This document shows, in pieces, positions 1 to 64,000 of a stretch of DNA of 64,000 nucleotides. A program made the translations under genes and the position numbers. The DNA is from Streptomyces sp. TN58 (lineage in GTDB: Bacteria; Actinomycetota; Actinomycetes; Streptomycetales; Streptomycetaceae): NCBI RefSeq assembly GCF_001941845.1, contig NZ_CP018870.1, forward strand, positions 7,478,001-7,542,000, in the 5' to 3' direction. Under the pieces are notes generated by a model that was not told where the DNA came from, did not search any database, and worked only from the letters and a program-made list of their open reading frames with translations. Position 1 is the first letter of the stretch; the number at the start of each line of letters is the position of its first letter.

Positions 1-871
1 GGACATCGCCGTTCACCCGGCCGGTGACGGTCCCCCAGGTGAACTGGGTGTCGACACGCAGGTCGGTGGAGCGGTACTTGTTCCACACCTCGTCCACGTA
101 GCTGTCGAAGTAACCGCGGAACAAGGCGTTGTTGCCGCGGATCGCCAGATTGGGGCTGAGTACGCGCACGTCGCGGCCGCCCGCGGTCACGATCAGCCGG
201 CTCCAGTCGCTGCCGTCGGCGGCGGACTGGGCCCGCAGCGCGGCGGCGACCCGGGACAGTCCGTCGGCGGGCAGCCCGCGCACCGTCTGGGTGCCCTGGC
301 CGGTCTCCAGTTGGAAGGCGATCGGCAGCGAGACCATGTCGACGAACGTGATGTTGGCGTACAACTGGTCGCTGTTGAAGGTGAATTCGCAGAAGTCGTG
401 AGCGACGTTCGCGTTGGGGTCGGTGGGGTTGCTCACCGACGGCAGGGCCAGACCGCCGCCGCGGTTCACCAGGAAGGTCAGCTTCGCGCCGACGGAGAAG
501 TAGATACGGCCGCTGTCCAGGCGCGGCAGCGTCACCCTCCGCGCTCCGGCGCCGGACGCGTTCAGCTCGATGGCACAGTCGACCCCGAGCGGGGTCTGGT
601 CGTTGGCCGGAGCCGGCGGGTGGTACAGGCTGGAGCCGTTGGCCTGGATGAAGGCCCAGGCGCCGCCGGCCGCGGGGTCCCGGCCGAGCACATAGGCGTA
701 CACCGTGTTGCTGCCGGTGGTGTTCACCAGGTCCAGGGGGAGCGTGGCGGCGGTGGTCGCGTTGGCGCCCATCTCCAGCCAGGCTGCCGCGGCGGGTACG
801 GCCAGGGCCAGGCCCCCCGTCACGGCGAGGAGCTTTCTGCGGGACATGGTGCGTTGGTGGCGAGCCGTCAC
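1..871 (-). CDS. Secreted GH64 beta-1,3-glucanase (C-terminus outside window)
   Basis: Reads as a glycoside hydrolase family 64 enzyme, which cuts beta-1,3-glucans (laminarin, fungal wall glucan) into short oligosaccharides outside the cell. The frame is open to the window edge, so the C-terminus is missing. A twin-arginine signal (SRRKLLAVTGG then an Ala-rich stretch) precedes a mature part with the typical thaumatin-like opening (PLDLVNTTGSN) and the downstream segment FCEFTFNSDQLYANITFVD. I chose GTG at 871, with a purine-rich GAAGAACGGA stretch upstream. ATG at 847 is the alternative, but it would put the twin arginine at the extreme N-terminus and has no ribosome binding site. The next gene downstream of its promoter side is a second beta-glucanase, which supports a shared glucan-degrading role. 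Confidence 0.85.
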   Translation of the reverse strand, partial: MTARHQRTMSRRKLLAVTGGLALAVPAAAAWLEMGANATTAATLPLDLVNTTGSNTVYAYVLGRDPAAGGAWAFIQANGSSLYHPPAPANDQTPLGVDCAIELNASGAGARRVTLPRLDSGRIYFSVGAKLTFLVNRGGGLALPSVSNPTDPNANVAHDFCEFTFNSDQLYANITFVDMVSLPIAFQLETGQGTQTVRGLPADGLSRVAAALRAQSAADGSDWSRLIVTAGGRDVRVLSPNLAIRGNNALFRGYFDSYVDEVWNKYRSTDLRVDTQFTWGTVTGRVNGDV

Positions 872-977
872 GGTGGGGGTCCGTTCTTCGTGAGGTCGGG
901 CGGGGGAGCGGCCGGACGCAGGGGCGGGGGAGAAGGGGGGAGAAGGTGGGAGAAGGGAGCGGGGCGGGGCCGGTGGG

Positions 978-2252
978 TCAGCCGACCGTCCACTTCTGGT
1001 TGGCGCCGCCGGTGCAGGTCCAGGTCTGCAACCGGGTTCCGTCGGCGGAGGAGTTGCCCTTGGCGTCCAGGCACTTGCCCGCACCGGTGTTGGTGAGGTC
1101 ACGGGCGGCGGTGTACGTCCACTTCTGGGCGTTGGTGCCGTTGCAGGTGTAGAGCTGGACGACGGCCCCGTCGGCGGTGGAGCCGCCCGCGACGTCCAGG
1201 CACTTGCCGAGGGCGCGGACGGTGCCGTCACCCCCGATGGTCCACTGCTGGGCCGGACTGCCGGTGCAGTCGTGCAGCTGGATGGGGGTGCGGTCGGCGT
1301 CGGAGCCGCCGGCGACGTCGACGCACATGCCGCCGATGCCACGGATCGGGCGTGCGGCGGGGGCGTCGGCGGAGGAGGCACGGACGTAGTCGACGGTCAT
1401 CGTCTGCGGAAAGGACGTGGAGGCGTCCGGGCTGCCGGGCCAGTCCCCACCGACCGCCAGGTTGAGGATGACGAAGAACGGGTGGTCGAAGACCCACTTG
1501 TTGCCGCCGATGCCGGCCGGCGTGAGCGTCTTGTACGTGGTGCCGTCCACCGACCAGACGAGGGAGTTGGGGCTCCAGTCGACGGCGAACACGTGGAAGT
1601 CGTCGGCGAAGGCACGGCCACCGGGCAGGTTGTACGCGGCGCCGATGCCGCCCGCTCCGGAGTAGCCGGGGCCGTGCACCGTGCCGTGCACGGTGTTGGG
1701 TTCGCGGCCGATGTTCTCCATGATGTCGATCTCGCCGCTGCCCGGCCAGCCCACGCTGCCGAGGTCGTTGCCGAGCATCCAGAAGGCGGGCCAGATGCCC
1801 TGACCGCGCGGGATCTTGATGCGGGCCTCGAAGCGCCCGTACGCCTGGGTGAAGGTCTTGGCGGTGTTCAGCCGGGCCGAGGTGTACTGGCACTGCCCGT
1901 ACCAGCAGCCGAGGCCGGCGTCGGTGTTCTTCCGCGCGGTGATGACGAGGTTGCCCTGGCCGTCCAGCGCGGCGTTCGAGGTGCTGTTGGTGTAGTACTG
2001 CAGCTCGTGGTTGCCGAAGCCCGAACCGCCGGTCTCAAGCGTCCACTTGGCGGCGTCAGGAGCGCGGCCGGCCGGGCCGTCGAACTCGTCGGACCAGGTC
2101 TGCGCGACAACCGAGGCGCCGGCGGTCGCGGCACCGGCGGGCGGGGCGACCGAACGCGTGAAGGACATGAGCACCGCCGCGACCAGGGCGGCGGTCACGA
2201 GGAGCACCACTCCGCCGAGAGAGCGGCGACGTGCGCGATGAGCAGCAGCCAT
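978..2252 (-). CDS. Secreted GH16 beta-glucanase with ricin-type CBM13
   Basis: A 424-residue secreted endo-beta-1,3(1,4)-glucanase. After an N-terminal Arg cluster and a hydrophobic signal segment comes a family 16 catalytic domain with the diagnostic EIDIME active-site motif near residues 174-179; its two glutamates act as nucleophile and acid/base. The last ~125 residues form a ricin B-lectin/CBM13 trefoil with three Q-x-W repeats (QQW, QKW, QKW) that would anchor the enzyme to polysaccharide. I placed the start at ATG 2252 because AAGGA lies 9 nt upstream. A longer frame to 2345 lacks such a site and would push the signal peptide inward. A palindromic operator lies just upstream. Domain calls are firm; exact substrate preference is inference. 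Confidence 0.9.
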   Translation of the reverse strand: MAAAHRARRRSLGGVVLLVTAALVAAVLMSFTRSVAPPAGAATAGASVVAQTWSDEFDGPAGRAPDAAKWTLETGGSGFGNHELQYYTNSTSNAALDGQGNLVITARKNTDAGLGCWYGQCQYTSARLNTAKTFTQAYGRFEARIKIPRGQGIWPAFWMLGNDLGSVGWPGSGEIDIMENIGREPNTVHGTVHGPGYSGAGGIGAAYNLPGGRAFADDFHVFAVDWSPNSLVWSVDGTTYKTLTPAGIGGNKWVFDHPFFVILNLAVGGDWPGSPDASTSFPQTMTVDYVRASSADAPAARPIRGIGGMCVDVAGGSDADRTPIQLHDCTGSPAQQWTIGGDGTVRALGKCLDVAGGSTADGAVVQLYTCNGTNAQKWTYTAARDLTNTGAGKCLDAKGNSSADGTRLQTWTCTGGANQKWTVG

Positions 2253-2331
2253 GGGCATGCTTCCTTGTCTGGACGGAGGAGGGGGGACCGGGACCAGGCC
2301 GGGCGAGCCGTGAAGAACGACGGGTGGGTTC

Positions 2332-2343
2332 GAGAGCGCTCTC
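2332..2343. promoter_or_regulatory. LacI/CebR-like operator upstream of the GH16 gene
   Basis: The perfect 12-bp palindrome GAGAGCGCTCTC lies about 80 bp upstream of the GH16 start. It closely resembles the Streptomyces CebR cellobiose-repressor box (core GAGCGCTC). A LacI-family repressor answering to a glucan oligosaccharide is the likely reader; this is inference from the motif and neighbour. Confidence 0.6.
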
Positions 2344-2349
2344 AAGCGT

Positions 2350-3205
2350 GACGCAATGTCACCCGAGACAGCGAGTATTACGGAGGGGTAACCGTCATGG
2401 CAACGTCAGACGCCACCCCTCGCACGCCCCTGAACTGCGGTTTTCTCCTTGCGGCCTTCGGCTTAACGATCCCTTAAGGCTGGCTTGATGCAGAGATGTG
2501 TGAAGAGAAGGGTGTCTCAGAACTCGCGCGATCACCGGCCGTATGGCCGCCGCAGGTCCTCCGCCGGCCCCGTACGAAAAGCCGGGTGACAGGGCGGCAG
2601 GTCCTTGCGGGTGCTCGCGCCCGGCGCCGCGCCGAACTGCGCCTCGACGGCCAGGGTTCAGGGTCAGGCGGTGTGAGACCCTCGTCGCGCCGATCTACTT
2701 CCGCCTCGTGTTCACCGACCGGTCGACGAGACCACCGCCGACCGTGCGCAGCACGGGGGCAGTTGGGGCGCTCGCGCCGCCGGTCGGACGGCTCCACTGC
2801 GCCCGGACACAGCCACGGCACGGCAGGTCGCCGGGCATCTCACCGCAGCCCCGCCCGGACCCGTGGACGGGGGCGAAGTTCTCGGCGACGCGGGGGAGTC
2901 GCGACGTTGACACCACCCCCGTCCACCCCGCCCGGGTGAGCCAGCGAAGAAATGCGTGCGGTGGTGCGCCGGAGTGCGTGAAGCGACCCATAACCGCGTG
3001 ACGGAACCGTACGGGCCGGCGCCTCACCCCGCGACGGCCCACATGGCTGCGCACACGGGGCGCTGACCGTTCAGCCACCGAGCCGGACAGCTGAGCAGGC
3101 GATGACTGTCGGCTGTCGGCTGTCGGCGCGGAGGAGGCCGATGACATGGGGGAGTGGGTCAGCTCTGCTGAGCGGGCTACTGAGCAATCGGGCGACGCCG
3201 TGTGG
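2350..3205. other. Gene-free stretch, about 0.85 kb
   Basis: Several overlapping open frames exist on both strands, but their translations are Arg/Pro/Ser-rich with no recognisable domain and no ribosome binding site. I see no gene here. The left edge carries the promoter region of the GH16 gene. Confidence 0.5.
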
Positions 3206-3811
3206 TCAGTGGACCATGAGACCGGTGGTGGTGATGTGAACGGTCTGGTTGTAGCCGACCGGTTCCTTGCCCTGCGAGACCTTCTCGCACTTGTACTCGG
3301 TCTTGCCGAAGGGAACGAGTACGGCCTTGGGGATGTCGTTGCACAAGGCGTAGTCGAGGGTGGAGTCGTTGCCGAACATGAGGCGTGCGACGCCGTCGCG
3401 GGTCACCAGGCCCTGGGCGGGGAAGGCCGTGTACTCCACGACGTTCTGGGACCAGCCCTTCTCGCCGATGGTCACGTTCCAGGCGACTTGCACGCCTTCA
3501 TAGGTGACGGTGCACGTGACCGTCGTACCCGGCTTGGACTCCATGTCCTTCGGGCACTCGCCGGTGAGCGCACCGGTGGCGTTGGCCATCGTGAGGGTCT
3601 TGCGCTGCAATTCGTAGATCACGTTCTCGGCGAAGGCGGCGTCGGCGGCCGGCGAGGCCGTCGGTTCGAGGCTTCCCATCTCCGGCTTCGTCAGCTTCTG
3701 CGGCAGCAGCGGACCTATCGGTTCCTGCTTCGCGCCGGTGCCGGTACCGCCGCCGCATCCGGTGGCCAGCAGGCACACGGCACCGAGCGCCGTGATGATC
3801 TTCATTCGCAT
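3206..3811 (-). CDS. Secreted lipoprotein, DUF4333-like
   Basis: A ~201-residue lipoprotein of unknown role. The N-terminus is a short basic signal peptide ending in a lipobox (LLATGC, lipidated Cys near residue 19), followed by a Gly/Thr/Pro-rich linker. The rest has two stretches (GECPKDMESKPGTTVTCTV and a C-terminal segment with two Cys) reminiscent of the DUF4333-type fold of actinobacterial lipoproteins, so it probably sits on the outer face of the membrane. ATG at 3811 has TAGGG about 8 nt upstream; an in-frame GTG at 3820 lies too close to that site. No operon partner is evident. The family assignment is tentative; the lipoprotein nature is clear. Confidence 0.75.
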   Translation of the reverse strand: MRMKIITALGAVCLLATGCGGGTGTGAKQEPIGPLLPQKLTKPEMGSLEPTASPAADAAFAENVIYELQRKTLTMANATGALTGECPKDMESKPGTTVTCTVTYEGVQVAWNVTIGEKGWSQNVVEYTAFPAQGLVTRDGVARLMFGNDSTLDYALCNDIPKAVLVPFGKTEYKCEKVSQGKEPVGYNQTVHITTTGLMVH

Positions 3812-3850
3812 TGCCGCCACCCTACCGGCGGCAGCACCCGCAGTTTTTGC

Positions 3851-4368
3851 TCATCGAGCAGCGCGTACCGCCGGCCGGCACGGCCACAGCGGCACCCGAG
3901 TGCCGGCGGCTTCACCGATCGCACCGAACGCCATGGGCGTGCCGATGCTGGGACGGACGGGCATGACCCTGGCGTTCGGGATGAGCCAGGCCCTGCGGGC
4001 CCCGCAGCCGTCACCGACGATCGCTGCGGTCATGGTGGTCCCGTGCCCATGGAAAACGTGCGGCGGACACTTCTCATCCGGGCGGCTGACCGGCGGCGGC
4101 TCCATGACCGAGACGCCCGGAGGGACCCTTCCCTCCAGCTCCGGAAGATCTTTGACGCCGCTGTCGATGGCGGCCCCCGTGATGCCGGCGCCGTCCGCCA
4201 CCTTCCACATCTCCCAGGCTCGTGTCTTCGCGACTACTCCGGCAGGTCGCTGTCGGCGGCGGCCGCCGGCACTGCCATGCCCGCCCAGACCCCGGCCGCG
4301 ACGACCATGGCCCCGCCGTACGCCACGACCCGCGTCGACGTACTTGCCGCAAGGTGCTGGTACGCCAT
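3851..4368 (-). pseudogene. Broken mycosin (subtilisin S8 protease of type VII secretion)
   Basis: In one frame from ATG 4368 there is a signal peptide (VVAAGVWAGMAVPAAAADS) that hits a TAG at 4234-4236. In another frame the protein resumes with the mycosin pattern: an EMWK-like stretch, the catalytic Asp context AAIDSGVKDLPEL and the catalytic His context HGHGTTMTAAIVG. The frame then runs out before any Ser catalytic region. The gene is therefore frameshifted and C-terminally truncated, lacking the nucleophile. Mycosins process type VII (ESX) secretion components, but no esx or ecc gene is visible nearby. It is most likely a relic of a lost secretion locus. Confidence 0.65.
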
Positions 4369-4432
4369 GCGGTGGCGCATCCCGTTGCACGCCGAACCGC
4401 CGACGAAACGGCGAGGATTTGCCCGTACCGCC

Positions 4433-4576
4433 TCAGGCGAGGGCGTAGACCACGATCATGAAGGTGAAGGTGATCGCACCCGCAGCGAGCAACACGGCAG
4501 CCACCGCCAAGACAGCCATGGCCACACGCTCCACACCGCGACGGTGGCCGGCAGGTTTCCACTGGCGCTGGTTCAT
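4433..4576 (-). CDS. Small single-pass membrane protein (hypothetical)
   Basis: A 47-residue protein: a basic N-terminus (MNQRQWKPAGHRRGVERV) followed by one long hydrophobic helix with no tail. The topology suggests an inner-membrane peptide. The ribosome binding site is weak (GCAGGC), and the gene sits immediately upstream of the mycosin relic on the same strand, so it may be a leftover of that locus. No family recognised. Confidence 0.4.
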   Translation of the reverse strand: MNQRQWKPAGHRRGVERVAMAVLAVAAVLLAAGAITFTFMIVVYALA

Positions 4577-4699
4577 GATCACAGCCTGCGGCAAGCGGCC
4601 CCCGACCGCATGAGTACGTGTACTCAAGTTCCCGAGGACCAGCCGGCCCGTCGAGTACCCGGCCGGTGGCCCCCGGGGCCGACCGCGTCAGGCCAGACC

Positions 4700-6910
4700 T
4701 CACGGGGCGGCCTCATTCCGGTCAGGAGACGGCCCGGGGGCTTGCGCACGCGTCAGGATGGAACGGCAGGTGCGCTGGATCTCCAGGTCGACGGCGATGC
4801 TCCATCCCCAGGGGCTTCCCCCACGGCGGGGCTGTACGAGCGCGGAGCGGACCTGGGGGAGGGCGGGGTGCGCTGCCCGGCCCATGCGGTTGAGGCAGGC
4901 GACGGCATGGCGTGCGGTGGAGTCGTTGTCCTTCCAGGCGGCCAGCAGCGCCGGGACGACGGCGGGGGCTTCGTCCTCCCCGCCGATGTCCCAGAGCGCT
5001 GACGCCACATGGACCAGGGTCCAGGAGTCGTTCAGCACGGCGGAACCGTCCTGCTCGTTTCGCGCGTTCTGTTCGAGTTGGTCGTTCAGCATCTGGCGCA
5101 GGCGCGGCAGCACGGCCGCGGCGGGAGGCCCGATCCGGCCGGCAAGGTTGACCGCGTCGGAGTTCCGCTTGTCGTCGAGGAGGCGTTGCAGCAGCGGAAC
5201 GACCTGCTCGGGACGGCGCTCAAGTTCCCAGACGGCACTGGTCGCGGCCGTACGAGTTCCCTGATCCTCCACCTCGGCGAGGGGGCGGACGGTCTCCAGG
5301 GCGGTGACGGCGCGGGGGCCGAACGATGCGAGCGCCTTCACGACGGGTGCGGCCGTGTGCCACTGCCCCCGCTGGACGGCGGCATTGACGGCGCCGATGA
5401 GCGCGGGCACGGCGGCCGGGTCGCCGAGTGCGGCGAGCGCAGAAGCGAGAGAGGTGGGACTGACGTCGGGCCATTCGCGGGAGGGGTCGATTCCGGCGAG
5501 GAGGCGGATGAGCCGGGGCGTGAGTTCCGCGGCGGCCTGGGGCATCAGGCGGGCCGCGTTCACGGCGCGCCAGGCGTCGATGCCGGTGTCCAGTGCGGTC
5601 AGCAGCCCGGGCAGGGCTCGCTCGTCGCCGAGTTCGGCGAGTGCCAGGACCGCCTGCTGGTGGGCGCGGCGCAGTTCGGCGTGGGGGCTGGCCCAGGCAT
5701 CCGGTCGTTGTGTGATGCGGTGGGTGGTGACGTAGTCGGCGAGGGCTTCCCGGGCCGGTTCGGCAAGCCGGCCCAAGGCCCCGAGCGCCTCGGCCGCAGC
5801 CGCCGACGTGTAGGAGTCGCGCGGCAGCAGGCACTCGGCGAGGAGCCGCACCAGAGGAGTGTGGTCTCCCCGCCAGGAGGTGATCAGCTTGCGTGCCATG
5901 TCGATCGCGTCGTACCGGGTGGCCGCATCCGGGCTGCGCAGCTGCTCGCAGAGCAGAGCGGCCCGGTCCTCGACACGCGCGTCGAGGACCTCGTGGAAGG
6001 TCACCAGCAGGGACGTGGTCGACGCGTGGACCCGGCCGCGGCGTTCGAGGTCGGCGAAGGCTGCCGCAACGTGCCCGGGAACACCAGGGCCCGGCCCGGC
6101 CTCGGGAGCACACGTGCACGGCCCCGTCGTCGACCCCGGGCTCACGTCTGCTTCCCCGCTCTCCTCGGGCAGGGACCTCGGCGTGATCCGTCGGAGGAGC
6201 CCGATCGCGGTGGGCACCGTGGTGGCGTCGATGGACTCGGGGACGCAGCGTGCCCGCTGCACGAGCGCCGCAAGACGGACATCGGCATCCACCGCCAAGC
6301 CGTCGGCGAGGAGATCGAACCATGCCCGCGCTGGTTCCCGAGCCGCCGGGAGCCGCAGCGCCAGATCGCCCATCGTCCTGATCACCAGCAGCCGCTCCAT
6401 GACACCGCCCCCGGCGTCGAGCCGGTCCCGAAGGACCCCTACCGCCCGCTCGGCGTCGTCCAGGAACAACCCCAGTCCCGCGATCGCGGCCGAACGCACT
6501 CGCGCGTCCGCATCACAGGCGTAGCCGACGAACACCTCGCCACGCCCGCGCACCAGCGCCGCGGCGTCCTGGTAGGCAGTGGTCTCCTCACCGTCGATGC
6601 CGATCCATACACCGCCCACCTCGTCCCGATCGACGGCTTCCCGGCCGATGCTCACGATCAGCGCGACCACCGACGCCCGATCAGGTGTGGAAGGGCTGTC
6701 GGCCATGTCGAACAGAAACGGCAGACTGGCCACCGTGCACGGATACACGTCCCCCTGATGATGGGCCGCGCCGTAGAAGCTGCCGAACGCCTTCTCCCGG
6801 ACCTCTTCATCGGGCGAAGCCATGCCGCGCAGCCATTGCGGAACATCACCGGCCGGCCCGTAGGCGTGGCCGAGGGACGCCCAGTCGATGCTTCCCAAGT
6901 CGTTGATCAT
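4700..6910 (-). CDS. HEAT-repeat protein
   Basis: A large (~736 residues) soluble protein built from repeated helical pairs of the HEAT/PBS-lyase type, seen as recurrent patterns such as PLVRLLAECLLP, ALGALGRLAEPAREALADY and VPALIGAVNAAV. There is no signal peptide, membrane segment or catalytic motif, so a cytoplasmic scaffold or binding role is the most that can be said. The start is uncertain: ATG 6910 gives a normal N-terminus, while an in-frame GTG at 6940 would add ten residues. Neither has a strong ribosome binding site. It is monocistronic, and the EEP gene on the other strand begins ~330 bp away. Similar HEAT proteins are common and uncharacterised in Streptomyces. Confidence 0.8.
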   Translation of the reverse strand: MINDLGSIDWASLGHAYGPAGDVPQWLRGMASPDEEVREKAFGSFYGAAHHQGDVYPCTVASLPFLFDMADSPSTPDRASVVALIVSIGREAVDRDEVGGVWIGIDGEETTAYQDAAALVRGRGEVFVGYACDADARVRSAAIAGLGLFLDDAERAVGVLRDRLDAGGGVMERLLVIRTMGDLALRLPAAREPARAWFDLLADGLAVDADVRLAALVQRARCVPESIDATTVPTAIGLLRRITPRSLPEESGEADVSPGSTTGPCTCAPEAGPGPGVPGHVAAAFADLERRGRVHASTTSLLVTFHEVLDARVEDRAALLCEQLRSPDAATRYDAIDMARKLITSWRGDHTPLVRLLAECLLPRDSYTSAAAAEALGALGRLAEPAREALADYVTTHRITQRPDAWASPHAELRRAHQQAVLALAELGDERALPGLLTALDTGIDAWRAVNAARLMPQAAAELTPRLIRLLAGIDPSREWPDVSPTSLASALAALGDPAAVPALIGAVNAAVQRGQWHTAAPVVKALASFGPRAVTALETVRPLAEVEDQGTRTAATSAVWELERRPEQVVPLLQRLLDDKRNSDAVNLAGRIGPPAAAVLPRLRQMLNDQLEQNARNEQDGSAVLNDSWTLVHVASALWDIGGEDEAPAVVPALLAAWKDNDSTARHAVACLNRMGRAAHPALPQVRSALVQPRRGGSPWGWSIAVDLEIQRTCRSILTRAQAPGPSPDRNEAAP

Positions 6911-7235
6911 GCCCGGCACTATGCCGGGCAGCACTGACACCTCGAAGCAATCGCTGGCCCCCCGATCTCGCCCGCCGCAGCTGTTGCCGCCGAGGCATCT
7001 GCAGTACCGCTCACCTGGAAGCCGTGGCGGAGGCGTTCGCGAACGACTAAGGCCAGGCAGCTTCCTTGGCCGCAGGGGATGGCCGCTTGAACCGGAGCAC
7101 TCCGCATGACCGATACCCAGCTGAAACGCAACTGCGGGCCCCGCGAAGGGGCCTCCTGACGCCCTGGAAGCCCGCCTCGCCGACGCTGTGCCGGTACCGG
7201 ATCACCGGCTTACGAGACACCGGAAGGCAGATGCC

Positions 7236-8291
7236 GTGCTGAGCACTCCGTACCGTTCCAAGGCCTCCAGGAAAGCGGAGCCGCCTGCCCCGCCTCCGCC
7301 TCCGTCCGCCATCCGCTGCCGCGTACGCGTGCCCACCGGCCGCGGCCTGCTGATCGCCGCCGGCGCGGTGTGCGCGGCCCTGACCATGGCCCTGCACACC
7401 TGGATCCCGAACGCGGCCGTCAACCTCGGCAGCCTGGTCCAGACCTTCCTGCCCTGGGCCGGCCTGAGCGTCCCCGTCCTCCTCGTGGCGGCGGCGGTAC
7501 GCCGCTCCCGGCTCGCCGCCGTCGCCGTCCTGGCCCCCGCGACCGTCTGGGCCTGCCTTTTCGGCGGGACCCTCGCCGACAAGCGAACCGAGCGAACCGA
7601 GCGAACCGAGCGAACCGAGCGGTCGGAGCGGTCCGGCGGCGGCCACTTCACCGTGGTAAGCCACAACGTGGACGAGGACAACCCCGATCCGGCGCGGACC
7701 GCGCGAGCCCTCGCCGCATCGGGCGCGGACGTGCTGGCCCTGCAGGAGATGTCCTCGAAAGCCACGCCCGCCTACGAGCGCGAGCTCGCCGCCGGCTATC
7801 CGTACAGCTCCGACACCCTCGGCGTCAGACTGTGGAGCAAGCACCCGCTGAACGGCGTGGAAGCGGTGCCGATCATGCCGTGGACGCGAGCCGTACGAGC
7901 CACCGTCGAGACCCCCCACGGCCCCGTCGCGGTCTTCGCCGCCCACCTCGCTTCGGTACGCCTGACCCCCGACGCCGGATTCACCACCGACCGCCGCAAC
8001 GATGCCGCCCGGAAGCTGGCCGCGGCCGTACGGGCGGAGCCGCTGGCCCGGGTCGTCGTGATGGGTGACTTCAACGGGACGGCGGACGACACGGCTTTGC
8101 GACCGGTGACCTCCCAGCTGACCTCCGCACAGCGCGAGGCGGGCGCCGGCTTCGGCTTCACCTGGCCCGCTCCGTTCCCCCTGGTCCGCATCGACCAGAT
8201 CCTGGTGAAGGGGATGAGCACGACCTCCTCGTGGACCCTCCCCGCTACCGGCAGCGACCACCTCCCCGTCGCGGCCTCCCTCCGGCTGTGA
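7236..8291 (+). CDS. Membrane-anchored endonuclease/exonuclease/phosphatase family protein
   Basis: A 351-residue protein with three hydrophobic segments in the first ~110 residues, a short charged linker, then an EEP (DNase I-like) domain. The four diagnostic blocks are all present: SHNVDED, LALQEM, MGDFNGT and GSDHLPV. They supply the metal-binding Glu and the catalytic His/Asp residues. The family cleaves phosphodiesters or phosphomonoesters; in this Streptomyces architecture the domain probably faces outward, though the substrate is unknown. GTG 7236 has AAGG 8 nt upstream; an in-frame GTG at 7188 is weaker. The linker contains a 9-bp tandem repeat encoding Arg-Thr-Glu units. A two-component system follows 40 bp downstream. 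Confidence 0.85.
   Translation: MLSTPYRSKASRKAEPPAPPPPPSAIRCRVRVPTGRGLLIAAGAVCAALTMALHTWIPNAAVNLGSLVQTFLPWAGLSVPVLLVAAAVRRSRLAAVAVLAPATVWACLFGGTLADKRTERTERTERTERSERSGGGHFTVVSHNVDEDNPDPARTARALAASGADVLALQEMSSKATPAYERELAAGYPYSSDTLGVRLWSKHPLNGVEAVPIMPWTRAVRATVETPHGPVAVFAAHLASVRLTPDAGFTTDRRNDAARKLAAAVRAEPLARVVVMGDFNGTADDTALRPVTSQLTSAQREAGAGFGFTWPAPFPLVRIDQILVKGMSTTSSWTLPATGSDHLPVAASLRL
7583..7618 (+). repeat. Four tandem 9-bp repeats inside the EEP gene
   Basis: GCGAACCGA is repeated four times without interruption and keeps the reading frame, encoding repeated Thr-Glu-Arg in the linker between membrane segments and the EEP domain. It is a likely site of length variation by slippage in whole-codon units. 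Confidence 0.9.
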
Positions 8292-8330
8292 CCGCACCAC
8301 AGACCCCACTGACTAGGATGGACCACACAA

Positions 8331-9119
<789 letters not shown>

Positions 9120-9135
9120 GGGGCCGTCCCCACCC

Positions 9136-10410
9136 ATGACACTCCTCAACCCGCGCGCCCTGCGCTGGAAGATAGCCGCCCTGACCGCGGCCGCCTGCTG
9201 CGCCGTGGCCGCCGTGATCGGCGTCCTCGTCCACCAGGCGATGGCCGACCGAGGTGAACACACCGGGAACGAACGCCTCTCCGCGCGCCTGGCGGCCGCG
9301 GAGCGCGAGTACACCCGCACGGGCAGCGCGCCGCTCGAAGTCGAAGTCCTCACCCCGGAGCGGCTCGACGCACCGCTCGCCCGGGCGCTGGCCGCCAAGG
9401 ACCCGGCCGCTCTGTACGCGACCTGGAACGACCGCAAACCCCCCAACTGGTACTGGATGTGGGCGGCCATGCCCGTCGACGACGGCCGGGTACTCGTCGC
9501 CCGGACCGACATGAGCTCCGAGGTACGCGGCCTCCAGCTCCTGGACCGCAGCATCGTCAAAGCCGTGCTCGCCGCCCTCCTGGTCGTCGTACCGCTCGCC
9601 GCCCTCGCCACCGAACCGATGAACCGCAGGCTGCGCCGGGGATCCCGCACGGCCCGGGCCATCGCCGACGGCGACCTCGACGCCCGGATCGGACCGGGCG
9701 GCCGGGCCCGAGACGAGATCACCGAGATGTCGGCGGCCGTGGACGAGATGGCTGCGGCCCTGCAGCACAAGCTGGAGGGCGAGCGCCGCTTCACCGCCGA
9801 CGTCGCGCACGAACTGCGCACCCCGCTGATGGGGCTGTCCACCGCAGCCGGTCTCCTCCCCGACGGCGACGAGGCGGCCGAACTCGTCCGGGACCGGGCC
9901 CGGGCCCTGAACGGGCTGGTCGAGGACCTCCTGGAAATCTCCCGGCTCGACGCCGGAGCCGAACAGGCCCGGACCGACGCGGTGCCGCTGGATGAACTGG
10001 TCACCGACATCGTCCGCCGCACGGGCACACCGACCGCCGTGGCGATCCGTGCCACCCCGATCCTGGAGACCGACCCGCGCCGGGTGGAACGCATCGTGGT
10101 CAACCTCGTCACCAACGCACACCGGCACGGAGCCGACCCCGTCCACGTCACCGTGGAGGCCACCGACACCGGCGCGCGCATCCTCGTACGGGACCAGGGC
10201 CCCGGCTACCCCACCGCGCTGCTCACCCAAGGCCCACAGCGCTTCCGTACCGGAAGCCCCGAACGGGGGCGCGGACACGGACTCGGCCTGACCATCGCCC
10301 TCGGGCAGGCGAAGGTCCTCGGCGCCAGGCTGTCCTTCGCGAACGCTCCGGAGGGGGGCGCGGTCGCCACCCTCGACCTGGACGGCGGACGCGGTTCGTC
10401 CGGTGGCTGA
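9136..10410 (+). CDS. Sensor histidine kinase, CseC-like
   Basis: A 424-residue membrane kinase paired with the upstream regulator. Order: first transmembrane helix (~residues 15-37), an extracytoplasmic sensor of ~105 residues rich in Trp/Tyr near WNDRKPPNWYWMW, second helix (~145-162), HAMP linker, a HisKA dimerisation helix with the phospho-His in FTADVAHELRTPL, and a HATPase domain with N box (NLVTNAHRHG), G1 (DQGPGYP) and G2 (GRGHGLGLTI). It would autophosphorylate and pass phosphate to the regulator on an envelope signal. ATG 9136 is preceded by GAGGGGCCGT. A near-perfect hairpin downstream probably terminates the operon. Confidence 0.92.
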   Translation: MTLLNPRALRWKIAALTAAACCAVAAVIGVLVHQAMADRGEHTGNERLSARLAAAEREYTRTGSAPLEVEVLTPERLDAPLARALAAKDPAALYATWNDRKPPNWYWMWAAMPVDDGRVLVARTDMSSEVRGLQLLDRSIVKAVLAALLVVVPLAALATEPMNRRLRRGSRTARAIADGDLDARIGPGGRARDEITEMSAAVDEMAAALQHKLEGERRFTADVAHELRTPLMGLSTAAGLLPDGDEAAELVRDRARALNGLVEDLLEISRLDAGAEQARTDAVPLDELVTDIVRRTGTPTAVAIRATPILETDPRRVERIVVNLVTNAHRHGADPVHVTVEATDTGARILVRDQGPGYPTALLTQGPQRFRTGSPERGRGHGLGLTIALGQAKVLGARLSFANAPEGGAVATLDLDGGRGSSGG

Positions 10411-10529
10411 AACGGTGTGATGGCCCGTCCCCGGAGCGCGGGCGGAGGCGACCCATGCGCTGTACTCGGCCGGCTGGACGCCGCCCCCAGCGGCGGTCTG
10501 CCAGAGGGGTACCGCGATGCGGCATGCGC

Positions 10530-10562
10530 GCCTGCCCCGCCGGAGTCTCCGGTGGGGCAGGC
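10530..10562. terminator. Hairpin between the kinase and arsC
   Basis: GCCTGCCCCGCCGGAG is followed almost directly by its inverse complement with one G-T pair, giving a ~14-bp stem. It lies between convergent genes and probably acts in both directions, as U-tract-free Streptomyces terminators often do. Confidence 0.65.
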
Positions 10563-10592
10563 GGTCGACGGTCACGCCCGCGCGGGCGTGGG

Positions 10593-11012
10593 CTATGCCT
10601 GCCGGCTGGTGTCGATCTCGGAGATCAGGCCCTCGACGAGGGTCCTGATCTCGTCGCGGATGGGGCGGACGGCTTCGACACCCTGGCCGGCGGGGTCTTC
10701 GAGCTGCCAGTCGAGGTAGGTCTTGCCGGGGAAGTACGGGCAGGCGTCGCCGCAGCCCATGGTGATGATGTAGTCGGAGGCCTGGGCGGCCTCAGGGGTG
10801 AGGACCTTGGGGGTCTGGCCGGAGATGTCGATGCCCAGCTCGGCCATCGCGGCGACCGCGGAGGGGTTGATCCGGTCGCCGGGCATCGATCCGGCAGAGC
10901 GGACCTCGACGCGGTCGCCGGCGAGGTGGCGCAGGAACCCGGCCGCCATCTGGGAGCGGCCGGCGTTGTGGATGCAGACGAACAGCACGGACGCGAGCGG
11001 GGTGGCGGACAT
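10593..11012 (-). CDS. arsC: Arsenate reductase, low-molecular-weight phosphatase type
   Basis: A 139-residue ArsC of the LMW-protein-tyrosine-phosphatase fold that reduces arsenate to arsenite in the cytoplasm with thioredoxin-type reductant. The P-loop C-x5-R is visible as CIHNAGRSQMA near the N-terminus, and the redox Cys pair lies in MGCGDACPYFPG about residue 85. ATG 11012 has AAGGAAGAG 5-7 nt upstream, preferred over a longer upstream start at 11072. It is divergent from arsR across a palindromic operator, so it should be induced by arsenite or antimonite. The neighbours (regulator and arsenite channel) make the assignment secure. Confidence 0.95.
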   Translation of the reverse strand: MSATPLASVLFVCIHNAGRSQMAAGFLRHLAGDRVEVRSAGSMPGDRINPSAVAAMAELGIDISGQTPKVLTPEAAQASDYIITMGCGDACPYFPGKTYLDWQLEDPAGQGVEAVRPIRDEIRTLVEGLISEIDTSRQA

Positions 11013-11084
11013 CGGCTCTTCCTTCGGGAGCGGGCGACCGTCGGCACGCCGGGAGGGACGAAAGCCGCGCATCGGCCAGACAGT

Positions 11085-11114
11085 TCAGCCCAGGCTGATA
11101 TCAGCCTGGGCTGA
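11085..11114. promoter_or_regulatory. 30-bp palindromic ArsR operator in the divergent arsC/arsR promoter
   Basis: The half-site TCAGCCCAGGCTGAT is followed immediately by its exact inverse complement, a perfect 30-bp palindrome between the divergent starts. A further CTGATA-n6-TATCAG inverted pair (11111-11128) overlaps its right arm. ArsR dimers binding here would repress both directions until arsenite binds. Confidence 0.85.
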
Positions 11115-11131
11115 TATGACAGTATCAGCGC

Positions 11132-11446
11132 ATGCTGACGTCAGTCGACACCGAACTGATCCGGGTGCTGGCCGACCCGCTCCGGCTCAAGATCGTGACT
11201 CTCCTCGCGCAGGAGACGCTGTGCACCACCCACCTCGTGGAGGAAACGGGCGCGAAGCAGACGAACCTGTCCAACCACATGAAGGTGCTGCGCGAGGCCG
11301 GGGTCGTGGACACGGAGCCGTGCGGGAGGCTCGTCTACTACCGCCTGCGCCCGGACGTACTGGAGGCACTCGCCGGCCAGTTCGCCGGCCTCGCCCGGAC
11401 CGCACGCGCCACCGCCGAGGCGAACCTCAAGCGGTCCTGCCCCTGA
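11132..11446 (+). CDS. arsR: ArsR-family metalloregulator
   Basis: A 104-residue winged-helix repressor. The core has the family layout: DPLRLKIVTLLAQ, the Cys-bearing segment ETLCTTHLVEE at the start of the recognition region, the helix TNLSNHMKVLREAGVV and the wing GRLVYYRL. The C-terminus ends RSCP. Arsenite bound by Cys residues would release it from DNA. The ATG follows the operator so closely that the repressor must autoregulate. It is followed 41 bp later by the aquaglyceroporin gene, probably in one transcript, with arsC divergent. No other ligand is suggested by the context. Confidence 0.93.
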   Translation: MLTSVDTELIRVLADPLRLKIVTLLAQETLCTTHLVEETGAKQTNLSNHMKVLREAGVVDTEPCGRLVYYRLRPDVLEALAGQFAGLARTARATAEANLKRSCP

Positions 11447-11487
11447 CCTCCCGCGTCCTGCCGGCCCTGCCCGAGGAGAACTCCGCC

Positions 11488-12279
11488 GTGACCGCCACCG
11501 AACCCGCCACGAGCGGCGCCATGGCCGCCGCTCCGGCGCCGCAGCCCGCACCGGGCGCGACCCCGCCGCACAAGCCGCTCCGCGCCCGCGCGGCCGCCGA
11601 GCTGGTCGGGACCGCCGCTCTGGTCGCGATCGTGGTCGGCTCCGGCATCCAGGCCACCGAGCTGACCGACGACGTCGCGCTGCAGCTGCTGGCCAACTCC
11701 ACCGCCACCGTCTTCGGCCTCGGCGTCCTGATCGTTCTCCTCGGCCCGGTCTCCGGCGCCCACTTCAACCCCGCGGTCAGCCTCGCCGAGTGGTGGACCG
11801 CCCGCCGCGGCGGTCCGGGCGTCACCGGCCGCGACCTCGCCGCCTACATCCCCGCCCAGATCACCGGCGCGATCACGGGCGCCATCGCGGCAGACGCGAT
11901 GTTCGGGCAGCCGCTGGTGAAGTGGTCCACGCACGAGAGGTCGGCGGGCAACCTCCTGCTGGGCGAAGTAGTGGCCACCGCCGGCCTGGTCCTGCTGATC
12001 TTCGGCCTCGCCCACACCGACCGGCTGCGGTTCGCCCCCGCCGCGGTCGCCTCCTACATCGGCGCCGCGTACTGGTTCACCTCCTCCACCTCCTTCGCCA
12101 ACCCCGCCGTCACCATCGGCCGCGCGTTCACCGACACCTTCGCCGGAATCGCCCCGTCCTCGGTCGCGGGGTTCATCGCCATGCAGCTGCTCGGCGCCGT
12201 CGCCGGCCTGGGTCTGGTCGCCCTGATCTTCACCAACACCCAGCAGGACCAGATCGCCGGGGAGCCCTCGCCCCGATGA
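11488..12279 (+). CDS. MIP-family aquaglyceroporin, probable arsenite channel
   Basis: A 263-residue major intrinsic protein with six hydrophobic segments and both pore signatures, HFNPAVSLAE in the first half and FANPAVTIGR in the second. GTG 11488 is preceded by GAGGAG 8 nt upstream. Aquaglyceroporins conduct neutral As(OH)3; inside ars operons (AqpS type) they let arsenite made by ArsC leave the cell down its gradient and replace the ArsB or Acr3 pump. The adjacent arsR and arsC support that role. Glycerol or silicic-acid transport is a less likely alternative. The gene ends 4 bp inside the next, broken reading frame. Confidence 0.88.
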   Translation: MTATEPATSGAMAAAPAPQPAPGATPPHKPLRARAAAELVGTAALVAIVVGSGIQATELTDDVALQLLANSTATVFGLGVLIVLLGPVSGAHFNPAVSLAEWWTARRGGPGVTGRDLAAYIPAQITGAITGAIAADAMFGQPLVKWSTHERSAGNLLLGEVVATAGLVLLIFGLAHTDRLRFAPAAVASYIGAAYWFTSSTSFANPAVTIGRAFTDTFAGIAPSSVAGFIAMQLLGAVAGLGLVALIFTNTQQDQIAGEPSPR

Positions 12280-12420
12280 CGCCGCGCACGGACGTGGTGG
12301 TGATCGGCGGCGGCAGGCCGGGCTCGCCGCCGGCTACCACCTGCGCCGCCTGGGCATCGAGTACGTCGTCCTGGACGCCCAGCCGACGCCCGGCGGGGCC
12401 TGGCAGCACAGTGATCCGCC
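12276..12420 (+). pseudogene. 5' fragment of an FAD-dependent oxidoreductase (ArsO type)
   Basis: Begins ATG with the dinucleotide-binding start MTPRTDVVVIGGG, overlapping the aquaglyceroporin stop as in an intact operon. One base is missing just after GGG. Restoring it gives AGLAAGYHLRRLGIEYVVLD and then PTPGGAWQH, the standard opening of flavin monooxygenases and thioredoxin-reductase-like proteins seen in ars operons. The match ends near 12415, where the sequence switches to an unrelated gene. It is a deletion remnant. Confidence 0.65.
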
Positions 12421-12756
12421 GAGGATGTCGCCGCCGCGGCACGCGAGCTGGTTCCGGACGGCTTCGACGGGATCGTCGACCTGGCCGGAGGCTCCTCGCT
12501 GCGGACGGTCGCTCCGCTGGCCCAGGAGCCCCGCAACGTCATCGCCGTGGGTGATGTGTCTGTCTCCGAGCTCGGTGGGCGTTTCGTCGAGCGCCGCGTC
12601 GACCGCGAGAGCCTGGAGCGGTCGGCCCGGCTGGCCCTCGGCGGACTCCTCGCACCCGTCATTACCGCGGTCCATCCGCTCTCCGACGCCCCGACCGCCC
12701 TCGCCACCGTCGAGAACGGTCACACCTCGGGGAAGGTTGTCATCAAGGTGGCATGA
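12421..12756 (+). pseudogene. 3' fragment of an MDR-type alcohol dehydrogenase/quinone reductase
   Basis: An open frame of 111 codons starting GAG at the junction reads as the C-terminal Rossmann half of a zinc-type dehydrogenase or quinone oxidoreductase: GFDGIVDLAGGSSLRTVAPL, then NVIAVGDVSV, and the classic ending AVHPLSDAPTALATVENG, HTSGKVVIKV. The N-terminal catalytic half is absent. It is joined directly to the flavoprotein fragment, so a single deletion fused two genes. Confidence 0.65.
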
Positions 12757-12955
12757 GAAGTGCCCGGCCGTCTGACGTTGTCGACGGAAGAAGGGCGCGA
12801 TAAGGGCGGCAACCCGAGGTCACGCGCCGCCTCGGTCAGGGAGCCGGCCGACACTCTGCCGCTGTCCTCGGCGGTCTGAAGCACCAGACCAGCCGCCGAC
12901 GGCTTCTTGGCCGCACCAATCAAGTCGTACACGTACTGCCGCGTAGGCCGCCGTC

Positions 12956-13903
12956 ATGCCGGTGATGCCCGGGAAATCGGAGGCGCCACTACCCGCGCGT
13001 CTCATACCCTCGGCCCGCACCGACCCGTCGAATGTCATCAAGGACTCTGTGAAGCACTCCGATCTCCTCGCCAAGGCCCCTTCGCTCGCGGCCGGCATGG
13101 CCGCCGCCGATCACAGCCCGGACGCCCAGCTGTCCCAGACTCGCCACCGCGCCGCGCTCGTGGCGGGCTGGCACATCGCACCCGGCTCAACCGTCCTCGA
13201 ACTGGGCTGCGGCCAAGGGGACATGACCGCCGTCCTCGCCGAGGCGGTGGGGCCCGAAGGGCGCGTGGTGGCCGTTGACGTGGCCGCCCCCTCCTATGGG
13301 GAGCCGGTCACGCTCGGAGAGTCAGCTGCCCGGCTCGCGGCGGGCCCACTGGGGCCACGCATCGACTTCCGCTTCGGCACCGACGTCCTCGACCCGGCAG
13401 TCGACTTCCCCGACAGCGCCTTCGACCATGTGGTGCTCGCGCATTGCGCCTGGTACTTCACCTCGCTCGGACAACTGCGCGACACGCTGGCCCGCGTACG
13501 GCCGTGGGCACGGCGGCTGTGGTTCACCGAGTGGGACCTGACGCCTGCCTCCGACGACCAGGTGGCGCACCTCCTCGCCGTGCTGATCCAGGGACAGGCC
13601 GAAGCCGCGGGATCGCAGGGCCAGGGCAACGTCCGCACCCCCTTCTCCCGCGAGAGCCTGCTGCGGCTCCTGCCTGAGGCCGGCTGGACCGCCGACGGCA
13701 GCGAGCCGGTCGATACCCGTGAGCTACAGGACGGCGACTGGGAAATCGCAGCCTGCCTCGACCTGGTGGGAAGCGGCGAGCGCCTGGCCGCGCTGCCCGA
13801 GCCGGTGCGACAGCTCGTCCTGAGCCAGGCCGACATCCTCCGGGCCATCGCCGAGCCGCGCGGCAACCGCGCGCTCGCCGCGTATTCGGTCACGGCGCAC
13901 TGA
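12956..13903 (+). CDS. Class I SAM-dependent methyltransferase
   Basis: A ~315-residue soluble methyltransferase. The SAM-binding motif I is VLELGCGQGDMTAVLAEAVG, followed by the acidic ribose-binding strand VVAVDVA and a later post-I motif FDHVVLAHCAWYF. The C-terminal third is helical and may form the substrate lid. The true start is unclear: ATG 12956 has no good ribosome binding site, whereas GTG 13049 has AAGGA 5 nt upstream and starts shortly before the conserved region. The acceptor substrate cannot be told. Just upstream (12760-12950, opposite strand) are scraps of a degraded frame that I could not identify. Confidence 0.8.
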   Translation: MPVMPGKSEAPLPARLIPSARTDPSNVIKDSVKHSDLLAKAPSLAAGMAAADHSPDAQLSQTRHRAALVAGWHIAPGSTVLELGCGQGDMTAVLAEAVGPEGRVVAVDVAAPSYGEPVTLGESAARLAAGPLGPRIDFRFGTDVLDPAVDFPDSAFDHVVLAHCAWYFTSLGQLRDTLARVRPWARRLWFTEWDLTPASDDQVAHLLAVLIQGQAEAAGSQGQGNVRTPFSRESLLRLLPEAGWTADGSEPVDTRELQDGDWEIAACLDLVGSGERLAALPEPVRQLVLSQADILRAIAEPRGNRALAAYSVTAH

Positions 13904-13923
13904 CAGCGCTGCCGGCCGTCGAG

Positions 13924-14067
13924 TCACATGACCGTGAGTTCTTCGAGGGGCATTGCGTTGAGGTCGTCGTTTGCGGCCTGGGGCCAGAGCGGCGCGAAAT
14001 TCTGCCCGACCTGCGGGGTCGGGGGGCAGTCGAGGATGCCGCAGAGAGTGGCCTCGGGACGGTAGGT
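13924..14067 (-). pseudogene. C-terminal scrap of an unknown gene
   Basis: A 47-codon open stretch, beginning right after a stop and ending in TGA, reads like a real protein tail (TYRPEATLCGILDCPPTP then QVGQNFAPLWPQAANDDLNA), unlike the Arg-rich neighbouring frames. It has no start codon and faces the next gene. I do not recognise the family. Confidence 0.35.
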
Positions 14068-14086
14068 TCATGCCGGAGGTGGCACC

Positions 14087-15055
14087 GTGATCGCCAGTAC
14101 GCCAGTCGCCCGATGGACGTGGGGCGACTTCATCGAGGACGTGGACCCGCTGGTTCGGTGCCTCGGAGACCTGATGGCGGCTCGGTCAGTGCTGGCCTCG
14201 CATCGGCTCGCGCTCGGCGAATCGACTTCCCGTCTCGCCATCTCCGAGGCCGGCACACAGGCCGGCATGCTGTTCCAAAGCGAACTTTCCGCTGCCGGAT
14301 CCGTTGAGGAGATGGCCGGCGCGATCAGGGCTGCCATGCGCCCCGGCCGCATCGGATCGGTGGATGCCCGGTGCACCGTGGCCAGCTCTCTGTCTACCGG
14401 TCTGGAGGAGGTCCGCACGGAAGACGTGTTCGACCTGACCGCCTTCGTGGACCCCGGCTTCGCCACAGTGGATTTGATCACGTACTCAGATGCCTGGATG
14501 CGGTACGACCTCCGAGGACGGGCGCAGTCCGCCGTCTACGAGGCGAACGCGCCTCGTCTGGAGTCCGTGCTCGCGGAACTCACCCATGTGTTGGGCTCAG
14601 AGGTGGACCCCGAGGACCCCACCTACTTCGGCACGCCGACGGCGACGGGCGTCGTTGCCCATGTCGACCAGGACGGAACTCCGTCCGATTCCTGGTCTCG
14701 GTACGAAGTCGCCCGGCGATACGAGGAATTCACCCACACCCCCGGTTTCGGGCACATCGGATACCGACGCTCGGTGTCGGGCGCGGTCCGGTACGTGCCG
14801 GTGACCGACGACCGCGGTGTGCTCGGCTACCTCTGGGCCTCCGAGTCCGAGCCCGCGGCGAGCTTCGAGTCCCTTGACCTCGACGATGACGAGAGGTACA
14901 GGACCGCGCTCATGTGGCTGAATCGCCTTCGCTCCGCATCCGATCGGGAGCTGTCGCCCTGCCAAGCCCTGACGGAGCTTACGGGACGATCACTGAGCGA
15001 CACCGAGGGGCCCGTAAGCCTGGCGGAGCTGCGTGCGCGGGCGGAACACACATGA
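14087..15055 (+). CDS. Conserved hypothetical protein
   Basis: A 322-residue acidic soluble protein with no signal peptide or membrane segment. GTG 14087 has GGAGGTG 6 nt upstream, a strong site. I do not recognise a family; visible features are an N-terminal helical region, a central WSRYEVARRYEEFTHTPGFG segment and a C-terminal helix pair rich in Leu and Arg. It lies next to a toxin/immunity remnant (15.2-16.0 kb, opposite strand), so a link to contact-dependent competition is conceivable but not shown. Codon use is normal for the region. Confidence 0.75.
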   Translation: MIASTPVARWTWGDFIEDVDPLVRCLGDLMAARSVLASHRLALGESTSRLAISEAGTQAGMLFQSELSAAGSVEEMAGAIRAAMRPGRIGSVDARCTVASSLSTGLEEVRTEDVFDLTAFVDPGFATVDLITYSDAWMRYDLRGRAQSAVYEANAPRLESVLAELTHVLGSEVDPEDPTYFGTPTATGVVAHVDQDGTPSDSWSRYEVARRYEEFTHTPGFGHIGYRRSVSGAVRYVPVTDDRGVLGYLWASESEPAASFESLDLDDDERYRTALMWLNRLRSASDRELSPCQALTELTGRSLSDTEGPVSLAELRARAEHT

Positions 15056-15207
15056 CCGTTTCCGTCCCCCCGAAACACAACTGGGCGGCATGAACATTTA
15101 ACAGAGAGACAAACCACTCAAGAACCAGAACACGCCCTGAACCTGACTGCAGGCTTGGGTCATCGCTGACCCGTACCGGGAATCGGCCGCGACGGCGGCG
15201 TTGCCTG

Positions 15208-15684
15208 TTACCACGGAGCGATCTTCGGTCTGCGGTGCCACCACCAGTGTGCGGGATCTGCATCTCTGCGCCTGCGCCGCAGCCAGGCGTCCAGTTCCCC
15301 GGTGACGTCCTGGGTGGTATACGCCTGGAAACGAGCGTCCAGTGAATTGAGCAGGAACGACAGTTCCTGCCGTGGCCCCTCGGGCATGTCGGCGAGCGCG
15401 AGTTGCAGGACATCGCGGTGGTCGAGATCGTTCTCATATTCGCTGAAGAGGTACTGGTCGTCCGGGAGGCGCAGTCCCTCTAGGAACCCGATGAGACGTT
15501 CCCAGGCTTGGAATTGATTCTTTAGAGAGTTTGCCGGGGTGATGATAAGGTTTCGGACTTCTGCCCCCAGGTGCATCCATTCGCTTTCGAGCTGCGCTTG
15601 ATCAAATCGCGAAACTTCCGTAAGGGCCTCTTGGGACAGGTGGTCCCAGTAGTTCTCTGATTCCATGGTTGCCTTACTCGCCAT
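15208..15684 (-). CDS. Probable immunity protein of a polymorphic toxin
   Basis: A 158-residue acidic cytoplasmic protein, all-helical by eye, with Trp-rich ends (ENYWDHL; AHWWWHRRPK). I do not recognise a named family. Its start codon lies inside the 3' end of an upstream toxin-like tail, an 11-bp overlap of the kind seen for toxin-immunity gene pairs, and this context is the basis for the call. Base composition is less GC-rich in 15500-15620 than in the surroundings, suggesting transfer. There is no clear ribosome binding site of its own, so translation is probably coupled to the upstream frame. Confidence 0.6.
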   Translation of the reverse strand: MASKATMESENYWDHLSQEALTEVSRFDQAQLESEWMHLGAEVRNLIITPANSLKNQFQAWERLIGFLEGLRLPDDQYLFSEYENDLDHRDVLQLALADMPEGPRQELSFLLNSLDARFQAYTTQDVTGELDAWLRRRRRDADPAHWWWHRRPKIAPW

Positions 15685-15961
15685 TGATTTGCTCCAGGAA
15701 GTGGTCGTAAACTCACCCCGGCCGGAAGGAAGTTCCTGTGCCTCCTTCGCGAATGATCATGGCTTGGGTCTGGTCGTCCCACGACCCCCACGTCCAGCGG
15801 GGCGTGCCCGAAGGTGTGTCGCGCATCTTTGTTCCAGGAGTCGCCCCCATGACGTCTTCGCTGTATTCGGCCACATCGTCCGGGTGCACGCCGGGAATAG
15901 AGCGTCCAGTTGCGATCATGTCAGCTACCAGCGAGATGTTCCCCTGCTGGTGCTACCGCAA
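15674..15961 (-). pseudogene. C-terminal toxin domain remnant with an in-frame TGA
   Basis: Reading this strand from 15961 gives a compact domain: QGNISLVADMIATGRSIPGV, HPDDVAEYSEDVMG, then a basic/Trp stretch and QTQAMIIREGGTGTSFRPG. A TGA (15713-15715) interrupts it, and the same frame continues VYDHFLEQINGE to a TAA that overlaps the next gene's start. Short C-terminal domains ending this way in front of a small acidic gene are typical of polymorphic or contact-dependent toxins. The N-terminal delivery part is absent; upstream DNA is unrelated. Truncation plus the TGA make it inactive unless the TGA is read or is an error. Confidence 0.5.
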
Positions 15962-16160
15962 CACCGGACGAAACCGCGTCTGGCGGGCCAAGCGCCACCT
16001 GCCCGCCGCCCTCGTCCTGGTCTACCTCGCAACCTGGGCCGCGTACACGATCGCGCAACGGCCCCCACTATCCGGACTGGCCGCTTACTGGGCCGGCTTC
16101 TTCGAAGGCGTACGCGAGCCGTGCCCACCCAGGCGGCCCATGCAATGGCGCACCGTATAG
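15918..16160 (+). CDS. Small membrane protein, possibly 5'-truncated
   Basis: An 80-codon frame with one hydrophobic helix (LPAALVLVYLATWAAYTIA) followed by a conserved tail FFEGVREPCPPRRPMQWRTV. The tail is duplicated, in the same frame and with its stop, near 57.0 kb, so the C-terminal part is real coding sequence. The first ~15 codons overlap the toxin remnant on the other strand and no ribosome binding site is seen, so the true N-terminus was probably lost. Function unknown. Confidence 0.4.
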   Translation: MSATSEMFPCWCYRNTGRNRVWRAKRHLPAALVLVYLATWAAYTIAQRPPLSGLAAYWAGFFEGVREPCPPRRPMQWRTV

Positions 16161-16188
16161 CGGAGGACCAGGCTCGGCTGCCCCCAGA
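16068..16188 (+). repeat. 121-bp dispersed repeat, copy 1
   Basis: Matches 56971-57091 in the same orientation with no gaps and about seven mismatches by my count. It covers the tail of the small membrane-protein frame plus ~28 bp beyond its stop. Both flanks diverge abruptly. Confidence 0.85.
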
Positions 16189-16254
16189 CATCTGACACCC
16201 TGAATGCCCGCGGCCCATCTGCACCAGGCCCCGCAGGCCTCCCCAAGGCCCGTG

Positions 16255-16355
16255 AGTTCACGAATTCTGATACGCCGGCCGCGGACCTGGCTGCGGCTGA
16301 CCGAGGACGGAGCGGCGGCCTACCTGCGCACCTCGCCGCCCCTACGGCAATCGCG
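16255..16355 (+). pseudogene. Tail of a winged-helix regulator (MarR/HTH_27 type)
   Basis: A short stretch reads RRPRTWLRLTEDGAAAYLRT, the wing and start of the last helix typical of small MarR-like winged-helix regulators. No helix-turn-helix or start codon is present upstream, and the frame continues into unrelated DNA. It is a scrap left by deletion. Confidence 0.35.
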
Positions 16356-16378
16356 GGCCCACTGCAGTGATGGGCAGG

Positions 16379-16414
16379 GTGAATGGATGGTCGCGGGCGC
16401 GACCAGCCATTCAC
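16379..16414. terminator. Long hairpin, possible terminator
   Basis: Two 17-bp arms (GTGAATGGATGGTCGCG and its inverse complement with one mismatch) are separated by only 2 bp. It lies in a gene-poor gap (16190-16660). It could be a terminator or an element end; there is no T run. Confidence 0.4.
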
Positions 16415-16666
16415 TTGTGCTCTGGCGTGGGCGGTATTGCGGTCGGACCGCCTCACGACGTGCCCCGCCCGGTGCGTACCTCGTCTCCCCCCGGAATGGT
16501 CCGCCGCCGGCGCATCCAAGACCTACACCGCCGACCACAGGCGGCGATCGCGGACACCATCTGACCTAGATGCCACCTACTGTCGTCCACGGCCGGGCAC
16601 CGGAAGGTTTGCCTGCCGCCCCGAGCGGCGGCGCCCGCCACCCAACGGCCCTACGAAAGGAGTGAT

Positions 16667-17491
16667 GTGACGATTCTGGTCACCGGTGCGACGGGCACCC
16701 TGGGGCGCCACCTGGTCGAGCGACTGCGCCGCGCCGGACAGACGGTTCGCGCGCTCACACGCGCCCCGGCCGAGGCGACCGGCCTGCCCGACGGCATCGA
16801 AGTGGTGGGCGGCGACCTCACGAAGCCGCAGACACTGGCAGCGGCTCTCGACGGGGTCTCGGCCGTGCACCTGCTCGGAGCCACCGGACACGACCACACC
16901 CCGCTGCGCACAGGGCCGCAGATCATGGCGATGGCCGCCGAGGCGGGCGTACGCCGGCTGACGGTCCTGTCGGCTGACGAGGAAGGAGAACTGGGACAGG
17001 CTGTGCGGGACAGCGGCCTGGAATGGACGTTCATCTGGCCGATCGACTTCATGTCCAACGCGCTGGGCTGGTCCGAGGCCATCCGCACCGCGGCGGAGGT
17101 CCGCGAGCCGTACGCGCATCGCAGGACCGCCTCGGCCGACGAGACGGATGTCGCCGACGTCGTCGCTACGGTGCTCACCGGGGGCGGTCACGCAGGCAGG
17201 AGCCTCCTGGTGTCGGGGCCCGAAGCGCTGACGCCGAGTGACAAGGTGTCCGCCATCGCGGCGGCGACGGGCCGTGAGATCCGTTTCACCGAGCTGACCG
17301 ACGACCAGGCACGCCGGCAATGGCGGGCCGAGGGCTGGCCCGAGGAGGGCATCGAGTTCATGCTGCACATGTGGGCCACCGTGCCCGAGACGGTGGCCGA
17401 GGTGACGTCGGTGGTCGAGGACGTGGTCGGCCGTCCACCGCGGACCTTCGCGCAATGGGCCGCCGCACACGCTGACGCATTCCGCCCCTGA
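16667..17491 (+). CDS. NmrA-like NAD(P)-binding oxidoreductase
   Basis: A 274-residue atypical short-chain dehydrogenase of the NmrA/SDR a5 type. The N-terminus carries the glycine-rich cofactor motif VTGATGTLGRHLVERL, and the following strand order (VVGGDLTKPQTL, VSAVHLLGA, VRRLTVLSA) matches NAD(P)H-binding family 13 proteins such as quinone reductases and redox sensors. A Tyr-x3-Lys catalytic pair is not evident, which fits NmrA-like proteins that bind cofactor without classic SDR chemistry. GTG 16667 has AAAGGAG 5 nt upstream. It appears monocistronic; a MarR-type regulator scrap upstream may be what remains of its divergent or neighbouring regulator. Confidence 0.88.
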   Translation: MTILVTGATGTLGRHLVERLRRAGQTVRALTRAPAEATGLPDGIEVVGGDLTKPQTLAAALDGVSAVHLLGATGHDHTPLRTGPQIMAMAAEAGVRRLTVLSADEEGELGQAVRDSGLEWTFIWPIDFMSNALGWSEAIRTAAEVREPYAHRRTASADETDVADVVATVLTGGGHAGRSLLVSGPEALTPSDKVSAIAAATGREIRFTELTDDQARRQWRAEGWPEEGIEFMLHMWATVPETVAEVTSVVEDVVGRPPRTFAQWAAAHADAFRP

Positions 17492-17539
17492 TACGAAGGA
17501 AGGGCTGGACCGCCCTCGGGGCGTACACCCGGAGGTCGG

Positions 17540-18028
17540 TCATACCAGCCCGAGCGCCTCCGCCTCCGGGTGGCGTCCCAGCGCGGTGAGGGCGTAGATC
17601 TGCCCGTTGCGGGCGGCCGTTGCTATGAGGGGCATGTCCGGCCCCGCGCCGCGGGCTGCGATCCGGGCGACGGCCGCGCACTCTGCCTCGCATTCGGCGT
17701 ACCGGGCAAGTGAGGTCAGCGCCTGCGCGCGGTCCGAGCGCAGTTTGAGGGTCTGCGGGTGTTCGGCGCCGAAGATCCTGCCGGCGACCGGCAGCAGCGC
17801 GTCGTATGTGGAGACGGCATCGGCATGGCGGCCCCGAGCGCCCGCAGCGAGCGCGGCAATAGCCAGGGCCAGCGGCGCGTACGTGTCGCTGCGCGACCGG
17901 GACCGGGCCGCCACGGAGCGTGCCTCGGCCTCAGCCTCCGCATAACGCCCCGCCTGGTACAGGGCCGTGGCCTGGGTCAAAGGGGTGCGACCGGCTTCGT
18001 CTCGGCTGCGCCACCGAAAGAGTTTCAT
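17540..18028 (-). CDS. TPR-repeat protein
   Basis: A 162-residue protein of paired helices with tetratricopeptide spacing, seen in ATALYQAGRYAEAEAEARSV, ALAAGARGRHADAVSTYDAL and AQALTSLARYAECEAECAAV. Such Streptomyces proteins are often the C-terminal part of larger NB-ARC/TPR proteins; here the protein starts with a short basic leader (MKLFRWRSRDEAG) and looks free-standing. ATG 18028 has a weak CCGGG site; the frame is open further upstream. There is no catalytic motif, so a protein-binding role is all that can be said. It is divergent from tap. Confidence 0.7.
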   Translation of the reverse strand: MKLFRWRSRDEAGRTPLTQATALYQAGRYAEAEAEARSVAARSRSRSDTYAPLALAIAALAAGARGRHADAVSTYDALLPVAGRIFGAEHPQTLKLRSDRAQALTSLARYAECEAECAAVARIAARGAGPDMPLIATAARNGQIYALTALGRHPEAEALGLV

Positions 18029-18192
18029 GCCCGGAGCATACGAATGCCGCGCACCCATGAGGCGAGTGTGTCGGTGTGTCGATTCGGCCTTGCAGGAGGG
18101 CGGCTCGTGACGCTCAGCCGGGCCAAGTTGAACAATCGCGGGCCAGTGTCAGGACGGTCCTTCTGTGGTCAACACCCAGCTTCCCTAAACCG

Positions 18193-18221
18193 TTCACACG
18201 GATTAAATTCCAGGATAATTC
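18193..18221 (+). promoter_or_regulatory. Candidate promoter of tap-tpg
   Basis: TTCACA and TAATTC are separated by 17 bp in an AT-rich island (18180-18240) that stands out in this GC-rich DNA, 45 bp before the tap start. Spacing and composition suit a vegetative promoter; the hexamers match the consensus only partly. Confidence 0.5.
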
Positions 18222-18265
18222 TGAGGTTAAAGAAATGCTAGTGTGGGCGATAGGAGGTGGATGTT

Positions 18266-20398
18266 ATGGCGAGTCAGGAAGAGCTCTTCGAGCTGGTCGA
18301 CGCCCTGCTTGAGGGTGAGCCCGAGCTGCCGCCGCCAGCGGAGCGGGCCCGGCTTCGGGAGGCGGCCGGGGTGTCGCAGGCGAGGCTGGCGCAGGCGCTG
18401 AAGTCGACGACGCAGACGGTGAAGAACTGGGAGAACGGCCGCTCGCAGCCGCGGCCGCCGCGGCTGCAGGCCTACCTGCGGCTGCTGGACGGCTGGGCCG
18501 CGAAGTACCCCACCCCCACCCCGGCCCCGGTCACCTCCGCTCCGGCGGCAGCACACGCGCCGAAGACCACCCCCGTCCCACGGGCATTCACCGGCCCGGC
18601 TGCCGCAGCGCCGGATCAGAGCGCCCCGCCCGCCCTCGCTGCCCCGCCCGCCCCGGTGGCCGCACCGCCGTCTTCGCCGGCGCGGGCCTCGTCGCGCCCT
18701 CCGGCCCGCAAGCGCGTAGTGCCGAACATTGCTGTCGCGCCGTTCCAACACGGCCCGCTCGCCGTCCTGGACGGTGACGGCAGCGCGTACGGCGTCGACG
18801 GGATCGTGCTGGACTGCCCGGCCACCACCGTGGTGGAGCTGGTGGAGTGGACGCTGCAGGAGTCCGGTCTGGGCGCCCCGCGCTTGAACCGCAACGGTAA
18901 GGACTCCGACCCCCTCATCGTGCTCACCGCGGCGGCGGCCGTGAAGCTGGGACTGCCGAAGCGCCTGGAGGGCACTCAGGAACGCCGGGCACTGCGCCTT
19001 GCCGACGACCATACGGTCGTGAAGCAGATCGCCCGCGCGAAGTGGAAGCTCACCAAACGCGGCTTCGGCCCGTGGCCGCGCGTCTACCGCAAGGCCGAGG
19101 GCGGCGCGCGGCAGTGCGTGCAACTCGCGGTCCTGTCCTGGGACGCCCTTGATGCCCGGTCCTGGCCCGGGGTCGCCTCGATGGCTCCGGCCGACATCGC
19201 CCGCGTGCTGGGTGTGTACGCCCAGCGGGTCATGACTCCGCGCGGGTCGACGGCGGTGACCGGGCTGGAGCTGATGACCGCACTGCGGCCGCCGACCAAG
19301 GCCGTCCAGGACCAGGAGAGCGGGAACTGGGTCTCCGGCCACAACCCCGGCTCGCTGGGGACGGAGCCGATGGACCCGGCGCCGCCGGAGGGCCAGCCCG
19401 AACACCCCGCAGTCTTCCGCTCCGGCTGGAAGGGCGGCTTCCTGAATGAGGAGGCCTACCAGTGGGTCCGCGACCCCGCCCTCCTCTCCGACACCGAGTG
19501 TCTGCTGCCCTACGCGGTCGGCCTCGACCTGAACACCGCCTTCCTCGCCGCGGCCGCGCGCCTGATGGTGGGCCTGTCCGCCCCCGACCACTTCCACGCC
19601 CCGGTGTTCAACAAGAAGATCCCCGGCTCCTGGCTCGCCGACCTCTCCCACATCGAACTCGACCCCCGCCTGCCGTCGCCGTTCACCCCCGACGGGACCC
19701 GGCCGACTGGACCTGCCTGGTACCAGACCCACACCCTCGCCTACGCCCAGGAACTCGGCCACGACGTCCACCCCGTCGAGGCCTACCTGCGCCGCGAGAC
19801 CGGCGCCTACCTCGACCCCTGGCACGACCGATTGAAGACCGCCTACCTGGACACCCTCGCCGACCTCGGTGTCACCAAGGACCTGACCGACGCCGACTAC
19901 CTGGCCGCGATGGAGCACCACCAGCAGACGGACCCCGCCATGGCCGCCGTCCTCGCCGCGATCAAGGCTACGGTCAAGGGAGGCATCGGGAAGCTCTTCG
20001 AGAACCCCCAGGGCCGCAACTACCAGGCCGGGGATCCGTGGCCCGCCATGCAGCGCCCGACCTGGCGCCCCGACATCCGCGCCGCCGTCATCTCCAAGGC
20101 CCGCGTCAACATGCACCGCAAGCTGAACAACATGGTGAAGCTGACCGGCCTGTACCCCCTCGCCGTGCTCTCCGACTGCGTCGTCTACCCCAGCCCCGGC
20201 GCCTCCCCGCTGGACTTCCTGCCCTACGCGGAGTCCGGCAAGCCGCTGATGGGCGGCTTCCGCCTCGGCCCCACCCCCGGCCTGGCCAAACTCGAAGGCG
20301 TACGGGAGATGTCCTGGGCGGTGGACCTGATGGAGCAGGGCCTCAACCCCGCCCGCCACATCAAGGGCGGCGACGCCGTCCTCGACGACGGCAAGTAA
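18266..20398 (+). CDS. tap: Telomere-associated protein Tap
   Basis: A 710-residue protein matching Tap, which binds the single-stranded 3' overhang at Streptomyces telomeres and recruits the terminal protein for end patching. The first ~75 residues hold an XRE-type helix-turn-helix (GVSQARLAQALKSTTQTVKN), followed by a long Ala/Pro linker (~residues 80-150). The conserved body then has the blocks KRGFGPWPRVYRKAEGG, LPYAVGLDLNTAFLAAA and GGIGKLFENPQGRNYQ. ATG 18266 has GGAGG 8 nt upstream. It lies directly before tpg, the invariant arrangement in linear replicons. Length is slightly below the usual ~740 residues, and nothing looks broken. Its presence implies this DNA is, or derives from, a linear chromosome or plasmid. 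Confidence 0.95.
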   Translation: MASQEELFELVDALLEGEPELPPPAERARLREAAGVSQARLAQALKSTTQTVKNWENGRSQPRPPRLQAYLRLLDGWAAKYPTPTPAPVTSAPAAAHAPKTTPVPRAFTGPAAAAPDQSAPPALAAPPAPVAAPPSSPARASSRPPARKRVVPNIAVAPFQHGPLAVLDGDGSAYGVDGIVLDCPATTVVELVEWTLQESGLGAPRLNRNGKDSDPLIVLTAAAAVKLGLPKRLEGTQERRALRLADDHTVVKQIARAKWKLTKRGFGPWPRVYRKAEGGARQCVQLAVLSWDALDARSWPGVASMAPADIARVLGVYAQRVMTPRGSTAVTGLELMTALRPPTKAVQDQESGNWVSGHNPGSLGTEPMDPAPPEGQPEHPAVFRSGWKGGFLNEEAYQWVRDPALLSDTECLLPYAVGLDLNTAFLAAAARLMVGLSAPDHFHAPVFNKKIPGSWLADLSHIELDPRLPSPFTPDGTRPTGPAWYQTHTLAYAQELGHDVHPVEAYLRRETGAYLDPWHDRLKTAYLDTLADLGVTKDLTDADYLAAMEHHQQTDPAMAAVLAAIKATVKGGIGKLFENPQGRNYQAGDPWPAMQRPTWRPDIRAAVISKARVNMHRKLNNMVKLTGLYPLAVLSDCVVYPSPGASPLDFLPYAESGKPLMGGFRLGPTPGLAKLEGVREMSWAVDLMEQGLNPARHIKGGDAVLDDGK

Positions 20399-20640
20399 CC
20401 CCACACCGACGACAGCGCCCTCCGCAGCTCTGCCAGCGGCTGCGGAGGCATCACCATCCCGTCCCCCTGCGAACGAGCGTGGTTGTGCCGCCAGCGGCCG
20501 CTCTGCGCATGCTCCCTACCCCGCCACAGCCGCTCGTGGCGGATCGGTCCCGCGCGAGACGCGCGGACCCCCAACGCCCAGCCCACCCCCGCCCTGCCGC
20601 AGCGGGGCAGAGCACACCCTGCTGAGAGAGGAGTTCCACC

Positions 20641-21198
20641 GTGGGAGAGATCGAGGACGCGATCGAGCGAGCCGACCGGGAAGGGTTCACCCAGGATCCC
20701 CCCAAGACCCTCAAGGGCCGCATCAACTTCCTGGTCAAGAAGCTCAAGTCCACCAGCGCGGTCGCCGCCGAGCTGGGGATCAGCCAGCGCTCGGTGGAGC
20801 GCTACCGCAAGGGCGACCGGAAGACCCCGCCGAAGGAGATCGCCGACCGCATCGACGACGCCGTCCGCGCCCGCTGGCAGCCCGTGGTCCGCGGGCGCCG
20901 CCGCAAGCAGGCCGCCACCACCGCCGGCATCACCGTGGAGACCCGCGCCCGGTTCGGCTACACCGCCCCGGTCGGCTCGACCGACGACGGCCGGTTCCGC
21001 CGCCTGACCGTCCACCTCCCCCCGTACTACGCGCAGCGCCTCTTCGACGCCCGCGAGGCAGGCATGAGCGATCAGCAGATGCGCCAGATCGTCGCCGACG
21101 GGTTCAGGGAAATCTATTTCCAGGACGACGGGGCCCGCGCTATGGGACTGTCGAAGGTAGAAATCAGCGACATCGACTACCTGGATATCAGCTTCTGA
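20641..21198 (+). CDS. tpg: Terminal protein Tpg
   Basis: A 185-residue protein of the Tpg family, the expected size. Tpg is covalently attached to the 5' ends of Streptomyces linear DNA and primes filling of the telomeric gap, guided by Tap. The N-terminal half carries a helix-turn-helix (AVAAELGISQRSVERYRKG) and the C-terminal half the conserved RRLTVHLPPYYAQRLFDARE region ending DYLDISF. GTG 20641 has AGAGGAG 8 nt upstream. A 242-bp gap separates it from tap, and it is presumably in the same operon. All conserved blocks I know of look intact, so the pair should be functional. Confidence 0.95.
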   Translation: MGEIEDAIERADREGFTQDPPKTLKGRINFLVKKLKSTSAVAAELGISQRSVERYRKGDRKTPPKEIADRIDDAVRARWQPVVRGRRRKQAATTAGITVETRARFGYTAPVGSTDDGRFRRLTVHLPPYYAQRLFDAREAGMSDQQMRQIVADGFREIYFQDDGARAMGLSKVEISDIDYLDISF

Positions 21199-21410
21199 AT
21201 TAGGAGCCCTTGGATGGCGAGCATCAATTACCCGTGAGCCGAAGCACGATGGTTGTCACCAAGGCAGTGTGTTGTCACCGGCAACGCCGGACGGGGCCCG
21301 CTGCGCGATCGGGCTTTGGGCGTTGTGGTTGGCCTTCGTATGGTTGGGCCGCCCGGGGGTGCCGGGTGGGCTGGCCCCTGCTGTCGGTAGCTGGTGACAA
21401 GATCACCGGC

Positions 21411-22478
21411 ATGAGTTTCGTACGAACTACTCCGCCGCGGCCTGTCAAGGTGGCAGTGGTCTTTCCTGAACTCGCGCCGCTGGCGCGCCCAGCGATACGG
21501 TTGCATCCGCGTCCGGGGTCGCCGTCGGTCAGGGAAAGTTCGGTCGGCGGGCCGTTGCTGTGGCCGGCAGGCGAGCCGTGGCCGCACTGCGAAGACGTTC
21601 ACCTGCATGTGGACACAGGATCCCGCCGTTCGCCGACCGAAGTGCGGCTCCGCCGGATCTTGTCTTCCCGGTGGAGCCCTGACGGCTCGGTTCCCGCGCT
21701 CACGCCTGCAGAGGAGGCGCTCAAGGAGCGCAATGCCGCGTGGCTCGCCGAACGGCTCGAAGCCGGCCCTCCTGGCCCGGCGGAATGTCCGGTCCCGATG
21801 CTGCCCGTGGCTCAGCTGTTCGTGCGCGACGTACCCCTGTTGCGGCCGCCCGGGCAGGCCGATCTCCTTCAGGTTCTCTGGTGCCCGTATGAGCACGCTC
21901 CGGATTACAAGCCGGCGACCGCACTGTTCTGGCGGTCGGCGGCCGAGGTCGGCGACGTCCTCGGCACACCACCGGAACCGTACGAAGCGGACTATGCGGG
22001 TTACGTGCCGGAACCGTGCCTGCTGGCCCCAGAAGCGATCACCGAGTACCCCAACAGCCTGGACCTGAGCCCAGAACTGCAGGAGATGCTGGAGGACTCG
22101 AACAAGTGGCAGGCAGGCGGCGCCGACATGGCCGGCTCCTACGCGGCGTATCCGCGCGACTTCTACTCCATTCATCTGAGCAACGCACCCGGCTGGAAGG
22201 TCGGCGGCTGGCCCCCGTGGGGCCGTACCGACCCAATCCCCCGGTACTGCGTCGTGTGCGAGGCACAGATGGTCCCGCTGCTGACAATCGCTTCCTGTGA
22301 GTGGGACGGCGACGAAGGCTGGGTGCCACAGGAAGACCAGGCCAACGCCGCTGGCTCTCACTACGCGGGCCAGGACCCCGCCCAGCCGACGGGGGTAGAA
22401 GTAGGCAGCACGGACAACATGCAGATCTACGTCTGCCCGACCACCCCCGAGCATCCGCACACCGACTTGATCCAATGA
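21411..22478 (+). CDS. Conserved hypothetical protein, DUF1963/YwqG-like
   Basis: A 355-residue cytoplasmic protein. Blocks such as GGPLLWPAGEPWPHC, MLPVAQLFVRDVPLLRPPG, DLLQVLWCPYEHAP and the C-terminal TDNMQIYVCP match a Streptomyces protein group I associate with the YwqG/DUF1963 fold; that link is tentative. Members of this fold are often found near competition or immunity loci, but the biochemical role is unknown. ATG 21411 lacks a strong ribosome binding site, and the open frame extends ~200 bp upstream without similarity. It lies downstream of tpg in the same direction. Confidence 0.75.
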   Translation: MSFVRTTPPRPVKVAVVFPELAPLARPAIRLHPRPGSPSVRESSVGGPLLWPAGEPWPHCEDVHLHVDTGSRRSPTEVRLRRILSSRWSPDGSVPALTPAEEALKERNAAWLAERLEAGPPGPAECPVPMLPVAQLFVRDVPLLRPPGQADLLQVLWCPYEHAPDYKPATALFWRSAAEVGDVLGTPPEPYEADYAGYVPEPCLLAPEAITEYPNSLDLSPELQEMLEDSNKWQAGGADMAGSYAAYPRDFYSIHLSNAPGWKVGGWPPWGRTDPIPRYCVVCEAQMVPLLTIASCEWDGDEGWVPQEDQANAAGSHYAGQDPAQPTGVEVGSTDNMQIYVCPTTPEHPHTDLIQ

Positions 22479-22602
22479 ACTGTCCCGGCGCGCCGGTGAC
22501 ACCCAACCTGCTTCGCGCGCTGCTGGGGACAAGTAGCGTGCCGACCCGGTGACAACCACGGTGCTTTGCTCGCTGGATGCCGCAGGCCAGTGGAGGCCGA
22601 CG

Positions 22603-23127
22603 GTGACAGCTATCGTGCTTCGGCTCAACCCGTACCCGGACCCGAAGACCGACGCCGAGCGTGAGGCGAACAGCCGGGCCGCCGACGACCACCAGCGCCA
22701 GGAGGAGGAAGTGGCTGCCTTCCGCGACTGGGCCGAGGGGCTCCCTCCTGTCGCCCCCGAGCTGCTCCTCGAGCAGGTGCGCCTTGACCTTGCCACGGTT
22801 GGTTTCCATGTGGCGCCGCCCCAGCCGCTGACGGACGAGGAACAGGGCGGCGTCGCGGTCTACATCGAAGACGGACAGGTTGTGGTCGACTGGCTGCCCC
22901 ACGCCCGCCTTGACCGCGCCGCACTCGCTACAGCGGACAACGACGGCACGGACGACGAGGACGCCGTCCGCTATTACGCGGTCCGCAACGCCATGGACAC
23001 CGCCCTCGCCGCCATCCTGACCGGCTTCCGCTACACCATCCGCCGCCCGCACTCCCAGCTCGGCCACATCGTCGTGCAGCCCCCAACCACCCCCGATGTC
23101 CAGGAGCAGCCCCGTGTACGGCCGTGA
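22603..23127 (+). CDS. Hypothetical protein
   Basis: A 174-residue acidic soluble protein with an alternating pattern of conserved polar and hydrophobic stretches (VAVYIEDGQVVVDWLPHARL, AILTGFRYTI). I do not recognise the family. GTG 22603 has GGAGG 7 nt upstream and is preferred over an earlier GTG at 22549. The DEDAV and RNAMDTALAAI region suggests a compact alpha/beta fold, with no membrane or catalytic motif. It lies between the DUF1963-like gene and a toxin-antitoxin pair, all in the same direction. Confidence 0.65.
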   Translation: MTAIVLRLNPYPDPKTDAEREANSRAADDHQRQEEEVAAFRDWAEGLPPVAPELLLEQVRLDLATVGFHVAPPQPLTDEEQGGVAVYIEDGQVVVDWLPHARLDRAALATADNDGTDDEDAVRYYAVRNAMDTALAAILTGFRYTIRRPHSQLGHIVVQPPTTPDVQEQPRVRP

Positions 23128-23347
23128 CCGGCTCCTGACCGGCGTCCCGAGCGACACCGACCGCGCGACAAACCGACTTCCACCACGCGGCGGCCACCAG
23201 GAACACGCAGGACGAGCCACTGCGCCGGCACGTCCGGTCCCCCGCGCGCACCCTCGCCCGGCGGGGAGGGATCGGACCATGCAGGCTTCCGCACTGTCCC
23301 GGCGCGCGTACCGTTGCGGTACGACCCGCCGCCGGGAGGAACCCTCG

Positions 23348-23653
23348 ATGAGCGCCCAGCCCGACCACACCCCTGTCACCCCGTATGCGCCCGCCCCCGG
23401 GGCTGCGGCCGAACTCCGTTCGCAGTTGCGCGCGGACCGTCGCGCGGAGATGTGGGTGCCGGCGTTCGAACGGGACTGGGCCAAGGCCCTGGACGACGCC
23501 CGCCACACCTTCAGCCTCACCCCCCTGCACGACGTCGTACGCACCTGGCAGCTCCGGGTCGCCGCGGCCCCGGCCGTGGATGCGTTCATGGACTCCGGCC
23601 AGGACGACTCCGGCTTCATCGACCTCGACGACGTCCTCGGCGGCCGCCCGTGA
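23348..23653 (+). CDS. DUF6247 family antitoxin-like protein
   Basis: A 101-residue acidic protein matching the Streptomyces family DUF6247: a Pro-rich leader (MSAQPDHTPVTPYAPAP), a central helical segment with AFERDWAKALDDARHTFS and a C-terminal Asp-rich tail. Its GTGA overlap with a RelE-like gene makes it the first gene of a toxin-antitoxin operon, presumably the antitoxin that masks the toxin and represses its own promoter. ATG 23348 has GGGAGGA 8 nt upstream. A decayed copy of the first ~25 codons recurs at 62068, so the module has moved or been duplicated. Confidence 0.75.
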   Translation: MSAQPDHTPVTPYAPAPGAAAELRSQLRADRRAEMWVPAFERDWAKALDDARHTFSLTPLHDVVRTWQLRVAAAPAVDAFMDSGQDDSGFIDLDDVLGGRP

Positions 23654-23913
23654 CGGATGAACAGCCGTGGGCGGTGCGCCTGTCCCCGCACACCGCAAAG
23701 ACTCTCGCCGGGCTTCCCGCGCCTGCCCGGGAGATGGTCCGCGACGTCCTGGACATCGCGGTCCGTTCCCCGTGGGGCTGGCCTCAGTGGAATACCGGCG
23801 ACCCGGAGGGTGAGGACGTCCGCGCTGCGTCGGTGGGGCAGCTGTCCGTCGTCTACACGGTCAACCGCCTCACCCGGCGCATGTCTGTCCTGGAGATCGT
23901 CTGGCTCGGATGA
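23650..23913 (+). CDS. RelE-like toxin
   Basis: An 87-residue basic protein with the RelE/ParE layout: an N-terminal beta strand (WAVRLSPHTAK), two helices (LPAPAREMVRDVLDIAV) and a C-terminal antiparallel sheet (QLSVVYTVNRLTRRMSVLEI). RelE toxins cut mRNA on the ribosome, ParE relatives poison gyrase; residues visible here do not decide between them. The GTG start overlaps the antitoxin stop by 4 bp, so translation is coupled. A hairpin ~160 bp downstream would end the transcript. Confidence 0.78.
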   Translation: MTDEQPWAVRLSPHTAKTLAGLPAPAREMVRDVLDIAVRSPWGWPQWNTGDPEGEDVRAASVGQLSVVYTVNRLTRRMSVLEIVWLG

Positions 23914-24075
23914 CCCTCGTACCGGTATCCCGCCGCCCGGCTCCGCGATCAGGCCGGGGGCTGGTGCTGTCGCTTGGGGGAGGTGTCGCCGGGGCGCACC
24001 CGGGGGTGAGGAGCGCGGCTAGCCCCGGCTCCTCCACCCCGGCCCGGCCGGGCGCGGTACCGCTCCGACGGGCGC

Positions 24076-24108
24076 GCGCCGCCAGAGGGGTGAAGCCTCT
24101 GGCGGCGC
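24076..24108. terminator. Bidirectional terminator hairpin
   Basis: A perfect 13-bp stem (GCGCCGCCAGAGG and its inverse complement) with a 7-base loop lies between the convergent RelE-like and PKD-protein genes. Strong enough to stop transcription from both sides. Confidence 0.8.
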
Positions 24109-24244
24109 CTGTGACACGTAAGTTGAGGGCCCACGCGTCACGCCCAGGCTAGGCCAACCAACCTTGTCCGGGCGGGCCTTCGGGAAATCCGACGGCGCGG
24201 CCGCCGGGGCTGCGCAGCGTTGTGGCATGCGGTGCCGCAACTGC

Positions 24245-25936
24245 TCAGTGCCGGTCGTAGACGCCGAAGATGTCGATGATGAGGTCGGTGTTGTTGCCGC
24301 TGCGGTTGAAGAAGTCGACGATGCCGTGGGCGCCGGTGCTCGCCTGGACCAAGTTGGGCACGGTCTTGCCGGCCGTCCAGTTCAGGGTGGAGGAGTTCGG
24401 TGCGACCGGCGGGGTGTGTGTCTTGTTCTCGTACTGCCACAGGGCGTTGGGGTCGGGAGCGACCGTGAGGTGGCCAGCGCCGCCGGTGTTGGTGACCGTG
24501 GTGTTCAGCACCATGGCGGTGGCCGTCGGGTTCTCCTCGCCGTAGGTCGAGAAGACGTAGCGGTAGGGCTTCAGGGGCCCGGAGGGCCACTGCGCGGGGT
24601 CGCGGGTGTCGAGGTCCCTCTTGGGGCGGATGGGAATGTAGGCGCTCACGCTGTCGGGGCTGTAGTAGCCGACGACATCGACGATGACGTCGGCCGGGTC
24701 CCAGCCGCCGTTGCGTACGTTGATCTTCCCGTCCGCGCCGACGGGGACGATGACCGCGTTGGCGATGGTCTGGCCGCCGGTGAAGTTCAGGTTGGAGGTG
24801 TTCGGTGCGGCCTGGCCGCTGGGGAAGACGGTCAGGTGACCGGTGGCCCGCGGGTTGGTGACGGTCACGTTGAGCGCCACGGCCTTCGCGCCGGCTGGAA
24901 TGCCACGGGTGCCGGTGATCTGGACACCGAACTGGCTCTGCCCGGGGACCGGGCCCCGGGAGGTGCCGAGGCCCTCGCGGGTGTCGACGAAACGGGTGGG
25001 GTCCGTCGGGGTGTAGCCGTTGGCGGAGGTCCGGGTGAAGTAGCCGGTCACATCCGCGATCAGGTCGACGCCCTGCTCGCCGCTGTTGTACAGGTTCACG
25101 TAGCCGTTCTTGCCGACCGGCACGATGACCAGGTTCGGTACCGAGTCACCGGCCGCGTAGTTCACGTTCGACGTGGTCGGGCGCTCGGTGCCGTCGGCAT
25201 AGGCGCGGACGTGACCGGCGGCCCTGGTGTTGGTGACCGTGACGTTGAGGACCACGGCGGCGACGTCGGCCGGGATGCCGTGGTTCCCGGCGACCTTCAC
25301 GCGGGCCTCGCCCCACGCCGGCACCTTGCCGGCCTGCGCGGCGCCCGTGCCGTTCCGGCTGTCGAGGAGACGGGTGGGGCTGTGCGGGGTGAACTCCGAG
25401 CCCGGGGTGATGAACGGCATCTCGTTCGTCGCCGAGACGCCCGCGGCGCCGTCGGGGCCGTAGACGGTGACCTTGACGGTGTAGCTGCCGACCTCGGCGT
25501 ACGTGTGGTGGGAGGTGATGGTCGTGCTGGCGCCGCTGCCGACGACGTCGCCGCCGGACGTGCCGTCGCCCCAGTCGATCACGACGTTGAGCGGCGTGCC
25601 CAGGCTGCTGGTGATCTCGGACTTCAGGTCGATCGTCCGCGCGCTGCCGGCCGTGCCACTGAGACCGATCTTGATGTCACCGTCCACAGCGGCACCAGCC
25701 CCCTGCGCAGGGGACGCAGCCTTGCTTCCCGCGGCCGGCGGGGTCTTCAGCACCGACCGGTCGGCGGGGCTGCTGAAGGTGAACGCGTTCGCGGCGCTCT
25801 TGAGCAGCTCCTTGGACGAGGTGATGCCGTGGGCCCCGTCGGCGGACGGTCCTGCGGCCTGGGCCATGCCCCCCGGCATGACCCCGATGCCTGCCGCGAT
25901 CACGGCAGCGGAGAAAACGAGTCGGCGACTGCGCAC
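24245..25936 (-). CDS. Secreted PKD-domain protein with three ~115-residue repeats
   Basis: A 563-residue exported protein. The signal peptide (about residues 1-27, ending MAQA) is followed by a low-complexity region, then a PKD-type Ig-like domain (~110-165) with VIDWGDGTSGG and HTYAEVGSYTVKVTVYG. Three long repeats follow, each opening with a P-T-R-x-x-D-x-R motif (TRLLDSRNG, TRFVDTREG, KRDLDTRDP), passing through VVLNVTVTNT-like strands and closing with D-(L/V)-I-x-D-(V/I)-x-G-(Y/V). The third is the most divergent. Such repeats look like adhesive or wall-binding modules; no enzyme motif is seen. GTG 25936 has GGGGGG 5 nt upstream. It is convergent with the toxin-antitoxin operon. Confidence 0.85.
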   Translation of the reverse strand: MRSRRLVFSAAVIAAGIGVMPGGMAQAAGPSADGAHGITSSKELLKSAANAFTFSSPADRSVLKTPPAAGSKAASPAQGAGAAVDGDIKIGLSGTAGSARTIDLKSEITSSLGTPLNVVIDWGDGTSGGDVVGSGASTTITSHHTYAEVGSYTVKVTVYGPDGAAGVSATNEMPFITPGSEFTPHSPTRLLDSRNGTGAAQAGKVPAWGEARVKVAGNHGIPADVAAVVLNVTVTNTRAAGHVRAYADGTERPTTSNVNYAAGDSVPNLVIVPVGKNGYVNLYNSGEQGVDLIADVTGYFTRTSANGYTPTDPTRFVDTREGLGTSRGPVPGQSQFGVQITGTRGIPAGAKAVALNVTVTNPRATGHLTVFPSGQAAPNTSNLNFTGGQTIANAVIVPVGADGKINVRNGGWDPADVIVDVVGYYSPDSVSAYIPIRPKRDLDTRDPAQWPSGPLKPYRYVFSTYGEENPTATAMVLNTTVTNTGGAGHLTVAPDPNALWQYENKTHTPPVAPNSSTLNWTAGKTVPNLVQASTGAHGIVDFFNRSGNNTDLIIDIFGVYDRH

Positions 25937-26630
25937 CGGCCCCCCTGGTGTTGTCGAATGGTCGAGTTGATCTCGAAGAAGCGTTCACCCTACAGAGCCG
26001 CTCCACCCAGCACCGAGGGAGTTTTGCGGCGGCGCGACCGCGTAAGGGTCCCTTTGGCTCACCGGTCCGCAGACGTTTGTGTCATCCATCACGCGACCGC
26101 CCAAGATGTCCCGCCGCGCGCAGAACCCTCCGCCCGGATGCGCCCCTGGGCCGCCCCCTGAACCCCTGTATGTCGAGCGGCGGTACGGTGCCTGCGGTCG
26201 AGCGACATCTGCGCCAAGGCCAGGTCGCTGTGACGAGCCGGCGGCTGGCCGCAACGTCCACCTACCGACAGGCGCAAGACGGCAACGTCCGAGTCGGGCC
26301 ATGGCCAGGATGGATCGCGGGCGCCTCCACCCGAGCCACCCCCGGGTCGGCGAGATCCGGGCGCTGCTCGCGCTCATAGCCCCACCTGACACGACGGGGT
26401 CCTCCAGATCCTGATGCACGCCTGCTGGGCCCGCGGGCGCCGGTGGTGGAGCCCTCGGCGCGCATGGCATGGGTTCGGCTGTGTGACGTCGATGCCGGTT
26501 CTGTTCACGGAATCGGGCCGTGCGGTGCGGAGCGCCTCGCGTACGGTGCAGGCATGCTCCCGCTGACACCTCTCCCGACGGCCGCCACCGACATGCCCGG
26601 CACCGGTTTCCGCTCCCCTGCGGGGGCGTG
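25937..26630. other. Gene-free stretch, about 0.7 kb
   Basis: I see no supportable gene. Frames on both strands give Arg/Pro-rich translations without motifs. The left edge should hold the promoter of the PKD protein gene. Confidence 0.45.
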
Positions 26631-27263
26631 ATGGGCCCGGCCTCGCGCCGCAAGGCCGAACGCCGCCTACCTCCGCCTGCCGTCACGGTGCGTCCCATGG
26701 CCGACGGTGATCTCGCAGCCGCGACGGAGCTGTCCGAGGGCACGCTGGAGCCGTTCTCCCCGGAGAAGTGGGCCGACCATCTCCAGAGCCCTACCCCCGA
26801 GACCCGCTTCGCGCGGGGCCTGGTCGCGGAATCCGACGGCGAGGTCATCGGCGTGGCCGTCGGCACTGGCCTGAGCCTGAACCTCGAAGGCCTGAGCGTG
26901 CCCGTGCAGACCATCATGCGCCGCATGGTCCTCCTGGACTTCCTGGCGGTACGCGCGGACCGCCGCGGGGAAGGTTTGGGGCGCCGGCTCGCCGAGGCCT
27001 TCCTCGACCGGTACCGGGCAGAGGGCCACCGGGCAGCGCTGGCCAACATCGCGCCCGCCCGCGACGACCTCGTCTCCCTCTACCGGCACTGGGGCTGGCA
27101 CGTCGGCGCGCCCGCCGCGGGTCTGGGCATCCAGATCGGCAGCGATGCCGTCCTGATCAACGAGAAGCCCGTGCGTACGGCCTGGCTCCCGCTGGTGCCC
27201 GAGGTCCGCCCGTCTCTCACCGTCGTCCCCGGCGCCCTGGTGGTCACCGGCATCTTCGACTGA
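26631..27263 (+). CDS. GNAT-family N-acetyltransferase
   Basis: A 210-residue acetyltransferase. The GNAT core begins at TVRPMADGDLAAATELSEGT. The acetyl-CoA pyrophosphate-binding motif is RADRRGEGLGRRLAEAFLDR near residues 105-125, and the last strands include LYRHWGWHV. The acceptor cannot be told; these orphan Streptomyces GNATs act on small molecules or proteins. ATG 26631 was chosen because the basic leader (MGPASRRKAERR) directly precedes the domain; the ribosome binding site is poor. It stands alone, with a frameshifted protease gene ~170 bp downstream. Confidence 0.8.
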   Translation: MGPASRRKAERRLPPPAVTVRPMADGDLAAATELSEGTLEPFSPEKWADHLQSPTPETRFARGLVAESDGEVIGVAVGTGLSLNLEGLSVPVQTIMRRMVLLDFLAVRADRRGEGLGRRLAEAFLDRYRAEGHRAALANIAPARDDLVSLYRHWGWHVGAPAAGLGIQIGSDAVLINEKPVRTAWLPLVPEVRPSLTVVPGALVVTGIFD

Positions 27264-27430
27264 CCGCACGCCGCGCCCCGTCGCACCGCGCCGCGTTGCA
27301 CCGGGCGGCCGCACCACCTGCGCTCTGGCGGCGCCGGTACCCACGCGGGCTCCCTCGCAGGCATGTTCGGGTGGCTGGTGGCGGTGCTGAAACGATCGTC
27401 CTCGGCGGGGGCTGTCCTACCGTTGAAGGG

Positions 27431-27999
27431 ATGCGCAACTTCTTGGCCGGTCCGGCGGTTTTCGCCGCGGTGCAGCTCCTCAGTCCGGTGCCGGCGCATG
27501 CTGCGGTGGCGGCGCCGTGCATCGCGAAGTCGGGGGAGTGACGCGAGCGAGACACGCGCGGACAGCTCGGTCGATGACGGTGAGATCCGGTGGACGGCGA
27601 GCAGCAAGTACAAGGCCGAGTACGCCCATGCCAACCGGGCCTGGTCCTACCCGGGCGCGAAAATCAGGATCGCGCCGGATTCGGCGACGACCGTCAACGA
27701 CCTGAACTACGAGGACTTCTCCGACCCGCGCAGCTCTGCGGCGGGGGTGTGGTCGCGCCGTTCCGGGCCGGCGGCGACGGACCTGATCCGCTTCAACAGG
27801 GCGCGCATGGACACCTACGCCCCCCCCGGCGACCCGCCGGATGGTGGCGGCGCACGAGCTCGGGCACGCGCTCGGTCTGTGTCACAAGTCGGGCAGCGGC
27901 AAGAATGCCGTTTCGTCGGTGATGTGGCCGGATGTCGCCCAGTATCCCGACGCCCCCACCGACGTCGACAAGGCCAACGTCAAGAAGCTGTGGGGATGA
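27431..27999 (+). pseudogene. Secreted metzincin metalloprotease with two +1 frameshifts
   Basis: The signal peptide frame starts at ATG 27431 (GTTGAAGGG just upstream) and stops after ~36 codons. The mature part reads on in a second frame, and the zinc site, AAHELGHALGLCHKSG (HExxHxxGxxH), in a third. Removing one G from the G5 run at 27532-27536 and one C from the C8 run at 27820-27827 restores a single frame of ~189 codons ending VDKANVKKLWG. The motif defines an astacin/matrixin/snapalysin-type zinc endopeptidase, secreted. Both lesions are one extra base in a homopolymer, so sequencing error is as likely as decay. The next gene overlaps or abuts its stop. Confidence 0.75.
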
Positions 28000-28001
28000 T
28001 C

Positions 28002-28553
28002 ATGGGCGTGAAGATGTGGGTCGGCGGCTGCCTCGTCGCGGCTGTCGCCGCAGCGGGCGCGGCCTGGTTCACCACCGCCCCGGAGACCGGGACCACGCAT
28101 GCGGTGTGCGGACCCGACCTCGGCCGGGACGACGTCGTCGCCGCACGGTCCCGGGCGGTGGCCGTCGTGGAGGCGGTCGAGAACACCCGCTACCGGGAGG
28201 ACGGCGGCAGCGCCTACCTGACGACCCGGGTGAAGACCCTGGAAGCCTTCAAGGGAGAGTTCGGCGACGTCCTTGAGGTCACGCAAGGGGTGAAGAACGG
28301 CGGCAGCCCGGGCCGGTACGCGACGGAGGATCCGGACCGCTACGCGGTCCTGGAGCCCGGCCGCCGATACGTGATCGCGGTCCAGTCCGGATCGACCACG
28401 GGCGCCGCGGGCACCGAGGCGTGGGCCTGGTACGCCGAGCCGGCCGAGCGGGGCCTTGTGGGGGAGCGGGAGCACTGGCAGGAGGCGATCGCCACTCCGC
28501 CCGAGACGGCCGCCTCCAGCGCGTGTGAGGACATCGACGCCCCCGCAGGCTGA
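28002..28553 (+). CDS. Secreted or membrane-anchored protein coupled to the metzincin
   Basis: A 183-residue protein with a short N-terminal hydrophobic signal (WVGGCLVAAVAAAGAAWF), a single early Cys (AVCGPDLGRDD) and a later Cys near the end. The middle looks like a beta-barrel: AVAVVEAVEN, YLTTRVKTLEAFKGEFGD, LEVTQG, and PGRRYVIAVQSG. Its start lies at or across the protease stop (ATG 28002, or ATG 27996 overlapping TGA), so translation is coupled. The strand order with Cys near the N-terminus recalls NTR/TIMP-like OB folds, which inhibit metzincins. That is a speculation from pattern, not a family match. Otherwise unrecognised. Confidence 0.7.
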   Translation: MGVKMWVGGCLVAAVAAAGAAWFTTAPETGTTHAVCGPDLGRDDVVAARSRAVAVVEAVENTRYREDGGSAYLTTRVKTLEAFKGEFGDVLEVTQGVKNGGSPGRYATEDPDRYAVLEPGRRYVIAVQSGSTTGAAGTEAWAWYAEPAERGLVGEREHWQEAIATPPETAASSACEDIDAPAG

Positions 28554-29056
28554 CCGGGCCGGCGCCCGTCGCGTCCGTGCACGAGGGCGGCCGACCGGCG
28601 ACGCTCCGCAGACGGGTACGGGGACCTCGGCCATCGGCGGGGCCATCGCCCCGGCCGGCCGGGGGAGAGCACTCTGTCCGGGTGGCGCTCACCCCTCGCC
28701 CCAGCGTGGCAACACCCGGCCGCACACGGATACGGGGTGCAATGGCGACTGCTGTGGAGCCGCCCCTTCGGACGGACTGCTCCCGGCCCCCGTGGCGCTG
28801 TCGACCGCGGGCAGGCCCGGCTGCCGTCACACGTCGCCGGTACCGCCCGGTCGGCAGCATCCACGCCAGCCCCGCCCGTGGCCTCTGCCCGCTCCGTACG
28901 ACACCAGCCACGCCCGGCCTCGGCGGCACCGCGCATCGACGCCTGCCCGCAAGACTCTCCGTGACTGTCCCGCCCGTCCCGCAGGCGTGTACGGAACTGG
29001 ACAGGGCCCTTTCGGCGGCGGTTCGTTGAACACGTCGACGGGAGGGGAGTCTTGTG
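28554..29056. other. Gene-free stretch, about 0.5 kb
   Basis: No supportable gene. The right end carries a strong Shine-Dalgarno sequence (GGAGGGGAG, 29040-29048) for the next frame. Confidence 0.4.
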
Positions 29057-29290
29057 ATGGACAGCCGTGCGACCGCCATGACGACCGCGACGGGGCCGGA
29101 GTGGCAGCTGGCCGCCGCGGCGGGTGGGGCTCTGTGCGAAGTGGGCGCCCTCGCGGCCGCGCTGCAGGAGGGCAGGTGGCAGGACGCCCGCCACACGGTC
29201 GACGGCTTGCGTGAGGCGCTCTCCCGACTCGACACCCTCCTGCCCCAGGTCCGTCCGACAGCCGAGAGGACCCGCAGGCTCTTCCCGCGC
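29057..29290 (+). pseudogene. 5' part of an unknown small gene
   Basis: ATG 29057 has GGAGGGGAG 7 nt upstream. About 70 codons read as a helical protein (EWQLAAAAGGALCEVGALAA, ARHTVDGLREALSRLDTLL). The translation then turns into Arg/Ser-rich nonsense up to 29536, while a neighbouring frame briefly looks coding (ERLDALLEAVGPVSPG). This suggests a frameshifted or deleted gene. Function unknown. Confidence 0.35.
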
Positions 29291-29536
29291 CAGAGCGTCT
29301 TGATGCCCTGCTCGAGGCGGTCGGACCCGTTAGCCCTGGTGCGCACGCTCCTCGGGCGCGGCAGTGTCGATGCCTTCCCTGCCCGCCAGCACCGGCGTAG
29401 CGGGTTTCGAGCCCACCGCTCGCAGCCGTCTGGCGCAAGGTGGTGGCCCGCATCCGACGGACGACGCCGCCTGCACGGTCCCGAGCCCCGCCTGGCCTTG
29501 TGGGGCCGGGTTCCGGGCTCTTATAGGGTCGCGCAC

Positions 29537-29737
29537 ATGACCGATGCCATCCCCACGAATCCGCAGGAAGAAGCCGCGCAAGGCCGCATAGCACTCTGGC
29601 TCGCAGCAGAGGACCTCGGGTGGCTCGCACGCCACTGCTGTTGTCCAGAAGACGCGTCACCCGATGAGAAGGACCGGTGCAGCCGCCTCCGATTCCGAGC
29701 GAGCACCGCCCTGTACAAGCGCAGCCAGTCCCACTGA
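29537..29737 (+). CDS. Small conserved Streptomyces protein
   Basis: A 66-residue soluble protein with a CCC cluster (LARHCCCPEDAS) between two helices and a basic tail (LRFRASTALYKRS). Proteins of this size and pattern recur in Streptomyces without assigned function; the Cys cluster might bind metal. ATG 29537 follows TTATAGGG by ~9 nt, which could serve as a ribosome binding site or, with TATAGGGT as a -10 element, give a near-leaderless transcript. The same frame is open upstream to 29057, but that part does not read as protein. Confidence 0.6.
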   Translation: MTDAIPTNPQEEAAQGRIALWLAAEDLGWLARHCCCPEDASPDEKDRCSRLRFRASTALYKRSQSH

Positions 29738-29812
29738 CGCAGCTTGACTCACGGCATCACGGCTCCCTCGACTGACGACATCCCAAACGGTCAAGGCGGG
29801 ACTAAACGCCCT

Positions 29813-30277
29813 TTAAGGCGTCGTGGTGAAGGCCCGCAGGGCAGCGCCGCCCCGTAGAACACCCGGCCGGACCGCGGCGTGGACGGCCTCGATCACCAGC
29901 CGTTGGTCACTCTGCCGCATCATCGTCAGCGGAACCTTGAGCTCCGGTTCGCCGGCCTGACGGCAGCGGATCACATACCCGAGGCGCCCCGCCTCCTCCA
30001 CCTCGACGCTGTCGAGGTCGGCCAGCGCTAGCCGGTGTGGCGTGAGGCCCCGGGACACGGCGATGTATCCGTCCGCTATTGAGACGGCGAGGAGCCAGCG
30101 CAGGGCGAAGGCGCAGACAGCGAACGCGGCCCCGAGGGCAAGGTAGACCGGCCTCGGCAGCACCTGGCCGTTGCTGGTGAGACCTTGGTTGAGCGCCACG
30201 AGAACTGCGGGGGCAGCAAGCACCAGGAGGCGGCGTGGGTCAGGGCGGACGAACACGGACTTGCTGTGCGCAGGCAT
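29813..30277 (-). CDS. Two-helix membrane protein with a PH-like tail
   Basis: A 154-residue protein: a short leader, two transmembrane helices (LLVLAAPAVLVALNQ and LALGAAFAVCAFALRWLLAV) and a cytoplasmic beta-rich tail (DGYIAVSRGLTPHRLALADL, YVIRCRQAGEPELKVPL). The layout resembles bacterial PH-domain (YdbT/YcxB-like) membrane proteins of unknown role. ATG 30277 has GAGGGAAGAG about 8 nt upstream; the upstream-extended frame is Pro-rich and unlikely. It stands alone. Confidence 0.75.
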   Translation of the reverse strand: MPAHSKSVFVRPDPRRLLVLAAPAVLVALNQGLTSNGQVLPRPVYLALGAAFAVCAFALRWLLAVSIADGYIAVSRGLTPHRLALADLDSVEVEEAGRLGYVIRCRQAGEPELKVPLTMMRQSDQRLVIEAVHAAVRPGVLRGGAALRAFTTTP

Positions 30278-30489
30278 GGAAGGACTCTTCCCTCGAGACG
30301 GCGGTGGTGGTGGGGGCGAGACCCCCTCGGGGCCGACCGGGTCCAACCCTTCGTCACGCACGGAGCCTGGTCAAGTTCTCGCTGGCCGCGCTGTGCTGGC
30401 AGGAGGCGCAGTGAGCGCGTCGGCGCTGCGGCACGACCGTGAGCGGCGCCTCCAGGGGCGTTGTCGGTGGCGGCGGGGACCATGAGGAG

Positions 30490-30846
30490 ATGAGCGCGGG
30501 TATCGCGCCCGACGGCCCGCACACGGACATCGACGGGCTGTGCGAGCAGATCCGGGGTTCCCTCGCAGGGTGGGCACCCCGCCTGCTCGGTGTCCATGTA
30601 CCCCGGTCCGTGTGCGGTCCGGCCGAGGTGGCGCGGCTGGTCGGCGCAGTGGCCAACGCCGCCGAGCTCACCGGCCTTCCCCGCGACGGCGCGACCGCAC
30701 GGGCGGAGCTGCACACGTCCGCCGCCAGGGCATCGGCTGCCGGCGAGCGGGCGGGGGCGGACGTCCGCGCCGAACTGACCGCAGTCCGCGCCGGGTGCCG
30801 CCGGGCGGCCGTCGCCCTCGGCCTTCCCGTACCCGTCACCTTGTGA
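30490..30846 (+). CDS. Hypothetical protein
   Basis: A 118-residue Ala-rich helical protein (AEVARLVGAVANAAELTGL, ARAELHTSAARASAAGERAG). No motif or family recognised. The start is doubtful: ATG 30490 has GAGGAG directly against it, and GTG 30439 in frame is an alternative. It may be a regulator's partner domain or a short remnant. The next 300 bp (30847-31151) contain only scraps, for example a tail reading GVFQDIVPRTGSYAAALDLR. Confidence 0.5.
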   Translation: MSAGIAPDGPHTDIDGLCEQIRGSLAGWAPRLLGVHVPRSVCGPAEVARLVGAVANAAELTGLPRDGATARAELHTSAARASAAGERAGADVRAELTAVRAGCRRAAVALGLPVPVTL

Positions 30847-31151
30847 CTCAGGCGGTCTGGCCGGCACCGGATCTGCCCACTGAACGAGCGTGGTTCATTC
30901 TTGACCTACGGTTTGGCGACGTGGTGGACGTGCCCGATCGGCGAGGCGCTGCGCCTGCTGCTGGCGACGCTGCCACAGGCTCCGCATGCGGGAGCAGCGG
31001 CATGGCGTATTCCAGGACATCGTCCCGCGCACCGGATCCTATGCGGCTGCCTTGGACCTCCGGCCTTGATTGCCGGACTCCGGCCAACGGAAACGGGGGA
31101 GACATCGCGCGGGCAGGGGGCCCAACGGAAGCGGTTGGGCAAGGCCCGCTG

Positions 31152-31667
31152 CTACATCGCGCGCAGGCGTGAGCCGGGTCGGCCGTGCTCGTTCGCGAAC
31201 CACTGCGCGATGTCTTCGACGGGGTCGCTCGCGGGCCGGTCGGCGAAGGTCTTGTCGTAGGCCGTCCGGCCGGCGGCGTCGACATATTTCGGAGGCTCGG
31301 GAGGCAGCCGGTCGGCTCGAAGCCAGCGCCCGACTACCGGTTCGATGGTGATTGACACCTGAAGCGGGAGGCTGAGGCCGCCGGTCTGCTCGACCGTGAG
31401 GGCCAGCGCGTGGGTCGCGCGGTTGCGTACCCACCGGGCCCCGCGCATCGCGTCCCCTATCGCCCTCCTGCGGACGGTCCTGTAGCCGCCGTCGGAGGTG
31501 AGCTGCTCATCGAGAACGCACGCCCAGTAGATGGTCTCAGCGGCGGGGATCGCGACCGCGTCCGTGCTGGCGCCATGGGCGGACAGGCACTCGCCCAGCC
31601 GGGCTCGGGCTTGATGGAAGCCGTCGAAGGCGAGCCTCAGGAGGCCCGTTGAAGAGGGCATCGTCAT
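31152..31667 (-). CDS. Conserved hypothetical protein
   Basis: A 171-residue soluble protein, helical at the N-terminus (LRLAFDGFHQARARLGECLS, IPAAETIYWACVLDEQL) and ending with a charged segment (VEDIAQWFANEHGRPGS). I do not recognise a family. ATG 31667 is chosen; the ribosome binding site is weak and a second in-frame ATG lies 6 bp further. Upstream lies the G/T-rich tract, so its promoter must be in or beside unusual DNA. Confidence 0.65.
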   Translation of the reverse strand: MTMPSSTGLLRLAFDGFHQARARLGECLSAHGASTDAVAIPAAETIYWACVLDEQLTSDGGYRTVRRRAIGDAMRGARWVRNRATHALALTVEQTGGLSLPLQVSITIEPVVGRWLRADRLPPEPPKYVDAAGRTAYDKTFADRPASDPVEDIAQWFANEHGRPGSRLRAM

Positions 31668-31914
31668 CACGCCACGGTAGCGAGAACCAAGACATGAGGA
31701 GCGGCAATTCGTTTTCAGGCCCTGAGTCGCCTCTCTGCGCTCGCGGGTGGAGTTGTTGCTGGCAGCGCCACCGGAGGCTGCGGCTCTGGGGCGAGAGGGC
31801 AGCCGCCCTCTCACGCTCTCCCGCAACACCGCGCCGCGGTCGTGAAGGGCGCCCTGGGTGGTCGTCAGGCCGCGGTTGAAACGCGTCGGTGGCGGAGCTT
31901 CAGACCGGGGTGGT

Positions 31915-32130
31915 CGTCGCTTCTTTGTGGCCGGGTGTGGGGGGTGGTTGGGGGGTGTGGGGTGGTGGCCGGGGTTGGGGGTGGTGTGGGTGGTGTCGGG
32001 TCGGGGCCGTGCCCGGGGTCGGGGGCGTGCCTGGGGTTGTGGTGTGTGGTTGTCGGTGTTGGTGTGGGGTTGCCGGTGTTGCGGGGTGGCCGCCCCGGGG
32101 CGGGTGCGGGGGTTGCGGTGTGGGACGACA
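31915..32130. repeat. Low-complexity G/T-rich tract, ~215 bp
   Basis: The + strand here is almost only G and T with many GGGG runs (GGGTGTGGGGGGTGGTTGG is typical), while the complementary strand is C/A-rich. It lies just past the stop of the propeller gene. Such skew can form G-quadruplexes or block transcription; no exact tandem unit is evident. Confidence 0.85.
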
Positions 32131-32138
32131 CGAGAGTG

Positions 32139-33197
32139 TCAGTGTTCAGCGACACGTGCGATGTCAGCGACGTTGGGCCCTGGCGTCTCGGACAGTGCTG
32201 CGGGTGTGGTCGGCCGCCCGGCTTTTGGAGCGAGGGTGAAGGAGCCGAAGGTGCCCTTCGCCGCGAAGAACAGGCCGCCGTCGCCGGCGGCGGCCAGCGC
32301 GTCCAGGCGCCGACCCGGCAGGGAACACCCCTCCACGGTCTTGCCGTCGGGCCCCAACTGCCGCATGCCGCCGTTGGCGTCCCCCACCAGGAGGCCGTCG
32401 GCGTACGGCAGCGGGTCGACCACCACCCGCCGATCCGCCTCGACCGACCACCGCGACGTCCCGTCGGCGGGATCCACCGCGAGGAACCCCCTGCCTGACC
32501 GCAGCATCCAGACCGACCCGTGGACGTACCCGACCGCCCCGAACGGATCATAGGATCCGAGCCGGGCGGGCTCGTCCGCACCGATCCCGAAGGTCAGCAG
32601 TGACGAGGCCTCGCAGACCGCCACCACCCGCTCCGTATCCAGCGGGACGAACGCCTTCGCGTCGGGTCCCGCGAGCGGGTCCGGCAACCGCCACCGCGCC
32701 AGGTCGCTCCCGTCGGCCGGATCGAGGAGAACCGCCTCATACCCGCTGCCGGTCAGCACCCCGCCAGCCCACGCGAGGGTCCGTACGGACGTCACCGGCG
32801 ACGATGTCGTCCACCGGACGCTTCCGTCGGCGAGGTCCAGGCCACTCATCGGGGTGTAGCCGCGCCAACCGCCTATCACCACGGTGTCCGAGTGGACCGC
32901 GAGATTCCCAGTCCACCTCGGCGTCGGGGCACTCCACAGCGACGCACCCGTCCGCAGATCGATGCAGGACAGCAGGTTCGGTGCTTGTGGCAACACCAAC
33001 ACGCAGTCCCCCGCTAGGACGATCCCGCGCGGCCAGGTACCGAGCGGGACGTCCCAGCGCACCGCGCCGTCGGCGCGCTCCAGGCAGACCAGCCGGGTGT
33101 GCCGCTCGTGCAGGACGACACAGTCCGGCCCCACGACGAAAACGGAAGCGCCGCCCCGCTGGTGCAGTTCGCGCTCCCAGAGCACTGTGGCGATCAT
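32139..33197 (-). CDS. PQQ-type beta-propeller protein
   Basis: A 352-residue protein of repeated four-stranded blades with the PQQ/WD-like signature A-x-D-G-x-x-x-W: ERADGAVRWDVPLG, DLADGSVRWTTSSP, DPADGSDLARWRLP, DPADGTSRWSVEAD. No signal peptide or lipobox, so probably cytoplasmic, perhaps a scaffold; free-standing PQQ-propellers are also known as parts of kinase or BamB-like proteins, but nothing here points to enzymatic use of PQQ. The start at 33197 begins MIATVLWERELHQ. Its stop lies at the edge of the G/T-rich tract. Confidence 0.85.
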   Translation of the reverse strand: MIATVLWERELHQRGGASVFVVGPDCVVLHERHTRLVCLERADGAVRWDVPLGTWPRGIVLAGDCVLVLPQAPNLLSCIDLRTGASLWSAPTPRWTGNLAVHSDTVVIGGWRGYTPMSGLDLADGSVRWTTSSPVTSVRTLAWAGGVLTGSGYEAVLLDPADGSDLARWRLPDPLAGPDAKAFVPLDTERVVAVCEASSLLTFGIGADEPARLGSYDPFGAVGYVHGSVWMLRSGRGFLAVDPADGTSRWSVEADRRVVVDPLPYADGLLVGDANGGMRQLGPDGKTVEGCSLPGRRLDALAAAGDGGLFFAAKGTFGSFTLAPKAGRPTTPAALSETPGPNVADIARVAEH

Positions 33198-33361
33198 CGG
33201 GCCATCCCACCACAGGCGGCCCGCCCCCGACGACGGTGCTGTCGTGCGCAGAGTGGATGTCAGTGACGCGCAGGGTTGTGTCAGTGGGACGGTCCTCAGC
33301 TATTGGAAGGGGTGTGTATGCCGGGTGCTTGACCCCTCGGTCCGTCAGGTTGGATGGCACC

Positions 33362-33694
33362 GTGGCGAGACGACCCAAGACGAAGACGAAGCGACCTTCC
33401 TTCGGCATACCGAGGGAGATCATCCTGCTGACTGGGCACGATGTGTGGCCCTACACGTTCATCGCTGATAACGCGGGTGGCGGATGTGGCAAGGTCCCGA
33501 TGCCCGCCAGCGCGGCCCTTGAGGACGTACAGACGGCGATCTTCACGCAACTTGCGGACCACACCCGCATACTCCACGGCGTTGAGATCGACGTCGAATG
33601 GTCCTCCCTGACGCCGGATTCGTGGGTGGGCCACATCCGGTGTGTCACCACGGAGGAGCCTGCTCCGCCTGGCGCGGCACCTGAAGTCGGCTGA
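33362..33694 (+). CDS. Small basic-leader protein, paralogue of the gene at 62.8 kb
   Basis: A 110-residue protein with a Lys/Arg-rich start (MARRPKTKTKRPSFGIP) then REIILLTGHDVWPYTFIA and a C-terminal half ending EIDVEWSSLTPDSWVGHIRC. The same plan (basic leader, RPxxGIPxxIxLL, ... VEVSWD ... WTAQV) is found at 62773-63099, so the two form a family; both occur near transposase or competition genes. No function known to me. The GTG start at 33362 is chosen from the match with the paralogue; the ribosome binding site is weak. Confidence 0.7.
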   Translation: MARRPKTKTKRPSFGIPREIILLTGHDVWPYTFIADNAGGGCGKVPMPASAALEDVQTAIFTQLADHTRILHGVEIDVEWSSLTPDSWVGHIRCVTTEEPAPPGAAPEVG

Positions 33695-33983
33695 CCACGC
33701 GGTCACGCCCTGGCCGCTTACCGCACGGGACGCGAACCCGGACAGCGCCATCGGTAGTGCCCGCACTGTTGGGGCTCCCTGGGGACTTCCCACCGTGCTT
33801 CCCGCAGCCGGGACCTGGTCGCCCTGATTTCCCAACTCGTCGCGGCGCGGCGCGGGAACATACCCAAGCCCTGTGTGCGGTCGACGATCGAGGAGAGGTC
33901 AGGCACATGGGTCGCACGGATTTCCAGCTTCAGGTGCATCGGGGCCGTCGGCGTAGCCCGTACGGACTCGTCCTGCCGAGGGT

Positions 33984-34562
33984 CTATCGCCGAGGGTTGG
34001 GTGACGGTGGTGGTGTTCGCAGGAATGCCTGGATCTCGGCGGTTTCGGGCATGTAGCCGTCCGATGTGTCCACGACCAAGGTGGGGACGTCGAGGCTGAT
34101 GGCTTTGAACTGCTCGGGGTCGTAGACGCCGGCTTCCATGTCGGCGAGCAGGGCCTGATCGCCGTGGGCCGCCCGGTGGCTGTCGGTGCGGGCGCGCTCG
34201 GTGATGCGTTCGGTGATGGTAGAGGTGGGCGTGACGCATCGGATGATGCGCAGGTCGGCGAGGTCCAGGAGGGGCTCCAGGCCTGGTCGCCAGAGCCGGT
34301 CCTGGAAGGCCGCCTCCGCGACGAGGGTGACCCCGGCCTGAAGGAGGACGGTGATGGCCTTGAAGAAGACGTCCAGGGTGGGGATGTTGAGGGGGTCGTC
34401 GCCGGCGGGCTGGTGATTTGGGGTGCTCATGACCATGCCCTGTTTGATCTCGTCGCGGATGATCGCCGGGCAGCCGAGCTGCTGGGCGAGGGCGCGGGCG
34501 AGCGTGGTCTTCCCTGTGGCGGGAGGGCCGCTGACTACGACGAGGGTCGGGCGGTTTTGCAT
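33984..34562 (-). CDS. P-loop kinase-like ATPase (AAA_33 type)
   Basis: A 192-residue protein with an N-terminal Walker A (VVVSGPPATGKTTLARALA), an early acidic substrate segment (IIRDEIKQGM), a mid-chain VAEAAFQDRLW and a lid-like Arg-rich helix (TERITERARTDSHRAAHG). This is the layout of small zeta-toxin/chloramphenicol-phosphotransferase-like kinases that phosphorylate a small molecule or nucleotide; the substrate is unknown. ATG 34562 has GGAGTG 9 nt upstream. It lies just outside the left end of an IS element. The 290 bp beyond its 3' end carry no gene I can support. Confidence 0.8.
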   Translation of the reverse strand: MQNRPTLVVVSGPPATGKTTLARALAQQLGCPAIIRDEIKQGMVMSTPNHQPAGDDPLNIPTLDVFFKAITVLLQAGVTLVAEAAFQDRLWRPGLEPLLDLADLRIIRCVTPTSTITERITERARTDSHRAAHGDQALLADMEAGVYDPEQFKAISLDVPTLVVDTSDGYMPETAEIQAFLRTPPPSPNPRR

Positions 34563-34797
34563 GGGCGGCACTCCGATGCAGGCAATCATGACTGGTCAGG
34601 GCGGAGATCAGGGGCCGCCTGGCGGCTTGTGGAGCTGGAAGGCGATGAGCCCGGGCTGGTGGGCCAGTTTCTCGTACGCGGCTGGGTGGTGGAGGACCAT
34701 CGAGTGAGCGGGTCGGTGTTCGACTAGGAGCTGTCCGGCCGATCATTGGTGTGTGCAGTCGGGGGAGGTTGTCTGCGCGGTCCCATAGCCTGCGCCC

Positions 34798-35268
34798 ATG
34801 ACCACCGAGGAGTACCTCTCGACGATTGACTCGCTGGCCGTGCAGCCGTTCCCGGAGGTGACCTATGTCGACGCCTCCGGGGGCGGTGGACCTGAGCATC
34901 ACGTGCGCGAACTGCAGGTCAGTCGGGATTTCTGGGATGACGACGACGGGCGGGCCTGGGTTGAGGCAGAAGCTGAACTGCAGGCCCGCCTCGACGACCT
35001 GGCGGCACGCCTGACGGATCGGTGGGGCAGTGCGTTCGTCGCGGACCTCGGACCGTATCTCAGCGCCAGCTACGAGGGAGAGCCGGTGCCCGAGCCGCTC
35101 GACTACCTCAGCCAACAGGCCGTGAGCATGCAGGTGTGGCCGCTCCCCGACAACGGTCGTTGGCTTGCGCTGGCGCTCGGCCAGGCCGACAAGGAGCTGC
35201 CACTCATCCTGTTTGCCGCGGTCGGCCGGGCTTCCGCACTCGGCTTGAACACGAGTGGCCGGTCATGA
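34798..35268 (+). CDS. IS passenger gene, hypothetical protein
   Basis: A 156-residue acidic protein (EEYLSTIDSLAVQPFPEV, WDDDDGRAWVEAEAELQARL, YEGEPVPEPLDYL) with no signal peptide. The acidity, size and alpha/beta look resemble immunity-type proteins, but I recognise no family. It lies wholly between the inverted repeats of the IS and its last codons overlap the transposase stop, so it travels with the element or was captured by it. The C-terminal ~8 residues are read from IS DNA, so the native end may be lost. The ribosome binding site is weak. Confidence 0.65.
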   Translation: MTTEEYLSTIDSLAVQPFPEVTYVDASGGGGPEHHVRELQVSRDFWDDDDGRAWVEAEAELQARLDDLAARLTDRWGSAFVADLGPYLSASYEGEPVPEPLDYLSQQAVSMQVWPLPDNGRWLALALGQADKELPLILFAAVGRASALGLNTSGRS

Positions 35269-36099
35269 GCGGAGCCACACGATGACAGCGGCAGCTGAGA
35301 CAGTGCCGAGGAACACGTAGCCTCGCTGGTCATACCGCGTAGCGACCGCACGGAAGTTCTTGAGCCCCTTCACGGCCCGTTCGACGGTGTTGCGCTTCTT
35401 GTACCGTTCCTCGTCGAATTTCGGTGGCCGTCCGCCTCGTGATCCCTTGCGCGCTGTCCGGCTTCTTGCGGGGTCGGCCCGCCTCGGGCCGGGGGACCCG
35501 GATCTTCTCCAGCACTGGCGCGAACTGGGTACAGTCGGCCCGCTGCCCCGGTGTGACGATCAGGGACAGCGGGCGGCAGCGACCGTCCGCGCTCAGGTGG
35601 ATCTTGCTTGTGAAGCCGCCGCGCGAACGCCCCAGGCCCTCGCCTCCCGCACCACCTCCGCCAGCCGGTCGACGAGGCTCTGCCACGGAGTTTCGTCCTG
35701 GTGTTCCCCCGTCTCGTCCCCCTTTGAGTCGGCGAGGGCCGGCGGGGGGTCGGTGCGGGCGCCGGCCGCGTGCTGGTGCGCGCGCACGATGGTGGAGTCC
35801 ACCGAGATGTCCCAGTCGATCTCGCCCACCGCATCGGCCGCGGCCTGGAGCTGCTGCAGAAGACGTTCCCAGGTGCCGTCGGCCGACCAGAGCCGGTGGC
35901 GCTCGTAGACCGTTTTCCACGGCCCGAACCGCTCCGGCAGATCGCGCCAGTGCACCCCGGTCCGCACCCGGTGCAGGATCCCGTCGATCACTTGCCGGTG
36001 ATCACGCCACCGCCCGCACCGACCGTTGCTCACGGGCAGGAACGGCCGCAGCCGTTCCCACTCCGCGTCCGACAGATCACCGCGTTCACCCCGCCCCAT
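35263..36099 (-). pseudogene. IS5-family transposase with internal deletion
   Basis: The N-terminal frame (start ~36099, LSDAEWERLRPFLPVSN) contains the first catalytic Asp (ISVDSTIVRAHQH). It shifts frame around 35640, as many IS427-group transposases do by programmed frameshifting, and continues SRGGFTSKIHLSADGR to RKKPDSA. It then jumps to the C-terminal block PPKFDEERYKKRNTVERAVK in another frame and ends VIVWLRS. About 40 codons that should hold the second catalytic Asp (DKAYS region) are missing. The enzyme is therefore dead, although the catalytic Glu block remains. Confidence 0.8.
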
Positions 36100-36274
36100 G
36101 CACGGGAGAACGATCCGACCAGGTGACAGTCACATGATCGGCCGGACAGCTCCTAGTAGTGCTTTGTTAGGTGGTGTCGTAGGGCTGCCATGGCACGGTT
36201 TGCTGGCAGGTGGGGCAGGTGCCGGTCCAGGTGGCGATGAGGTGTTGGAGGAGGTCCAGGGCCTGGGTAGAGGG

Positions 36275-36761
36275 TCAGGCCCTGGCAGGGACTTTTGGGT
36301 TCCTCCGCTGTTCGGTCAGGAACAGGTGGGCGGCGGTGACGAGGGTGACGTGCCGGTGCCGGCCGGTGAACGAGCGGCCCTCGAAATGGTCCAGCCCCAG
36401 AGCGGTCTTCAGCTCGCGGTAGTCGTGCTCGATCCGCCAGCGGGCTTTCGCGAGCCGGACGAGGTCCTTGGCGGGAATGTTCGCGGGCAGGTTCGAGATC
36501 CAGTACTTCACCGGCTCGGCCTCGCTCTCGGGCCACTGCGCGACCAGCCAGACCAGCGGGATCGTGCCGTTGGCGGCGGGTTTGGGCCGGCGGCCCGCGA
36601 GGCGGATCCGCAGGCGGACGAAGTGCGAGCTCATCGCGGCCCCGGAACCCTTGCGCCAGGTCACGGGCCGGCCCCGGTGACGTCCGGCGGCCAGCACGTG
36701 GTCGCGTAAGGAGACCGGCCGGGTGCGATACCGGGGTTTGGGACGGGGCCCCAGGCCTGAG
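36275..36761 (-). pseudogene. IS701 transposase, C-terminal half
   Basis: Continues the interrupted transposase from YSGLGPRPKPRYRTRPVSLR through the catalytic Glu region RIEHDYRELKTALGLDHFEG to the end EQRRNPKVPARA. Its first codons lie at the TTA target duplication of the inserted IS. Joining it to the N-terminal half at 37625 restores a full-length DDE transposase. Confidence 0.85.
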
Positions 36762-36764
36762 TAA

Positions 36765-37621
36765 GACGTCATCTCATTTGGCCAGTCGGCGGTAGCAGAT
36801 GAGGGTGCAGGCGAGGCTGGTGAAGGCGAGGAAGTGTTCGGCCTTGCGTTCGTAGCGACGGTGGAGGCGTCGGCAGCCGGCGAGCCAGGACATGGTCCTT
36901 TCGACGACCCATCGGTGGCGGCCGAGTCGTTGTGAGGACTCGATGCCTCTGCGGGCGATGCGGTGCGTGATGCCGCGCCCGCGTAACCATCGGCGCAGGT
37001 GGGCGTAGTCGTAGCCCTTGTCCGCGTGAAGCTTGCCGGGCTTCGTCGTCGGCGTCCGCGTCGTGAGCGGATGGGCGGTATGCCGCGGACGAGGGGCTCG
37101 AGGGCCTGGCTGTCGTGCAGGTTCGCGCCCGAGATTCCGACGGACAGGGGCAGACCGGTCCGCTCGGTGATCAAGTGGATCTTCGAGCCGTACTTGCCCC
37201 GATCGACAGGATTCGGACCTGTCAGATCCCCCTTTTCAGGGCCCTCATGTTCACCGAGTCGATCGCGCAGCGGGACCAGTCGAGCTCGCCGCGGGAACCG
37301 AGTTCGTCGAGGACCAGGCGGTGGAGCTTGGCCCACACGCGGGCCTTGCTCCATTCGGAGAAGCGTCGGTGGGCTGTCGCCCCCGAGGGGCCGAACGATG
37401 CCGTGGGCAGCTGCTGCCAGGTACAACCCGACGTCGCGACGAACACGATCGCGGCCAGTACCTCACGGTCGCCGTGCCGACGCCGTCCACCACCTTGGGG
37501 CCGCGACGGCGCCTCCGGCACCACCCGCTGGAACAGCACCCACAACTCGTCCGGCACCAGACGCTCAACGATCCCCACCATGACCGACAGCCTACCCACG
37601 AAGCCCAAATGAGATGGCTTC
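36765..37621. mobile_element. IS5-type element, 857 bp, inserted in the IS701 transposase
   Basis: Inverted ends share GAnnnCATCTCATTTGG (36765-36781 and the complement at 37605-37621). The target duplication is TTA (TAA on this strand, 36762-36764 and 37622-37624). Insertion split an Ala-Tyr junction codon in the host transposase. Confidence 0.88.
36778..37581 (-). pseudogene. IS5-family transposase, frameshifted
   Basis: Begins MVGIVERLVPDELWVLF with the first Asp in RCAIDSVNMRALKRG, then shifts frame (GPNPVDRGKYGSKIHLITER), a site usual for two-frame IS5 elements. A second shift near 37065 moves to the frame KLHADKGYDYAHLRRWLRG and HRWVVERTMSWLAGCRRL, ending CYRRLAK. All three catalytic residues (Asp, Asp, Glu) exist in the DNA, but the second shift is not expected, so it is probably inactive. 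Confidence 0.78.
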
Positions 37622-37624
37622 TAA

Positions 37625-38343
37625 GCGGGCTGATGCGGCTCGGCGTCTTCTGTGTGAGCGGTCATCTCGCCTTCGACCTGCAGGACGTAGGCCAGCCCGC
37701 GGTCTTCCAGGCCGTGGCGGAAGTCGGCGTTCGCGCCGTAACCGGCATCCGCGACCAGTGCGGCAGGCCGCAGGCCGATACCGGACAGCTCATCGAGCAT
37801 CTCCAGCGCGAGCTGCCACTTCGGGCGGTGATGTTCGCTGGCGGGGATCCGGCAGGCCGCCCGGCGATCGGCGGCCTGCGGCCCGTCCCAGGAGGCGGGC
37901 AGGAACAGCCGCCAGGACAGCGGGCACGAAGCCGTGTCCGAGGCGGCGTGGACGCTGACGCCGATCTGGCAGTTGCCGACCTTGCCCAGCGTGCCCGAGT
38001 ACTGCCGGGCCACCCCAGGCGAGGCCTTGCCGTCCTTGGGGAAACCGGTGTCGTCCACCACCCACACCTGCGGACGCACCACCCGCACGGCCCGCCACGC
38101 CAGCCCGGCCCGCACGTCCTCGACCGGCCAGGTCGAGGACGTCATGAACTGCTGCAACCGCTGATGATCCACCCCAAGACGCTCGGCCATCGGCTGCATC
38201 GACTTGCGCCGGCCATCCAGCAACAGACCGCGCAAATACAGCTGGCCCTTCTCCAGCCAGTCCCGCCGCACCAACGGCGCGAACACCTCGGAAGCGAACT
38301 CCTCCAACCCGACCCGAACCGCGCCAAGCTCCCCAGCCCTCAT
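37625..38343 (-). pseudogene. IS701 transposase, N-terminal half
   Basis: Starts MRAGELGAVRVGLEEFASEV and contains two catalytic Asp contexts, WVVDDTGFPKDG and AALVADAGYGANADF, typical of IS701 transposases. The reading stops at DAEPHQPA right at the insertion of the 857-bp element. The remainder is at 36275-36761. Confidence 0.87.
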
Positions 38344-38440
38344 ACAACCAGCGAACTACCAGACACCCGACGTGACAAGACCGGCTAACAAAGCACTACT
38401 AGAGGCCGTTGCGTACGGGCGATCTGGCATCCTGCGGATC

Positions 38441-39025
38441 ATGACCTATTGGGATCCGATACCGTCTGCCCGCGTCCTGGTGGGCACGCCCCATCCGCTG
38501 TGGCAGGACGGCCTTGTGCGGCACGACTGGTCCGGGCCCGCGCCCGATGGCTGGGAAAACAGGGACTGGCGGAACGTCCCGGGTCCCTTCTACACGGCCG
38601 GCACCGACAACTGCTTCACCGGCAGGCAGTGCGCGCCGGAGCATGTCGCATACGAGGACGAGTACTGCACCGAGTTCGTCTACCGTCAGCCGGTCGAGGT
38701 CGCCGGCGTCCACGAGTTGACCTGCGCCGGGGAGTGCGACCCCTTCGGGGCGTACGGAGGGGACGGCGACCGTCACTGGACCCCAGAGCTGGTCCAGGAC
38801 TGGTGGAGTGAGCGCCGCAGAGCGCGGGAATGGGCCGTAAGGGTGGGGTGGGGCGAGTGGGCGACCTCCGAGCGCGAGCAGTTCCGGGACGCCGCCGCGG
38901 GGGCACGGGCGTACCTCGCCCACCTGGACCACGGCCTTGGGGAGTATCTTCGCGACTACATGTTCTGGCTGTCCGAAGGCCGCCCAGCCACCCCTGGTGA
39001 GCGCCTGCCGGAACTCGACGCGTAG
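38441..39025 (+). CDS. Hypothetical protein, Trp/acid-rich
   Basis: A 194-residue soluble protein with many Trp and Asp residues (LWQDGLVRHDWSGPAPDGW, TPELVQDWWSERR) and two paired-Cys spots (DNCFTGRQCAP; LTCAGECDPFG) that could bind metal. I do not recognise the family. ATG 38441 follows the IS701 right flank by ~40 bp, so its native promoter was probably displaced. The ribosome binding site is weak. Confidence 0.65.
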   Translation: MTYWDPIPSARVLVGTPHPLWQDGLVRHDWSGPAPDGWENRDWRNVPGPFYTAGTDNCFTGRQCAPEHVAYEDEYCTEFVYRQPVEVAGVHELTCAGECDPFGAYGGDGDRHWTPELVQDWWSERRRAREWAVRVGWGEWATSEREQFRDAAAGARAYLAHLDHGLGEYLRDYMFWLSEGRPATPGERLPELDA

Positions 39026-39190
39026 GTGCGGAAGCGCAGGTCGCACCGAGCTAGGAAACCCGGCCCGTCTCAAGCGCCGGGCCGGTAGCCGTCACGCCCA
39101 GGGCGGCCCTGAAGTGTCGGATCTATCCCACGCTGGACTCCACTGCCGACGTGGTCCGGGTCCATGTAGCGTCAGGGCCAGGGGAATGAG

Positions 39191-39502
39191 ATGAACTTCG
39201 ACGAGAACGAACCGCAGTCTGTCCGAGAGGAACGCTTCACCGCCGAACGGGCCGAACGCAGAGAGGCGCGCAAGGCTGCGTCGCTCGACTCGCGAGGAGC
39301 CCACCTCGGCGCGGTCATCGTGACCGTCGCCCTGGTCCTCCTCAGCTGGTACGGCGAGCTGATCGCTCTGGGCATCGTCAGCGGCGTCTTTGTGCTCTGG
39401 TTCGCCGCAGCCCTTGCGTGGGCCTACGTCGACGGTGACCATGGCCGGCACGCACTCCAGCGTGCGTACAACGTCACCTTCGGATGGGGCGACGGGTTCT
39501 GA
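39191..39502 (+). CDS. Two-helix membrane protein
   Basis: A 103-residue protein with a highly charged cytoplasmic leader (VREERFTAERAERREARKAA), two transmembrane helices (HLGAVIVTVALVLLSW and LIALGIVSGVFVLWFAAAL) and a short tail. No family recognised. ATG 39191 has AGGGGA 6 nt upstream. It converges on an IS5-type transposase that begins 85 bp further, the same arrangement as the passenger genes elsewhere in this window, but I could not find inverted repeats enclosing it. Confidence 0.68.
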   Translation: MNFDENEPQSVREERFTAERAERREARKAASLDSRGAHLGAVIVTVALVLLSWYGELIALGIVSGVFVLWFAAALAWAYVDGDHGRHALQRAYNVTFGWGDGF

Positions 39503-39586
39503 GTACCAAGTACTCGGCACCTGGCTCCCGATCCGGGCATGGCAGAAGTGCTGGAGTGGAGTTGGCGGTCGCGGGTGTGACCGCGG

Positions 39587-40441
39587 TCAGTCGCGTGTGT
39601 GTTCGCGGGAGGGCGGCCGGCTGGCCCGGCGGGACTGCCGGCGGGTGATTCGCCTGGTCATGAGGGTGATCGCGGCCCAGGTGATCAGCGATTCTGAGTG
39701 TTAAATGAGGCGTTCATAGTCGCGGGCGTGTCTGCGGGCGTGCATGACCCAGGCGATCGACCTCTCGACCACCCAGCGGCGGGGCAGGACGACGAACCCG
39801 ACCGCGTTCTTCGGCCGGCTGACGGTCTTCAACGTCAGGTTCAGGTACTTCTTCGCCCAGTCGACGAGCTGTCCGGCGTAGGCGGAATCGGCCCAGACGA
39901 TCGTGATCTCGGGGTGCATGAGCCTCAGCCTGAACAGGACTTCCTTGGCCGCGTCGCGGTCGGTCATGTCGGCCGGGGTGACCATGACGAACAGCGGCAG
40001 GCCCTTGGTATCCACCACAAGGTGCCGCTTCCTGCCGTTGATCTTCTTCGCTGCGTCGTAGCCGCGTGAGTCCTTGCCGACGGTCTCGGCGGCCTTGACG
40101 GACTGGGAATCGATGATGGTGGCGACCGCTCCAGGGGAGCGTCCCATGTCCCGGCGGACGCGTTTGCGGAGCTGATCGCGGATCTGCCCGATCACCCCGG
40201 CGGCGGCCCAGCGGGCCATGGCGTTGTAGCAGGTTCGCCAGGGCGGATAGTCCTTGGGCAGGGCCCGCCACTTGCAGCCGGTGTCGACGACGTACCGAAT
40301 TGCGTCCACGATCTCGCGCCGCGGGTGCTTCTCCGGCCGCCCGCCACGAGGGGTCTCGCAGGCCGGGGTCGGTAGGAGCGGTTCGATCAATGCCCACTCG
40401 TCGTCATAGGTGTCCGAGGGGTAGCAGCGATGCCGGGCCAA
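39587..40441 (-). pseudogene. IS5-family transposase with a premature stop
   Basis: Reads from a TTG at 40441 (GGAGGGAGGGGACG just upstream) as LARHRCYPSDTYDDEWALIE with all three catalytic contexts: TIIDSQSVKAAET, IVWADSAYAGQLV and RRWVVERSIAWVMHAR. A TAA at 39701-39703 stops it at RDYERLI. Beyond it the same frame continues with the normal family tail (SLITWAAITLMTRRITR) to a TGA at 39587. A single base change, for example CAA to TAA, explains it. Loss of ~38 C-terminal residues may or may not abolish activity. Confidence 0.8.
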
Positions 40442-40462
40442 CGTCCCCTCCCTCCAACGAGG

Positions 40463-40495
40463 GTGAGGGCCGGCCGCTTCGCGGCCGGCCCTCAC
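40463..40495. terminator. Perfect 15-bp hairpin
   Basis: GTGAGGGCCGGCCGC, a TTC loop, then the exact complement. It lies 6 bp beyond the end of the degraded gene at 40501-40927 and would terminate its transcript before the transposase. Confidence 0.85.
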
Positions 40496-40500
40496 CAGGA

Positions 40501-40927
40501 TCATGCGTCGATGTAGTCGGCGATCACATCGAGGGTGGACTCGACGGAGTTCAGCTGGGTGTTCAGGTGCCGGATCCACCGGCCCTTGGGCTGCAGGACT
40601 GTGTGCGGGCGACGACGCCGGTGATGAACCGGCGGATCTCGGTGAGCCTCTCGCGGATGACCGCGACCTCATAGGCCTGGAGCTCGCTGGGGTCGGAGCA
40701 GAACTTGTAGCCGCCGCCTTCGTCCAGATCAGGGGCGGCCATTCCCGTTCGGCGATGGTGTCGCGCAGGCAGGCCAGGCCCGCACGAGCTTGATGGGGTG
40801 AGAGTTCGCTGGACCTGACCAACTGCTTGAAGGCCAGACCGGCAGGCCGCGCCTCGAAGAGCACGAACCGGAGGGTGTCGGCGTGCCGCTGGGCCGCGGG
40901 GGACCGGCGCTGTGACGCGCGCGGCAT
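40501..40927 (-). pseudogene. Twice-frameshifted conserved actinobacterial gene
   Basis: Starts at ATG 40927 with SPAAQRHADTLRFVLFEARP, AGLAFKQLVRSSELSPHQAR and LRDTIAEREWPPLIW. It shifts near 40724 to GGGYKFCSDPSELQAYEVAV, then near 40595 to PKGRWIRHLNTQLNSVESTL and ends DVIADYIDA. The pieces form one ~140-residue winged-helix-like protein I have seen annotated RacP in Streptomyces; the name is a recollection, not a check. Directly upstream, 40932-41024 encodes a tail of another small protein (RATLDWIETAVDTGKVDVDG), 4 bp from the ATG, so this was a two-gene operon. Confidence 0.6.
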
Positions 40928-41050
40928 CCCACTACTCGCCCTGCAGCAGACGGGCCAGTTCGCCGTCGACGTCGACCTTCCCTGTGTCCACGGCAGTCTC
41001 GATCCAGTCGAGCGTCGCCCGCACGCGCGCAGTTCTCCCGGGTGGAGACC

Positions 41051-41152
41051 ATGTATCGACAGCTCTCCAGATGGGCCGAGACCGGCCTCATCCACAAACT
41101 CGGCCCCGGCCTCTACGCCGCCACAGCATGGACCCCAACTCCCCTTGCGTGA
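41051..41152 (+). pseudogene. Tail of a helix-turn-helix protein
   Basis: A 33-codon open stretch, MYRQLSRWAETGLIHKLGPG then LYAATAWTPT, resembles the wing end of AbiEi-like or similar regulators. The upstream part is missing. It ends just before the IS3 left terminus. Confidence 0.3.
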
Positions 41153-41254
41153 CCAGCGAAAGCGCTAAATACCCGGCCTTGGGCCCTGACCCGGATTTTG
41201 GACACCGGAGAGACTTGGATCTTGATGGTCCAGGAGAACGGAGTCCCTGTGGGG

Positions 41255-41560
41255 ATGAAGCACTATCCCGCCGAGTTCAAGGCGGACGCGGTCGCGTTGT
41301 ACCAGTCGCGGCCGGGAGCGACGATCAAGTCCGTCGCCGCTGACCTCGGGGTGAACACCGAGACGCTGCGGAATTGGATCCGGGCCGCTGACGGGCGCCG
41401 TTCCGGTGCCCACTCTACGCCCCCGGCCGCTGCGCAGTCCGGTGGTGACGCCGTCCAGGCGGAGTTGGCTGCCGCCCGGAAGAGGATTCGTGAGCTGGAG
41501 GAGGAACGCGACATCCTCCGCAAGGCGGCCCGGTATTTCGCAGGGGAGACGCGCTGGTGA
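41255..41560 (+). CDS. IS3-family transposase orfA
   Basis: A 101-residue protein with the IS3 OrfA helix-turn-helix (KSVAADLGVNTETLRNWIRA) and a leucine-zipper-like C-terminus (AARKRIRELEEERDILRKAA). It overlaps orfB by GTGA at 41557, the usual junction at which OrfAB fusion is made by frameshifting. Complete, but useless without an intact orfB. ATG 41255 is chosen; an earlier GTG at 41198 is possible. Confidence 0.85.
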   Translation: MKHYPAEFKADAVALYQSRPGATIKSVAADLGVNTETLRNWIRAADGRRSGAHSTPPAAAQSGGDAVQAELAAARKRIRELEEERDILRKAARYFAGETRW

Positions 41561-41941
41561 ACCGCTGCCAGTTCGTTGACGATCACCAGCGCCGGTTCGG
41601 TGTGAAGCGGCTCTGCGACCTCCTCAGGATCGCCCGCTCGAGCTTCTACTACTGGCGCCGCACCGCGGCCGCGCGGACGGCCCGGCAGGCCGCCGAGGCC
41701 GGGCTCGCGGCCCGGATACGCAAGGTCCACGAGGAATCCGACGGCACCTACGGCGCCCCCAGGATCACGGCCGAGCTCCGCGACGAGGGCGAACGGATCA
41801 ACCACAAGCGGGTCGCGAGGATCATGCGGACCATCGGGATCGAGGGGGTCCGTCTGCGTCGTCGGCACCGGACCACCGTCGCGGACCCGGCCGCGACGAA
41901 AGCGCCGGACCTGGTCGGCCGTGACTTCACCGCGGCCGAGG
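41557..41941 (+). pseudogene. IS3-family transposase orfB, truncated
   Basis: Begins NRCQFVDDHQRRFGVKRLCD, then HEESDGTYGAPRITAELRDE and GRDFTA, the N-terminal helix-turn-helix/linker part of OrfB. The rve integrase core that should follow (DITY and the DDE residues) is missing; reading past 41941 gives the reverse complement of ku. Confidence 0.85.
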
Positions 41942-41944
41942 TGA

Positions 41945-42179
41945 ACACTCTTCGTGGTGGTCTTCTTGGCCGGTGCCTTCTTCGCGGCCTTCTTCTTCGG
42001 CGCCGGCATCTCGTGCACGGTCGCCTCAGCCCCGGCCTTGTCGTCGGTCTCGCCGCGCAGCTCGCGGGCGTGGGCGACGGACTTCTCCAGCGCGGCCATC
42101 AGGTCCACGACCGGGGCCGTCGCCGCCTCCTCATCGTGGGCCGGGGCAGCCGGTGCTCGGCCTTCGCCGCGATGACCTC
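41945..42179 (-). pseudogene. ku: C-terminal fragment of ku (NHEJ protein)
   Basis: Reads EVIAAKAEHRLP, then after a one-base shift APAHDEEAATAPVVDLMAAL, a helix and the Lys/Ala tail KKKAAKKAPAKKTTTKS. This is the variable basic C-terminus of actinobacterial Ku, which binds broken DNA ends and recruits ligase D. The core beta-barrel ring is absent on the 5' side (the match begins right after an in-frame TAA at 42180), and the 3' side is cut by the IS3 junction. Non-functional. Confidence 0.75.
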
Positions 42180-42389
42180 TTAGTGCCCGGGCTGGAACCT
42201 CCAATCAGTCGGACCCCATAGTCGAATCCGAGCCAATTCACCCCCTGCCCAAAATCGATCAGGCATGCGAAGAAGCGGTCCGCCTATGCCTTGCCTGAGC
42301 AAGAGGTGTGAGCGTACCCACGGCGGGGGGCTCGACCCTACTCGCTGGTTCAACTGACGCAAAAGACACCATAGTTGTTCAACGCCATT

Positions 42390-42419
42390 TAATATGACGG
42401 CCTGTGCCAGTGGCACAGG
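42390..42419. promoter_or_regulatory. Putative promoter/operator of the OLD-SbcCD locus
   Basis: In an AT-richer leader (42180-42497, no gene) a TAATAT hexamer is followed 6 bp later by a perfect inverted repeat CCTGTGCCA-g-TGGCACAGG (42401-42419), ~80 bp before the OLD start. A repressor site overlapping a promoter is the simplest reading. No regulator gene is adjacent. GTTCAAC also occurs twice, 27 bp apart, just upstream. Confidence 0.45.
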
Positions 42420-42497
42420 TGCCTCATCAGCATCCGCGCTTGCCGCACGCCACGCCTCTGTCCGCTCTGGACGGGGAGATACGGAGCAGCTCCTCCC

Positions 42498-44327
42498 GTG
42501 TATCTCGACAGCTACTCCGCGCGCGGTTTCCGCTCCCTAGCCCAGGTGACGGACATCCCGGTCAGCGGGCCCACCGTCCTGGCCGGCCGCAACGACGGCG
42601 GCAAGAGCGCGGTGCTGACCGCGCTGGCTTTTCTCCTCGGCACCCACCGCCTGACCGACGAAGACCGCACCTATGTGCAGGACGAGGAGGGCTCCAAGGG
42701 GCGGCGGTGCGCCGAAACCTGGGTGGAGGGCCAGTTCCGGCTGGACGCCGAGGAACAGGCCCACAGCGGGCTTGGCGAATGTGTGCGTATCCGTCGGCGC
42801 TCGCTGCTGGGGGAGGCGACCTGCCTGGAGTATTTCGGCAGCCAGCCCGCCGACCCGCAGTTGCGTGACCTGGGCCGACTGCTCAAACCGGCGCTGACGG
42901 CGCTTGTTGCCGAATACGGGCTGTCCCCGGCAGGAAACCTCAAGGAGGATCTGCTGGCAGAGCTGAGGGCACACGCCAGGACGCTGCCCCAGGACGAAGG
43001 GTGGCAACCGCTCCCCAAGACACTCGAGGAACGACTCCCGCAGCTTTTGTCGTTCGGTGGGAAGGACGAGAGCCCCGACGACGCCGTGCGCACCGCTTTG
43101 AGTAGCAGCTACAAGACGCACCTGGAGGACGAGACTCTTCAGGGCCGCGTCCGGGAGATCGAGGGAGAGATCACCCAGCGGCTGGAGAAGGAAGCCGACT
43201 CCCTGTGCCTCCACATCCGCCAGCACTGCGCCGAATACGTCAGCGTAAACGTGAAACCCCTGGTCTCCTTCAAGGGAGGCTTCCAGGGCGCCCCGCTGCA
43301 CGTCTCAAGAGCGGACGGCGAACCTGTCGACCTGACGCGCGCCGGGCAGGGCAGCACACGCCGTATCGCCCTGGCGGTATGGGAGTGGACCAGCAACCTC
43401 CTGGAGAACGCCGAACTGGCCGCCTCGGCAGAACAGGGAAACACCCAACCTACGCAGACCATCGTGGTCTACGACGAGCCCGACACCCACCTTGACTACC
43501 GCCACCAGCGCACGGTCATGGACATCATCCGCAAGCAGTGCGCCCTGCCCCACGTCAGCGTCATGGTCGCCACCCACTCGATGAACCTCATCGACGGCGT
43601 CGACATCGCCGATGTCGTCCACCTGAGCCTTGGACCTGGCGGGCGCACCGTCGTCGAACGGCTCGATGACGATCAGCACGACGGGATTGATTTCCACCTG
43701 GGCCAGATCGCGGCATCGCTGGGTCTGCGCAACTCCGTCCTGCTCCACGAGCGCTGCTTCCTGGCCGTCGAGGGCGACACAGAACAAAAGAGCCTGCCGC
43801 TGCTATTCCGCCTGGCCCAGAACATGTCCCTCCAGGCAGCAGGTATCGCCCTGTGGGGTTGCGAGAACAACGAGGGAGCCCTGCACCTGGCCCGCTACCT
43901 CGTCAAACATCAACGCACAGTGATGCTGATGGTGGACGCAGACAGCCGCACCAACAAACTCTTCAAAGACGAACGCCTCCGGCGCGCCGGTCTCGACCTC
44001 GAAAAGCACGTCTCCTACGTCGGAGAAGCCGACGGCTACAACGAGCTGGAAGAACTCTTCAGCGACGAGCAGTGGGCCACTGCCGCCAACACCCACTGGC
44101 CTCGCCCGGCCCCGCAGACCTGGCAAGCCCACGACTTCACGGCTCACCGCGACGGCAAGAAATTCAGCGCCCGTATCCTCGACATGATCCAAAACCAAGC
44201 CGGAAACAACAGCCCCAACGGCAAACCCGCCATGGTCTACGGGCTGGCCAGCACCCTCACCACGGCCCAGGACGTGCCCCGGCAGCTACGGGACATCTTC
44301 ACCCACCTGCAAGAACTCGCTCACTGA
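42498..44327 (+). CDS. OLD-family ATPase with TOPRIM nuclease domain
   Basis: A 609-residue protein of the overcoming-lysogenization-defect class. Residues ~1-390 are an ABC/SMC-like ATPase: YSARGFRSL start, Walker A GRNDGGKSAVL (~30-40), a signature-like TRAGQGSTRR, Walker B TIVVYDEPDTHLD and the H-loop VMVATHSMNL. The C-terminal part is a TOPRIM nuclease with the acidic motifs FLAVEGDTEQKSLP (~420) and MLMVDADSRT (~475). OLD nucleases nick or cut DNA and serve in phage defence (P2 Old, GajA of Gabija). Here it heads a cluster with SbcD, SbcC and a helicase, not a UvrD-like GajB. GTG 42498 is chosen; a GGAG lies 11 nt upstream. All motifs look intact. Confidence 0.85.
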   Translation: MYLDSYSARGFRSLAQVTDIPVSGPTVLAGRNDGGKSAVLTALAFLLGTHRLTDEDRTYVQDEEGSKGRRCAETWVEGQFRLDAEEQAHSGLGECVRIRRRSLLGEATCLEYFGSQPADPQLRDLGRLLKPALTALVAEYGLSPAGNLKEDLLAELRAHARTLPQDEGWQPLPKTLEERLPQLLSFGGKDESPDDAVRTALSSSYKTHLEDETLQGRVREIEGEITQRLEKEADSLCLHIRQHCAEYVSVNVKPLVSFKGGFQGAPLHVSRADGEPVDLTRAGQGSTRRIALAVWEWTSNLLENAELAASAEQGNTQPTQTIVVYDEPDTHLDYRHQRTVMDIIRKQCALPHVSVMVATHSMNLIDGVDIADVVHLSLGPGGRTVVERLDDDQHDGIDFHLGQIAASLGLRNSVLLHERCFLAVEGDTEQKSLPLLFRLAQNMSLQAAGIALWGCENNEGALHLARYLVKHQRTVMLMVDADSRTNKLFKDERLRRAGLDLEKHVSYVGEADGYNELEELFSDEQWATAANTHWPRPAPQTWQAHDFTAHRDGKKFSARILDMIQNQAGNNSPNGKPAMVYGLASTLTTAQDVPRQLRDIFTHLQELAH

Positions 44328-44518
44328 TCCGGCGCCGACCGCCGTGCACGACGCGCCCGCATACGCTCTTTGCGCTGCTCGTCCGTCGGCGTCTGCCACA
44401 CATGCCAGCCAACCGATTCCACCCATTGGCGAGCATGGATCCGAGCATCGATCCCACACCACCTGCACCCCCCCGGCGAGGGAACGCAGGCAGCACGAGC
44501 AGACCTTGGAGAGGGCAT
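44321..44518 (-). CDS. Small zinc-ribbon-like protein, antisense inside the cluster
   Basis: A 65-residue basic protein with the potential metal site C-x2-C-G (GGCRWCGIDARIHARQW) followed by VGWHVWQTPTDEQRKERMRA and a second Cys further N-terminal. This pattern recurs in small Streptomyces phage or plasmid proteins that look like half HNH or zinc-ribbon domains. ATG 44518 has AAGGAGGAG directly upstream, one of the best sites in the window. It ends 7 bp inside the 3' end of the OLD gene and is divergent from sbcD, so it splits the cluster. Function unknown. Confidence 0.65.
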   Translation of the reverse strand: MPSPRSARAACVPSPGGCRWCGIDARIHARQWVESVGWHVWQTPTDEQRKERMRARRARRSAPDQ

Positions 44519-44597
44519 CTCTCCTCCTTCCCACGCTCTCCATCTTCCCTGCGAGCACTGACAATCACGCTGAGCGACAAAGCCGAGGTGTAAGCGC

Positions 44598-45797
44598 ATG
44601 AGGTTTCTCCACACATCCGACTGGCACCTGGGCCGCCGGTTCCACACAGAAGACCTGATCCCCGCCCAGCGTGCCTTCCTCGACCACCTGGTCGACACTG
44701 CCCGAACCGAGGATGTCGACGCGATCCTTGTCGCAGGAGACATCTACGACCGGGCCATCCCCAGCCTGGACGCCGTGCGCCTGTTCAACCGCGCTCTGCA
44801 CCAGCTCGCCGACCTCGGCGTGCCGATCATCATGATCAGCGGAAACCATGACTCCGCGCACCGCCTCGGCGTCGGATCCGGGCTCCTCGCCCGTGCCGGG
44901 ATCCACTTGAGGACTGACCCGGACACCTGCGACATCCCGGTCCTCTTCGACGACGCCGACGGCCCCGTCGCCATGTACGGCATCCCCTACCTCGAGCCGT
45001 CGATGGTCCGCGACCGCCTGGAAGCCGAAGCCGTCTCCCACCGCGCAGTACTGACCGCAGCCCTGGACCGCATCCACGCCGACCTCACCAACCACCAGCC
45101 GGCCGGTACCCGGTCAGTGGTCCTTGCGCACGCCTTCGTCACCTCCGGCACCGGACAGCCCGAGGAACGCGATGAGAGCCAAGAGTCCACCAGCGAACGC
45201 GAAATCGCCGTGGGCGGTGTCGCACACGTAGGCTCCGACGTCTTCGACGGGATCGACTACGTGGCCCTGGGCCACCTCCACGGCCCCCAGCGTGTCACCG
45301 ACCGCATCCACTACAGCGGCTCCCCGCTGGCCTACTCCTTCTCCGAAGCCCGCCACACCAAGTCGATCACCCTTGTCGACCTCACCCCCAATGCCGTTCC
45401 CGCCCTCACCCGCCAGCCCTGCCCTGTGCCTCTCCGCCTGGAACGTGTGTCCGGCTTCATGGAAGACCTCCTGACCAATCCCGACCACGAGCCGCTGAAG
45501 GATGCCTGGCTCGAGGTCACCCTCACCGACACGGCCCTGCCCTTCGAGGCCATGGCCCGCCTGCGCCGCCGCTTCCCCCACACCGCCAGCCTCAGGCACA
45601 AGCCCGCCTTTATACCCTCCCAGGCCACGAACACCCCCACTTACAGTCAGCGCATCCGGGGCCGCGGCGACCTCGACATCGCCAGCGATTTCATCAGCAG
45701 CATGCGCGGAACCGACCCCACACCGGACGAACACGCTCTGCTACAGCAGGCGGTCGAAGCCTCCCGCCTGAACGAGCAGCAGAAGGAATCCGTCTGA
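44598..45797 (+). CDS. sbcD: Exonuclease subunit SbcD (Mre11-type)
   Basis: A 399-residue metallophosphoesterase nuclease. The Mre11 motifs appear in order: HTSDWHLGRRFH, VAGDIYDRAIPS, MISGNHDSAHRLG, VLAHAFVTSG and VALGHLHGPQ, giving the two-manganese site. The C-terminal ~120 residues are the capping and SbcC-binding region. With SbcC it forms an ATP-gated nuclease that trims DNA ends, opens hairpins and removes protein-blocked termini. ATG 44598 has GAGGTG 8 nt upstream, and sbcC starts one base after its stop, so the two are coupled. Streptomyces usually have one housekeeping sbcDC pair; whether this is that pair or an extra defence copy cannot be told from the window. Confidence 0.95.
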   Translation: MRFLHTSDWHLGRRFHTEDLIPAQRAFLDHLVDTARTEDVDAILVAGDIYDRAIPSLDAVRLFNRALHQLADLGVPIIMISGNHDSAHRLGVGSGLLARAGIHLRTDPDTCDIPVLFDDADGPVAMYGIPYLEPSMVRDRLEAEAVSHRAVLTAALDRIHADLTNHQPAGTRSVVLAHAFVTSGTGQPEERDESQESTSEREIAVGGVAHVGSDVFDGIDYVALGHLHGPQRVTDRIHYSGSPLAYSFSEARHTKSITLVDLTPNAVPALTRQPCPVPLRLERVSGFMEDLLTNPDHEPLKDAWLEVTLTDTALPFEAMARLRRRFPHTASLRHKPAFIPSQATNTPTYSQRIRGRGDLDIASDFISSMRGTDPTPDEHALLQQAVEASRLNEQQKESV

Positions 45798-45798
45798 C

Positions 45799-48700
45799 AT
45801 GCGCTTGCACACCCTGCGCCTGCAGGCATTCGGACCCTTCGCCAGCACCCACACCATCGACTTCGACGCACTATCCGCCGACGGCCTGTTCCTCCTGCAC
45901 GGCGACACCGGAGCGGGCAAGAGCACCATCTTCGCGGCCATCTGTTTCGCTCTCTACGGCAAACCACCGGGCGACCGCGACCTGCTGCTGCGCAGCCACC
46001 ACGCTCCCGCTGGCCTCCTGACCGAAGTCACCCTCGAAGTCACTCTTGCAGGGCGCCGCCTGCGCATCGACCGGATCCCCGCCCAGATGCGCCCCAAGCG
46101 ATCCGGTGAAGGCGAGACCTCCCAGAAAGCAGAAACCCGGCTCAGTGAATGGGCCGTCGACGCCGACGGGCAGGGCCGCTGGGAACCTTCCAGTAAGTCC
46201 CACCAAGAAGCAGCCGTCGAGGTCACTGACCTGCTGGGCATGAGCCGGGAGCAGTTCTGCCAGGTCGTCCTGCTGCCGCAGAACGAATTCACCAAGTTCC
46301 TCCACGCAGACGCCCACGGCCGACGAGAACTCCTCGGCAAACTCTTCCGCACCGGTCGCTTCTCCTTCATCGAGCGCTGGCTGAACGACCACAGCCGCAC
46401 CACCGAGAAGAACCGCGACGCCACCCGCGCCGACGTGCTGCGCCTAGCCGAACGTATCCACCAGGCAGCCGGACCCGACCTGGAAACCGAGTACACGGCG
46501 CCCACCCCCGACGACCCGAACACGCTCACCGAGCCCGCCCGCGCCTGGGCCCAGGATCTCCTCCGCGTCAGCCACACCGACCACGCCAGGACACTCCAAG
46601 CAGCCACAACGGCCAAGGAGAACCTGGCCAGACAGCAGACCTTCGAAGCCGCGGCCCGCGAACTCCACCAGCAGCAAACCACCTACACCAGCGCACGGCA
46701 GCAACTCGACCTGCTCCAGGAACAGACACCGCACCAGGACACACTCATCCAGCGCCGCGACCAAGCCCGCCGCGCCCAACAGGCAGCACCACTGCTGCAC
46801 GCCGCGGACACCGCCGCACACGACCACACCCGTGCCCAGAGCGTTGAACGCAGCGCCCGCGAGCGCCTGTTGCCCGAACACAAGGACCTTGACGCCAGCC
46901 GGCTGGAAACCGCCGAGCATCGTCTTCGCGCCGAAGCTGCCATCCTGACCACCCTCATCCCCGAAGAAGACACCGTCCGCCGGCTGACCACCGAGCTGGA
47001 GCGCACCGACGCCGAACGGCAGGACTTCGCCACCCAGCAACGCACAGCCCAGGACTGGCTCGAAGCCGAGCCCGCCCGGCGCGGCGCCCTCGAAGCCCGG
47101 CGAGAAGCCGCCCGCCAGGCCGAAGAAGAAAGCCGCCGCCACCAGACCGCCCTGGACGGCCTCAAAACCCGCCTCGAAGCAGCCAGGCGCCGCGACACGC
47201 ATCTCGCCAAGGTCACCAAGGCCGAACAGCAGCTGGCCGATGCAGAAGCGGTCACCGGCCAGACCGGCCAGGACTACCTGACCATCCGCCGCCGGCGCAC
47301 CGAAGGCATGGCCGCCGAACTTGCCGCCACCCTCACCGACGGCACGCCCTGCCCGGTCTGCGGATCCTGTACCCACCCGGCGCCCGCCGCTGCCCAGGAC
47401 GGGCAGCCCACACGCCAGGACGAGCAGGACGCGGAAGCCCTCCACGAGCAGGCCAAGACCACCCAGAAAGCCGCCGCGGCCGTGCTGCACGGGCTCCGCG
47501 AACAGGCGGCCACCGCCGCCGGTGAAGCCGGCGACACCCCCCTGACCGACCTCCAGACCCAGCACACCACGCTCACCACGGAGTTGACCGACGTCCTGGA
47601 CCGCGCTGCAGACCAGGGCACCGTCCAAGAAGAACTCCTCGCACTCGACGGCGAGCACACGGCCCAGACCCAGCAACACAGCACCGCCACGGCCGGCCTG
47701 TCCGCCCGCAACGCCCACTACGACACCCTCACCCAGCAGCTCACCGAGCTGACGGCCAAGCTCACCGCGGCCCGCGGCACCTATCCCACTGTCGCCGCCC
47801 ACGCCGACGACCTCACCCGCACCGCCCACCGCCTCAAAGAGACCGCCGAGGCCTCCCGCAGCCTCGCCGCCGCCGTCCAGACCCTCGCGCACCGCACCGA
47901 CCAGGCCACCCTCGCCGCCAAGGACCAGGGCTTCGACACCCTGGCACTCGCCCAGCAGGCCCTGCTCAACGACGAAGACCTGCGCGCCATAGAAGAAGAG
48001 ATCACTCAGTGGCGCGAGGCATGTGCCGCGCACACCGCAGTCCTGGACAACCCGGCACTGCAGCAGGCCGCCGCACAGCCTTCCGCCAACCTCGACGCCG
48101 CCACGGCTGCAAGGGCCACCGCGGATGACCAGCACGCCGAGGCCGCCGCCGCCGCCAGTGCCGCCCACACCCGCAGCCAGGCCCTCACCGCCCTTGCCGC
48201 CAACCTCGGCACCGCCATCCAGCGCCTGCAACCGCTCGAGCAGGCGCACCTCACCGCCCGCCACCTGGCCGAACTCGTCACCGGCAACTCACCCAGCGCC
48301 CGGGTGCGCATGCAGCTGGAGGCCTACGTCCTGGCAGCCCGCCTCGAAGAAGTCGTCACCGCCGCCAACACCCGCCTGCACATCATGTCCGAAGGCCGCT
48401 ACAACCTCTCCCACTCCGATCACCAAGCCGCCCGCGGCGCCCGCTCCGGCCTCGGACTGGAGATCACCGACTCCTGGACCGGCCGTCCCCGCAAGACCGA
48501 CACACTCTCCGGCGGCGAATCCTTCTTCGCCTCCCTGTCCCTCGCCCTTGGCCTGGCCGACGTCGTCACCCACGAAGCCGGCGGCAACCCCCTGGACACT
48601 CTCTTCATCGATGAAGGCTTCGGCACTCTCGACGAAGACACCCTCCACAAGGTCCTCGATGTCCTGGACTCCCTGCGTGCCCACGACCGCACCGTCGGCG

Positions 48701-48807
48701 TCATCAGCCACGTCCCCGAACTGCGCCGCCGCATCACTCACCGCCTGCACGTCCGTAAAAGCCCCGCTGGATCCACCCTCGCCCACCTGACCGAAGCAGC
48801 CGAATAA
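45799..48807 (+). CDS. sbcC: Exonuclease subunit SbcC (Rad50-type ATPase)
   Basis: A 1,002-residue SMC-like ATPase. The N-terminal lobe carries Walker A in LLHGDTGAGKSTIFAAI (~35-50) and the Q-loop region (CQVVLLPQNEFTKFLHAD). Two long coiled coils of Ala/Glu/Gln/Arg follow, joined by a zinc hook TPCPVCGSCTHP near residue 517. The C-terminal lobe has the ABC signature TLSGGESFFASLSLALG (~902), Walker B LDTLFIDEGFGTLDED and the switch His in VISHVPEL. It powers and gates SbcD; the hook dimerises complexes across DNA ends. It appears intact despite the many indels nearby. A helicase remnant follows 70 bp downstream. Confidence 0.95.
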   Translation: MRLHTLRLQAFGPFASTHTIDFDALSADGLFLLHGDTGAGKSTIFAAICFALYGKPPGDRDLLLRSHHAPAGLLTEVTLEVTLAGRRLRIDRIPAQMRPKRSGEGETSQKAETRLSEWAVDADGQGRWEPSSKSHQEAAVEVTDLLGMSREQFCQVVLLPQNEFTKFLHADAHGRRELLGKLFRTGRFSFIERWLNDHSRTTEKNRDATRADVLRLAERIHQAAGPDLETEYTAPTPDDPNTLTEPARAWAQDLLRVSHTDHARTLQAATTAKENLARQQTFEAAARELHQQQTTYTSARQQLDLLQEQTPHQDTLIQRRDQARRAQQAAPLLHAADTAAHDHTRAQSVERSARERLLPEHKDLDASRLETAEHRLRAEAAILTTLIPEEDTVRRLTTELERTDAERQDFATQQRTAQDWLEAEPARRGALEARREAARQAEEESRRHQTALDGLKTRLEAARRRDTHLAKVTKAEQQLADAEAVTGQTGQDYLTIRRRRTEGMAAELAATLTDGTPCPVCGSCTHPAPAAAQDGQPTRQDEQDAEALHEQAKTTQKAAAAVLHGLREQAATAAGEAGDTPLTDLQTQHTTLTTELTDVLDRAADQGTVQEELLALDGEHTAQTQQHSTATAGLSARNAHYDTLTQQLTELTAKLTAARGTYPTVAAHADDLTRTAHRLKETAEASRSLAAAVQTLAHRTDQATLAAKDQGFDTLALAQQALLNDEDLRAIEEEITQWREACAAHTAVLDNPALQQAAAQPSANLDAATAARATADDQHAEAAAAASAAHTRSQALTALAANLGTAIQRLQPLEQAHLTARHLAELVTGNSPSARVRMQLEAYVLAARLEEVVTAANTRLHIMSEGRYNLSHSDHQAARGARSGLGLEITDSWTGRPRKTDTLSGGESFFASLSLALGLADVVTHEAGGNPLDTLFIDEGFGTLDEDTLHKVLDVLDSLRAHDRTVGVISHVPELRRRITHRLHVRKSPAGSTLAHLTEAAE

Positions 48808-48878
48808 CCTGCACCCTGACAGGGCGGGGCGCCTTGTCCGCCCCCGTCCAGCCGAACTCCACGGAGCAGCACACCTTC

Positions 48879-49240
48879 ATGGCTTCCGATATCGAGCTGC
48901 GGCCCCACCAGAAGGAAGCCGTCGCCGCCGCGACCGCCACGTTCCGCGATTACGCCCGCGCGAGCGTGATCGCGGCCTGCGGCACCGGCAAGACCCTCAT
49001 TGCCGCCCGTACCACCGCCCGTATTGCCCCCCCGTGGCCGTGTGCTGGTGCTGCTGCCGACAGTGGACCTGCTGTCGCAGACGATCCGTTCCTGGCGTCT
49101 GGCCGGCCGCAAGGGCACCACTGTGGCGGTGTGCTCGGCCCGCCAGGCCCTCGACCACGAACCGGTCGGCACCGACATCCCGCTGACCACCGACCCCGCC
49201 GAACTGACCGCCCTCACCGCCGGCGACGCGACTGTCGGCG
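48879..49240 (+). pseudogene. Superfamily 2 helicase, frameshifted N-terminal fragment
   Basis: Starts MASDIELRPHQKEAVAAATA with a Q-motif-like RPHQ and Walker A in SVIAACGTGKTLIAA. An extra C in the C7 run at 49027-49033 shifts the frame. In the next frame it continues RGRVLVLLPTVDLLSQTIRS (motif Ia region) and AVCSARQALDHEPVGTDIP, then ends around GDATVGVL before the DEAD/DEAH motif. The remaining ~500 or more residues expected of this type III restriction/defence-like helicase are gone, replaced by unrelated DNA and IS21. It lies in the same direction as sbcC, so it was probably the last gene of the cluster. Confidence 0.75.
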
Positions 49241-49341
49241 TACTCGTGAGAGTGCTCAACCCAGTACGGAGATCTGTGCACCAATCCTTGCCGCCGAAGC
49301 CGCTTCAGGGAGCGAGTAAGGTCCCGTCGAAAGGGGGCGTC

Positions 49342-49518
49342 ATGGAATCACTCGGAAACCTGTTCATGGCCGCGGTTTGGGGCATTCCTCTGGTCACCCT
49401 GCTGGGTGGGGCGGTCGCCGTTGCGGCTGTCACACGTTGGCGCCGCCGTGAAATCAGAGCTTTGAAGAGGGCTGAGGAAGAGCAAGGCGGACCGGCCCTC
49501 GAGGTGTCCGGCCGATAG
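49342..49518 (+). CDS. Small membrane protein
   Basis: A 58-residue protein with one hydrophobic helix (LFMAAVWGIPLVTLLGGAVA) and a basic/acidic cytoplasmic tail (RWRRREIRALKRAEEEQ). ATG 49342 has AAAGGGGG about 6 nt upstream. It stands between the helicase remnant and the IS21 element; its last codons may lie in the IS end. No family recognised. Confidence 0.5.
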   Translation: MESLGNLFMAAVWGIPLVTLLGGAVAVAAVTRWRRREIRALKRAEEEQGGPALEVSGR

Positions 49519-49529
49519 GGAGGCTGCCT

Positions 49530-50303
49530 TCAGGCTGCGTCGTTGCGGTCTCGTTCGATGGCGGCCAGCCGGTTCTTGAGGCGGTAGCTGTTGCCGTTGA
49601 TGGAGACGACCTCGCAGTGGTGCAGGAGCCGGTCGAGGATTGCAGTGGCGAGGACTTCGTCGCCGAAGACCTGGCCCCATTCGCCGAAGGTCTTGTTCGA
49701 GGTGAGGATGATCGAGCCCTTCTCGTAGCGCTTGGAGATGACCTGGAAGACCAGGTTGGCCTCGGTTCGCTCGAGTGGCTGGTAGCCGACTTCGTCGACC
49801 ACGAGGACCGCGGGGCGGAGGTAGCTGGTGAGCTTGCTCATCAGCCGGCCCTGGTCCTCGGCGGCCTTGAGGTGGCGGACCATGTCGTCGAGGCTGGTGA
49901 AGTAGATCGAGTAGCCCGCTCGGCATGCCGCGACCGCGAGTGCGACGGCGATGTGGGTCTTGCCGACACCGGGTGGCCCGAGCAGGGCGACGTTGGCCTT
50001 GTCCTCAACGAAGGACAAGGTGGCCAGGTCCTTGACCTTGCGCGGGTCGAGTTCGGGCTGGAACGAGAAGTCGTAGTCCTCGATGGTCTTGTGGTGCGGG
50101 AGCTTCGACAGCCGCAGGCCGTTGCGGAAGCGGCGGTCGTCACGGACCGCAAGTTCCTCGGAGAGGACCAGGTCAAGCAGGTCGAGGTAGCCCATCTTCG
50201 CCTCGTCGGCCCGCTGGATGTAATGGCTCAGGGCTTCGGCCAGGTGCGGCAGCCCGAGGCGGGTGGCGGTGGTGCGGATGCGGGTGCTGGTCAGCTCGCT
50301 CAA
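49530..50303 (-). CDS. istB: IS21 helper ATPase IstB
   Basis: A 257-residue AAA+ ATPase related to DnaC. Walker A is ALLGPPGVGKTHIAVALAVA (~105-120), Walker B PAVLVVDEVGYQPL (~170), and the sensor region is GSIILTSNKTFGEW. It assembles on target DNA and stimulates the IstA transposase. Start codon overlaps the istA stop by 4 bp, the typical coupling. Full length for the family. Confidence 0.93.
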   Translation of the reverse strand: MSELTSTRIRTTATRLGLPHLAEALSHYIQRADEAKMGYLDLLDLVLSEELAVRDDRRFRNGLRLSKLPHHKTIEDYDFSFQPELDPRKVKDLATLSFVEDKANVALLGPPGVGKTHIAVALAVAACRAGYSIYFTSLDDMVRHLKAAEDQGRLMSKLTSYLRPAVLVVDEVGYQPLERTEANLVFQVISKRYEKGSIILTSNKTFGEWGQVFGDEVLATAILDRLLHHCEVVSINGNSYRLKNRLAAIERDRNDAA

Positions 50304-51718
50304 CGGGCGTCCTTGGTCGGGGCGGGCGGATTGAAAGGCCGGGTGCCGGTCAGCTCGTCATAGACCGACAGCGGGCGGCGGCCGACCTCGACGTGAGCGG
50401 CGGCAGACCTGCTGAGAAGAGCCTGCAGCGGTCCGGTCTGCGAACCTGTCGGCCGGCCGCGGCGGGGAGAAGGCAGAGCGTCGCCAGTGGTGACACGGCG
50501 GCCGGCGCCGGTGGGCAGACCGTCCCAGTGCGTCTCGTCGACGACGTGGGCTCCGCGGCCGACTGCCCGCGCATGAACGGCCAGCAGCGTCAGCCCGCCA
50601 GCATCGGGGACGGTGGAATGCAGACTGACCTGCGATTTCGTCGCCCGGACCTCGACCAGCTGGCGAGGGCGGACCTTGCGGGCGGGCACCGAGTAGAGGT
50701 TCGCATCGAAAGCAACCAGACAGTCCTTGCCGACGTGCCGCAGATGCCGCTGGGCAACCACATACGGAGTTCCCGGCAGTGGCCGCAGGGCTGTGTGATC
50801 GCGAGCGGCCCGATGGCCGATGACCTCGCCGTGGGTGGAATGGACCTTCGCCCGCCGCAACGGCACCCAAGCCGCGAAGGCGGCGTTCATCTCCTCGAGC
50901 GAGGAGAAGGCCCGGCCCGCCAGGACATGATCGCGGACGATGTTCACCTGGCGCTCGACCCTGCCCTTGCCCTGCGGCCGGTAGGCCGCCAGCACGTCGA
51001 TGTCGTAGTCGTAGTGGCCGGCGAACGCGACCGCCTCCGGATGCAGCGGAACGGCCTCACCCGGGGCGACGTGCCGGCGCACGACCGTCTTCGTGCGGTC
51101 GTAGACGATGCTCATCGGCACCCCCGCGAAGTGCGCGAAGGCCTGGCGGTGGCAGTCGAAGAACGTCGCGAGATCCTGGCTGGTGGTGAAGCAGCAGAAA
51201 GGATCACGCGAGTACGACAGCGTCATATGGAACGAGTAGACCTTCGGGATCCCGACATGAGCGAGGACCCTGCCCTCATCACCCCAGTCGACCTGGGCCT
51301 GAGCACCGGGAACCACCTCGAAACGCCGGTGCAGACCCGCCAGCTCGCCCGGGCTGATACCCAACTCCTCCGCGATCCGCGGCCGGGCCTCCTGCAGATA
51401 GATCTTCACCCGCTGGTAGTTGATCGCGACCCCGTAATCCGCGACCAGGCGCTCGTGGATCACCGACCCCTTCAGGAGCACCTCGGACCTGAGCATCGCG
51501 TCGATGAGAGGCGCGATCTCGTCCACGACCCGCCGCGGCTGACGGCCATCGGACTCCCGCCTGGGCAGCCCCGCCGACGCCGGATTCTTCAGATACTTGC
51601 TGACCGTCCGCCGGTTCAGCCCGGTCTCCTTCGCGATCTCCCGCAGGCTCATCGCACCAGACGCATACAGCGGGCGGAACCGCCTCAACTCCAGCCAGCG
51701 ATGTGGGTCCAAGACCAC
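50300..51718 (-). CDS. istA: IS21 transposase IstA
   Basis: A 472-residue DDE transposase. The N-terminal helix-turn-helix is SLREIAKETGLNRRTVSKYL; the rve core begins at VPGAQAQVDWGDEG with the first catalytic Asp, followed by MSIVYDRTKTVV and the catalytic Glu in GKGRVERQVNIVRDH. A beta-barrel and a C-terminal basic tail follow. GTG 51718 is the likely start. Slightly shorter than some family members, but no lesion seen. Confidence 0.92.
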   Translation of the reverse strand: MVLDPHRWLELRRFRPLYASGAMSLREIAKETGLNRRTVSKYLKNPASAGLPRRESDGRQPRRVVDEIAPLIDAMLRSEVLLKGSVIHERLVADYGVAINYQRVKIYLQEARPRIAEELGISPGELAGLHRRFEVVPGAQAQVDWGDEGRVLAHVGIPKVYSFHMTLSYSRDPFCCFTTSQDLATFFDCHRQAFAHFAGVPMSIVYDRTKTVVRRHVAPGEAVPLHPEAVAFAGHYDYDIDVLAAYRPQGKGRVERQVNIVRDHVLAGRAFSSLEEMNAAFAAWVPLRRAKVHSTHGEVIGHRAARDHTALRPLPGTPYVVAQRHLRHVGKDCLVAFDANLYSVPARKVRPRQLVEVRATKSQVSLHSTVPDAGGLTLLAVHARAVGRGAHVVDETHWDGLPTGAGRRVTTGDALPSPRRGRPTGSQTGPLQALLSRSAAAHVEVGRRPLSVYDELTGTRPFNPPAPTKDAR

Positions 51719-51824
51719 TGCCAGACGCCTCCTTGCCGTCCCGAACGGACGACAACAGCCTCACGCCAGCACCCCGTCACCGCCCCGAAAACGGAGCACC
51801 TTCCCTCGTACGAGGTGGCGCACG

Positions 51825-52346
51825 TCCACCTGTACGCCGACAAAGGGGCTCCAAGACCGGACGAAGCCCTGTCGACCGGGGTAGAACGGGCAGCAAGCAC
51901 CACTTGATCACCGATGCCACCGGCATCCCGCTCGCTGTCACCTTGACTGGGGGCAACCGCAATGACGTGACCCAGCTCGTTCCGCTACTCGAAGCCGTTC
52001 CGTCGGTGCGGGGCAAACGCGGCCGGCCCCGGCGTCGCCCGGACGTCGGGCTCGGTGACCGCGGGTACGACCACGACAAGTACCGCCGTCTCGTGTGGGA
52101 GCTTGGGGTGAAACCGGTGATCGCCCGCCGCGGGACCGAGCACGGTTCCGGGCTCGGCACCCGCCGCTGGGTCGTGGAGCGCGCATTCGCCCATCTGCAC
52201 TGGTTCCGCCGCCTGCAATCCGGTGGGAGATCCGCGATGACATCCATGAAGCCTTTTTCAAGCTCGCCTGCTGCATCATCTGCTGGCGGCGCCTGACGAA
52301 GCTCGTGCCTCAGTCGCTGCGGTCTGAGCTGAAGCCGCGGTCCTGA
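51825..52346 (+). pseudogene. IS5-family transposase, 5'-truncated and frameshifted
   Basis: The frame begins abruptly at RGSKTGRSPVDRGRTGSKHH and proceeds through GLGDRGYDHDKYRRLVWELG (second Asp) and RRWVVERAFAHLHWFRRL (Glu). A missing base near 52218 then shifts it to IRWEIRDDIHEAFFKLACCI, ending SELKPRS. The N-terminal half with the first Asp is lost. Its 3' end overlaps a convergent small gene, the arrangement seen in two other elements here. Confidence 0.8.
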
Positions 52347-52639
52347 ATCACCGGAAACGTCTTCTCCGCATCAGCAAGCCACGCATCGATCTCGTCGTGG
52401 GAGGACCGGATGGCGCTGATCAGCTCCATGAGGGCGTCCAGCTTCTGCCTGCCGACGTTCAGGCGCAGCTCCTCAAGCGAAACTTCCTGGTACGGCATGC
52501 TCAGCTGCCACCAGAAGCGCATCAAGTAGCGACACTCCTGCGGCTCCCGGTCATCCGCGAGTCGACTGTGAACGACTGCTTGGACGCACTGCCGCTGGTC
52601 ATCATCGCGAAAGCCATCCCGCAGGTCAGTCAAAGTCAC
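52310..52639 (-). CDS. Hypothetical protein, convergent with an IS5-type transposase
   Basis: A 109-residue acidic helical protein (FWWQLSMPYQEVSLEELRLN, LDALMELISAIRSSHDEIDA) that ends inside the transposase 3' end, so its last residues (FSSDRSD) are IS-derived. No family recognised. GTG 52639 lacks a clear ribosome binding site. The position matches the passenger genes of the IS elements at 34.7 and 52.7 kb. Confidence 0.5.
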   Translation of the reverse strand: MTLTDLRDGFRDDDQRQCVQAVVHSRLADDREPQECRYLMRFWWQLSMPYQEVSLEELRLNVGRQKLDALMELISAIRSSHDEIDAWLADAEKTFPVIQDRGFSSDRSD

Positions 52640-52852
52640 GGTCGGACAGTACCAACCGTGCTCACCAACAGGCGCTATGAGGTCATTCCGTTAGGAGTTC
52701 TTAGAGGGCGGTTCGTGAGCTGATGTCCATTGCCGGGTGAGGCTGGGAGGGGGCTGCTGTGATGTCGACCTGTAGTTGGTCGTTCCGGTTCCGAGCCGGC
52801 CAGTGGGCGGACGCGTGATAGGGCGGGCGGAGGCCTCTGGCAGCATGGGCTT

Positions 52853-53236
52853 GTGACTCATGCGAACGACTCGGACGACCCGCTCCAGCTGCTGATGGGC
52901 TTGGAGGTCAGCGACGTGTCTTTCGTGCGCGACTACGTCGAGCTGCACTTCGATGGACCGATTCTGCGGGCCTTGAGCGACCCCTCGGGGGTGTACGGGG
53001 GCCGCGAGTGGAGCTTTCCCGCACCAGGGTCGTTGGAGCTCATGCGCTGCTACATCGGCGAGACCGTCGACGGCTATGAACTGGATCCGGACCGGATTCT
53101 CGCCCTGGACTTCGGAGAGCACCGCTTCGTCATCCCGCTGGACTCCGATTCAAGCGGCGGTCCCGAGGCCGCCCACATGGTCGACGTCGACGAGAGCGGT
53201 CGGGCTTCTGTCCTCGGCGGGATGTGGATCTGGTAG
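52853..53236 (+). CDS. IS passenger gene, DUF6188-like hypothetical protein
   Basis: A 127-residue acidic protein (MGLEVSDVSFVRDYVELHFD, PGSLELMRCYIGETVDGYEL, LALDFGEHRFVIPLD) with the look of small beta-rich immunity or DUF6188-type proteins; the family link is tentative. It lies wholly within the inverted repeats of the IS, so it is carried by the element. GTG 52853 is the probable start. It converges on the transposase gene. Confidence 0.65.
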   Translation: MTHANDSDDPLQLLMGLEVSDVSFVRDYVELHFDGPILRALSDPSGVYGGREWSFPAPGSLELMRCYIGETVDGYELDPDRILALDFGEHRFVIPLDSDSSGGPEAAHMVDVDESGRASVLGGMWIW

Positions 53237-53275
53237 CAAGAGGGGCGCCGATCCGGGGTGGCCGATCGGTCGGGG

Positions 53276-54550
53276 TCACAGCTGCTGGTCGTGGTGCCCG
53301 GCAGCCTGCTGCTTCCTGGTGAAGCTGCCGGTGTCGACCTCGGCAAGGATGTCGAGCTTGACCAGGCGTTTCAGCTTGGCGCGGGTGCCCTCGATGTTCT
53401 TTTGCAGCAGTTCGTGGTCGAGGGCTTCGCAGACATCGCGGGCCCGGAGCGGGCTGGTGGCCTCGTTGAAGGCAGCGAGGATGCGGGGGTAGTCCGGGTG
53501 CTCGGGCAGGTCCGGCGGGGCGGCCGGGAGCCGGTCGGCGAGGGCCGTGACGGTCTTCCGGGTAATCGACAGGTGTTCGAGGTGGATCTCGGCTTCCCGC
53601 AGTCGGCCGTGCAGCTCTTCGATCTGGGTGCGGAGGCCGTCGGCCAGGGCCCGGGCGGCGTCCTCTTGGACGACGAGCGCGTCGAGGAGGGGCTCGATGT
53701 TCACGCTGCCACCGCCTGCGGGATCACGCCAGCTGGGGGTGTTCGCGTTGGTGAGCCGTCGGGCCATGACCTGGGTCATCGCCCAGTAGACGCGGGATGC
53801 CGAGGAGGCAGGGCGGTGCTCGTAGTCGCGGACCAGGCGCCGGTGCAGTATCAGGATTCCGTAGGTCTGCTCGACCCTCCGCCGCTTCGGCTGCGGGACG
53901 AACCCCCTCTCCTGCGGGTTGCGTTCGACGATCTCCACGTCGATGCCGAGCGCGGTGCCGTGAGCGACCACGGCCGTCTTGAAGCCCTGGTCGACCAGGG
54001 CTCTGCGGACAGTGCCGCCGGTGTGCTCGGCGACCTGGTCCAGCAGGGCGATGCCGGCTGCGTTGTCGTGGGTGTTCGCGGCCAGGACGATGACGGCGAT
54101 GACCAGGCCCAGCACGTCCACGGCCAGTCCCCGCTTGCGGCCCGGCACCCTCTTCGCCGGGTCCCGGCCGGTCGTGGCCGCAGGGACCCCAGCGGCCGCG
54201 TGGACACTCTGGGTGTCCAGCACCACCAGAATCGGATCCTCTAATCGGCGAGCTCGTTCACGGACCTGGCAGCGCAGGAGCTCGTGGATGACCTGGTCGG
54301 TGCCGTCGTCCCGCCAGGCGGCGAAGTAGTAGTACGTCGCGCTCTTCGGCGGCACGTCGTGCGGGAGGTAGGCCCACTGGCAGCCGGTCCGGCCCTGGTA
54401 GAGGATCGCGTTGACGATCTCCCGCATCGCGTAGGCACCCTGGTGACCGCTGACAGAGCGATGCCGGTCCTTCCACGCGGTGATCACCGGCTCGATCAAC
54501 GCCCACTGCTCGTCCGATAAGTCGCTCGGGTACGGCTTGCGTTCACTCAC
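53276..54550 (-). CDS. IS5-family transposase with C-terminal helical extension
   Basis: A 424-residue protein. The first ~265 residues are an IS5-type DDE transposase: SDLSDEQWALIEPVITAWKD, first Asp ILVVLDTQSVHAA, second Asp RRALVDQGFKTAV, Glu RRRVEQTYGILILHRR, ending VMARRLTNA. A ~150-residue extension follows: a coiled coil (DGLRTQIEELHGRLREAEIH), then a winged-helix-like module (LRARDVCEALDHELLQKNIE, AKLKRLVKLDILAEVDTG). I associate such extensions with separate genes next to Streptomyces IS elements; here it is fused. ATG 54550 begins MSERKPYPSD. No lesion seen, so probably active. Confidence 0.88.
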   Translation of the reverse strand: MSERKPYPSDLSDEQWALIEPVITAWKDRHRSVSGHQGAYAMREIVNAILYQGRTGCQWAYLPHDVPPKSATYYYFAAWRDDGTDQVIHELLRCQVRERARRLEDPILVVLDTQSVHAAAGVPAATTGRDPAKRVPGRKRGLAVDVLGLVIAVIVLAANTHDNAAGIALLDQVAEHTGGTVRRALVDQGFKTAVVAHGTALGIDVEIVERNPQERGFVPQPKRRRVEQTYGILILHRRLVRDYEHRPASSASRVYWAMTQVMARRLTNANTPSWRDPAGGGSVNIEPLLDALVVQEDAARALADGLRTQIEELHGRLREAEIHLEHLSITRKTVTALADRLPAAPPDLPEHPDYPRILAAFNEATSPLRARDVCEALDHELLQKNIEGTRAKLKRLVKLDILAEVDTGSFTRKQQAAGHHDQQL

Positions 54551-54800
54551 ATCATCACACCAGCAGGCCCCCGGCTGCGGACCGGCGGATTCCGCCCTGC
54601 ACCCATACCATCAGGCGACGACAAAGCCACTCAAGACCTCACGAACCGCCCTCTTAGACGTGCCGCTGCGGTGGCTGCGTGATCTGGTGTTGTTCGGTAT
54701 TCAACGTGTATGTTGAGCGCCGCCAGCTCCCGGCAGTGTGAGAACCCCACTTCACCGCACCAAGTTGGGGCTTCCCTCTCACTTGCCACAGGAGCAATCC

Positions 54801-55391
54801 ATGACTGCGCCCACACCTGCCCCCGGCCACCCTCAGCGGCCCGATGATGTGCCCGCTTCCGCAGCGTCGGAGGCCGGCCAGCCGTTCACCCCGCAGCTGG
54901 CGAACGGCCCTGGCAAGCCCGACAGCCAGCTCAACGCCAAGCAGAAGACCGTCCTCGGGTGCGGGGGCATGATCGCCCTCTTCCTGATAGCCACGATGTT
55001 CGCCGCCGCGGTCTCACCTTCCGACGCCAAGCCCGCCGAGGCCAAACCCGCCCCGACCGTCACCGTCACGGTCACCGCGACCGTCACGGTCACCGCGCCC
55101 CCGCCCGTGGTGGCCAAGGCTCCCGAGCCGATGCAGGAAGCAGCACCGCAGACGGCGCAAGTCCCTGACATGACAGGCAAGTCCGGTGACCTGCTCGTAG
55201 AAGCCCTCAAAACAGCAGGGTTCGCCGACGGCTACAAGGCCACTTCGTTCCACGATGTCAGCGGCCAGGGACGTACGGTACTGCTCCTGACCAACTGGAA
55301 GATTTGCGACCAAGACCCGAAGAACAAGGCCGTCCCCATCACTGAAAAGGTCTCAGTCGGCGTGGTCAAGTTCGGCGAGGACTGCCCTTAA
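54801..55391 (+). CDS. Membrane-anchored PASTA-like protein
   Basis: A 196-residue protein: a ~55-residue Pro-rich cytoplasmic leader, one transmembrane helix (LGCGGMIALFLIATMFAAAV), an extracytoplasmic Thr/Val-rich linker with a tandem TVTV repeat, then one PASTA-like domain (VPDMTGKSGDLLVEALKTAG to EKVSVGVVKFG) holding two Cys that may pair. PASTA domains bind muropeptides or lipid II, usually on Ser/Thr kinases; no kinase domain is present. ATG 54801 has AGGAG 7 nt upstream, a strong site. A second, longer PASTA-like gene follows 330 bp downstream. Confidence 0.82.
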   Translation: MTAPTPAPGHPQRPDDVPASAASEAGQPFTPQLANGPGKPDSQLNAKQKTVLGCGGMIALFLIATMFAAAVSPSDAKPAEAKPAPTVTVTVTATVTVTAPPPVVAKAPEPMQEAAPQTAQVPDMTGKSGDLLVEALKTAGFADGYKATSFHDVSGQGRTVLLLTNWKICDQDPKNKAVPITEKVSVGVVKFGEDCP

Positions 55392-55717
55392 CGTCCCCTG
55401 CTCATGGTGACGGCCACCGTCGTGCAGCCGTCGGCAGCGCGGCGGCTGAGGACCCGCGAGCCACCAGCGGGGCAGGGGCGGGTAAACCCAGCCGTCCACT
55501 CGCCGCGTGCGGTGGACGGAGCGCTTGCGCCGCAGCGGCCAGGAGCGGCGGCGGTGAACCACGGCGCTACTCGCTCGCCCGGCCTCGCTGGCAAATGATG
55601 TTCTGGCCTGCGTCCCGTGGGCGGATGGCCCGCATGCCGGGCGCGGCGGACGCCGTTGGTCCTCATCGCTACGATCCGTCAGTCACATTGACGCTTTCTG
55701 TTACCGAGGAGTCTGCA

Positions 55718-56815
55718 GTGGCCTATGGCCAGCCGCCCTACCCGTACACCCCTCCACCGGCCCCGATACGCCCCTGGTGGCAGACTTCGGGAGTCCGTCT
55801 CGGATTCATCGGCGCGGCCGCCGTCATCATGGCGATCGCCCAGGGGCTCGGCATACTCCTCATGTTCGCGTCCATCGCCATGATCTGGATCAGCACGGGC
55901 GGGTTGAGGCATCCGTGGCAGGTGTGGCAGCGGATCGCCGCAACGGTCGGCACCCTGATGCTCTGCCTGATCGTGGCCGGCATCGCGCACCCGGTGAAGA
56001 AGAAGGACGACGCGAAGGCCGCAGCGACGCCGACGACGGCTGCCACGTCGAAGGCATCGGAGACGCCCGCCCCGGCGGCTGTGCCGCAGCTGTCGGACTA
56101 CACGGGCAAGGCGCTGACCGAGGCACGCAAGGGCGCCGAGGCTGCCGGATACACGGTCGGCAACCGTGACGCCTCCAGCGAGGCCCGCGGGGTCGTCCTC
56201 GCTGGGAACTGGACAGTGTGCTTCCAGAAGGTCTCCGACCTGGCCGGCGGGAAGAAGGGCGTGGACTTCTCCGTGGTCAAGGAGGGCGAGCCGTGTCCGA
56301 AGGAGGACGGCGGTGCGCTGCCGTGGCCGGTGATGCCTAACGTGGTGGGCGCCACCTACAACAAGGCGATGGCGGATCTCAAGGCGGCGGGCGTGCCGCT
56401 GGAGCGGGTGTCGCTGGAGGACGTCTACCTCGACACGGACACGCCCACTGCGGAGCAGGCCGCGAAGGACGGTGAGGAGTGGCACGTCTGCTTCCAGGAC
56501 CCGGGCAAGGACGGCAAGGTCACCTCGACCACCACGGTCCGTCTAGATCTGGGCAGGTGGAGCGAGGCGTCCCTGGTGAAGAGCTGTCCGGCCACGAAGG
56601 GCACCACGTACCAGATCCCGGCGAACGATCCCGACTACGAGCGCCCCGGGACCTCAACGGGACATGACGATTCGTCGAGCTCAAGCGGGTCGACAGGCGG
56701 CGGTGCGAAGACCGTGCATCCGGGGGCGTTCTGCTCGCCGGGCGGAGCGGTCGGTACGGCGAACGGGAAGACGTACACCTGCAAGGGCCCCGGTCAGAAC
56801 CGCTGGCGCCAGTAG
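55718..56815 (+). CDS. Membrane protein with two PASTA-like domains
   Basis: A 365-residue protein. A Pro/Tyr-rich leader is followed by three hydrophobic helices (VRLGFIGAAAVIMAIAQ, GILLMFASIAMIWI, IAATVGTLMLCLIVAGI), then an Ala/Thr linker, PASTA-like domain 1 (LSDYTGKALTEARKGAEAAG) and domain 2 (MPNVVGATYNKAMADLKAAG), each with Cys. A Ser/Gly linker leads to a small C-terminal Cys-rich module (PGAFCSPGGAVG, KTYTCKG) resembling the DUF3761-type end of surface proteins. GTG 55718 has GAGGAG 6 nt upstream. It probably senses or binds cell wall. A strong hairpin follows the stop. Confidence 0.82.
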   Translation: MAYGQPPYPYTPPPAPIRPWWQTSGVRLGFIGAAAVIMAIAQGLGILLMFASIAMIWISTGGLRHPWQVWQRIAATVGTLMLCLIVAGIAHPVKKKDDAKAAATPTTAATSKASETPAPAAVPQLSDYTGKALTEARKGAEAAGYTVGNRDASSEARGVVLAGNWTVCFQKVSDLAGGKKGVDFSVVKEGEPCPKEDGGALPWPVMPNVVGATYNKAMADLKAAGVPLERVSLEDVYLDTDTPTAEQAAKDGEEWHVCFQDPGKDGKVTSTTTVRLDLGRWSEASLVKSCPATKGTTYQIPANDPDYERPGTSTGHDDSSSSSGSTGGGAKTVHPGAFCSPGGAVGTANGKTYTCKGPGQNRWRQ

Positions 56816-56827
56816 CCTGCACCTCGA

Positions 56828-56862
56828 AGGGCCCCTCCGGCCGCCCAGCCGGAGGGGGCCCT
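56828..56862. terminator. Terminator hairpin
   Basis: AGGGCCCCTCCGGC and its complement (one bulged G) form a ~13-bp stem 12 bp after the stop of the PASTA gene. Confidence 0.8.
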
Positions 56863-56970
56863 CTTCGGGCGGTCGGGCGCGTGGTGCACAAAGAGCCGGG
56901 CGAGCTGGCTGCTGGTCTCGCCTCGCCTGTTCTTGACGAGTAACCATGTCACGCCCAACGATAGGCCCCC

Positions 56971-57091
56971 CTATCCGGACTGGCCGCCTGGTGGGCCGGC
57001 CTCTTCGAAGGTGCACGCGAGCCGTGCCCACCCAGGCGGCCCATGCAACGGCGCACCGTATAGCGGAGGACCAGGCTCGGCTGCCCCCAGA
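56971..57091 (+). repeat. 121-bp dispersed repeat, copy 2
   Basis: Partner of 16068-16188, same orientation, about 94% identical by my count. It encodes the same protein tail (LFEGAREPCPPRRPMQRRTV and stop) but without any upstream hydrophobic helix, so this copy is only a fragment. Confidence 0.85.
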
Positions 57092-57158
57092 AAACACCTT
57101 CCGGCCACTGCCATCCCGTCCGTCCGGACTTGCCAACCCTTAGGAACAGGACCTCCCC

Positions 57159-57692
57159 GTGAGCAACGCCCTCGCACGTCTGCTCGAAATCGCCCCTGCG
57201 CCGAGCCAGCCCCGCGACAAGGCGTGGAGCGAAGTCGAACGCACCCTCGCGGTAGAGCTCCCCAACGACTACAAGGAGCTCATCAGCGTCTACGGAGGAA
57301 GCAACTGGGACGACTACCTCTATATCCTGGAGCCCGGCTGCCCCAACAGGCACTACGACCTCCTCAAGTGGGCCGAGTACCAGTTCCGAGACCTGCAAGA
57401 TCTCTGGACGTTCGAAAAGAGGCCGGCAGAACTGGAGACCGAAGGATCCGTAGTTGTCCCATGGGCGACCACAGACAACGGAGAATGCCTCTACTGGCTC
57501 GTTCTTCCGGGCGTTGAGCCGAACGAATGGACTGTCATGGTGAACGAGGCGAGGGGCCCCCGTTGGGAACACTACTCCGTGTCGTGCACGCAATTCCTTG
57601 CGTCCGCACTCACCGGAGAGTTGAAGTCCAACATCCTCTCCTCATCGTTCCCCCTCGCCTCCCACAAATTCCGCCGCCTCAGTCCGGCGTGA
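57159..57692 (+). CDS. SMI1/KNR4 family protein, probable immunity protein
   Basis: A 177-residue acidic protein with the SMI1/KNR4 core: helix then VELPNDYKELISVYGGSNW, a mid-chain VVPWATTDNGECLYWLVLPG strand pair and a C-terminal helix (TQFLASALTGELKS). Bacterial members are immunity proteins against secreted polymorphic toxins, binding the cognate toxin in the cytoplasm. No toxin is adjacent, so it is an orphan. GTG 57159 follows AGGACCTCCCC. It lies next to a repeated scrap, consistent with recent rearrangement. Confidence 0.85.
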   Translation: MSNALARLLEIAPAPSQPRDKAWSEVERTLAVELPNDYKELISVYGGSNWDDYLYILEPGCPNRHYDLLKWAEYQFRDLQDLWTFEKRPAELETEGSVVVPWATTDNGECLYWLVLPGVEPNEWTVMVNEARGPRWEHYSVSCTQFLASALTGELKSNILSSSFPLASHKFRRLSPA

Positions 57693-58364
57693 CGAAGTAG
57701 CCCGCTCTGCTGACACGGACACCTCGGCCTGGACGGAGGCCGAGTGATCAGCCGCTGCCACAGCGCGGCCGTACCGGCCAGCGGGGCCCTGAGCGAGTTC
57801 GGCGTAGGCCTGCTGCCACGTCCCTTGGAGCGTGATCAGGTCCGGGAGACGGATCGGCGGTCTCACACCCCCAAGCAAAACGAAAGGTTTGATCTACCGG
57901 GCGACCATCCAACGCTGCCATGGGCCGTACGTCTGGTCGCAGGGCGCGGCCCCGGAGGAAGCGCGTCCAGGCGCACGCGCCAGTCTCCACATCGTCGGCT
58001 TCTACCCAACTCAACCTTGCCGACAACTACCGGCAGCTCGCTCCTTCGAAGCTGCCGAGCACATCAACGCTGCCACAACGTACGCTCCCAGCCTTCCACA
58101 GAATCCATAGAATGACCTCCTTCGCGGCTCCATCCAAGAGGGCGCTGAGGCCACCGTAGGCGGAATCCGTCAAGGCGAGCCTCCGCGCCTGGTACCGCTG
58201 CGAGCGCCCAGATTCCGCTGACAGCCTGCGAGGGCGGCGGCGCCGGTGACGGCAACTACTCCGTCCGCTACATCGCCAAGAACCACAACCTCGCAGTCCG
58301 GCCCTCCACAAGGACTTCCACCGCGACGAGCGGGTCCAGGCCGCGAAGCGAAAGCGACCGACCT
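57693..58364. other. Stretch of ~0.67 kb with no clear gene
   Basis: Frames here are short and low-quality. A scrap at 58225-58300 reads GGGAGDGNYSVRYIAKNHNL and may be a gene relic; nothing else is supportable. Confidence 0.4.
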
Positions 58365-58841
58365 CTACTCCAGCAGCACAGGCGGGCCCCCGGCCTCGCC
58401 AGCGGCCTGCCACACATGAACCGCGTACGTCTCCAGCCCCTCCGCCCCGCCCACGGCTCCCGGCCGTTTCATCGGGAACCGGTACACCCGCAGCGCGTAC
58501 CGGGCCGGCCCGCCGAGAGGGATCGGCTCGCCCCGCGGCGCACCCCAGAAGTCGTACACGGCGAAGATACCGCTGCGCACCGCGATCGACGCCTCACCCA
58601 GCGGCTCCTGCCCGGCCAAGACGGGCGGCGCCTCGTCCCAGACCTCCACCAGGACATCCACATCGAAGTGCGTGTGCACCAAGCTGCCGATCCCGACCGC
58701 GTACTCGCCGACCGCCAAACCCCCGGCAGCCGGGGGAAGCTGCTCCATCACGGTGTCGTCCAGCAGCGAGAACGCACCCACACGAAACGAGGCGTACTCG
58801 ACGTTCGTGGAACGCTCCGCGCTCCAGCAGACTTTGGCCAT
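58365..58841 (-). CDS. Hypothetical protein
   Basis: A 158-residue mostly beta protein (MAKVCWSAERSTNVEYASFR, VDVLVEVWDEAPPVLAG, RSGIFAVYDFWGAPRG, RYALRVYRFPM) with a regular strand pattern suggesting a beta-sandwich. It resembles competence-inhibitor- or immunity-like small Streptomyces proteins only in general form; no family recognised. ATG 58841 has a weak ribosome binding site, and the frame is open further upstream without similarity. Confidence 0.68.
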   Translation of the reverse strand: MAKVCWSAERSTNVEYASFRVGAFSLLDDTVMEQLPPAAGGLAVGEYAVGIGSLVHTHFDVDVLVEVWDEAPPVLAGQEPLGEASIAVRSGIFAVYDFWGAPRGEPIPLGGPARYALRVYRFPMKRPGAVGGAEGLETYAVHVWQAAGEAGGPPVLLE

Positions 58842-59098
58842 CCGACCAGCTTGCCAGGCCCCGAGAAGCCCCGCGCGCGCGATCGCGACAAGACATGACG
58901 ACCCTCCGTATCGACGCTCGGCGACGGCCGCGCGGTCGAACGAACGCCGACCGGCTCGCGCCGCCGGAGTCTGCGACCGCTCGCAGTGCGCTGACATGAT
59001 CATCATGTCGCAGGGCCATGCCCGAACTCCACGGGGGGCCGGTGTTCGGGCGGACGCCGCACGTCACCTCCACTTAAACCGGGCCGAGAATGGCACCC

Positions 59099-59512
59099 AT
59101 GGACCCTCTGTTGCACCTCGACCGTACGCTCGACGACCTCGACCCGCCGCGCTGGGAGGCCGTGCCCGCCAACGCGACACGGCTGGTCCGCACGGTGCAC
59201 GGTCTGCGCCGGGTCCCGCTCGGCGAACTGCGACCCGCCGACCTGCGCACCCTCCTCGCGCAGCAGGTGGCGCTCCCGTTCGTCCTTCCCCTCGCGGTGC
59301 GCCTGCTGGCCGAGGAACCGCTGCTGGACGCCTACTTCTACGAGGGAGACCTGCTGCTCGCAACCGTCACGGCCCCCGAAGGGGCCTGGGCGGCGCTCCC
59401 GGAGCTCGAAGCGCGGCTGCGCACCATCGTCGCGGGGCTGCCCGGGGCGGCGGTGAAGGAGTTGCCGCGGGGGAGTGACACGGACCTAGCCCGGTTCATC
59501 GCGCGGGGCTGA
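59099..59512 (+). CDS. CdiI-like contact-dependent inhibition immunity protein
   Basis: A 137-residue protein with the pattern MDPLLHLDRTLDDLDPPRWE, TRLVRTVHGLRRVPLGELRP and DLRTLLAQQVALPFVLPLAV, followed by two strands (YFYEGDLLLATVTAP) and a C-terminal helix. This matches the CdiI_4-type immunity family, which neutralises a toxin injected by neighbouring cells. No toxin gene is adjacent. ATG 59099 is preferred over 59090 because it matches the family start. Confidence 0.8.
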   Translation: MDPLLHLDRTLDDLDPPRWEAVPANATRLVRTVHGLRRVPLGELRPADLRTLLAQQVALPFVLPLAVRLLAEEPLLDAYFYEGDLLLATVTAPEGAWAALPELEARLRTIVAGLPGAAVKELPRGSDTDLARFIARG

Positions 59513-59735
59513 TCCCACCGCGCGGGGGCCGTCAACGTCGGCCGTGCTTGGTGTGGAGCCAGCCGTGTCGACGATCAAGCAGTGACCAGACGCTTCCCGC
59601 GGGGCGCGCTGCAGCCCGCACCGAGGACATCTTGCAGGCGCCGCCCTGGCTTCACACCCGGCATCATGTGGCCCCCGCCGTCGCTACCGCCGTACTGTTC
59701 AGTGCGCTCGAATGCGTCTGAAGGGGGACACACCC

Positions 59736-60653
59736 TTGCCGGACCGCAGTGCCGAAATGCGTGCGAAGACGCTCGACCGCATTGCTTCGTATCAGGAGTC
59801 CAAGGACCGCTGGAACCTGTTCCGGAGCCTCAAGAACCTCATCGAACAAGCCGTCCGAGACTACGAGCATCGCGCCTTGGTGGAGCTCCTTCAGAACGCC
59901 CACGACGCGCATGACGCCGATGACCCCGGCGGCAGGGTCCTGATCAGGCTCGACCACGACGAGGGCCCGCACGGTGCGGTGTACGTGGCGAACACCGGAC
60001 GGCCCGTCAGCGGCAGCAACTTCGACGCGATGACCTACATCGCACAGTCGGACAAGCGACCGGAGGAAGGCATCGGCAACAAGGGGATCGGCTTCAAGAG
60101 CGTTCTCCAGCTGACCGGAGCACCCCAGGTCTACTCGGTCGCCGGGGCGGGAAGCCGGGTCTTCGACGGCTATCGCTTCACCTTCGCCGACGAGACCTCG
60201 CTCAAGGATCTCCTGGGCGGCGACGTGACCCTCGCAGCGGAGGTGGCCGCCGACGTCTTCCACCTCTGTCTGCCTGTCCCCCTCGACGGCGTCCCCGACG
60301 CCGTGAACGGCTTCGCGGCCGACGGATACGTGACCGTGCTGCGCCTGCCGCTCAAGAGCGAGGAGGCCCGGGCCGAGGCGGCCGAGCAGTTGACCGCGCT
60401 GTCCGCCGACCCGCCGGTGCTGCTCTTCCTGCGCCGCATCGGGTCACTCACCATCGAGGAGAGGCAGGACGGGGAGGTCGCTCGGCGCACCCTGGTCCGG
60501 ACCGAGCGGGTGGACGCCGTCCTCGACCGGCTCACGGTCAGCACGGCACGCGTCGCCACGACCTGCTTCATTCTCCGAGTGCGAACGACGCCCGTTCCTG
60601 CCATTTCACACCGTCGTGCACCATCAGTTCAACCGACGCGACATGAGACGTGA
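59736..60653 (+). pseudogene. N-terminal fragment of a sacsin/Hsp90-type ATPase
   Basis: After a short helical lead (RIASYQESKDRWNLFRSLKN) the GHKL ATPase motifs appear: ALVELLQNAHDAHDADDPGG (N box), VYVANTGRPVSGSNFDAMTY and EEGIGNKGIGFKSVLQLTG (G boxes). Such domains open very large proteins, several of them linked to phage defence and often carrying C-terminal DUF3883-type or nuclease domains. Here recognisable sequence ends near 60570; the frame then runs by chance through the antisense of the next gene. TTG 59736 has AAGGGGGA 7 nt upstream; ATG 59712 is the alternative. The truncation makes a working protein unlikely. Confidence 0.72.
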
Positions 60654-61107
60654 ACGGGAGCTTGTCGGCGAGGTCGGCCTCGATCTCCTCCAGAACGGCG
60701 TCTTCCTGACCTTGAGCGATGGTCAGGTGCGGCACGATCTCGGCAAACCGGCCGCCATACGGCGGAGCCTCAGGCCAACGATCAGCGATCGCCTCCGTGA
60801 GCTGCCGCAACTGCGTATCAGGCTCGGGGACGAGATACAGCACTTCCGGGAGACGCCCACACCTCTCGAACCGCAGATCAAAGGCCGGGTGGCTGGCCAG
60901 CACGTCCGCGAGAGCGGAGTAGACGAGCGCATCTATTCGGCTCTCATCGAGGAACGGGAAGAGCACGGTGACGTGGGCTGGAACCCCGGCCTGGGCTGAG
61001 GGGTCGAGCTGTTCACGCCACCCGCGGACGGACGGCTCCGCCTCCGGGATCCGGACGATGAGGCCCGTCTGGCCCGCCTGAAACGTACTGGTGCTGTCAT
61101 CTGCCAT
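60568..61107 (-). CDS. 2'-5' RNA ligase/cyclic phosphodiesterase superfamily protein
   Basis: A 179-residue 2H phosphoesterase. The two catalytic motifs are PAHVTVLFPFLDE and IVPHLTIAQGQED (H-x-T-x each), about 80 residues apart in the usual bilobal fold. Family members hydrolyse or form 2'-5' bonds or open 2',3'-cyclic phosphates in RNA or nucleotides. ATG 61107 (MADDSTSTFQAGQ) is chosen; the frame extends to 61143. The stop falls inside the region where the ATPase fragment ends, so the junction lies right at its 3' end. Confidence 0.88.
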   Translation of the reverse strand: MADDSTSTFQAGQTGLIVRIPEAEPSVRGWREQLDPSAQAGVPAHVTVLFPFLDESRIDALVYSALADVLASHPAFDLRFERCGRLPEVLYLVPEPDTQLRQLTEAIADRWPEAPPYGGRFAEIVPHLTIAQGQEDAVLEEIEADLADKLPFTSHVASVELMVHDGVKWQERASFALGE

Positions 61108-61327
61108 GACACCGCATGGTGTCACCTCTGTCGCAGACAGCACGGCTCCTTTTCCGCCGAACGATCACGACGGGTCTCCGAAGCCGGTCGACGGGCGGGA
61201 CGACCAAGGTGCTGCCGTTATGTGCCGTGAACATCCAGAGTGCCGGTGATCACTGACCGCCGCCGGAACCCACGAACAACGCTGTCGGTTGACGGGTTCT
61301 GGCACGACTTTCGTGAAGCGGTCGCGA

Positions 61328-61744
61328 TTAGTGATCAGTGGGTGTTTCGAGTGCTTGGAGGATCTGTCGCACTTCCTGGCGCCACTGGTTGGCGTCAGCG
61401 CTGTCCACCCAGCCGGTTGTCAGTTCTGATCCGTCCTGGAGAACCCGGTCCAGTGCCAGTTTCGCCGACGCGCGAAGGGAGGCTGGCAGTTTGGGCAGCG
61501 GTTCCCTGGGGCCGTCATCGGGGTCGATCACGATGGGGCTGTCTGGGAGGGTGCTGGCGACGAGGGCGCCGGCGGCGACGGCTTCGGCCCCGTCTCCGCC
61601 GTCGACGCGTTCCTCTGAGTCGGTGACTCGCTGGAATGCCCTCTCCAGCAGGGCGATGACCTGCTGGTGGGCGAGCCCCTCAAGTTGATCGACGAAGTCT
61701 GCGGCGAGGTCGCTGTCGAACGGGCCGGTTCCCCACGTTCCCAT
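61328..61744 (-). CDS. DUF4259 family protein
   Basis: A 138-residue acidic cytoplasmic protein with the DUF4259 opening MGTWGTGPFDSDLAADFVDQ, a central helix pair and ADANQWRQEVRQILQALE at the end. The family is widespread in Streptomyces and often found near toxin or immunity genes; its biochemical role is unknown. ATG 61744 has AGGAG 7 nt upstream. A transposase scrap follows upstream on the same strand. Confidence 0.85.
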   Translation of the reverse strand: MGTWGTGPFDSDLAADFVDQLEGLAHQQVIALLERAFQRVTDSEERVDGGDGAEAVAAGALVASTLPDSPIVIDPDDGPREPLPKLPASLRASAKLALDRVLQDGSELTTGWVDSADANQWRQEVRQILQALETPTDH

Positions 61745-61805
61745 GCATGGCTCCTGATACGGCTGTCTCGGACGAAGGCATGGTTCCAGGAGCCACTGAC
61801 GTCGG

Positions 61806-62045
61806 TCACGGGGCGAGGAGGACCCGCTTGCGGAGCAGTGTGAAGCCGGCGCGTCCGAACATCTGGCGCTTGAGCATCTTGATCCTGTTGACGTGCCCTT
61901 CGACAACGCCGGAGCTCCAGGGCAGGGTCAGGCCGGCGATGACGGCGTCGCGGTCTCGGTCGATGCCGGCCGCGAGAGTGTGGGGGGACTGGGAAGAACG
62001 TCCCGGCGGACCGGCTTCGAGCCACTGCGGGAGTCGTTCCCCCCT
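61806..62045 (-). pseudogene. ISL3-family transposase, C-terminal remnant
   Basis: Reads DRDRDAVIAGLTLPWSSGVV then EGHVNRIKMLKRQMFGRAGF and LLRKRVLLAP to a stop, the highly conserved end of ISL3 transposases. The upstream ~300 residues with the catalytic Asp pair are missing. Confidence 0.85.
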
Positions 62046-62067
62046 GCCGCTCGGTGAGCACCCGCCG

Positions 62068-62139
62068 ATGAGCGCGCAGCCCGACCACGCCCCATCACGC
62101 AGTACCCCGCGCCCGGCGCGCAGCTGGCCGAAATTGACC
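62068..62139 (+). pseudogene. 5' scrap of a DUF6247 antitoxin gene
   Basis: Starts ATG with MSAQPDHAP, matching the antitoxin at 23348, and after a one-base shift continues ITQYPAPGAQLAEID. The match ends where transposase sequence begins. The RelE partner is absent. Confidence 0.6.
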
Positions 62140-62722
62140 ATGAGGGCCCCTTGCCGATCACCGAGGGCACCGGGATTCGGTTGACGGTCGCGAAGCTGCC
62201 AAGCGGCGGGGTGAACAAGCCCGCCTGGCTCTGGTGGTCGGGCACCGGTGCGGGCCCCGAGGACGTGGATCGGTGCTGGCGGGCGTTCCTGCGAAGGTTC
62301 GACGTGGAGCACACGTTCCGCCTGCTCAAGCAGACGCTCGGCTGGACCCGTCCCAAGCTCCGGGACTCCGCCGCGGCCGACCGCTGGACCTGGATCGTCC
62401 TCGCGGCACACGCCCAACTTCGTCTTGCCCGCCCGCTCGCGCGCGACCTCCCCGGCCGTGGGAGCGACCAGCGGAACCGTACAGACTCACCCCCGCCCGA
62501 GTACGCCGCGGGTTCAGGAACCTGCACGCGCAGACCGGCACGCCAGCCCGTGCACCGAAACCCAGCCGACCCCGCCCCGGCCGCCCGCCCGGCTCGAAGA
62601 ACAAGCGGCCCGCCACCCGCTACGACGTCGGACGCGTCCTCGCCACCGGCGAGTCCTACACCCGACCGGCCCACCACAAGGTCGGCACCAAACCCCGAAG
62701 AACTGGGCAACCGGCAAGCTGA
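62140..62722 (+). pseudogene. Transposase C-terminal remnant, frameshifted
   Basis: Reads GPLPITEGTGIRLTVAKLPS, CWRAFLRRFDVEHTFRLLKQ and DRWTWIVLAAHAQLRLARPL, the C-terminal catalytic-Glu region of a Streptomyces DDE transposase. A missing C in the run at 62450-62453 shifts it to RPWERPAEPYRLTPARVRRG and the Pro/Arg/Lys tail (KPSRPRPGRPPGSKNKRPAT). The N-terminal part is lost at the junction with the antitoxin scrap. Confidence 0.78.
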
Positions 62723-62772
62723 GCTGCCACCCCAGCCTCATCGCCACGACACCGACGATGTTGGATAGCCGC

Positions 62773-63099
62773 ATGGTGAGACGGAAGAAGGAGAAGAAGA
62801 AGCGGCCCGACTGGGGCATCCCGAAGGGGATCGTGCTGTTGGCGACGCCAGAGGGCTGGCGCCACAGCGTCCTCACCATGGAAGGCGGCATGCTCTGCGG
62901 GCGTCTGGACGTGCCAATCAACACCGATCCACAAGACGCGCGAGCCGCGGCGGCCCGGATGGTGACGGAACTCGCGCGAGACTTCCACGACACCGACGTC
63001 GAGGTGAGCTGGGATCCCCCTCGGGAGCCCTGGTCATGGACCGCTCAGGTCACCCTCCCCGCCGGAACCGAACCTTCCCCGCCAGACTCCGAAGGTTAA
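62773..63099 (+). CDS. Small basic-leader protein, paralogue of the gene at 33.4 kb
   Basis: A 108-residue protein starting MVRRKKEKKKRPDWGIPKGI, with a hydrophobic strand (VLLATPEGWRHSVLTMEGG), an Arg/Ala helix and the end VEVSWDPPREPWSWTAQVTL. It shares its plan with 33362-33694. ATG 62773 or GTG 62776 could start it; the ribosome binding site is weak. It is preceded by a transposase remnant. Function unknown. Confidence 0.7.
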   Translation: MVRRKKEKKKRPDWGIPKGIVLLATPEGWRHSVLTMEGGMLCGRLDVPINTDPQDARAAAARMVTELARDFHDTDVEVSWDPPREPWSWTAQVTLPAGTEPSPPDSEG

Positions 63100-63185
63100 A
63101 TCGCAAGCTCAGTGCCTGTTCGAGTACGCCGCTACAGTTCCCCCGTCGACGTCCGGGGGCCCCGGTCTGAATGAGGGGTGGGAAC

Positions 63186-63431
63186 GTGGAGAAGACCTGG
63201 TTCGAAGAGGTGTTCCGCAGGAGACCGCACCCGATGCTGCGCCTGCTGGGCAACCTCCTGCTCGGTGCGGCCCAGCTGGTATTCGTAGTCGCCGTGATCA
63301 CGCACTTTCACAGTGACTGGCGGTGGCTTGTTGTCCCGATGGGGCTCTGGGCGATGCTTGCCGATGGCCGAGGCGTGGCCTTGGCGGTGCAAGACCTTCG
63401 GCGGCGCGACCCCGCCCCGGCGCCAGAGTGA
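63186..63431 (+). CDS. Two-helix small membrane protein
   Basis: An 81-residue protein: a charged start (VEKTWFEEVFRRRPHPMLR), helix 1 (LLGNLLLGAAQLVFVVAVI), a short loop with His residues, helix 2 (WLVVPMGLWAMLADGRGVAL) and a basic/Pro tail. GTG 63186 has GGGGTGGGA 4-5 nt upstream; ATG 63171 is less well placed. No family recognised. Confidence 0.68.
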   Translation: MEKTWFEEVFRRRPHPMLRLLGNLLLGAAQLVFVVAVITHFHSDWRWLVVPMGLWAMLADGRGVALAVQDLRRRDPAPAPE

Positions 63432-63474
63432 GACGACCTCCGCTGGCTGGCCACCTCGGGGTCATGCCCGTTTA

Positions 63475-63994
63475 GGAAGGACCGGGCCTCGGCCGACTCC
63501 GGCACTGGAACGCCGGCGACGTCCCGGCCGACGGCTGCAACACCCGCGCCGAGGTACTGCTGGCCGAGGCGGTCGTGTATCCGGAGATCGGGCCGGGCTG
63601 CACCCTGACCGGCGGGGTGTGGTGGTTGTACTACGACGAGCGGGAGGTCACGCCGGCCGGTGCGCTGGACATCGACCACATGGTGCCGCTCGTCGAGGCC
63701 TGGGACTCTGGGGCGGCGGCGTGGACGGCGGCGCGGCGGGAGGCATACGCGAACGATCAAGGTCAGCTGGCCTCGCTGGTGGCGGTGACGGCCCGCTCGA
63801 ACCGGAGCAAGGCCGACCAGGACCCGGCGCAGTGGCTCCCGCCGGCGCCGGACGCGCTGTGCCGGTACGGCGCCGAATGGACCGCGACCAAGCTCCGCTG
63901 GGGTCTCGCGGCCGACGAGGCGGAGCGGGAGCGGCTGCTGGACATCGCTGCCGGCTGTAGCGGCACGGACGTGGAGTTCACCCCCGCCCCGTAG
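63475..63994 (+). pseudogene. HNH-type nuclease domain, 5'-truncated
   Basis: An open frame without an early start codon reads RHWNAGDVPADGCNTRAEVL, then ALDIDHMVPLVEAWDSGAAA (the DH of the HNH motif), REAYANDQGQLASLVAVTAR and WLPPAPDALCRYGAEWTATK. This is the GmrSD/DUF1524-like HNH family found as secreted Streptomyces nucleases with a signal peptide. The signal and first ~60 residues are missing, with a TAG immediately upstream. A GTG at 63575 could still give a short protein lacking the first conserved block. Confidence 0.7.
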
Positions 63995-64000
63995 CGCCAA

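Follow-up and report, generated by a model that had tools for sequence, protein, structure and literature searches.

Among the described systems that come closest to the locus presented here, class 1 OLD nucleases such as P2 Old and Thermus scotoductus OLD are described as single genes (PMC10568477), and the class 2 system Gabija joins the OLD nuclease GajA to an adjoining UvrD-like SF1 helicase, GajB. SbcCD (Mre11-Rad50) is reported to cut near protein-blocked ends and hairpins (PMC6265447). The helicase gene ttrA is described as terminal, transcribed inwards and required for the conjugation of SLP2 (PMC8743542), and Lamassu and Wadjet are reported as enriched at Streptomyces chromosome ends (PMC10482375). 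Here, we describe a cluster of Streptomyces sp. TN58 in which the genes of OLD, SbcD and SbcC come in this order ahead of a disrupted SF2 helicase of the HA type, with IS elements on either side. In the window, i.e., the whole stretch of 64,000 nucleotides analysed, the following features were assigned:

41198..42183, + strand: IS3-type transposase pieces upstream of the cluster (Pfam HTH_21 match)
~41917-42181, antisense to the IS3-type pieces: Ku C-terminal tail fragment (match to genes annotated Ku, H19 and H20)
42498..44327, + strand: ATPase-TOPRIM nuclease of the OLD family, 609 aa, start codon GTG (domain scan, motifs, fold search)
44321..44518, - strand: gene of a small CxxC-H-H protein, 65 aa, core motif GCRWCG..H..W..GWH.W..PT
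44519..44597, no strand: gap of 79 bp separating the start of the small gene from the oppositely directed start of sbcD (from coordinates)
44598..45797, + strand: SbcD-like (Mre11) nuclease, 399 aa (TIGR00619, 169 bits, cut-off 77.65)
45799..48807, + strand: SbcC-like (Rad50) ATPase, 1002 aa, zinc hook CPVC (TIGR00618, 245 bits, below the cut-off of 478.5)
48880..49248, + strand: 5' fragment of an HA-type SF2 helicase, frame change near 49032, remainder absent (tblastn)
49530..51718, - strand: IS21-type istB/istA downstream of the cluster (Pfam IstB_IS21 and Mu-transpos_C_2 matches)

Composition of the cluster

The cluster is located approximately 58-65 kb from each end of the 7.59-Mb linear chromosome, both copies lying within terminal inverted repeats whose assembled sequences do not differ across 160 kb or more. 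The names IS21 and IS3 were assigned from the respective Pfam matches. Domain scans and the IS pieces on both sides confirmed that OLD, sbcD, sbcC and a helicase fragment lie together between mobile DNA, as the first-pass annotation had stated, and its claim that the helicase has been lost was borne out by tblastn. Using an intact relative of 755 aa with four HA domains (L005, 26568-28835), residues 6-52 aligned with 48891-49031 (85%) and residues 53-123 with 49033-49248 (60%) in a different frame, revealing a two-frame N-terminal remnant. Since this copy keeps the N-terminal part alone, the HA domains are absent from it; the intact relatives L005 and L053 carry both the DEAD/ResIII motor and the HA domains of a TtrA-like helicase. 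The first-pass annotation took the helicase loss to disarm the system, which it may do; terminal HA helicases are still present at both chromosome ends.

The OLD protein combines an N-terminal ABC ATPase (AAA_15, E 3e-15) with a C-terminal TOPRIM domain including its acidic residues, placing it in the OLD family; OLD-like_TOPRIM scored 22.0 bits in the protein scan, just under the cut-off of 23.2, and 26.4 bits, thus above it, in the genome scan. Pattern searches found the ATPase and TOPRIM motifs GRNDGGKS, VVYDEP, VEGDTE and MVDAD intact. In a Foldseek comparison of the AlphaFold model (pLDDT 82), PtuA, an OLD nuclease and GajA were the best matches among those listed, all with query TM-scores of at most 0.34, and Thermus scotoductus OLD and retron Eco8 were among the matches. 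As the heads of SMC, RecN and Rad50 follow close behind, the fold is not defence-specific.

Pattern searches likewise recovered the phosphoesterase motifs of SbcD and the Walker A/B, signature and zinc-hook motifs of SbcC, and the pair belongs to SbcCD (Mre11-Rad50), though SbcC remains under the TIGR00618 cut-off. A separate housekeeping sbcCD was detected in the same genome at 1.12 Mb, sharing 57% (SbcD) and 42% (SbcC) identity with the cluster copy, and in the tree the cluster SbcD falls outside the housekeeping SbcD group (support of the dividing branch 99/98). Accessory SbcD was found in 13 of 15 OLD-bearing genomes searched, and all 13 hold a second SbcD. Genome G128 holds one further SbcD. 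An extra SbcD occurred in all five genomes with an OLD of this family versus two of 145 without (Fisher 3.5e-8, relatedness uncorrected).

A small convergent partner of OLD

Of all parts of the cluster, the small antisense gene shows the closest link to OLD; the first-pass annotation had overlooked it, as it had the location inside the terminal inverted repeats. It has GGAGGAG ahead of its ATG at 44518, and its 3' end overlaps the last OLD codons in a tail-to-tail (convergent) arrangement, which recurred at 55 of 55 OLD 3' ends examined, whether sbcDC was present or absent; L069, an OLD without its 3' half and without a small gene, stands outside these 55. Substitution by codon position amounted to 0.24/0.27/0.54. 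The gene is rarely annotated, Pfam and NCBIfam gave no match for the 65-aa protein, and its predicted model is poor (pLDDT 63, six sequences in the alignment). The 79-bp gap towards sbcD forms a putative shared promoter region, as suggested by the two divergent starts.

Lone homologues of the small protein are found on pZL12 and other plasmids. The plasmid set comprised 11 Streptomyces records out of 12, a Haloferax record (25% identity, no small-gene match) being excluded, and six of the 11 are not part of the neighbourhood counts. In five of these six, the small gene is located just past OLD by coordinates; in the sixth, NZ_CP108821, the listed match lies near the opposite record end, the OLD flank there being covered by annotation only.

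Conservation of the cluster and its defence context

The order and orientation of OLD-SbcD-SbcC are kept in 19 of 23 clade-A OLD loci, often with the HA helicase next, and a cluster recurring to this extent is not due to chance. Not all 19 are independent, as L052, L053 and L063 are near-identical, and they include a decayed locus (L138), a truncated OLD (L063), a locus cut by a contig end (L004) and a broken SbcC (L119). Intact four-gene clusters were found at L005, L003, L054 and L056. The S. laculatispora plasmid NZ_CP120993 is an example of a replicon with an intact cluster. The first-pass annotation had proposed a multi-gene defence system, to be checked by co-occurrence with an intact helicase in other genomes, and had raised the case that its sbcDC might be the only, housekeeping copy; the conserved order and the second SbcD of the carriers support a conserved, accessory, multi-gene nuclease cluster whose sbcDC is distinct from the housekeeping one. 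Chance placement of OLD beside a sole sbcDC copy is ruled out by the 19 ordered loci, the second SbcD and the extra-SbcD association. A TniABQ-like transposon was tried as the vehicle, being near OLD in L007, L009, L010 and L131 and present in parts in L126, L128, L132 and L138; since it is absent from most loci, it is no general vehicle.

Some relatives of the cluster are located beside known defence genes: L008 has Wadjet and Gabija as neighbours, L054 has Lamassu and L126 a Wadjet JetD. Among 29 neighbouring proteins scanned singly (10 + 9 + 10, some outside the 64 pooled flanking ORFs), nine matched PADLOC models, four of them from L008, a locus without an OLD of this family, and 20 had no PADLOC model match at 1e-10. 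The pooled PADLOC scan of the 64 flanking ORFs, counted per family, yielded matches to JetC1, RmrA, PD-Lambda-3_B and RNaseH_pPIWI_RE; an RHS-like ORF (L005:322-8313) was omitted from the alignment of 65 flanking ORFs.

Based on these data, we tentatively favor, at a probability of roughly 0.45, a horizontally moving accessory nuclease module of Streptomycetaceae, more frequent near the ends of linear replicons and consisting of OLD, the small protein and SbcD-SbcC-HA helicase, which would most likely act against phages or plasmids on DNA ends. This is supported by the recurrent order, the extra or second SbcD, the intact motifs, the OLD fold matches, the defence neighbours, the end enrichment of Lamassu and Wadjet, the end-cutting by SbcCD and the invariant small gene. 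Against it stand the 20 neighbours without a PADLOC match, the non-specific fold, the divergence of OLD in step with housekeeping SbcD (see below) and the occurrence of the units apart from each other. We infer how the module would work, how its parts would share the task and what it would target: SbcCD would locate ends that are hairpins or blocked by protein and cleave them, the HA helicase would serve to open DNA or translocate along it, OLD would be the ATP-gated effector that cuts or nicks, and the small CxxC-H-H protein may restrain or gate OLD as its regulator.

Bias towards replicon ends and alternative explanations

Streptomyces telomeres carry terminal-protein caps and folded-back ends, which makes them plausible SbcCD substrates. 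An OLD copy lies within 20 kb of an end in nine of the 11 Streptomyces plasmid records with an OLD of this family. On contigs >5 Mb, eight of 19 OLD-family copies are found within 65 kb of an end versus none of 14 other OLD-like TOPRIM genes (Fisher 0.01). This count takes the own genome and G108 once each despite a copy at both ends, includes a partial gene (G381) and leaves aside G542, a non-family copy lying 2.47 Mb inside; adding it gives 8/20 (P 0.011). The control omits three genes on contigs <5 Mb and is fragile, as two of these are 4 and 45 kb from the contig start (G362:C2) and the contrast weakens to P 0.07 once they are counted as terminal. SbcDC-HA helicase without OLD was also found near ends, 6-12.5 kb from a plasmid end in L008 and 20-27 kb from the end of a chromosome-sized contig in G052. 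As an observation aside, the linear replicons of Kineococcus radiotolerans were considered as a parallel, and the published passages on them name one sbcC alone.

This bias leads to a telomere- or transfer-related reading that the first-pass annotation had not considered, in which SbcDC and the HA helicase, alongside a terminal ttrA-like helicase, would serve to process protein-bound telomeres or folded 3' overhangs or else promote linear-plasmid transfer; the requirement of terminal ttrA for SLP2 conjugation is in line with this. However, ten of the 19 copies are over 120 kb away from an end, the distance running to megabases for several, clade B OLD also occurs in other actinomycete families, and with 22 carriers among 392 Streptomyces genomes the OLD family cannot be a general telomere factor. 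We consider this reading the main, though on the whole unlikely, alternative.

It is improbable that the cluster constitutes an accessory double-strand-break repair set, in which a second Mre11-Rad50, a helper helicase and OLD would increase the capacity for end processing, comparable to the additional Ku genes in the arms of Streptomyces chromosomes. The intact SbcCD motifs, the adjoining Ku fragment (its ORF had no match in a Pfam scan) and the multiple Ku/NHEJ-like genes reported for Streptomyces (PMC5124664) are consistent with it, whereas the sporadic, partly plasmid-borne distribution, the second SbcD already held by carriers and the defensive nature of the OLD systems covered in a review (PMC10568477) argue against it.

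Rather more doubtful still is a split into two independent units of a selfish or defensive kind, OLD-small and SbcDC-helicase, sharing a replicon-end insertion hot spot but not cooperating. Each is found alone, the OLD-small pair throughout clade C and in the majority of clade B, the SbcDC-helicase in L008 and G052, and in three of 14 clade B loci SbcDC is arranged head-to-head with OLD and not downstream. Co-divergence is weak: across nine clade-A loci, the correlation of OLD divergence with that of housekeeping SbcD (r 0.65) is no lower than with that of accessory SbcD (r 0.50), so OLD and SbcDC may be separate machines. The shared order and orientation in clade A and the pairing of the two clade-A OLD sub-branches with two SbcD branches argue against this reading.

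The lowest chances are given to a telomere-conflict machine, a Mre11-Rad50-helicase-OLD complex that would be carried beside its replicon's own protected telomeres and recognise the ends of competing linear plasmids and phages where these are folded or capped by protein, with the small zinc-finger-like protein gating OLD and lone phage or plasmid homologues acting as counter-defence; if this holds, a sixth class of OLD would be established.

A mobile SbcCD-helicase-OLD set near ends opens two questions to experiment: how linear replicons coexist with nucleases of the Mre11-Rad50 type, and what makes certain defence systems gather at the ends in Streptomyces. The small OLD partner provides a concrete handle on OLD nuclease control.

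Comparison with known systems

The archaeal HerA-NurA-Mre11-Rad50 set also joins Mre11-Rad50 to a motor and a further nuclease, both from families unrelated to those of the present cluster. Unlike housekeeping SbcCD, the cluster SbcCD is coupled to OLD and an HA helicase. This helicase shares the HA-type SF2 architecture of the TtrA terminal helicase (41% identity between the L005 cluster helicase and the L007 terminal HA helicase) but represents a separate subtype downstream of sbcC; the terminal HA helicase gene is probably ttrA, judging from position and direction. SbcC matches Lamassu LmuB (73 bits, PADLOC), and Lamassu is end-enriched in Streptomyces as well (PMC10482375); however, the cluster SbcC is full-length and adjoins SbcD, and membership was rejected with no LmuA in the four cluster proteins scanned (for OLD, among the best 25 of 71 families). 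The cluster is not named in the titles and abstracts of the open-access literature searched.

Within the OLD family, Gabija likewise has an OLD nuclease and a helicase gene in one cluster, and GajA models scored at most 56 bits against OLD (PADLOC, among the best 25 of 71 families). Here, however, the helicase is of the SF2 type with HA domains and follows sbcDC, a small antisense gene follows OLD, and membership was rejected as sbcD, sbcC and the HA helicase, and no GajB, lie next to and downstream of OLD. Class 1 shares the ABC ATPase and TOPRIM domains, with Thermus scotoductus OLD among the top fold matches and the PADLOC Old model at 67 bits (among the families listed), and was rejected as a gene without partner in view of the convergent small gene. 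For class 3 (retron), no reverse transcriptase was present among ten proteins scanned on both OLD flanks. Class 5 (Cran1, Sulfolobales) is similarly set apart by a new genomic partner, which differs in being a membrane protein with a described role in the cell cycle (PMC12796447). OLD classes are set by genomic context, and the context of this OLD matches none of the five that we found described.

Gene content and chromosomal position of the cluster

The first-pass annotation had proposed that OLD, sbcDC and a helicase constitute a multi-gene defence system, disarmed by loss of the helicase. The four genes named were confirmed in the window, together with a small antisense gene; for OLD, SbcD and SbcC, a pattern comparison found the recognisable motifs intact.

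42498-44327, OLD nuclease
44321-44518, minus strand, small gene
44598-45797, SbcD
45799-48807, SbcC

The helicase is indeed a fragment comprising the 5' part only, covering residues 6-123 of an intact 755-aa homologue (DEAD/ResIII, Helicase_C and four HA domains) and then stopping, with a frame change near 49032 relative to this homologue. IS21 genes flank the cluster downstream; upstream lie IS3-type transposase pieces and, adjoining them, the C-terminal tail of a Ku-like gene (41917-42181, minus strand), left over from an accessory NHEJ gene.

The source genome consists of one contig of 7,585,034 bp, in which identical copies of SbcC, SbcD and OLD lie ~58-65 kb from each chromosome end; the window corresponds to its minus strand at G000:C1:43035-107034. 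As assembled, the two chromosome ends agree over their terminal 160 kb without one mismatch, which places the cluster inside a terminal inverted repeat no shorter than 160 kb. Close to each end, at 1.7-2.6 kb, HA domains occur in one inward-pointing 864-aa open frame; available text of PMC8743542 describes ttrA as likewise terminal and inward in direction, and we infer that this frame is ttrA. Tandem-like repeats of ~80-85% identity were also observed near chromosome ends (G000:C1 13866-15409 in the source genome; stretch L071). The existence of a second, housekeeping sbcCD, raised as a question by the annotation, was established at 1.12 Mb, with 42% (SbcC) and 57% (SbcD) identity to the window copies.

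Distribution of OLD relatives and their neighbourhoods

An OLD relative was detected in 22/392 Streptomyces genomes (E 1e-40), in 32/394 genomes of the family and in 4/394 of the class at E 1e-30, one of these four being outside the family. Ten of the 22 Streptomyces carriers belong to clade A (>= 72% identity in the E 1e-40 search), a branch with support 100/100 in the OLD tree. Neighbourhoods were compared over stretches of no more than 20 kb, extended for some named records, taking clade A at ~60% identity or more (23 loci, including named plasmids and contigs). Conserved co-occurrence of OLD and sbcDC, which the annotation had proposed to look for, was borne out, with the order OLD-SbcD-SbcC shared by 19 of the 23 loci (exceptions L057, L010, L120 and L169). 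Within clade B (50-56% identity), SbcDC stands head-to-head in three of 14 loci, and within clade C (36-42%, apart from a split copy at 49%) it occurs in 0/18. TniA/TniB/TniQ-like transposition genes lie beside or near OLD in L007 (7589-11059), L009 (5978-9376), L010 (14379-16761) and L131 (3157-7253), three of these loci being close to linear plasmid ends. L050, among the closest relatives of the window OLD, carries three large adjoining upstream ORFs (59-8264; 702, 742 and 952 aa), to which PADLOC gave no matches.

Of the 24 accessory SbcDC loci that could be read, 17 have an HA helicase on the same strand no more than 2 kb downstream of SbcC, a count including the window fragment and some partial genes and leaving out L004, whose contig stops within sbcC. 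Across 150 Streptomyces genomes, a further SbcD was present in 5/5 clade A OLD carriers compared with 2/145 others; one of these two, G052, has SbcD-SbcC-helicase without OLD, ~20-27 kb from a contig end. A branch with support 99/98 separates the 14 housekeeping copies from the other sequences in a tree of 38 SbcD proteins. Co-divergence does not establish that OLD and SbcDC form a single machine. On linear plasmid NZ_CP108363, the left-end SbcC (3471-6490) is annotated as split and the right-end one (678317-681337) as whole.

A hidden small gene beside OLD

Between OLD and sbcD, on the opposite strand, lies a 65-aa gene with GGAGGAG preceding its ATG and a conserved core GCRWCG..H..W..GWH.W..PT. 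Substitutions fall mostly at the third codon position (0.24, 0.27, 0.54; 30 sequences). At 55/55 OLD 3' ends it was found tail-to-tail with OLD; the gap, measured to the match end, spans 0-104 bases. Its persistence there in loci that lack SbcDC or carry it head-to-head ties the small gene to OLD. The most distant plasmid match, a Haloferax OLD (25%), yielded no small-gene match. A 40%-identity OLD with convergent small gene was also seen on a fecal contig with the label Bacteriophage sp. (L208 8001-9960; MT835746, unverified, 69% GC), perhaps actinobacterial DNA judging from G+C alone.

Pfam gave no match to the small protein and NCBIfam one at chance level, while PHROG 20506 (unknown function) matched at 1e-16. 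Only three predicted proteins in a large protein set (from five candidates sharing words) indicate that the gene is seldom called; one nr entry exists (P0123), and no annotated gene underlies any of the 11 OLD-linked plasmid matches in a gene table that is incomplete and lacks one record entirely. Homologues also occur away from any OLD match on pZL12 (pZL12.85, L207 5995-6204) and other plasmids, many ~90 kb (H199, H201, H203 and H208-H211, ~90-100 kb), possibly as counter-defence or a shared regulator. Of 150 Streptomyces genomes, 20 had a small-gene match, 11 of them without OLD in the Streptomyces OLD search; around these 11, no OLD appeared among the best four matches, three stretches being too short for neighbours. 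Consequently, the small domain is not restricted to OLD.

Bias toward replicon ends and functional readings

OLD lies within 20 kb of an end in 9/11 Streptomyces plasmid records (combined P 1.3e-6 versus uniform placement), distances here and below being to contig ends, not always replicon ends. On contigs > 5 Mb, 8/19 OLD copies are at most 65 kb away from an end, compared with 0/14 for other OLD-like TOPRIM genes in that set of 18 genomes (Fisher 0.01), weakening to P 0.07 when three smaller-contig controls are added and two near a contig start are counted as terminal; the other 11 copies lie 111 kb to megabases inward. The end bias is thus evident for plasmids, less pronounced for chromosomes and not absolute.

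According to the accessible part of PMC10482375, Streptomyces ends are enriched in Lamassu and Wadjet, with 31% of Lamassu within the outer 1%, making the cluster's position compatible with defence. In L008, SbcDC-helicase sits between Wadjet genes and Gabija; LmuA and LmuB lie ~4 kb upstream of OLD in L054, and JetD adjoins the helicase in L126. Among singly scanned proteins, 20/29 gave no match. Excerpts of PMC10568477 place OLD nucleases in several defence systems, and those of PMC12796447 describe one archaeal class working in the cell cycle. SbcCD cleaves near hairpins and protein-blocked ends (PMC6265447, in part), and unprotected hairpin telomeres are attacked by Mre11-Rad50 (PMC12624138, in part).

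We rank defence first, at a tentative probability of roughly 0.45; a function in end maintenance or transfer is rated less likely. As a defence system, SbcCD would open the DNA end, the helicase would feed it and OLD would act as executing nuclease, putatively gated by the small protein.

Comparison with known systems

SbcDC-HA helicase coupling is not named in titles or listed abstracts of the literature searched, and the words SbcC and Mre11 are absent from the available main text of the related comparative-genomics papers PMC12839542 and PMC10853773. In the consulted portions of PMC10568477 and PMC12796447, OLD classes 1-5 are set apart largely by context, and none of them fits the convergent small CxxC-H-H gene of the window OLD. 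The parts of the cluster are of known kinds.
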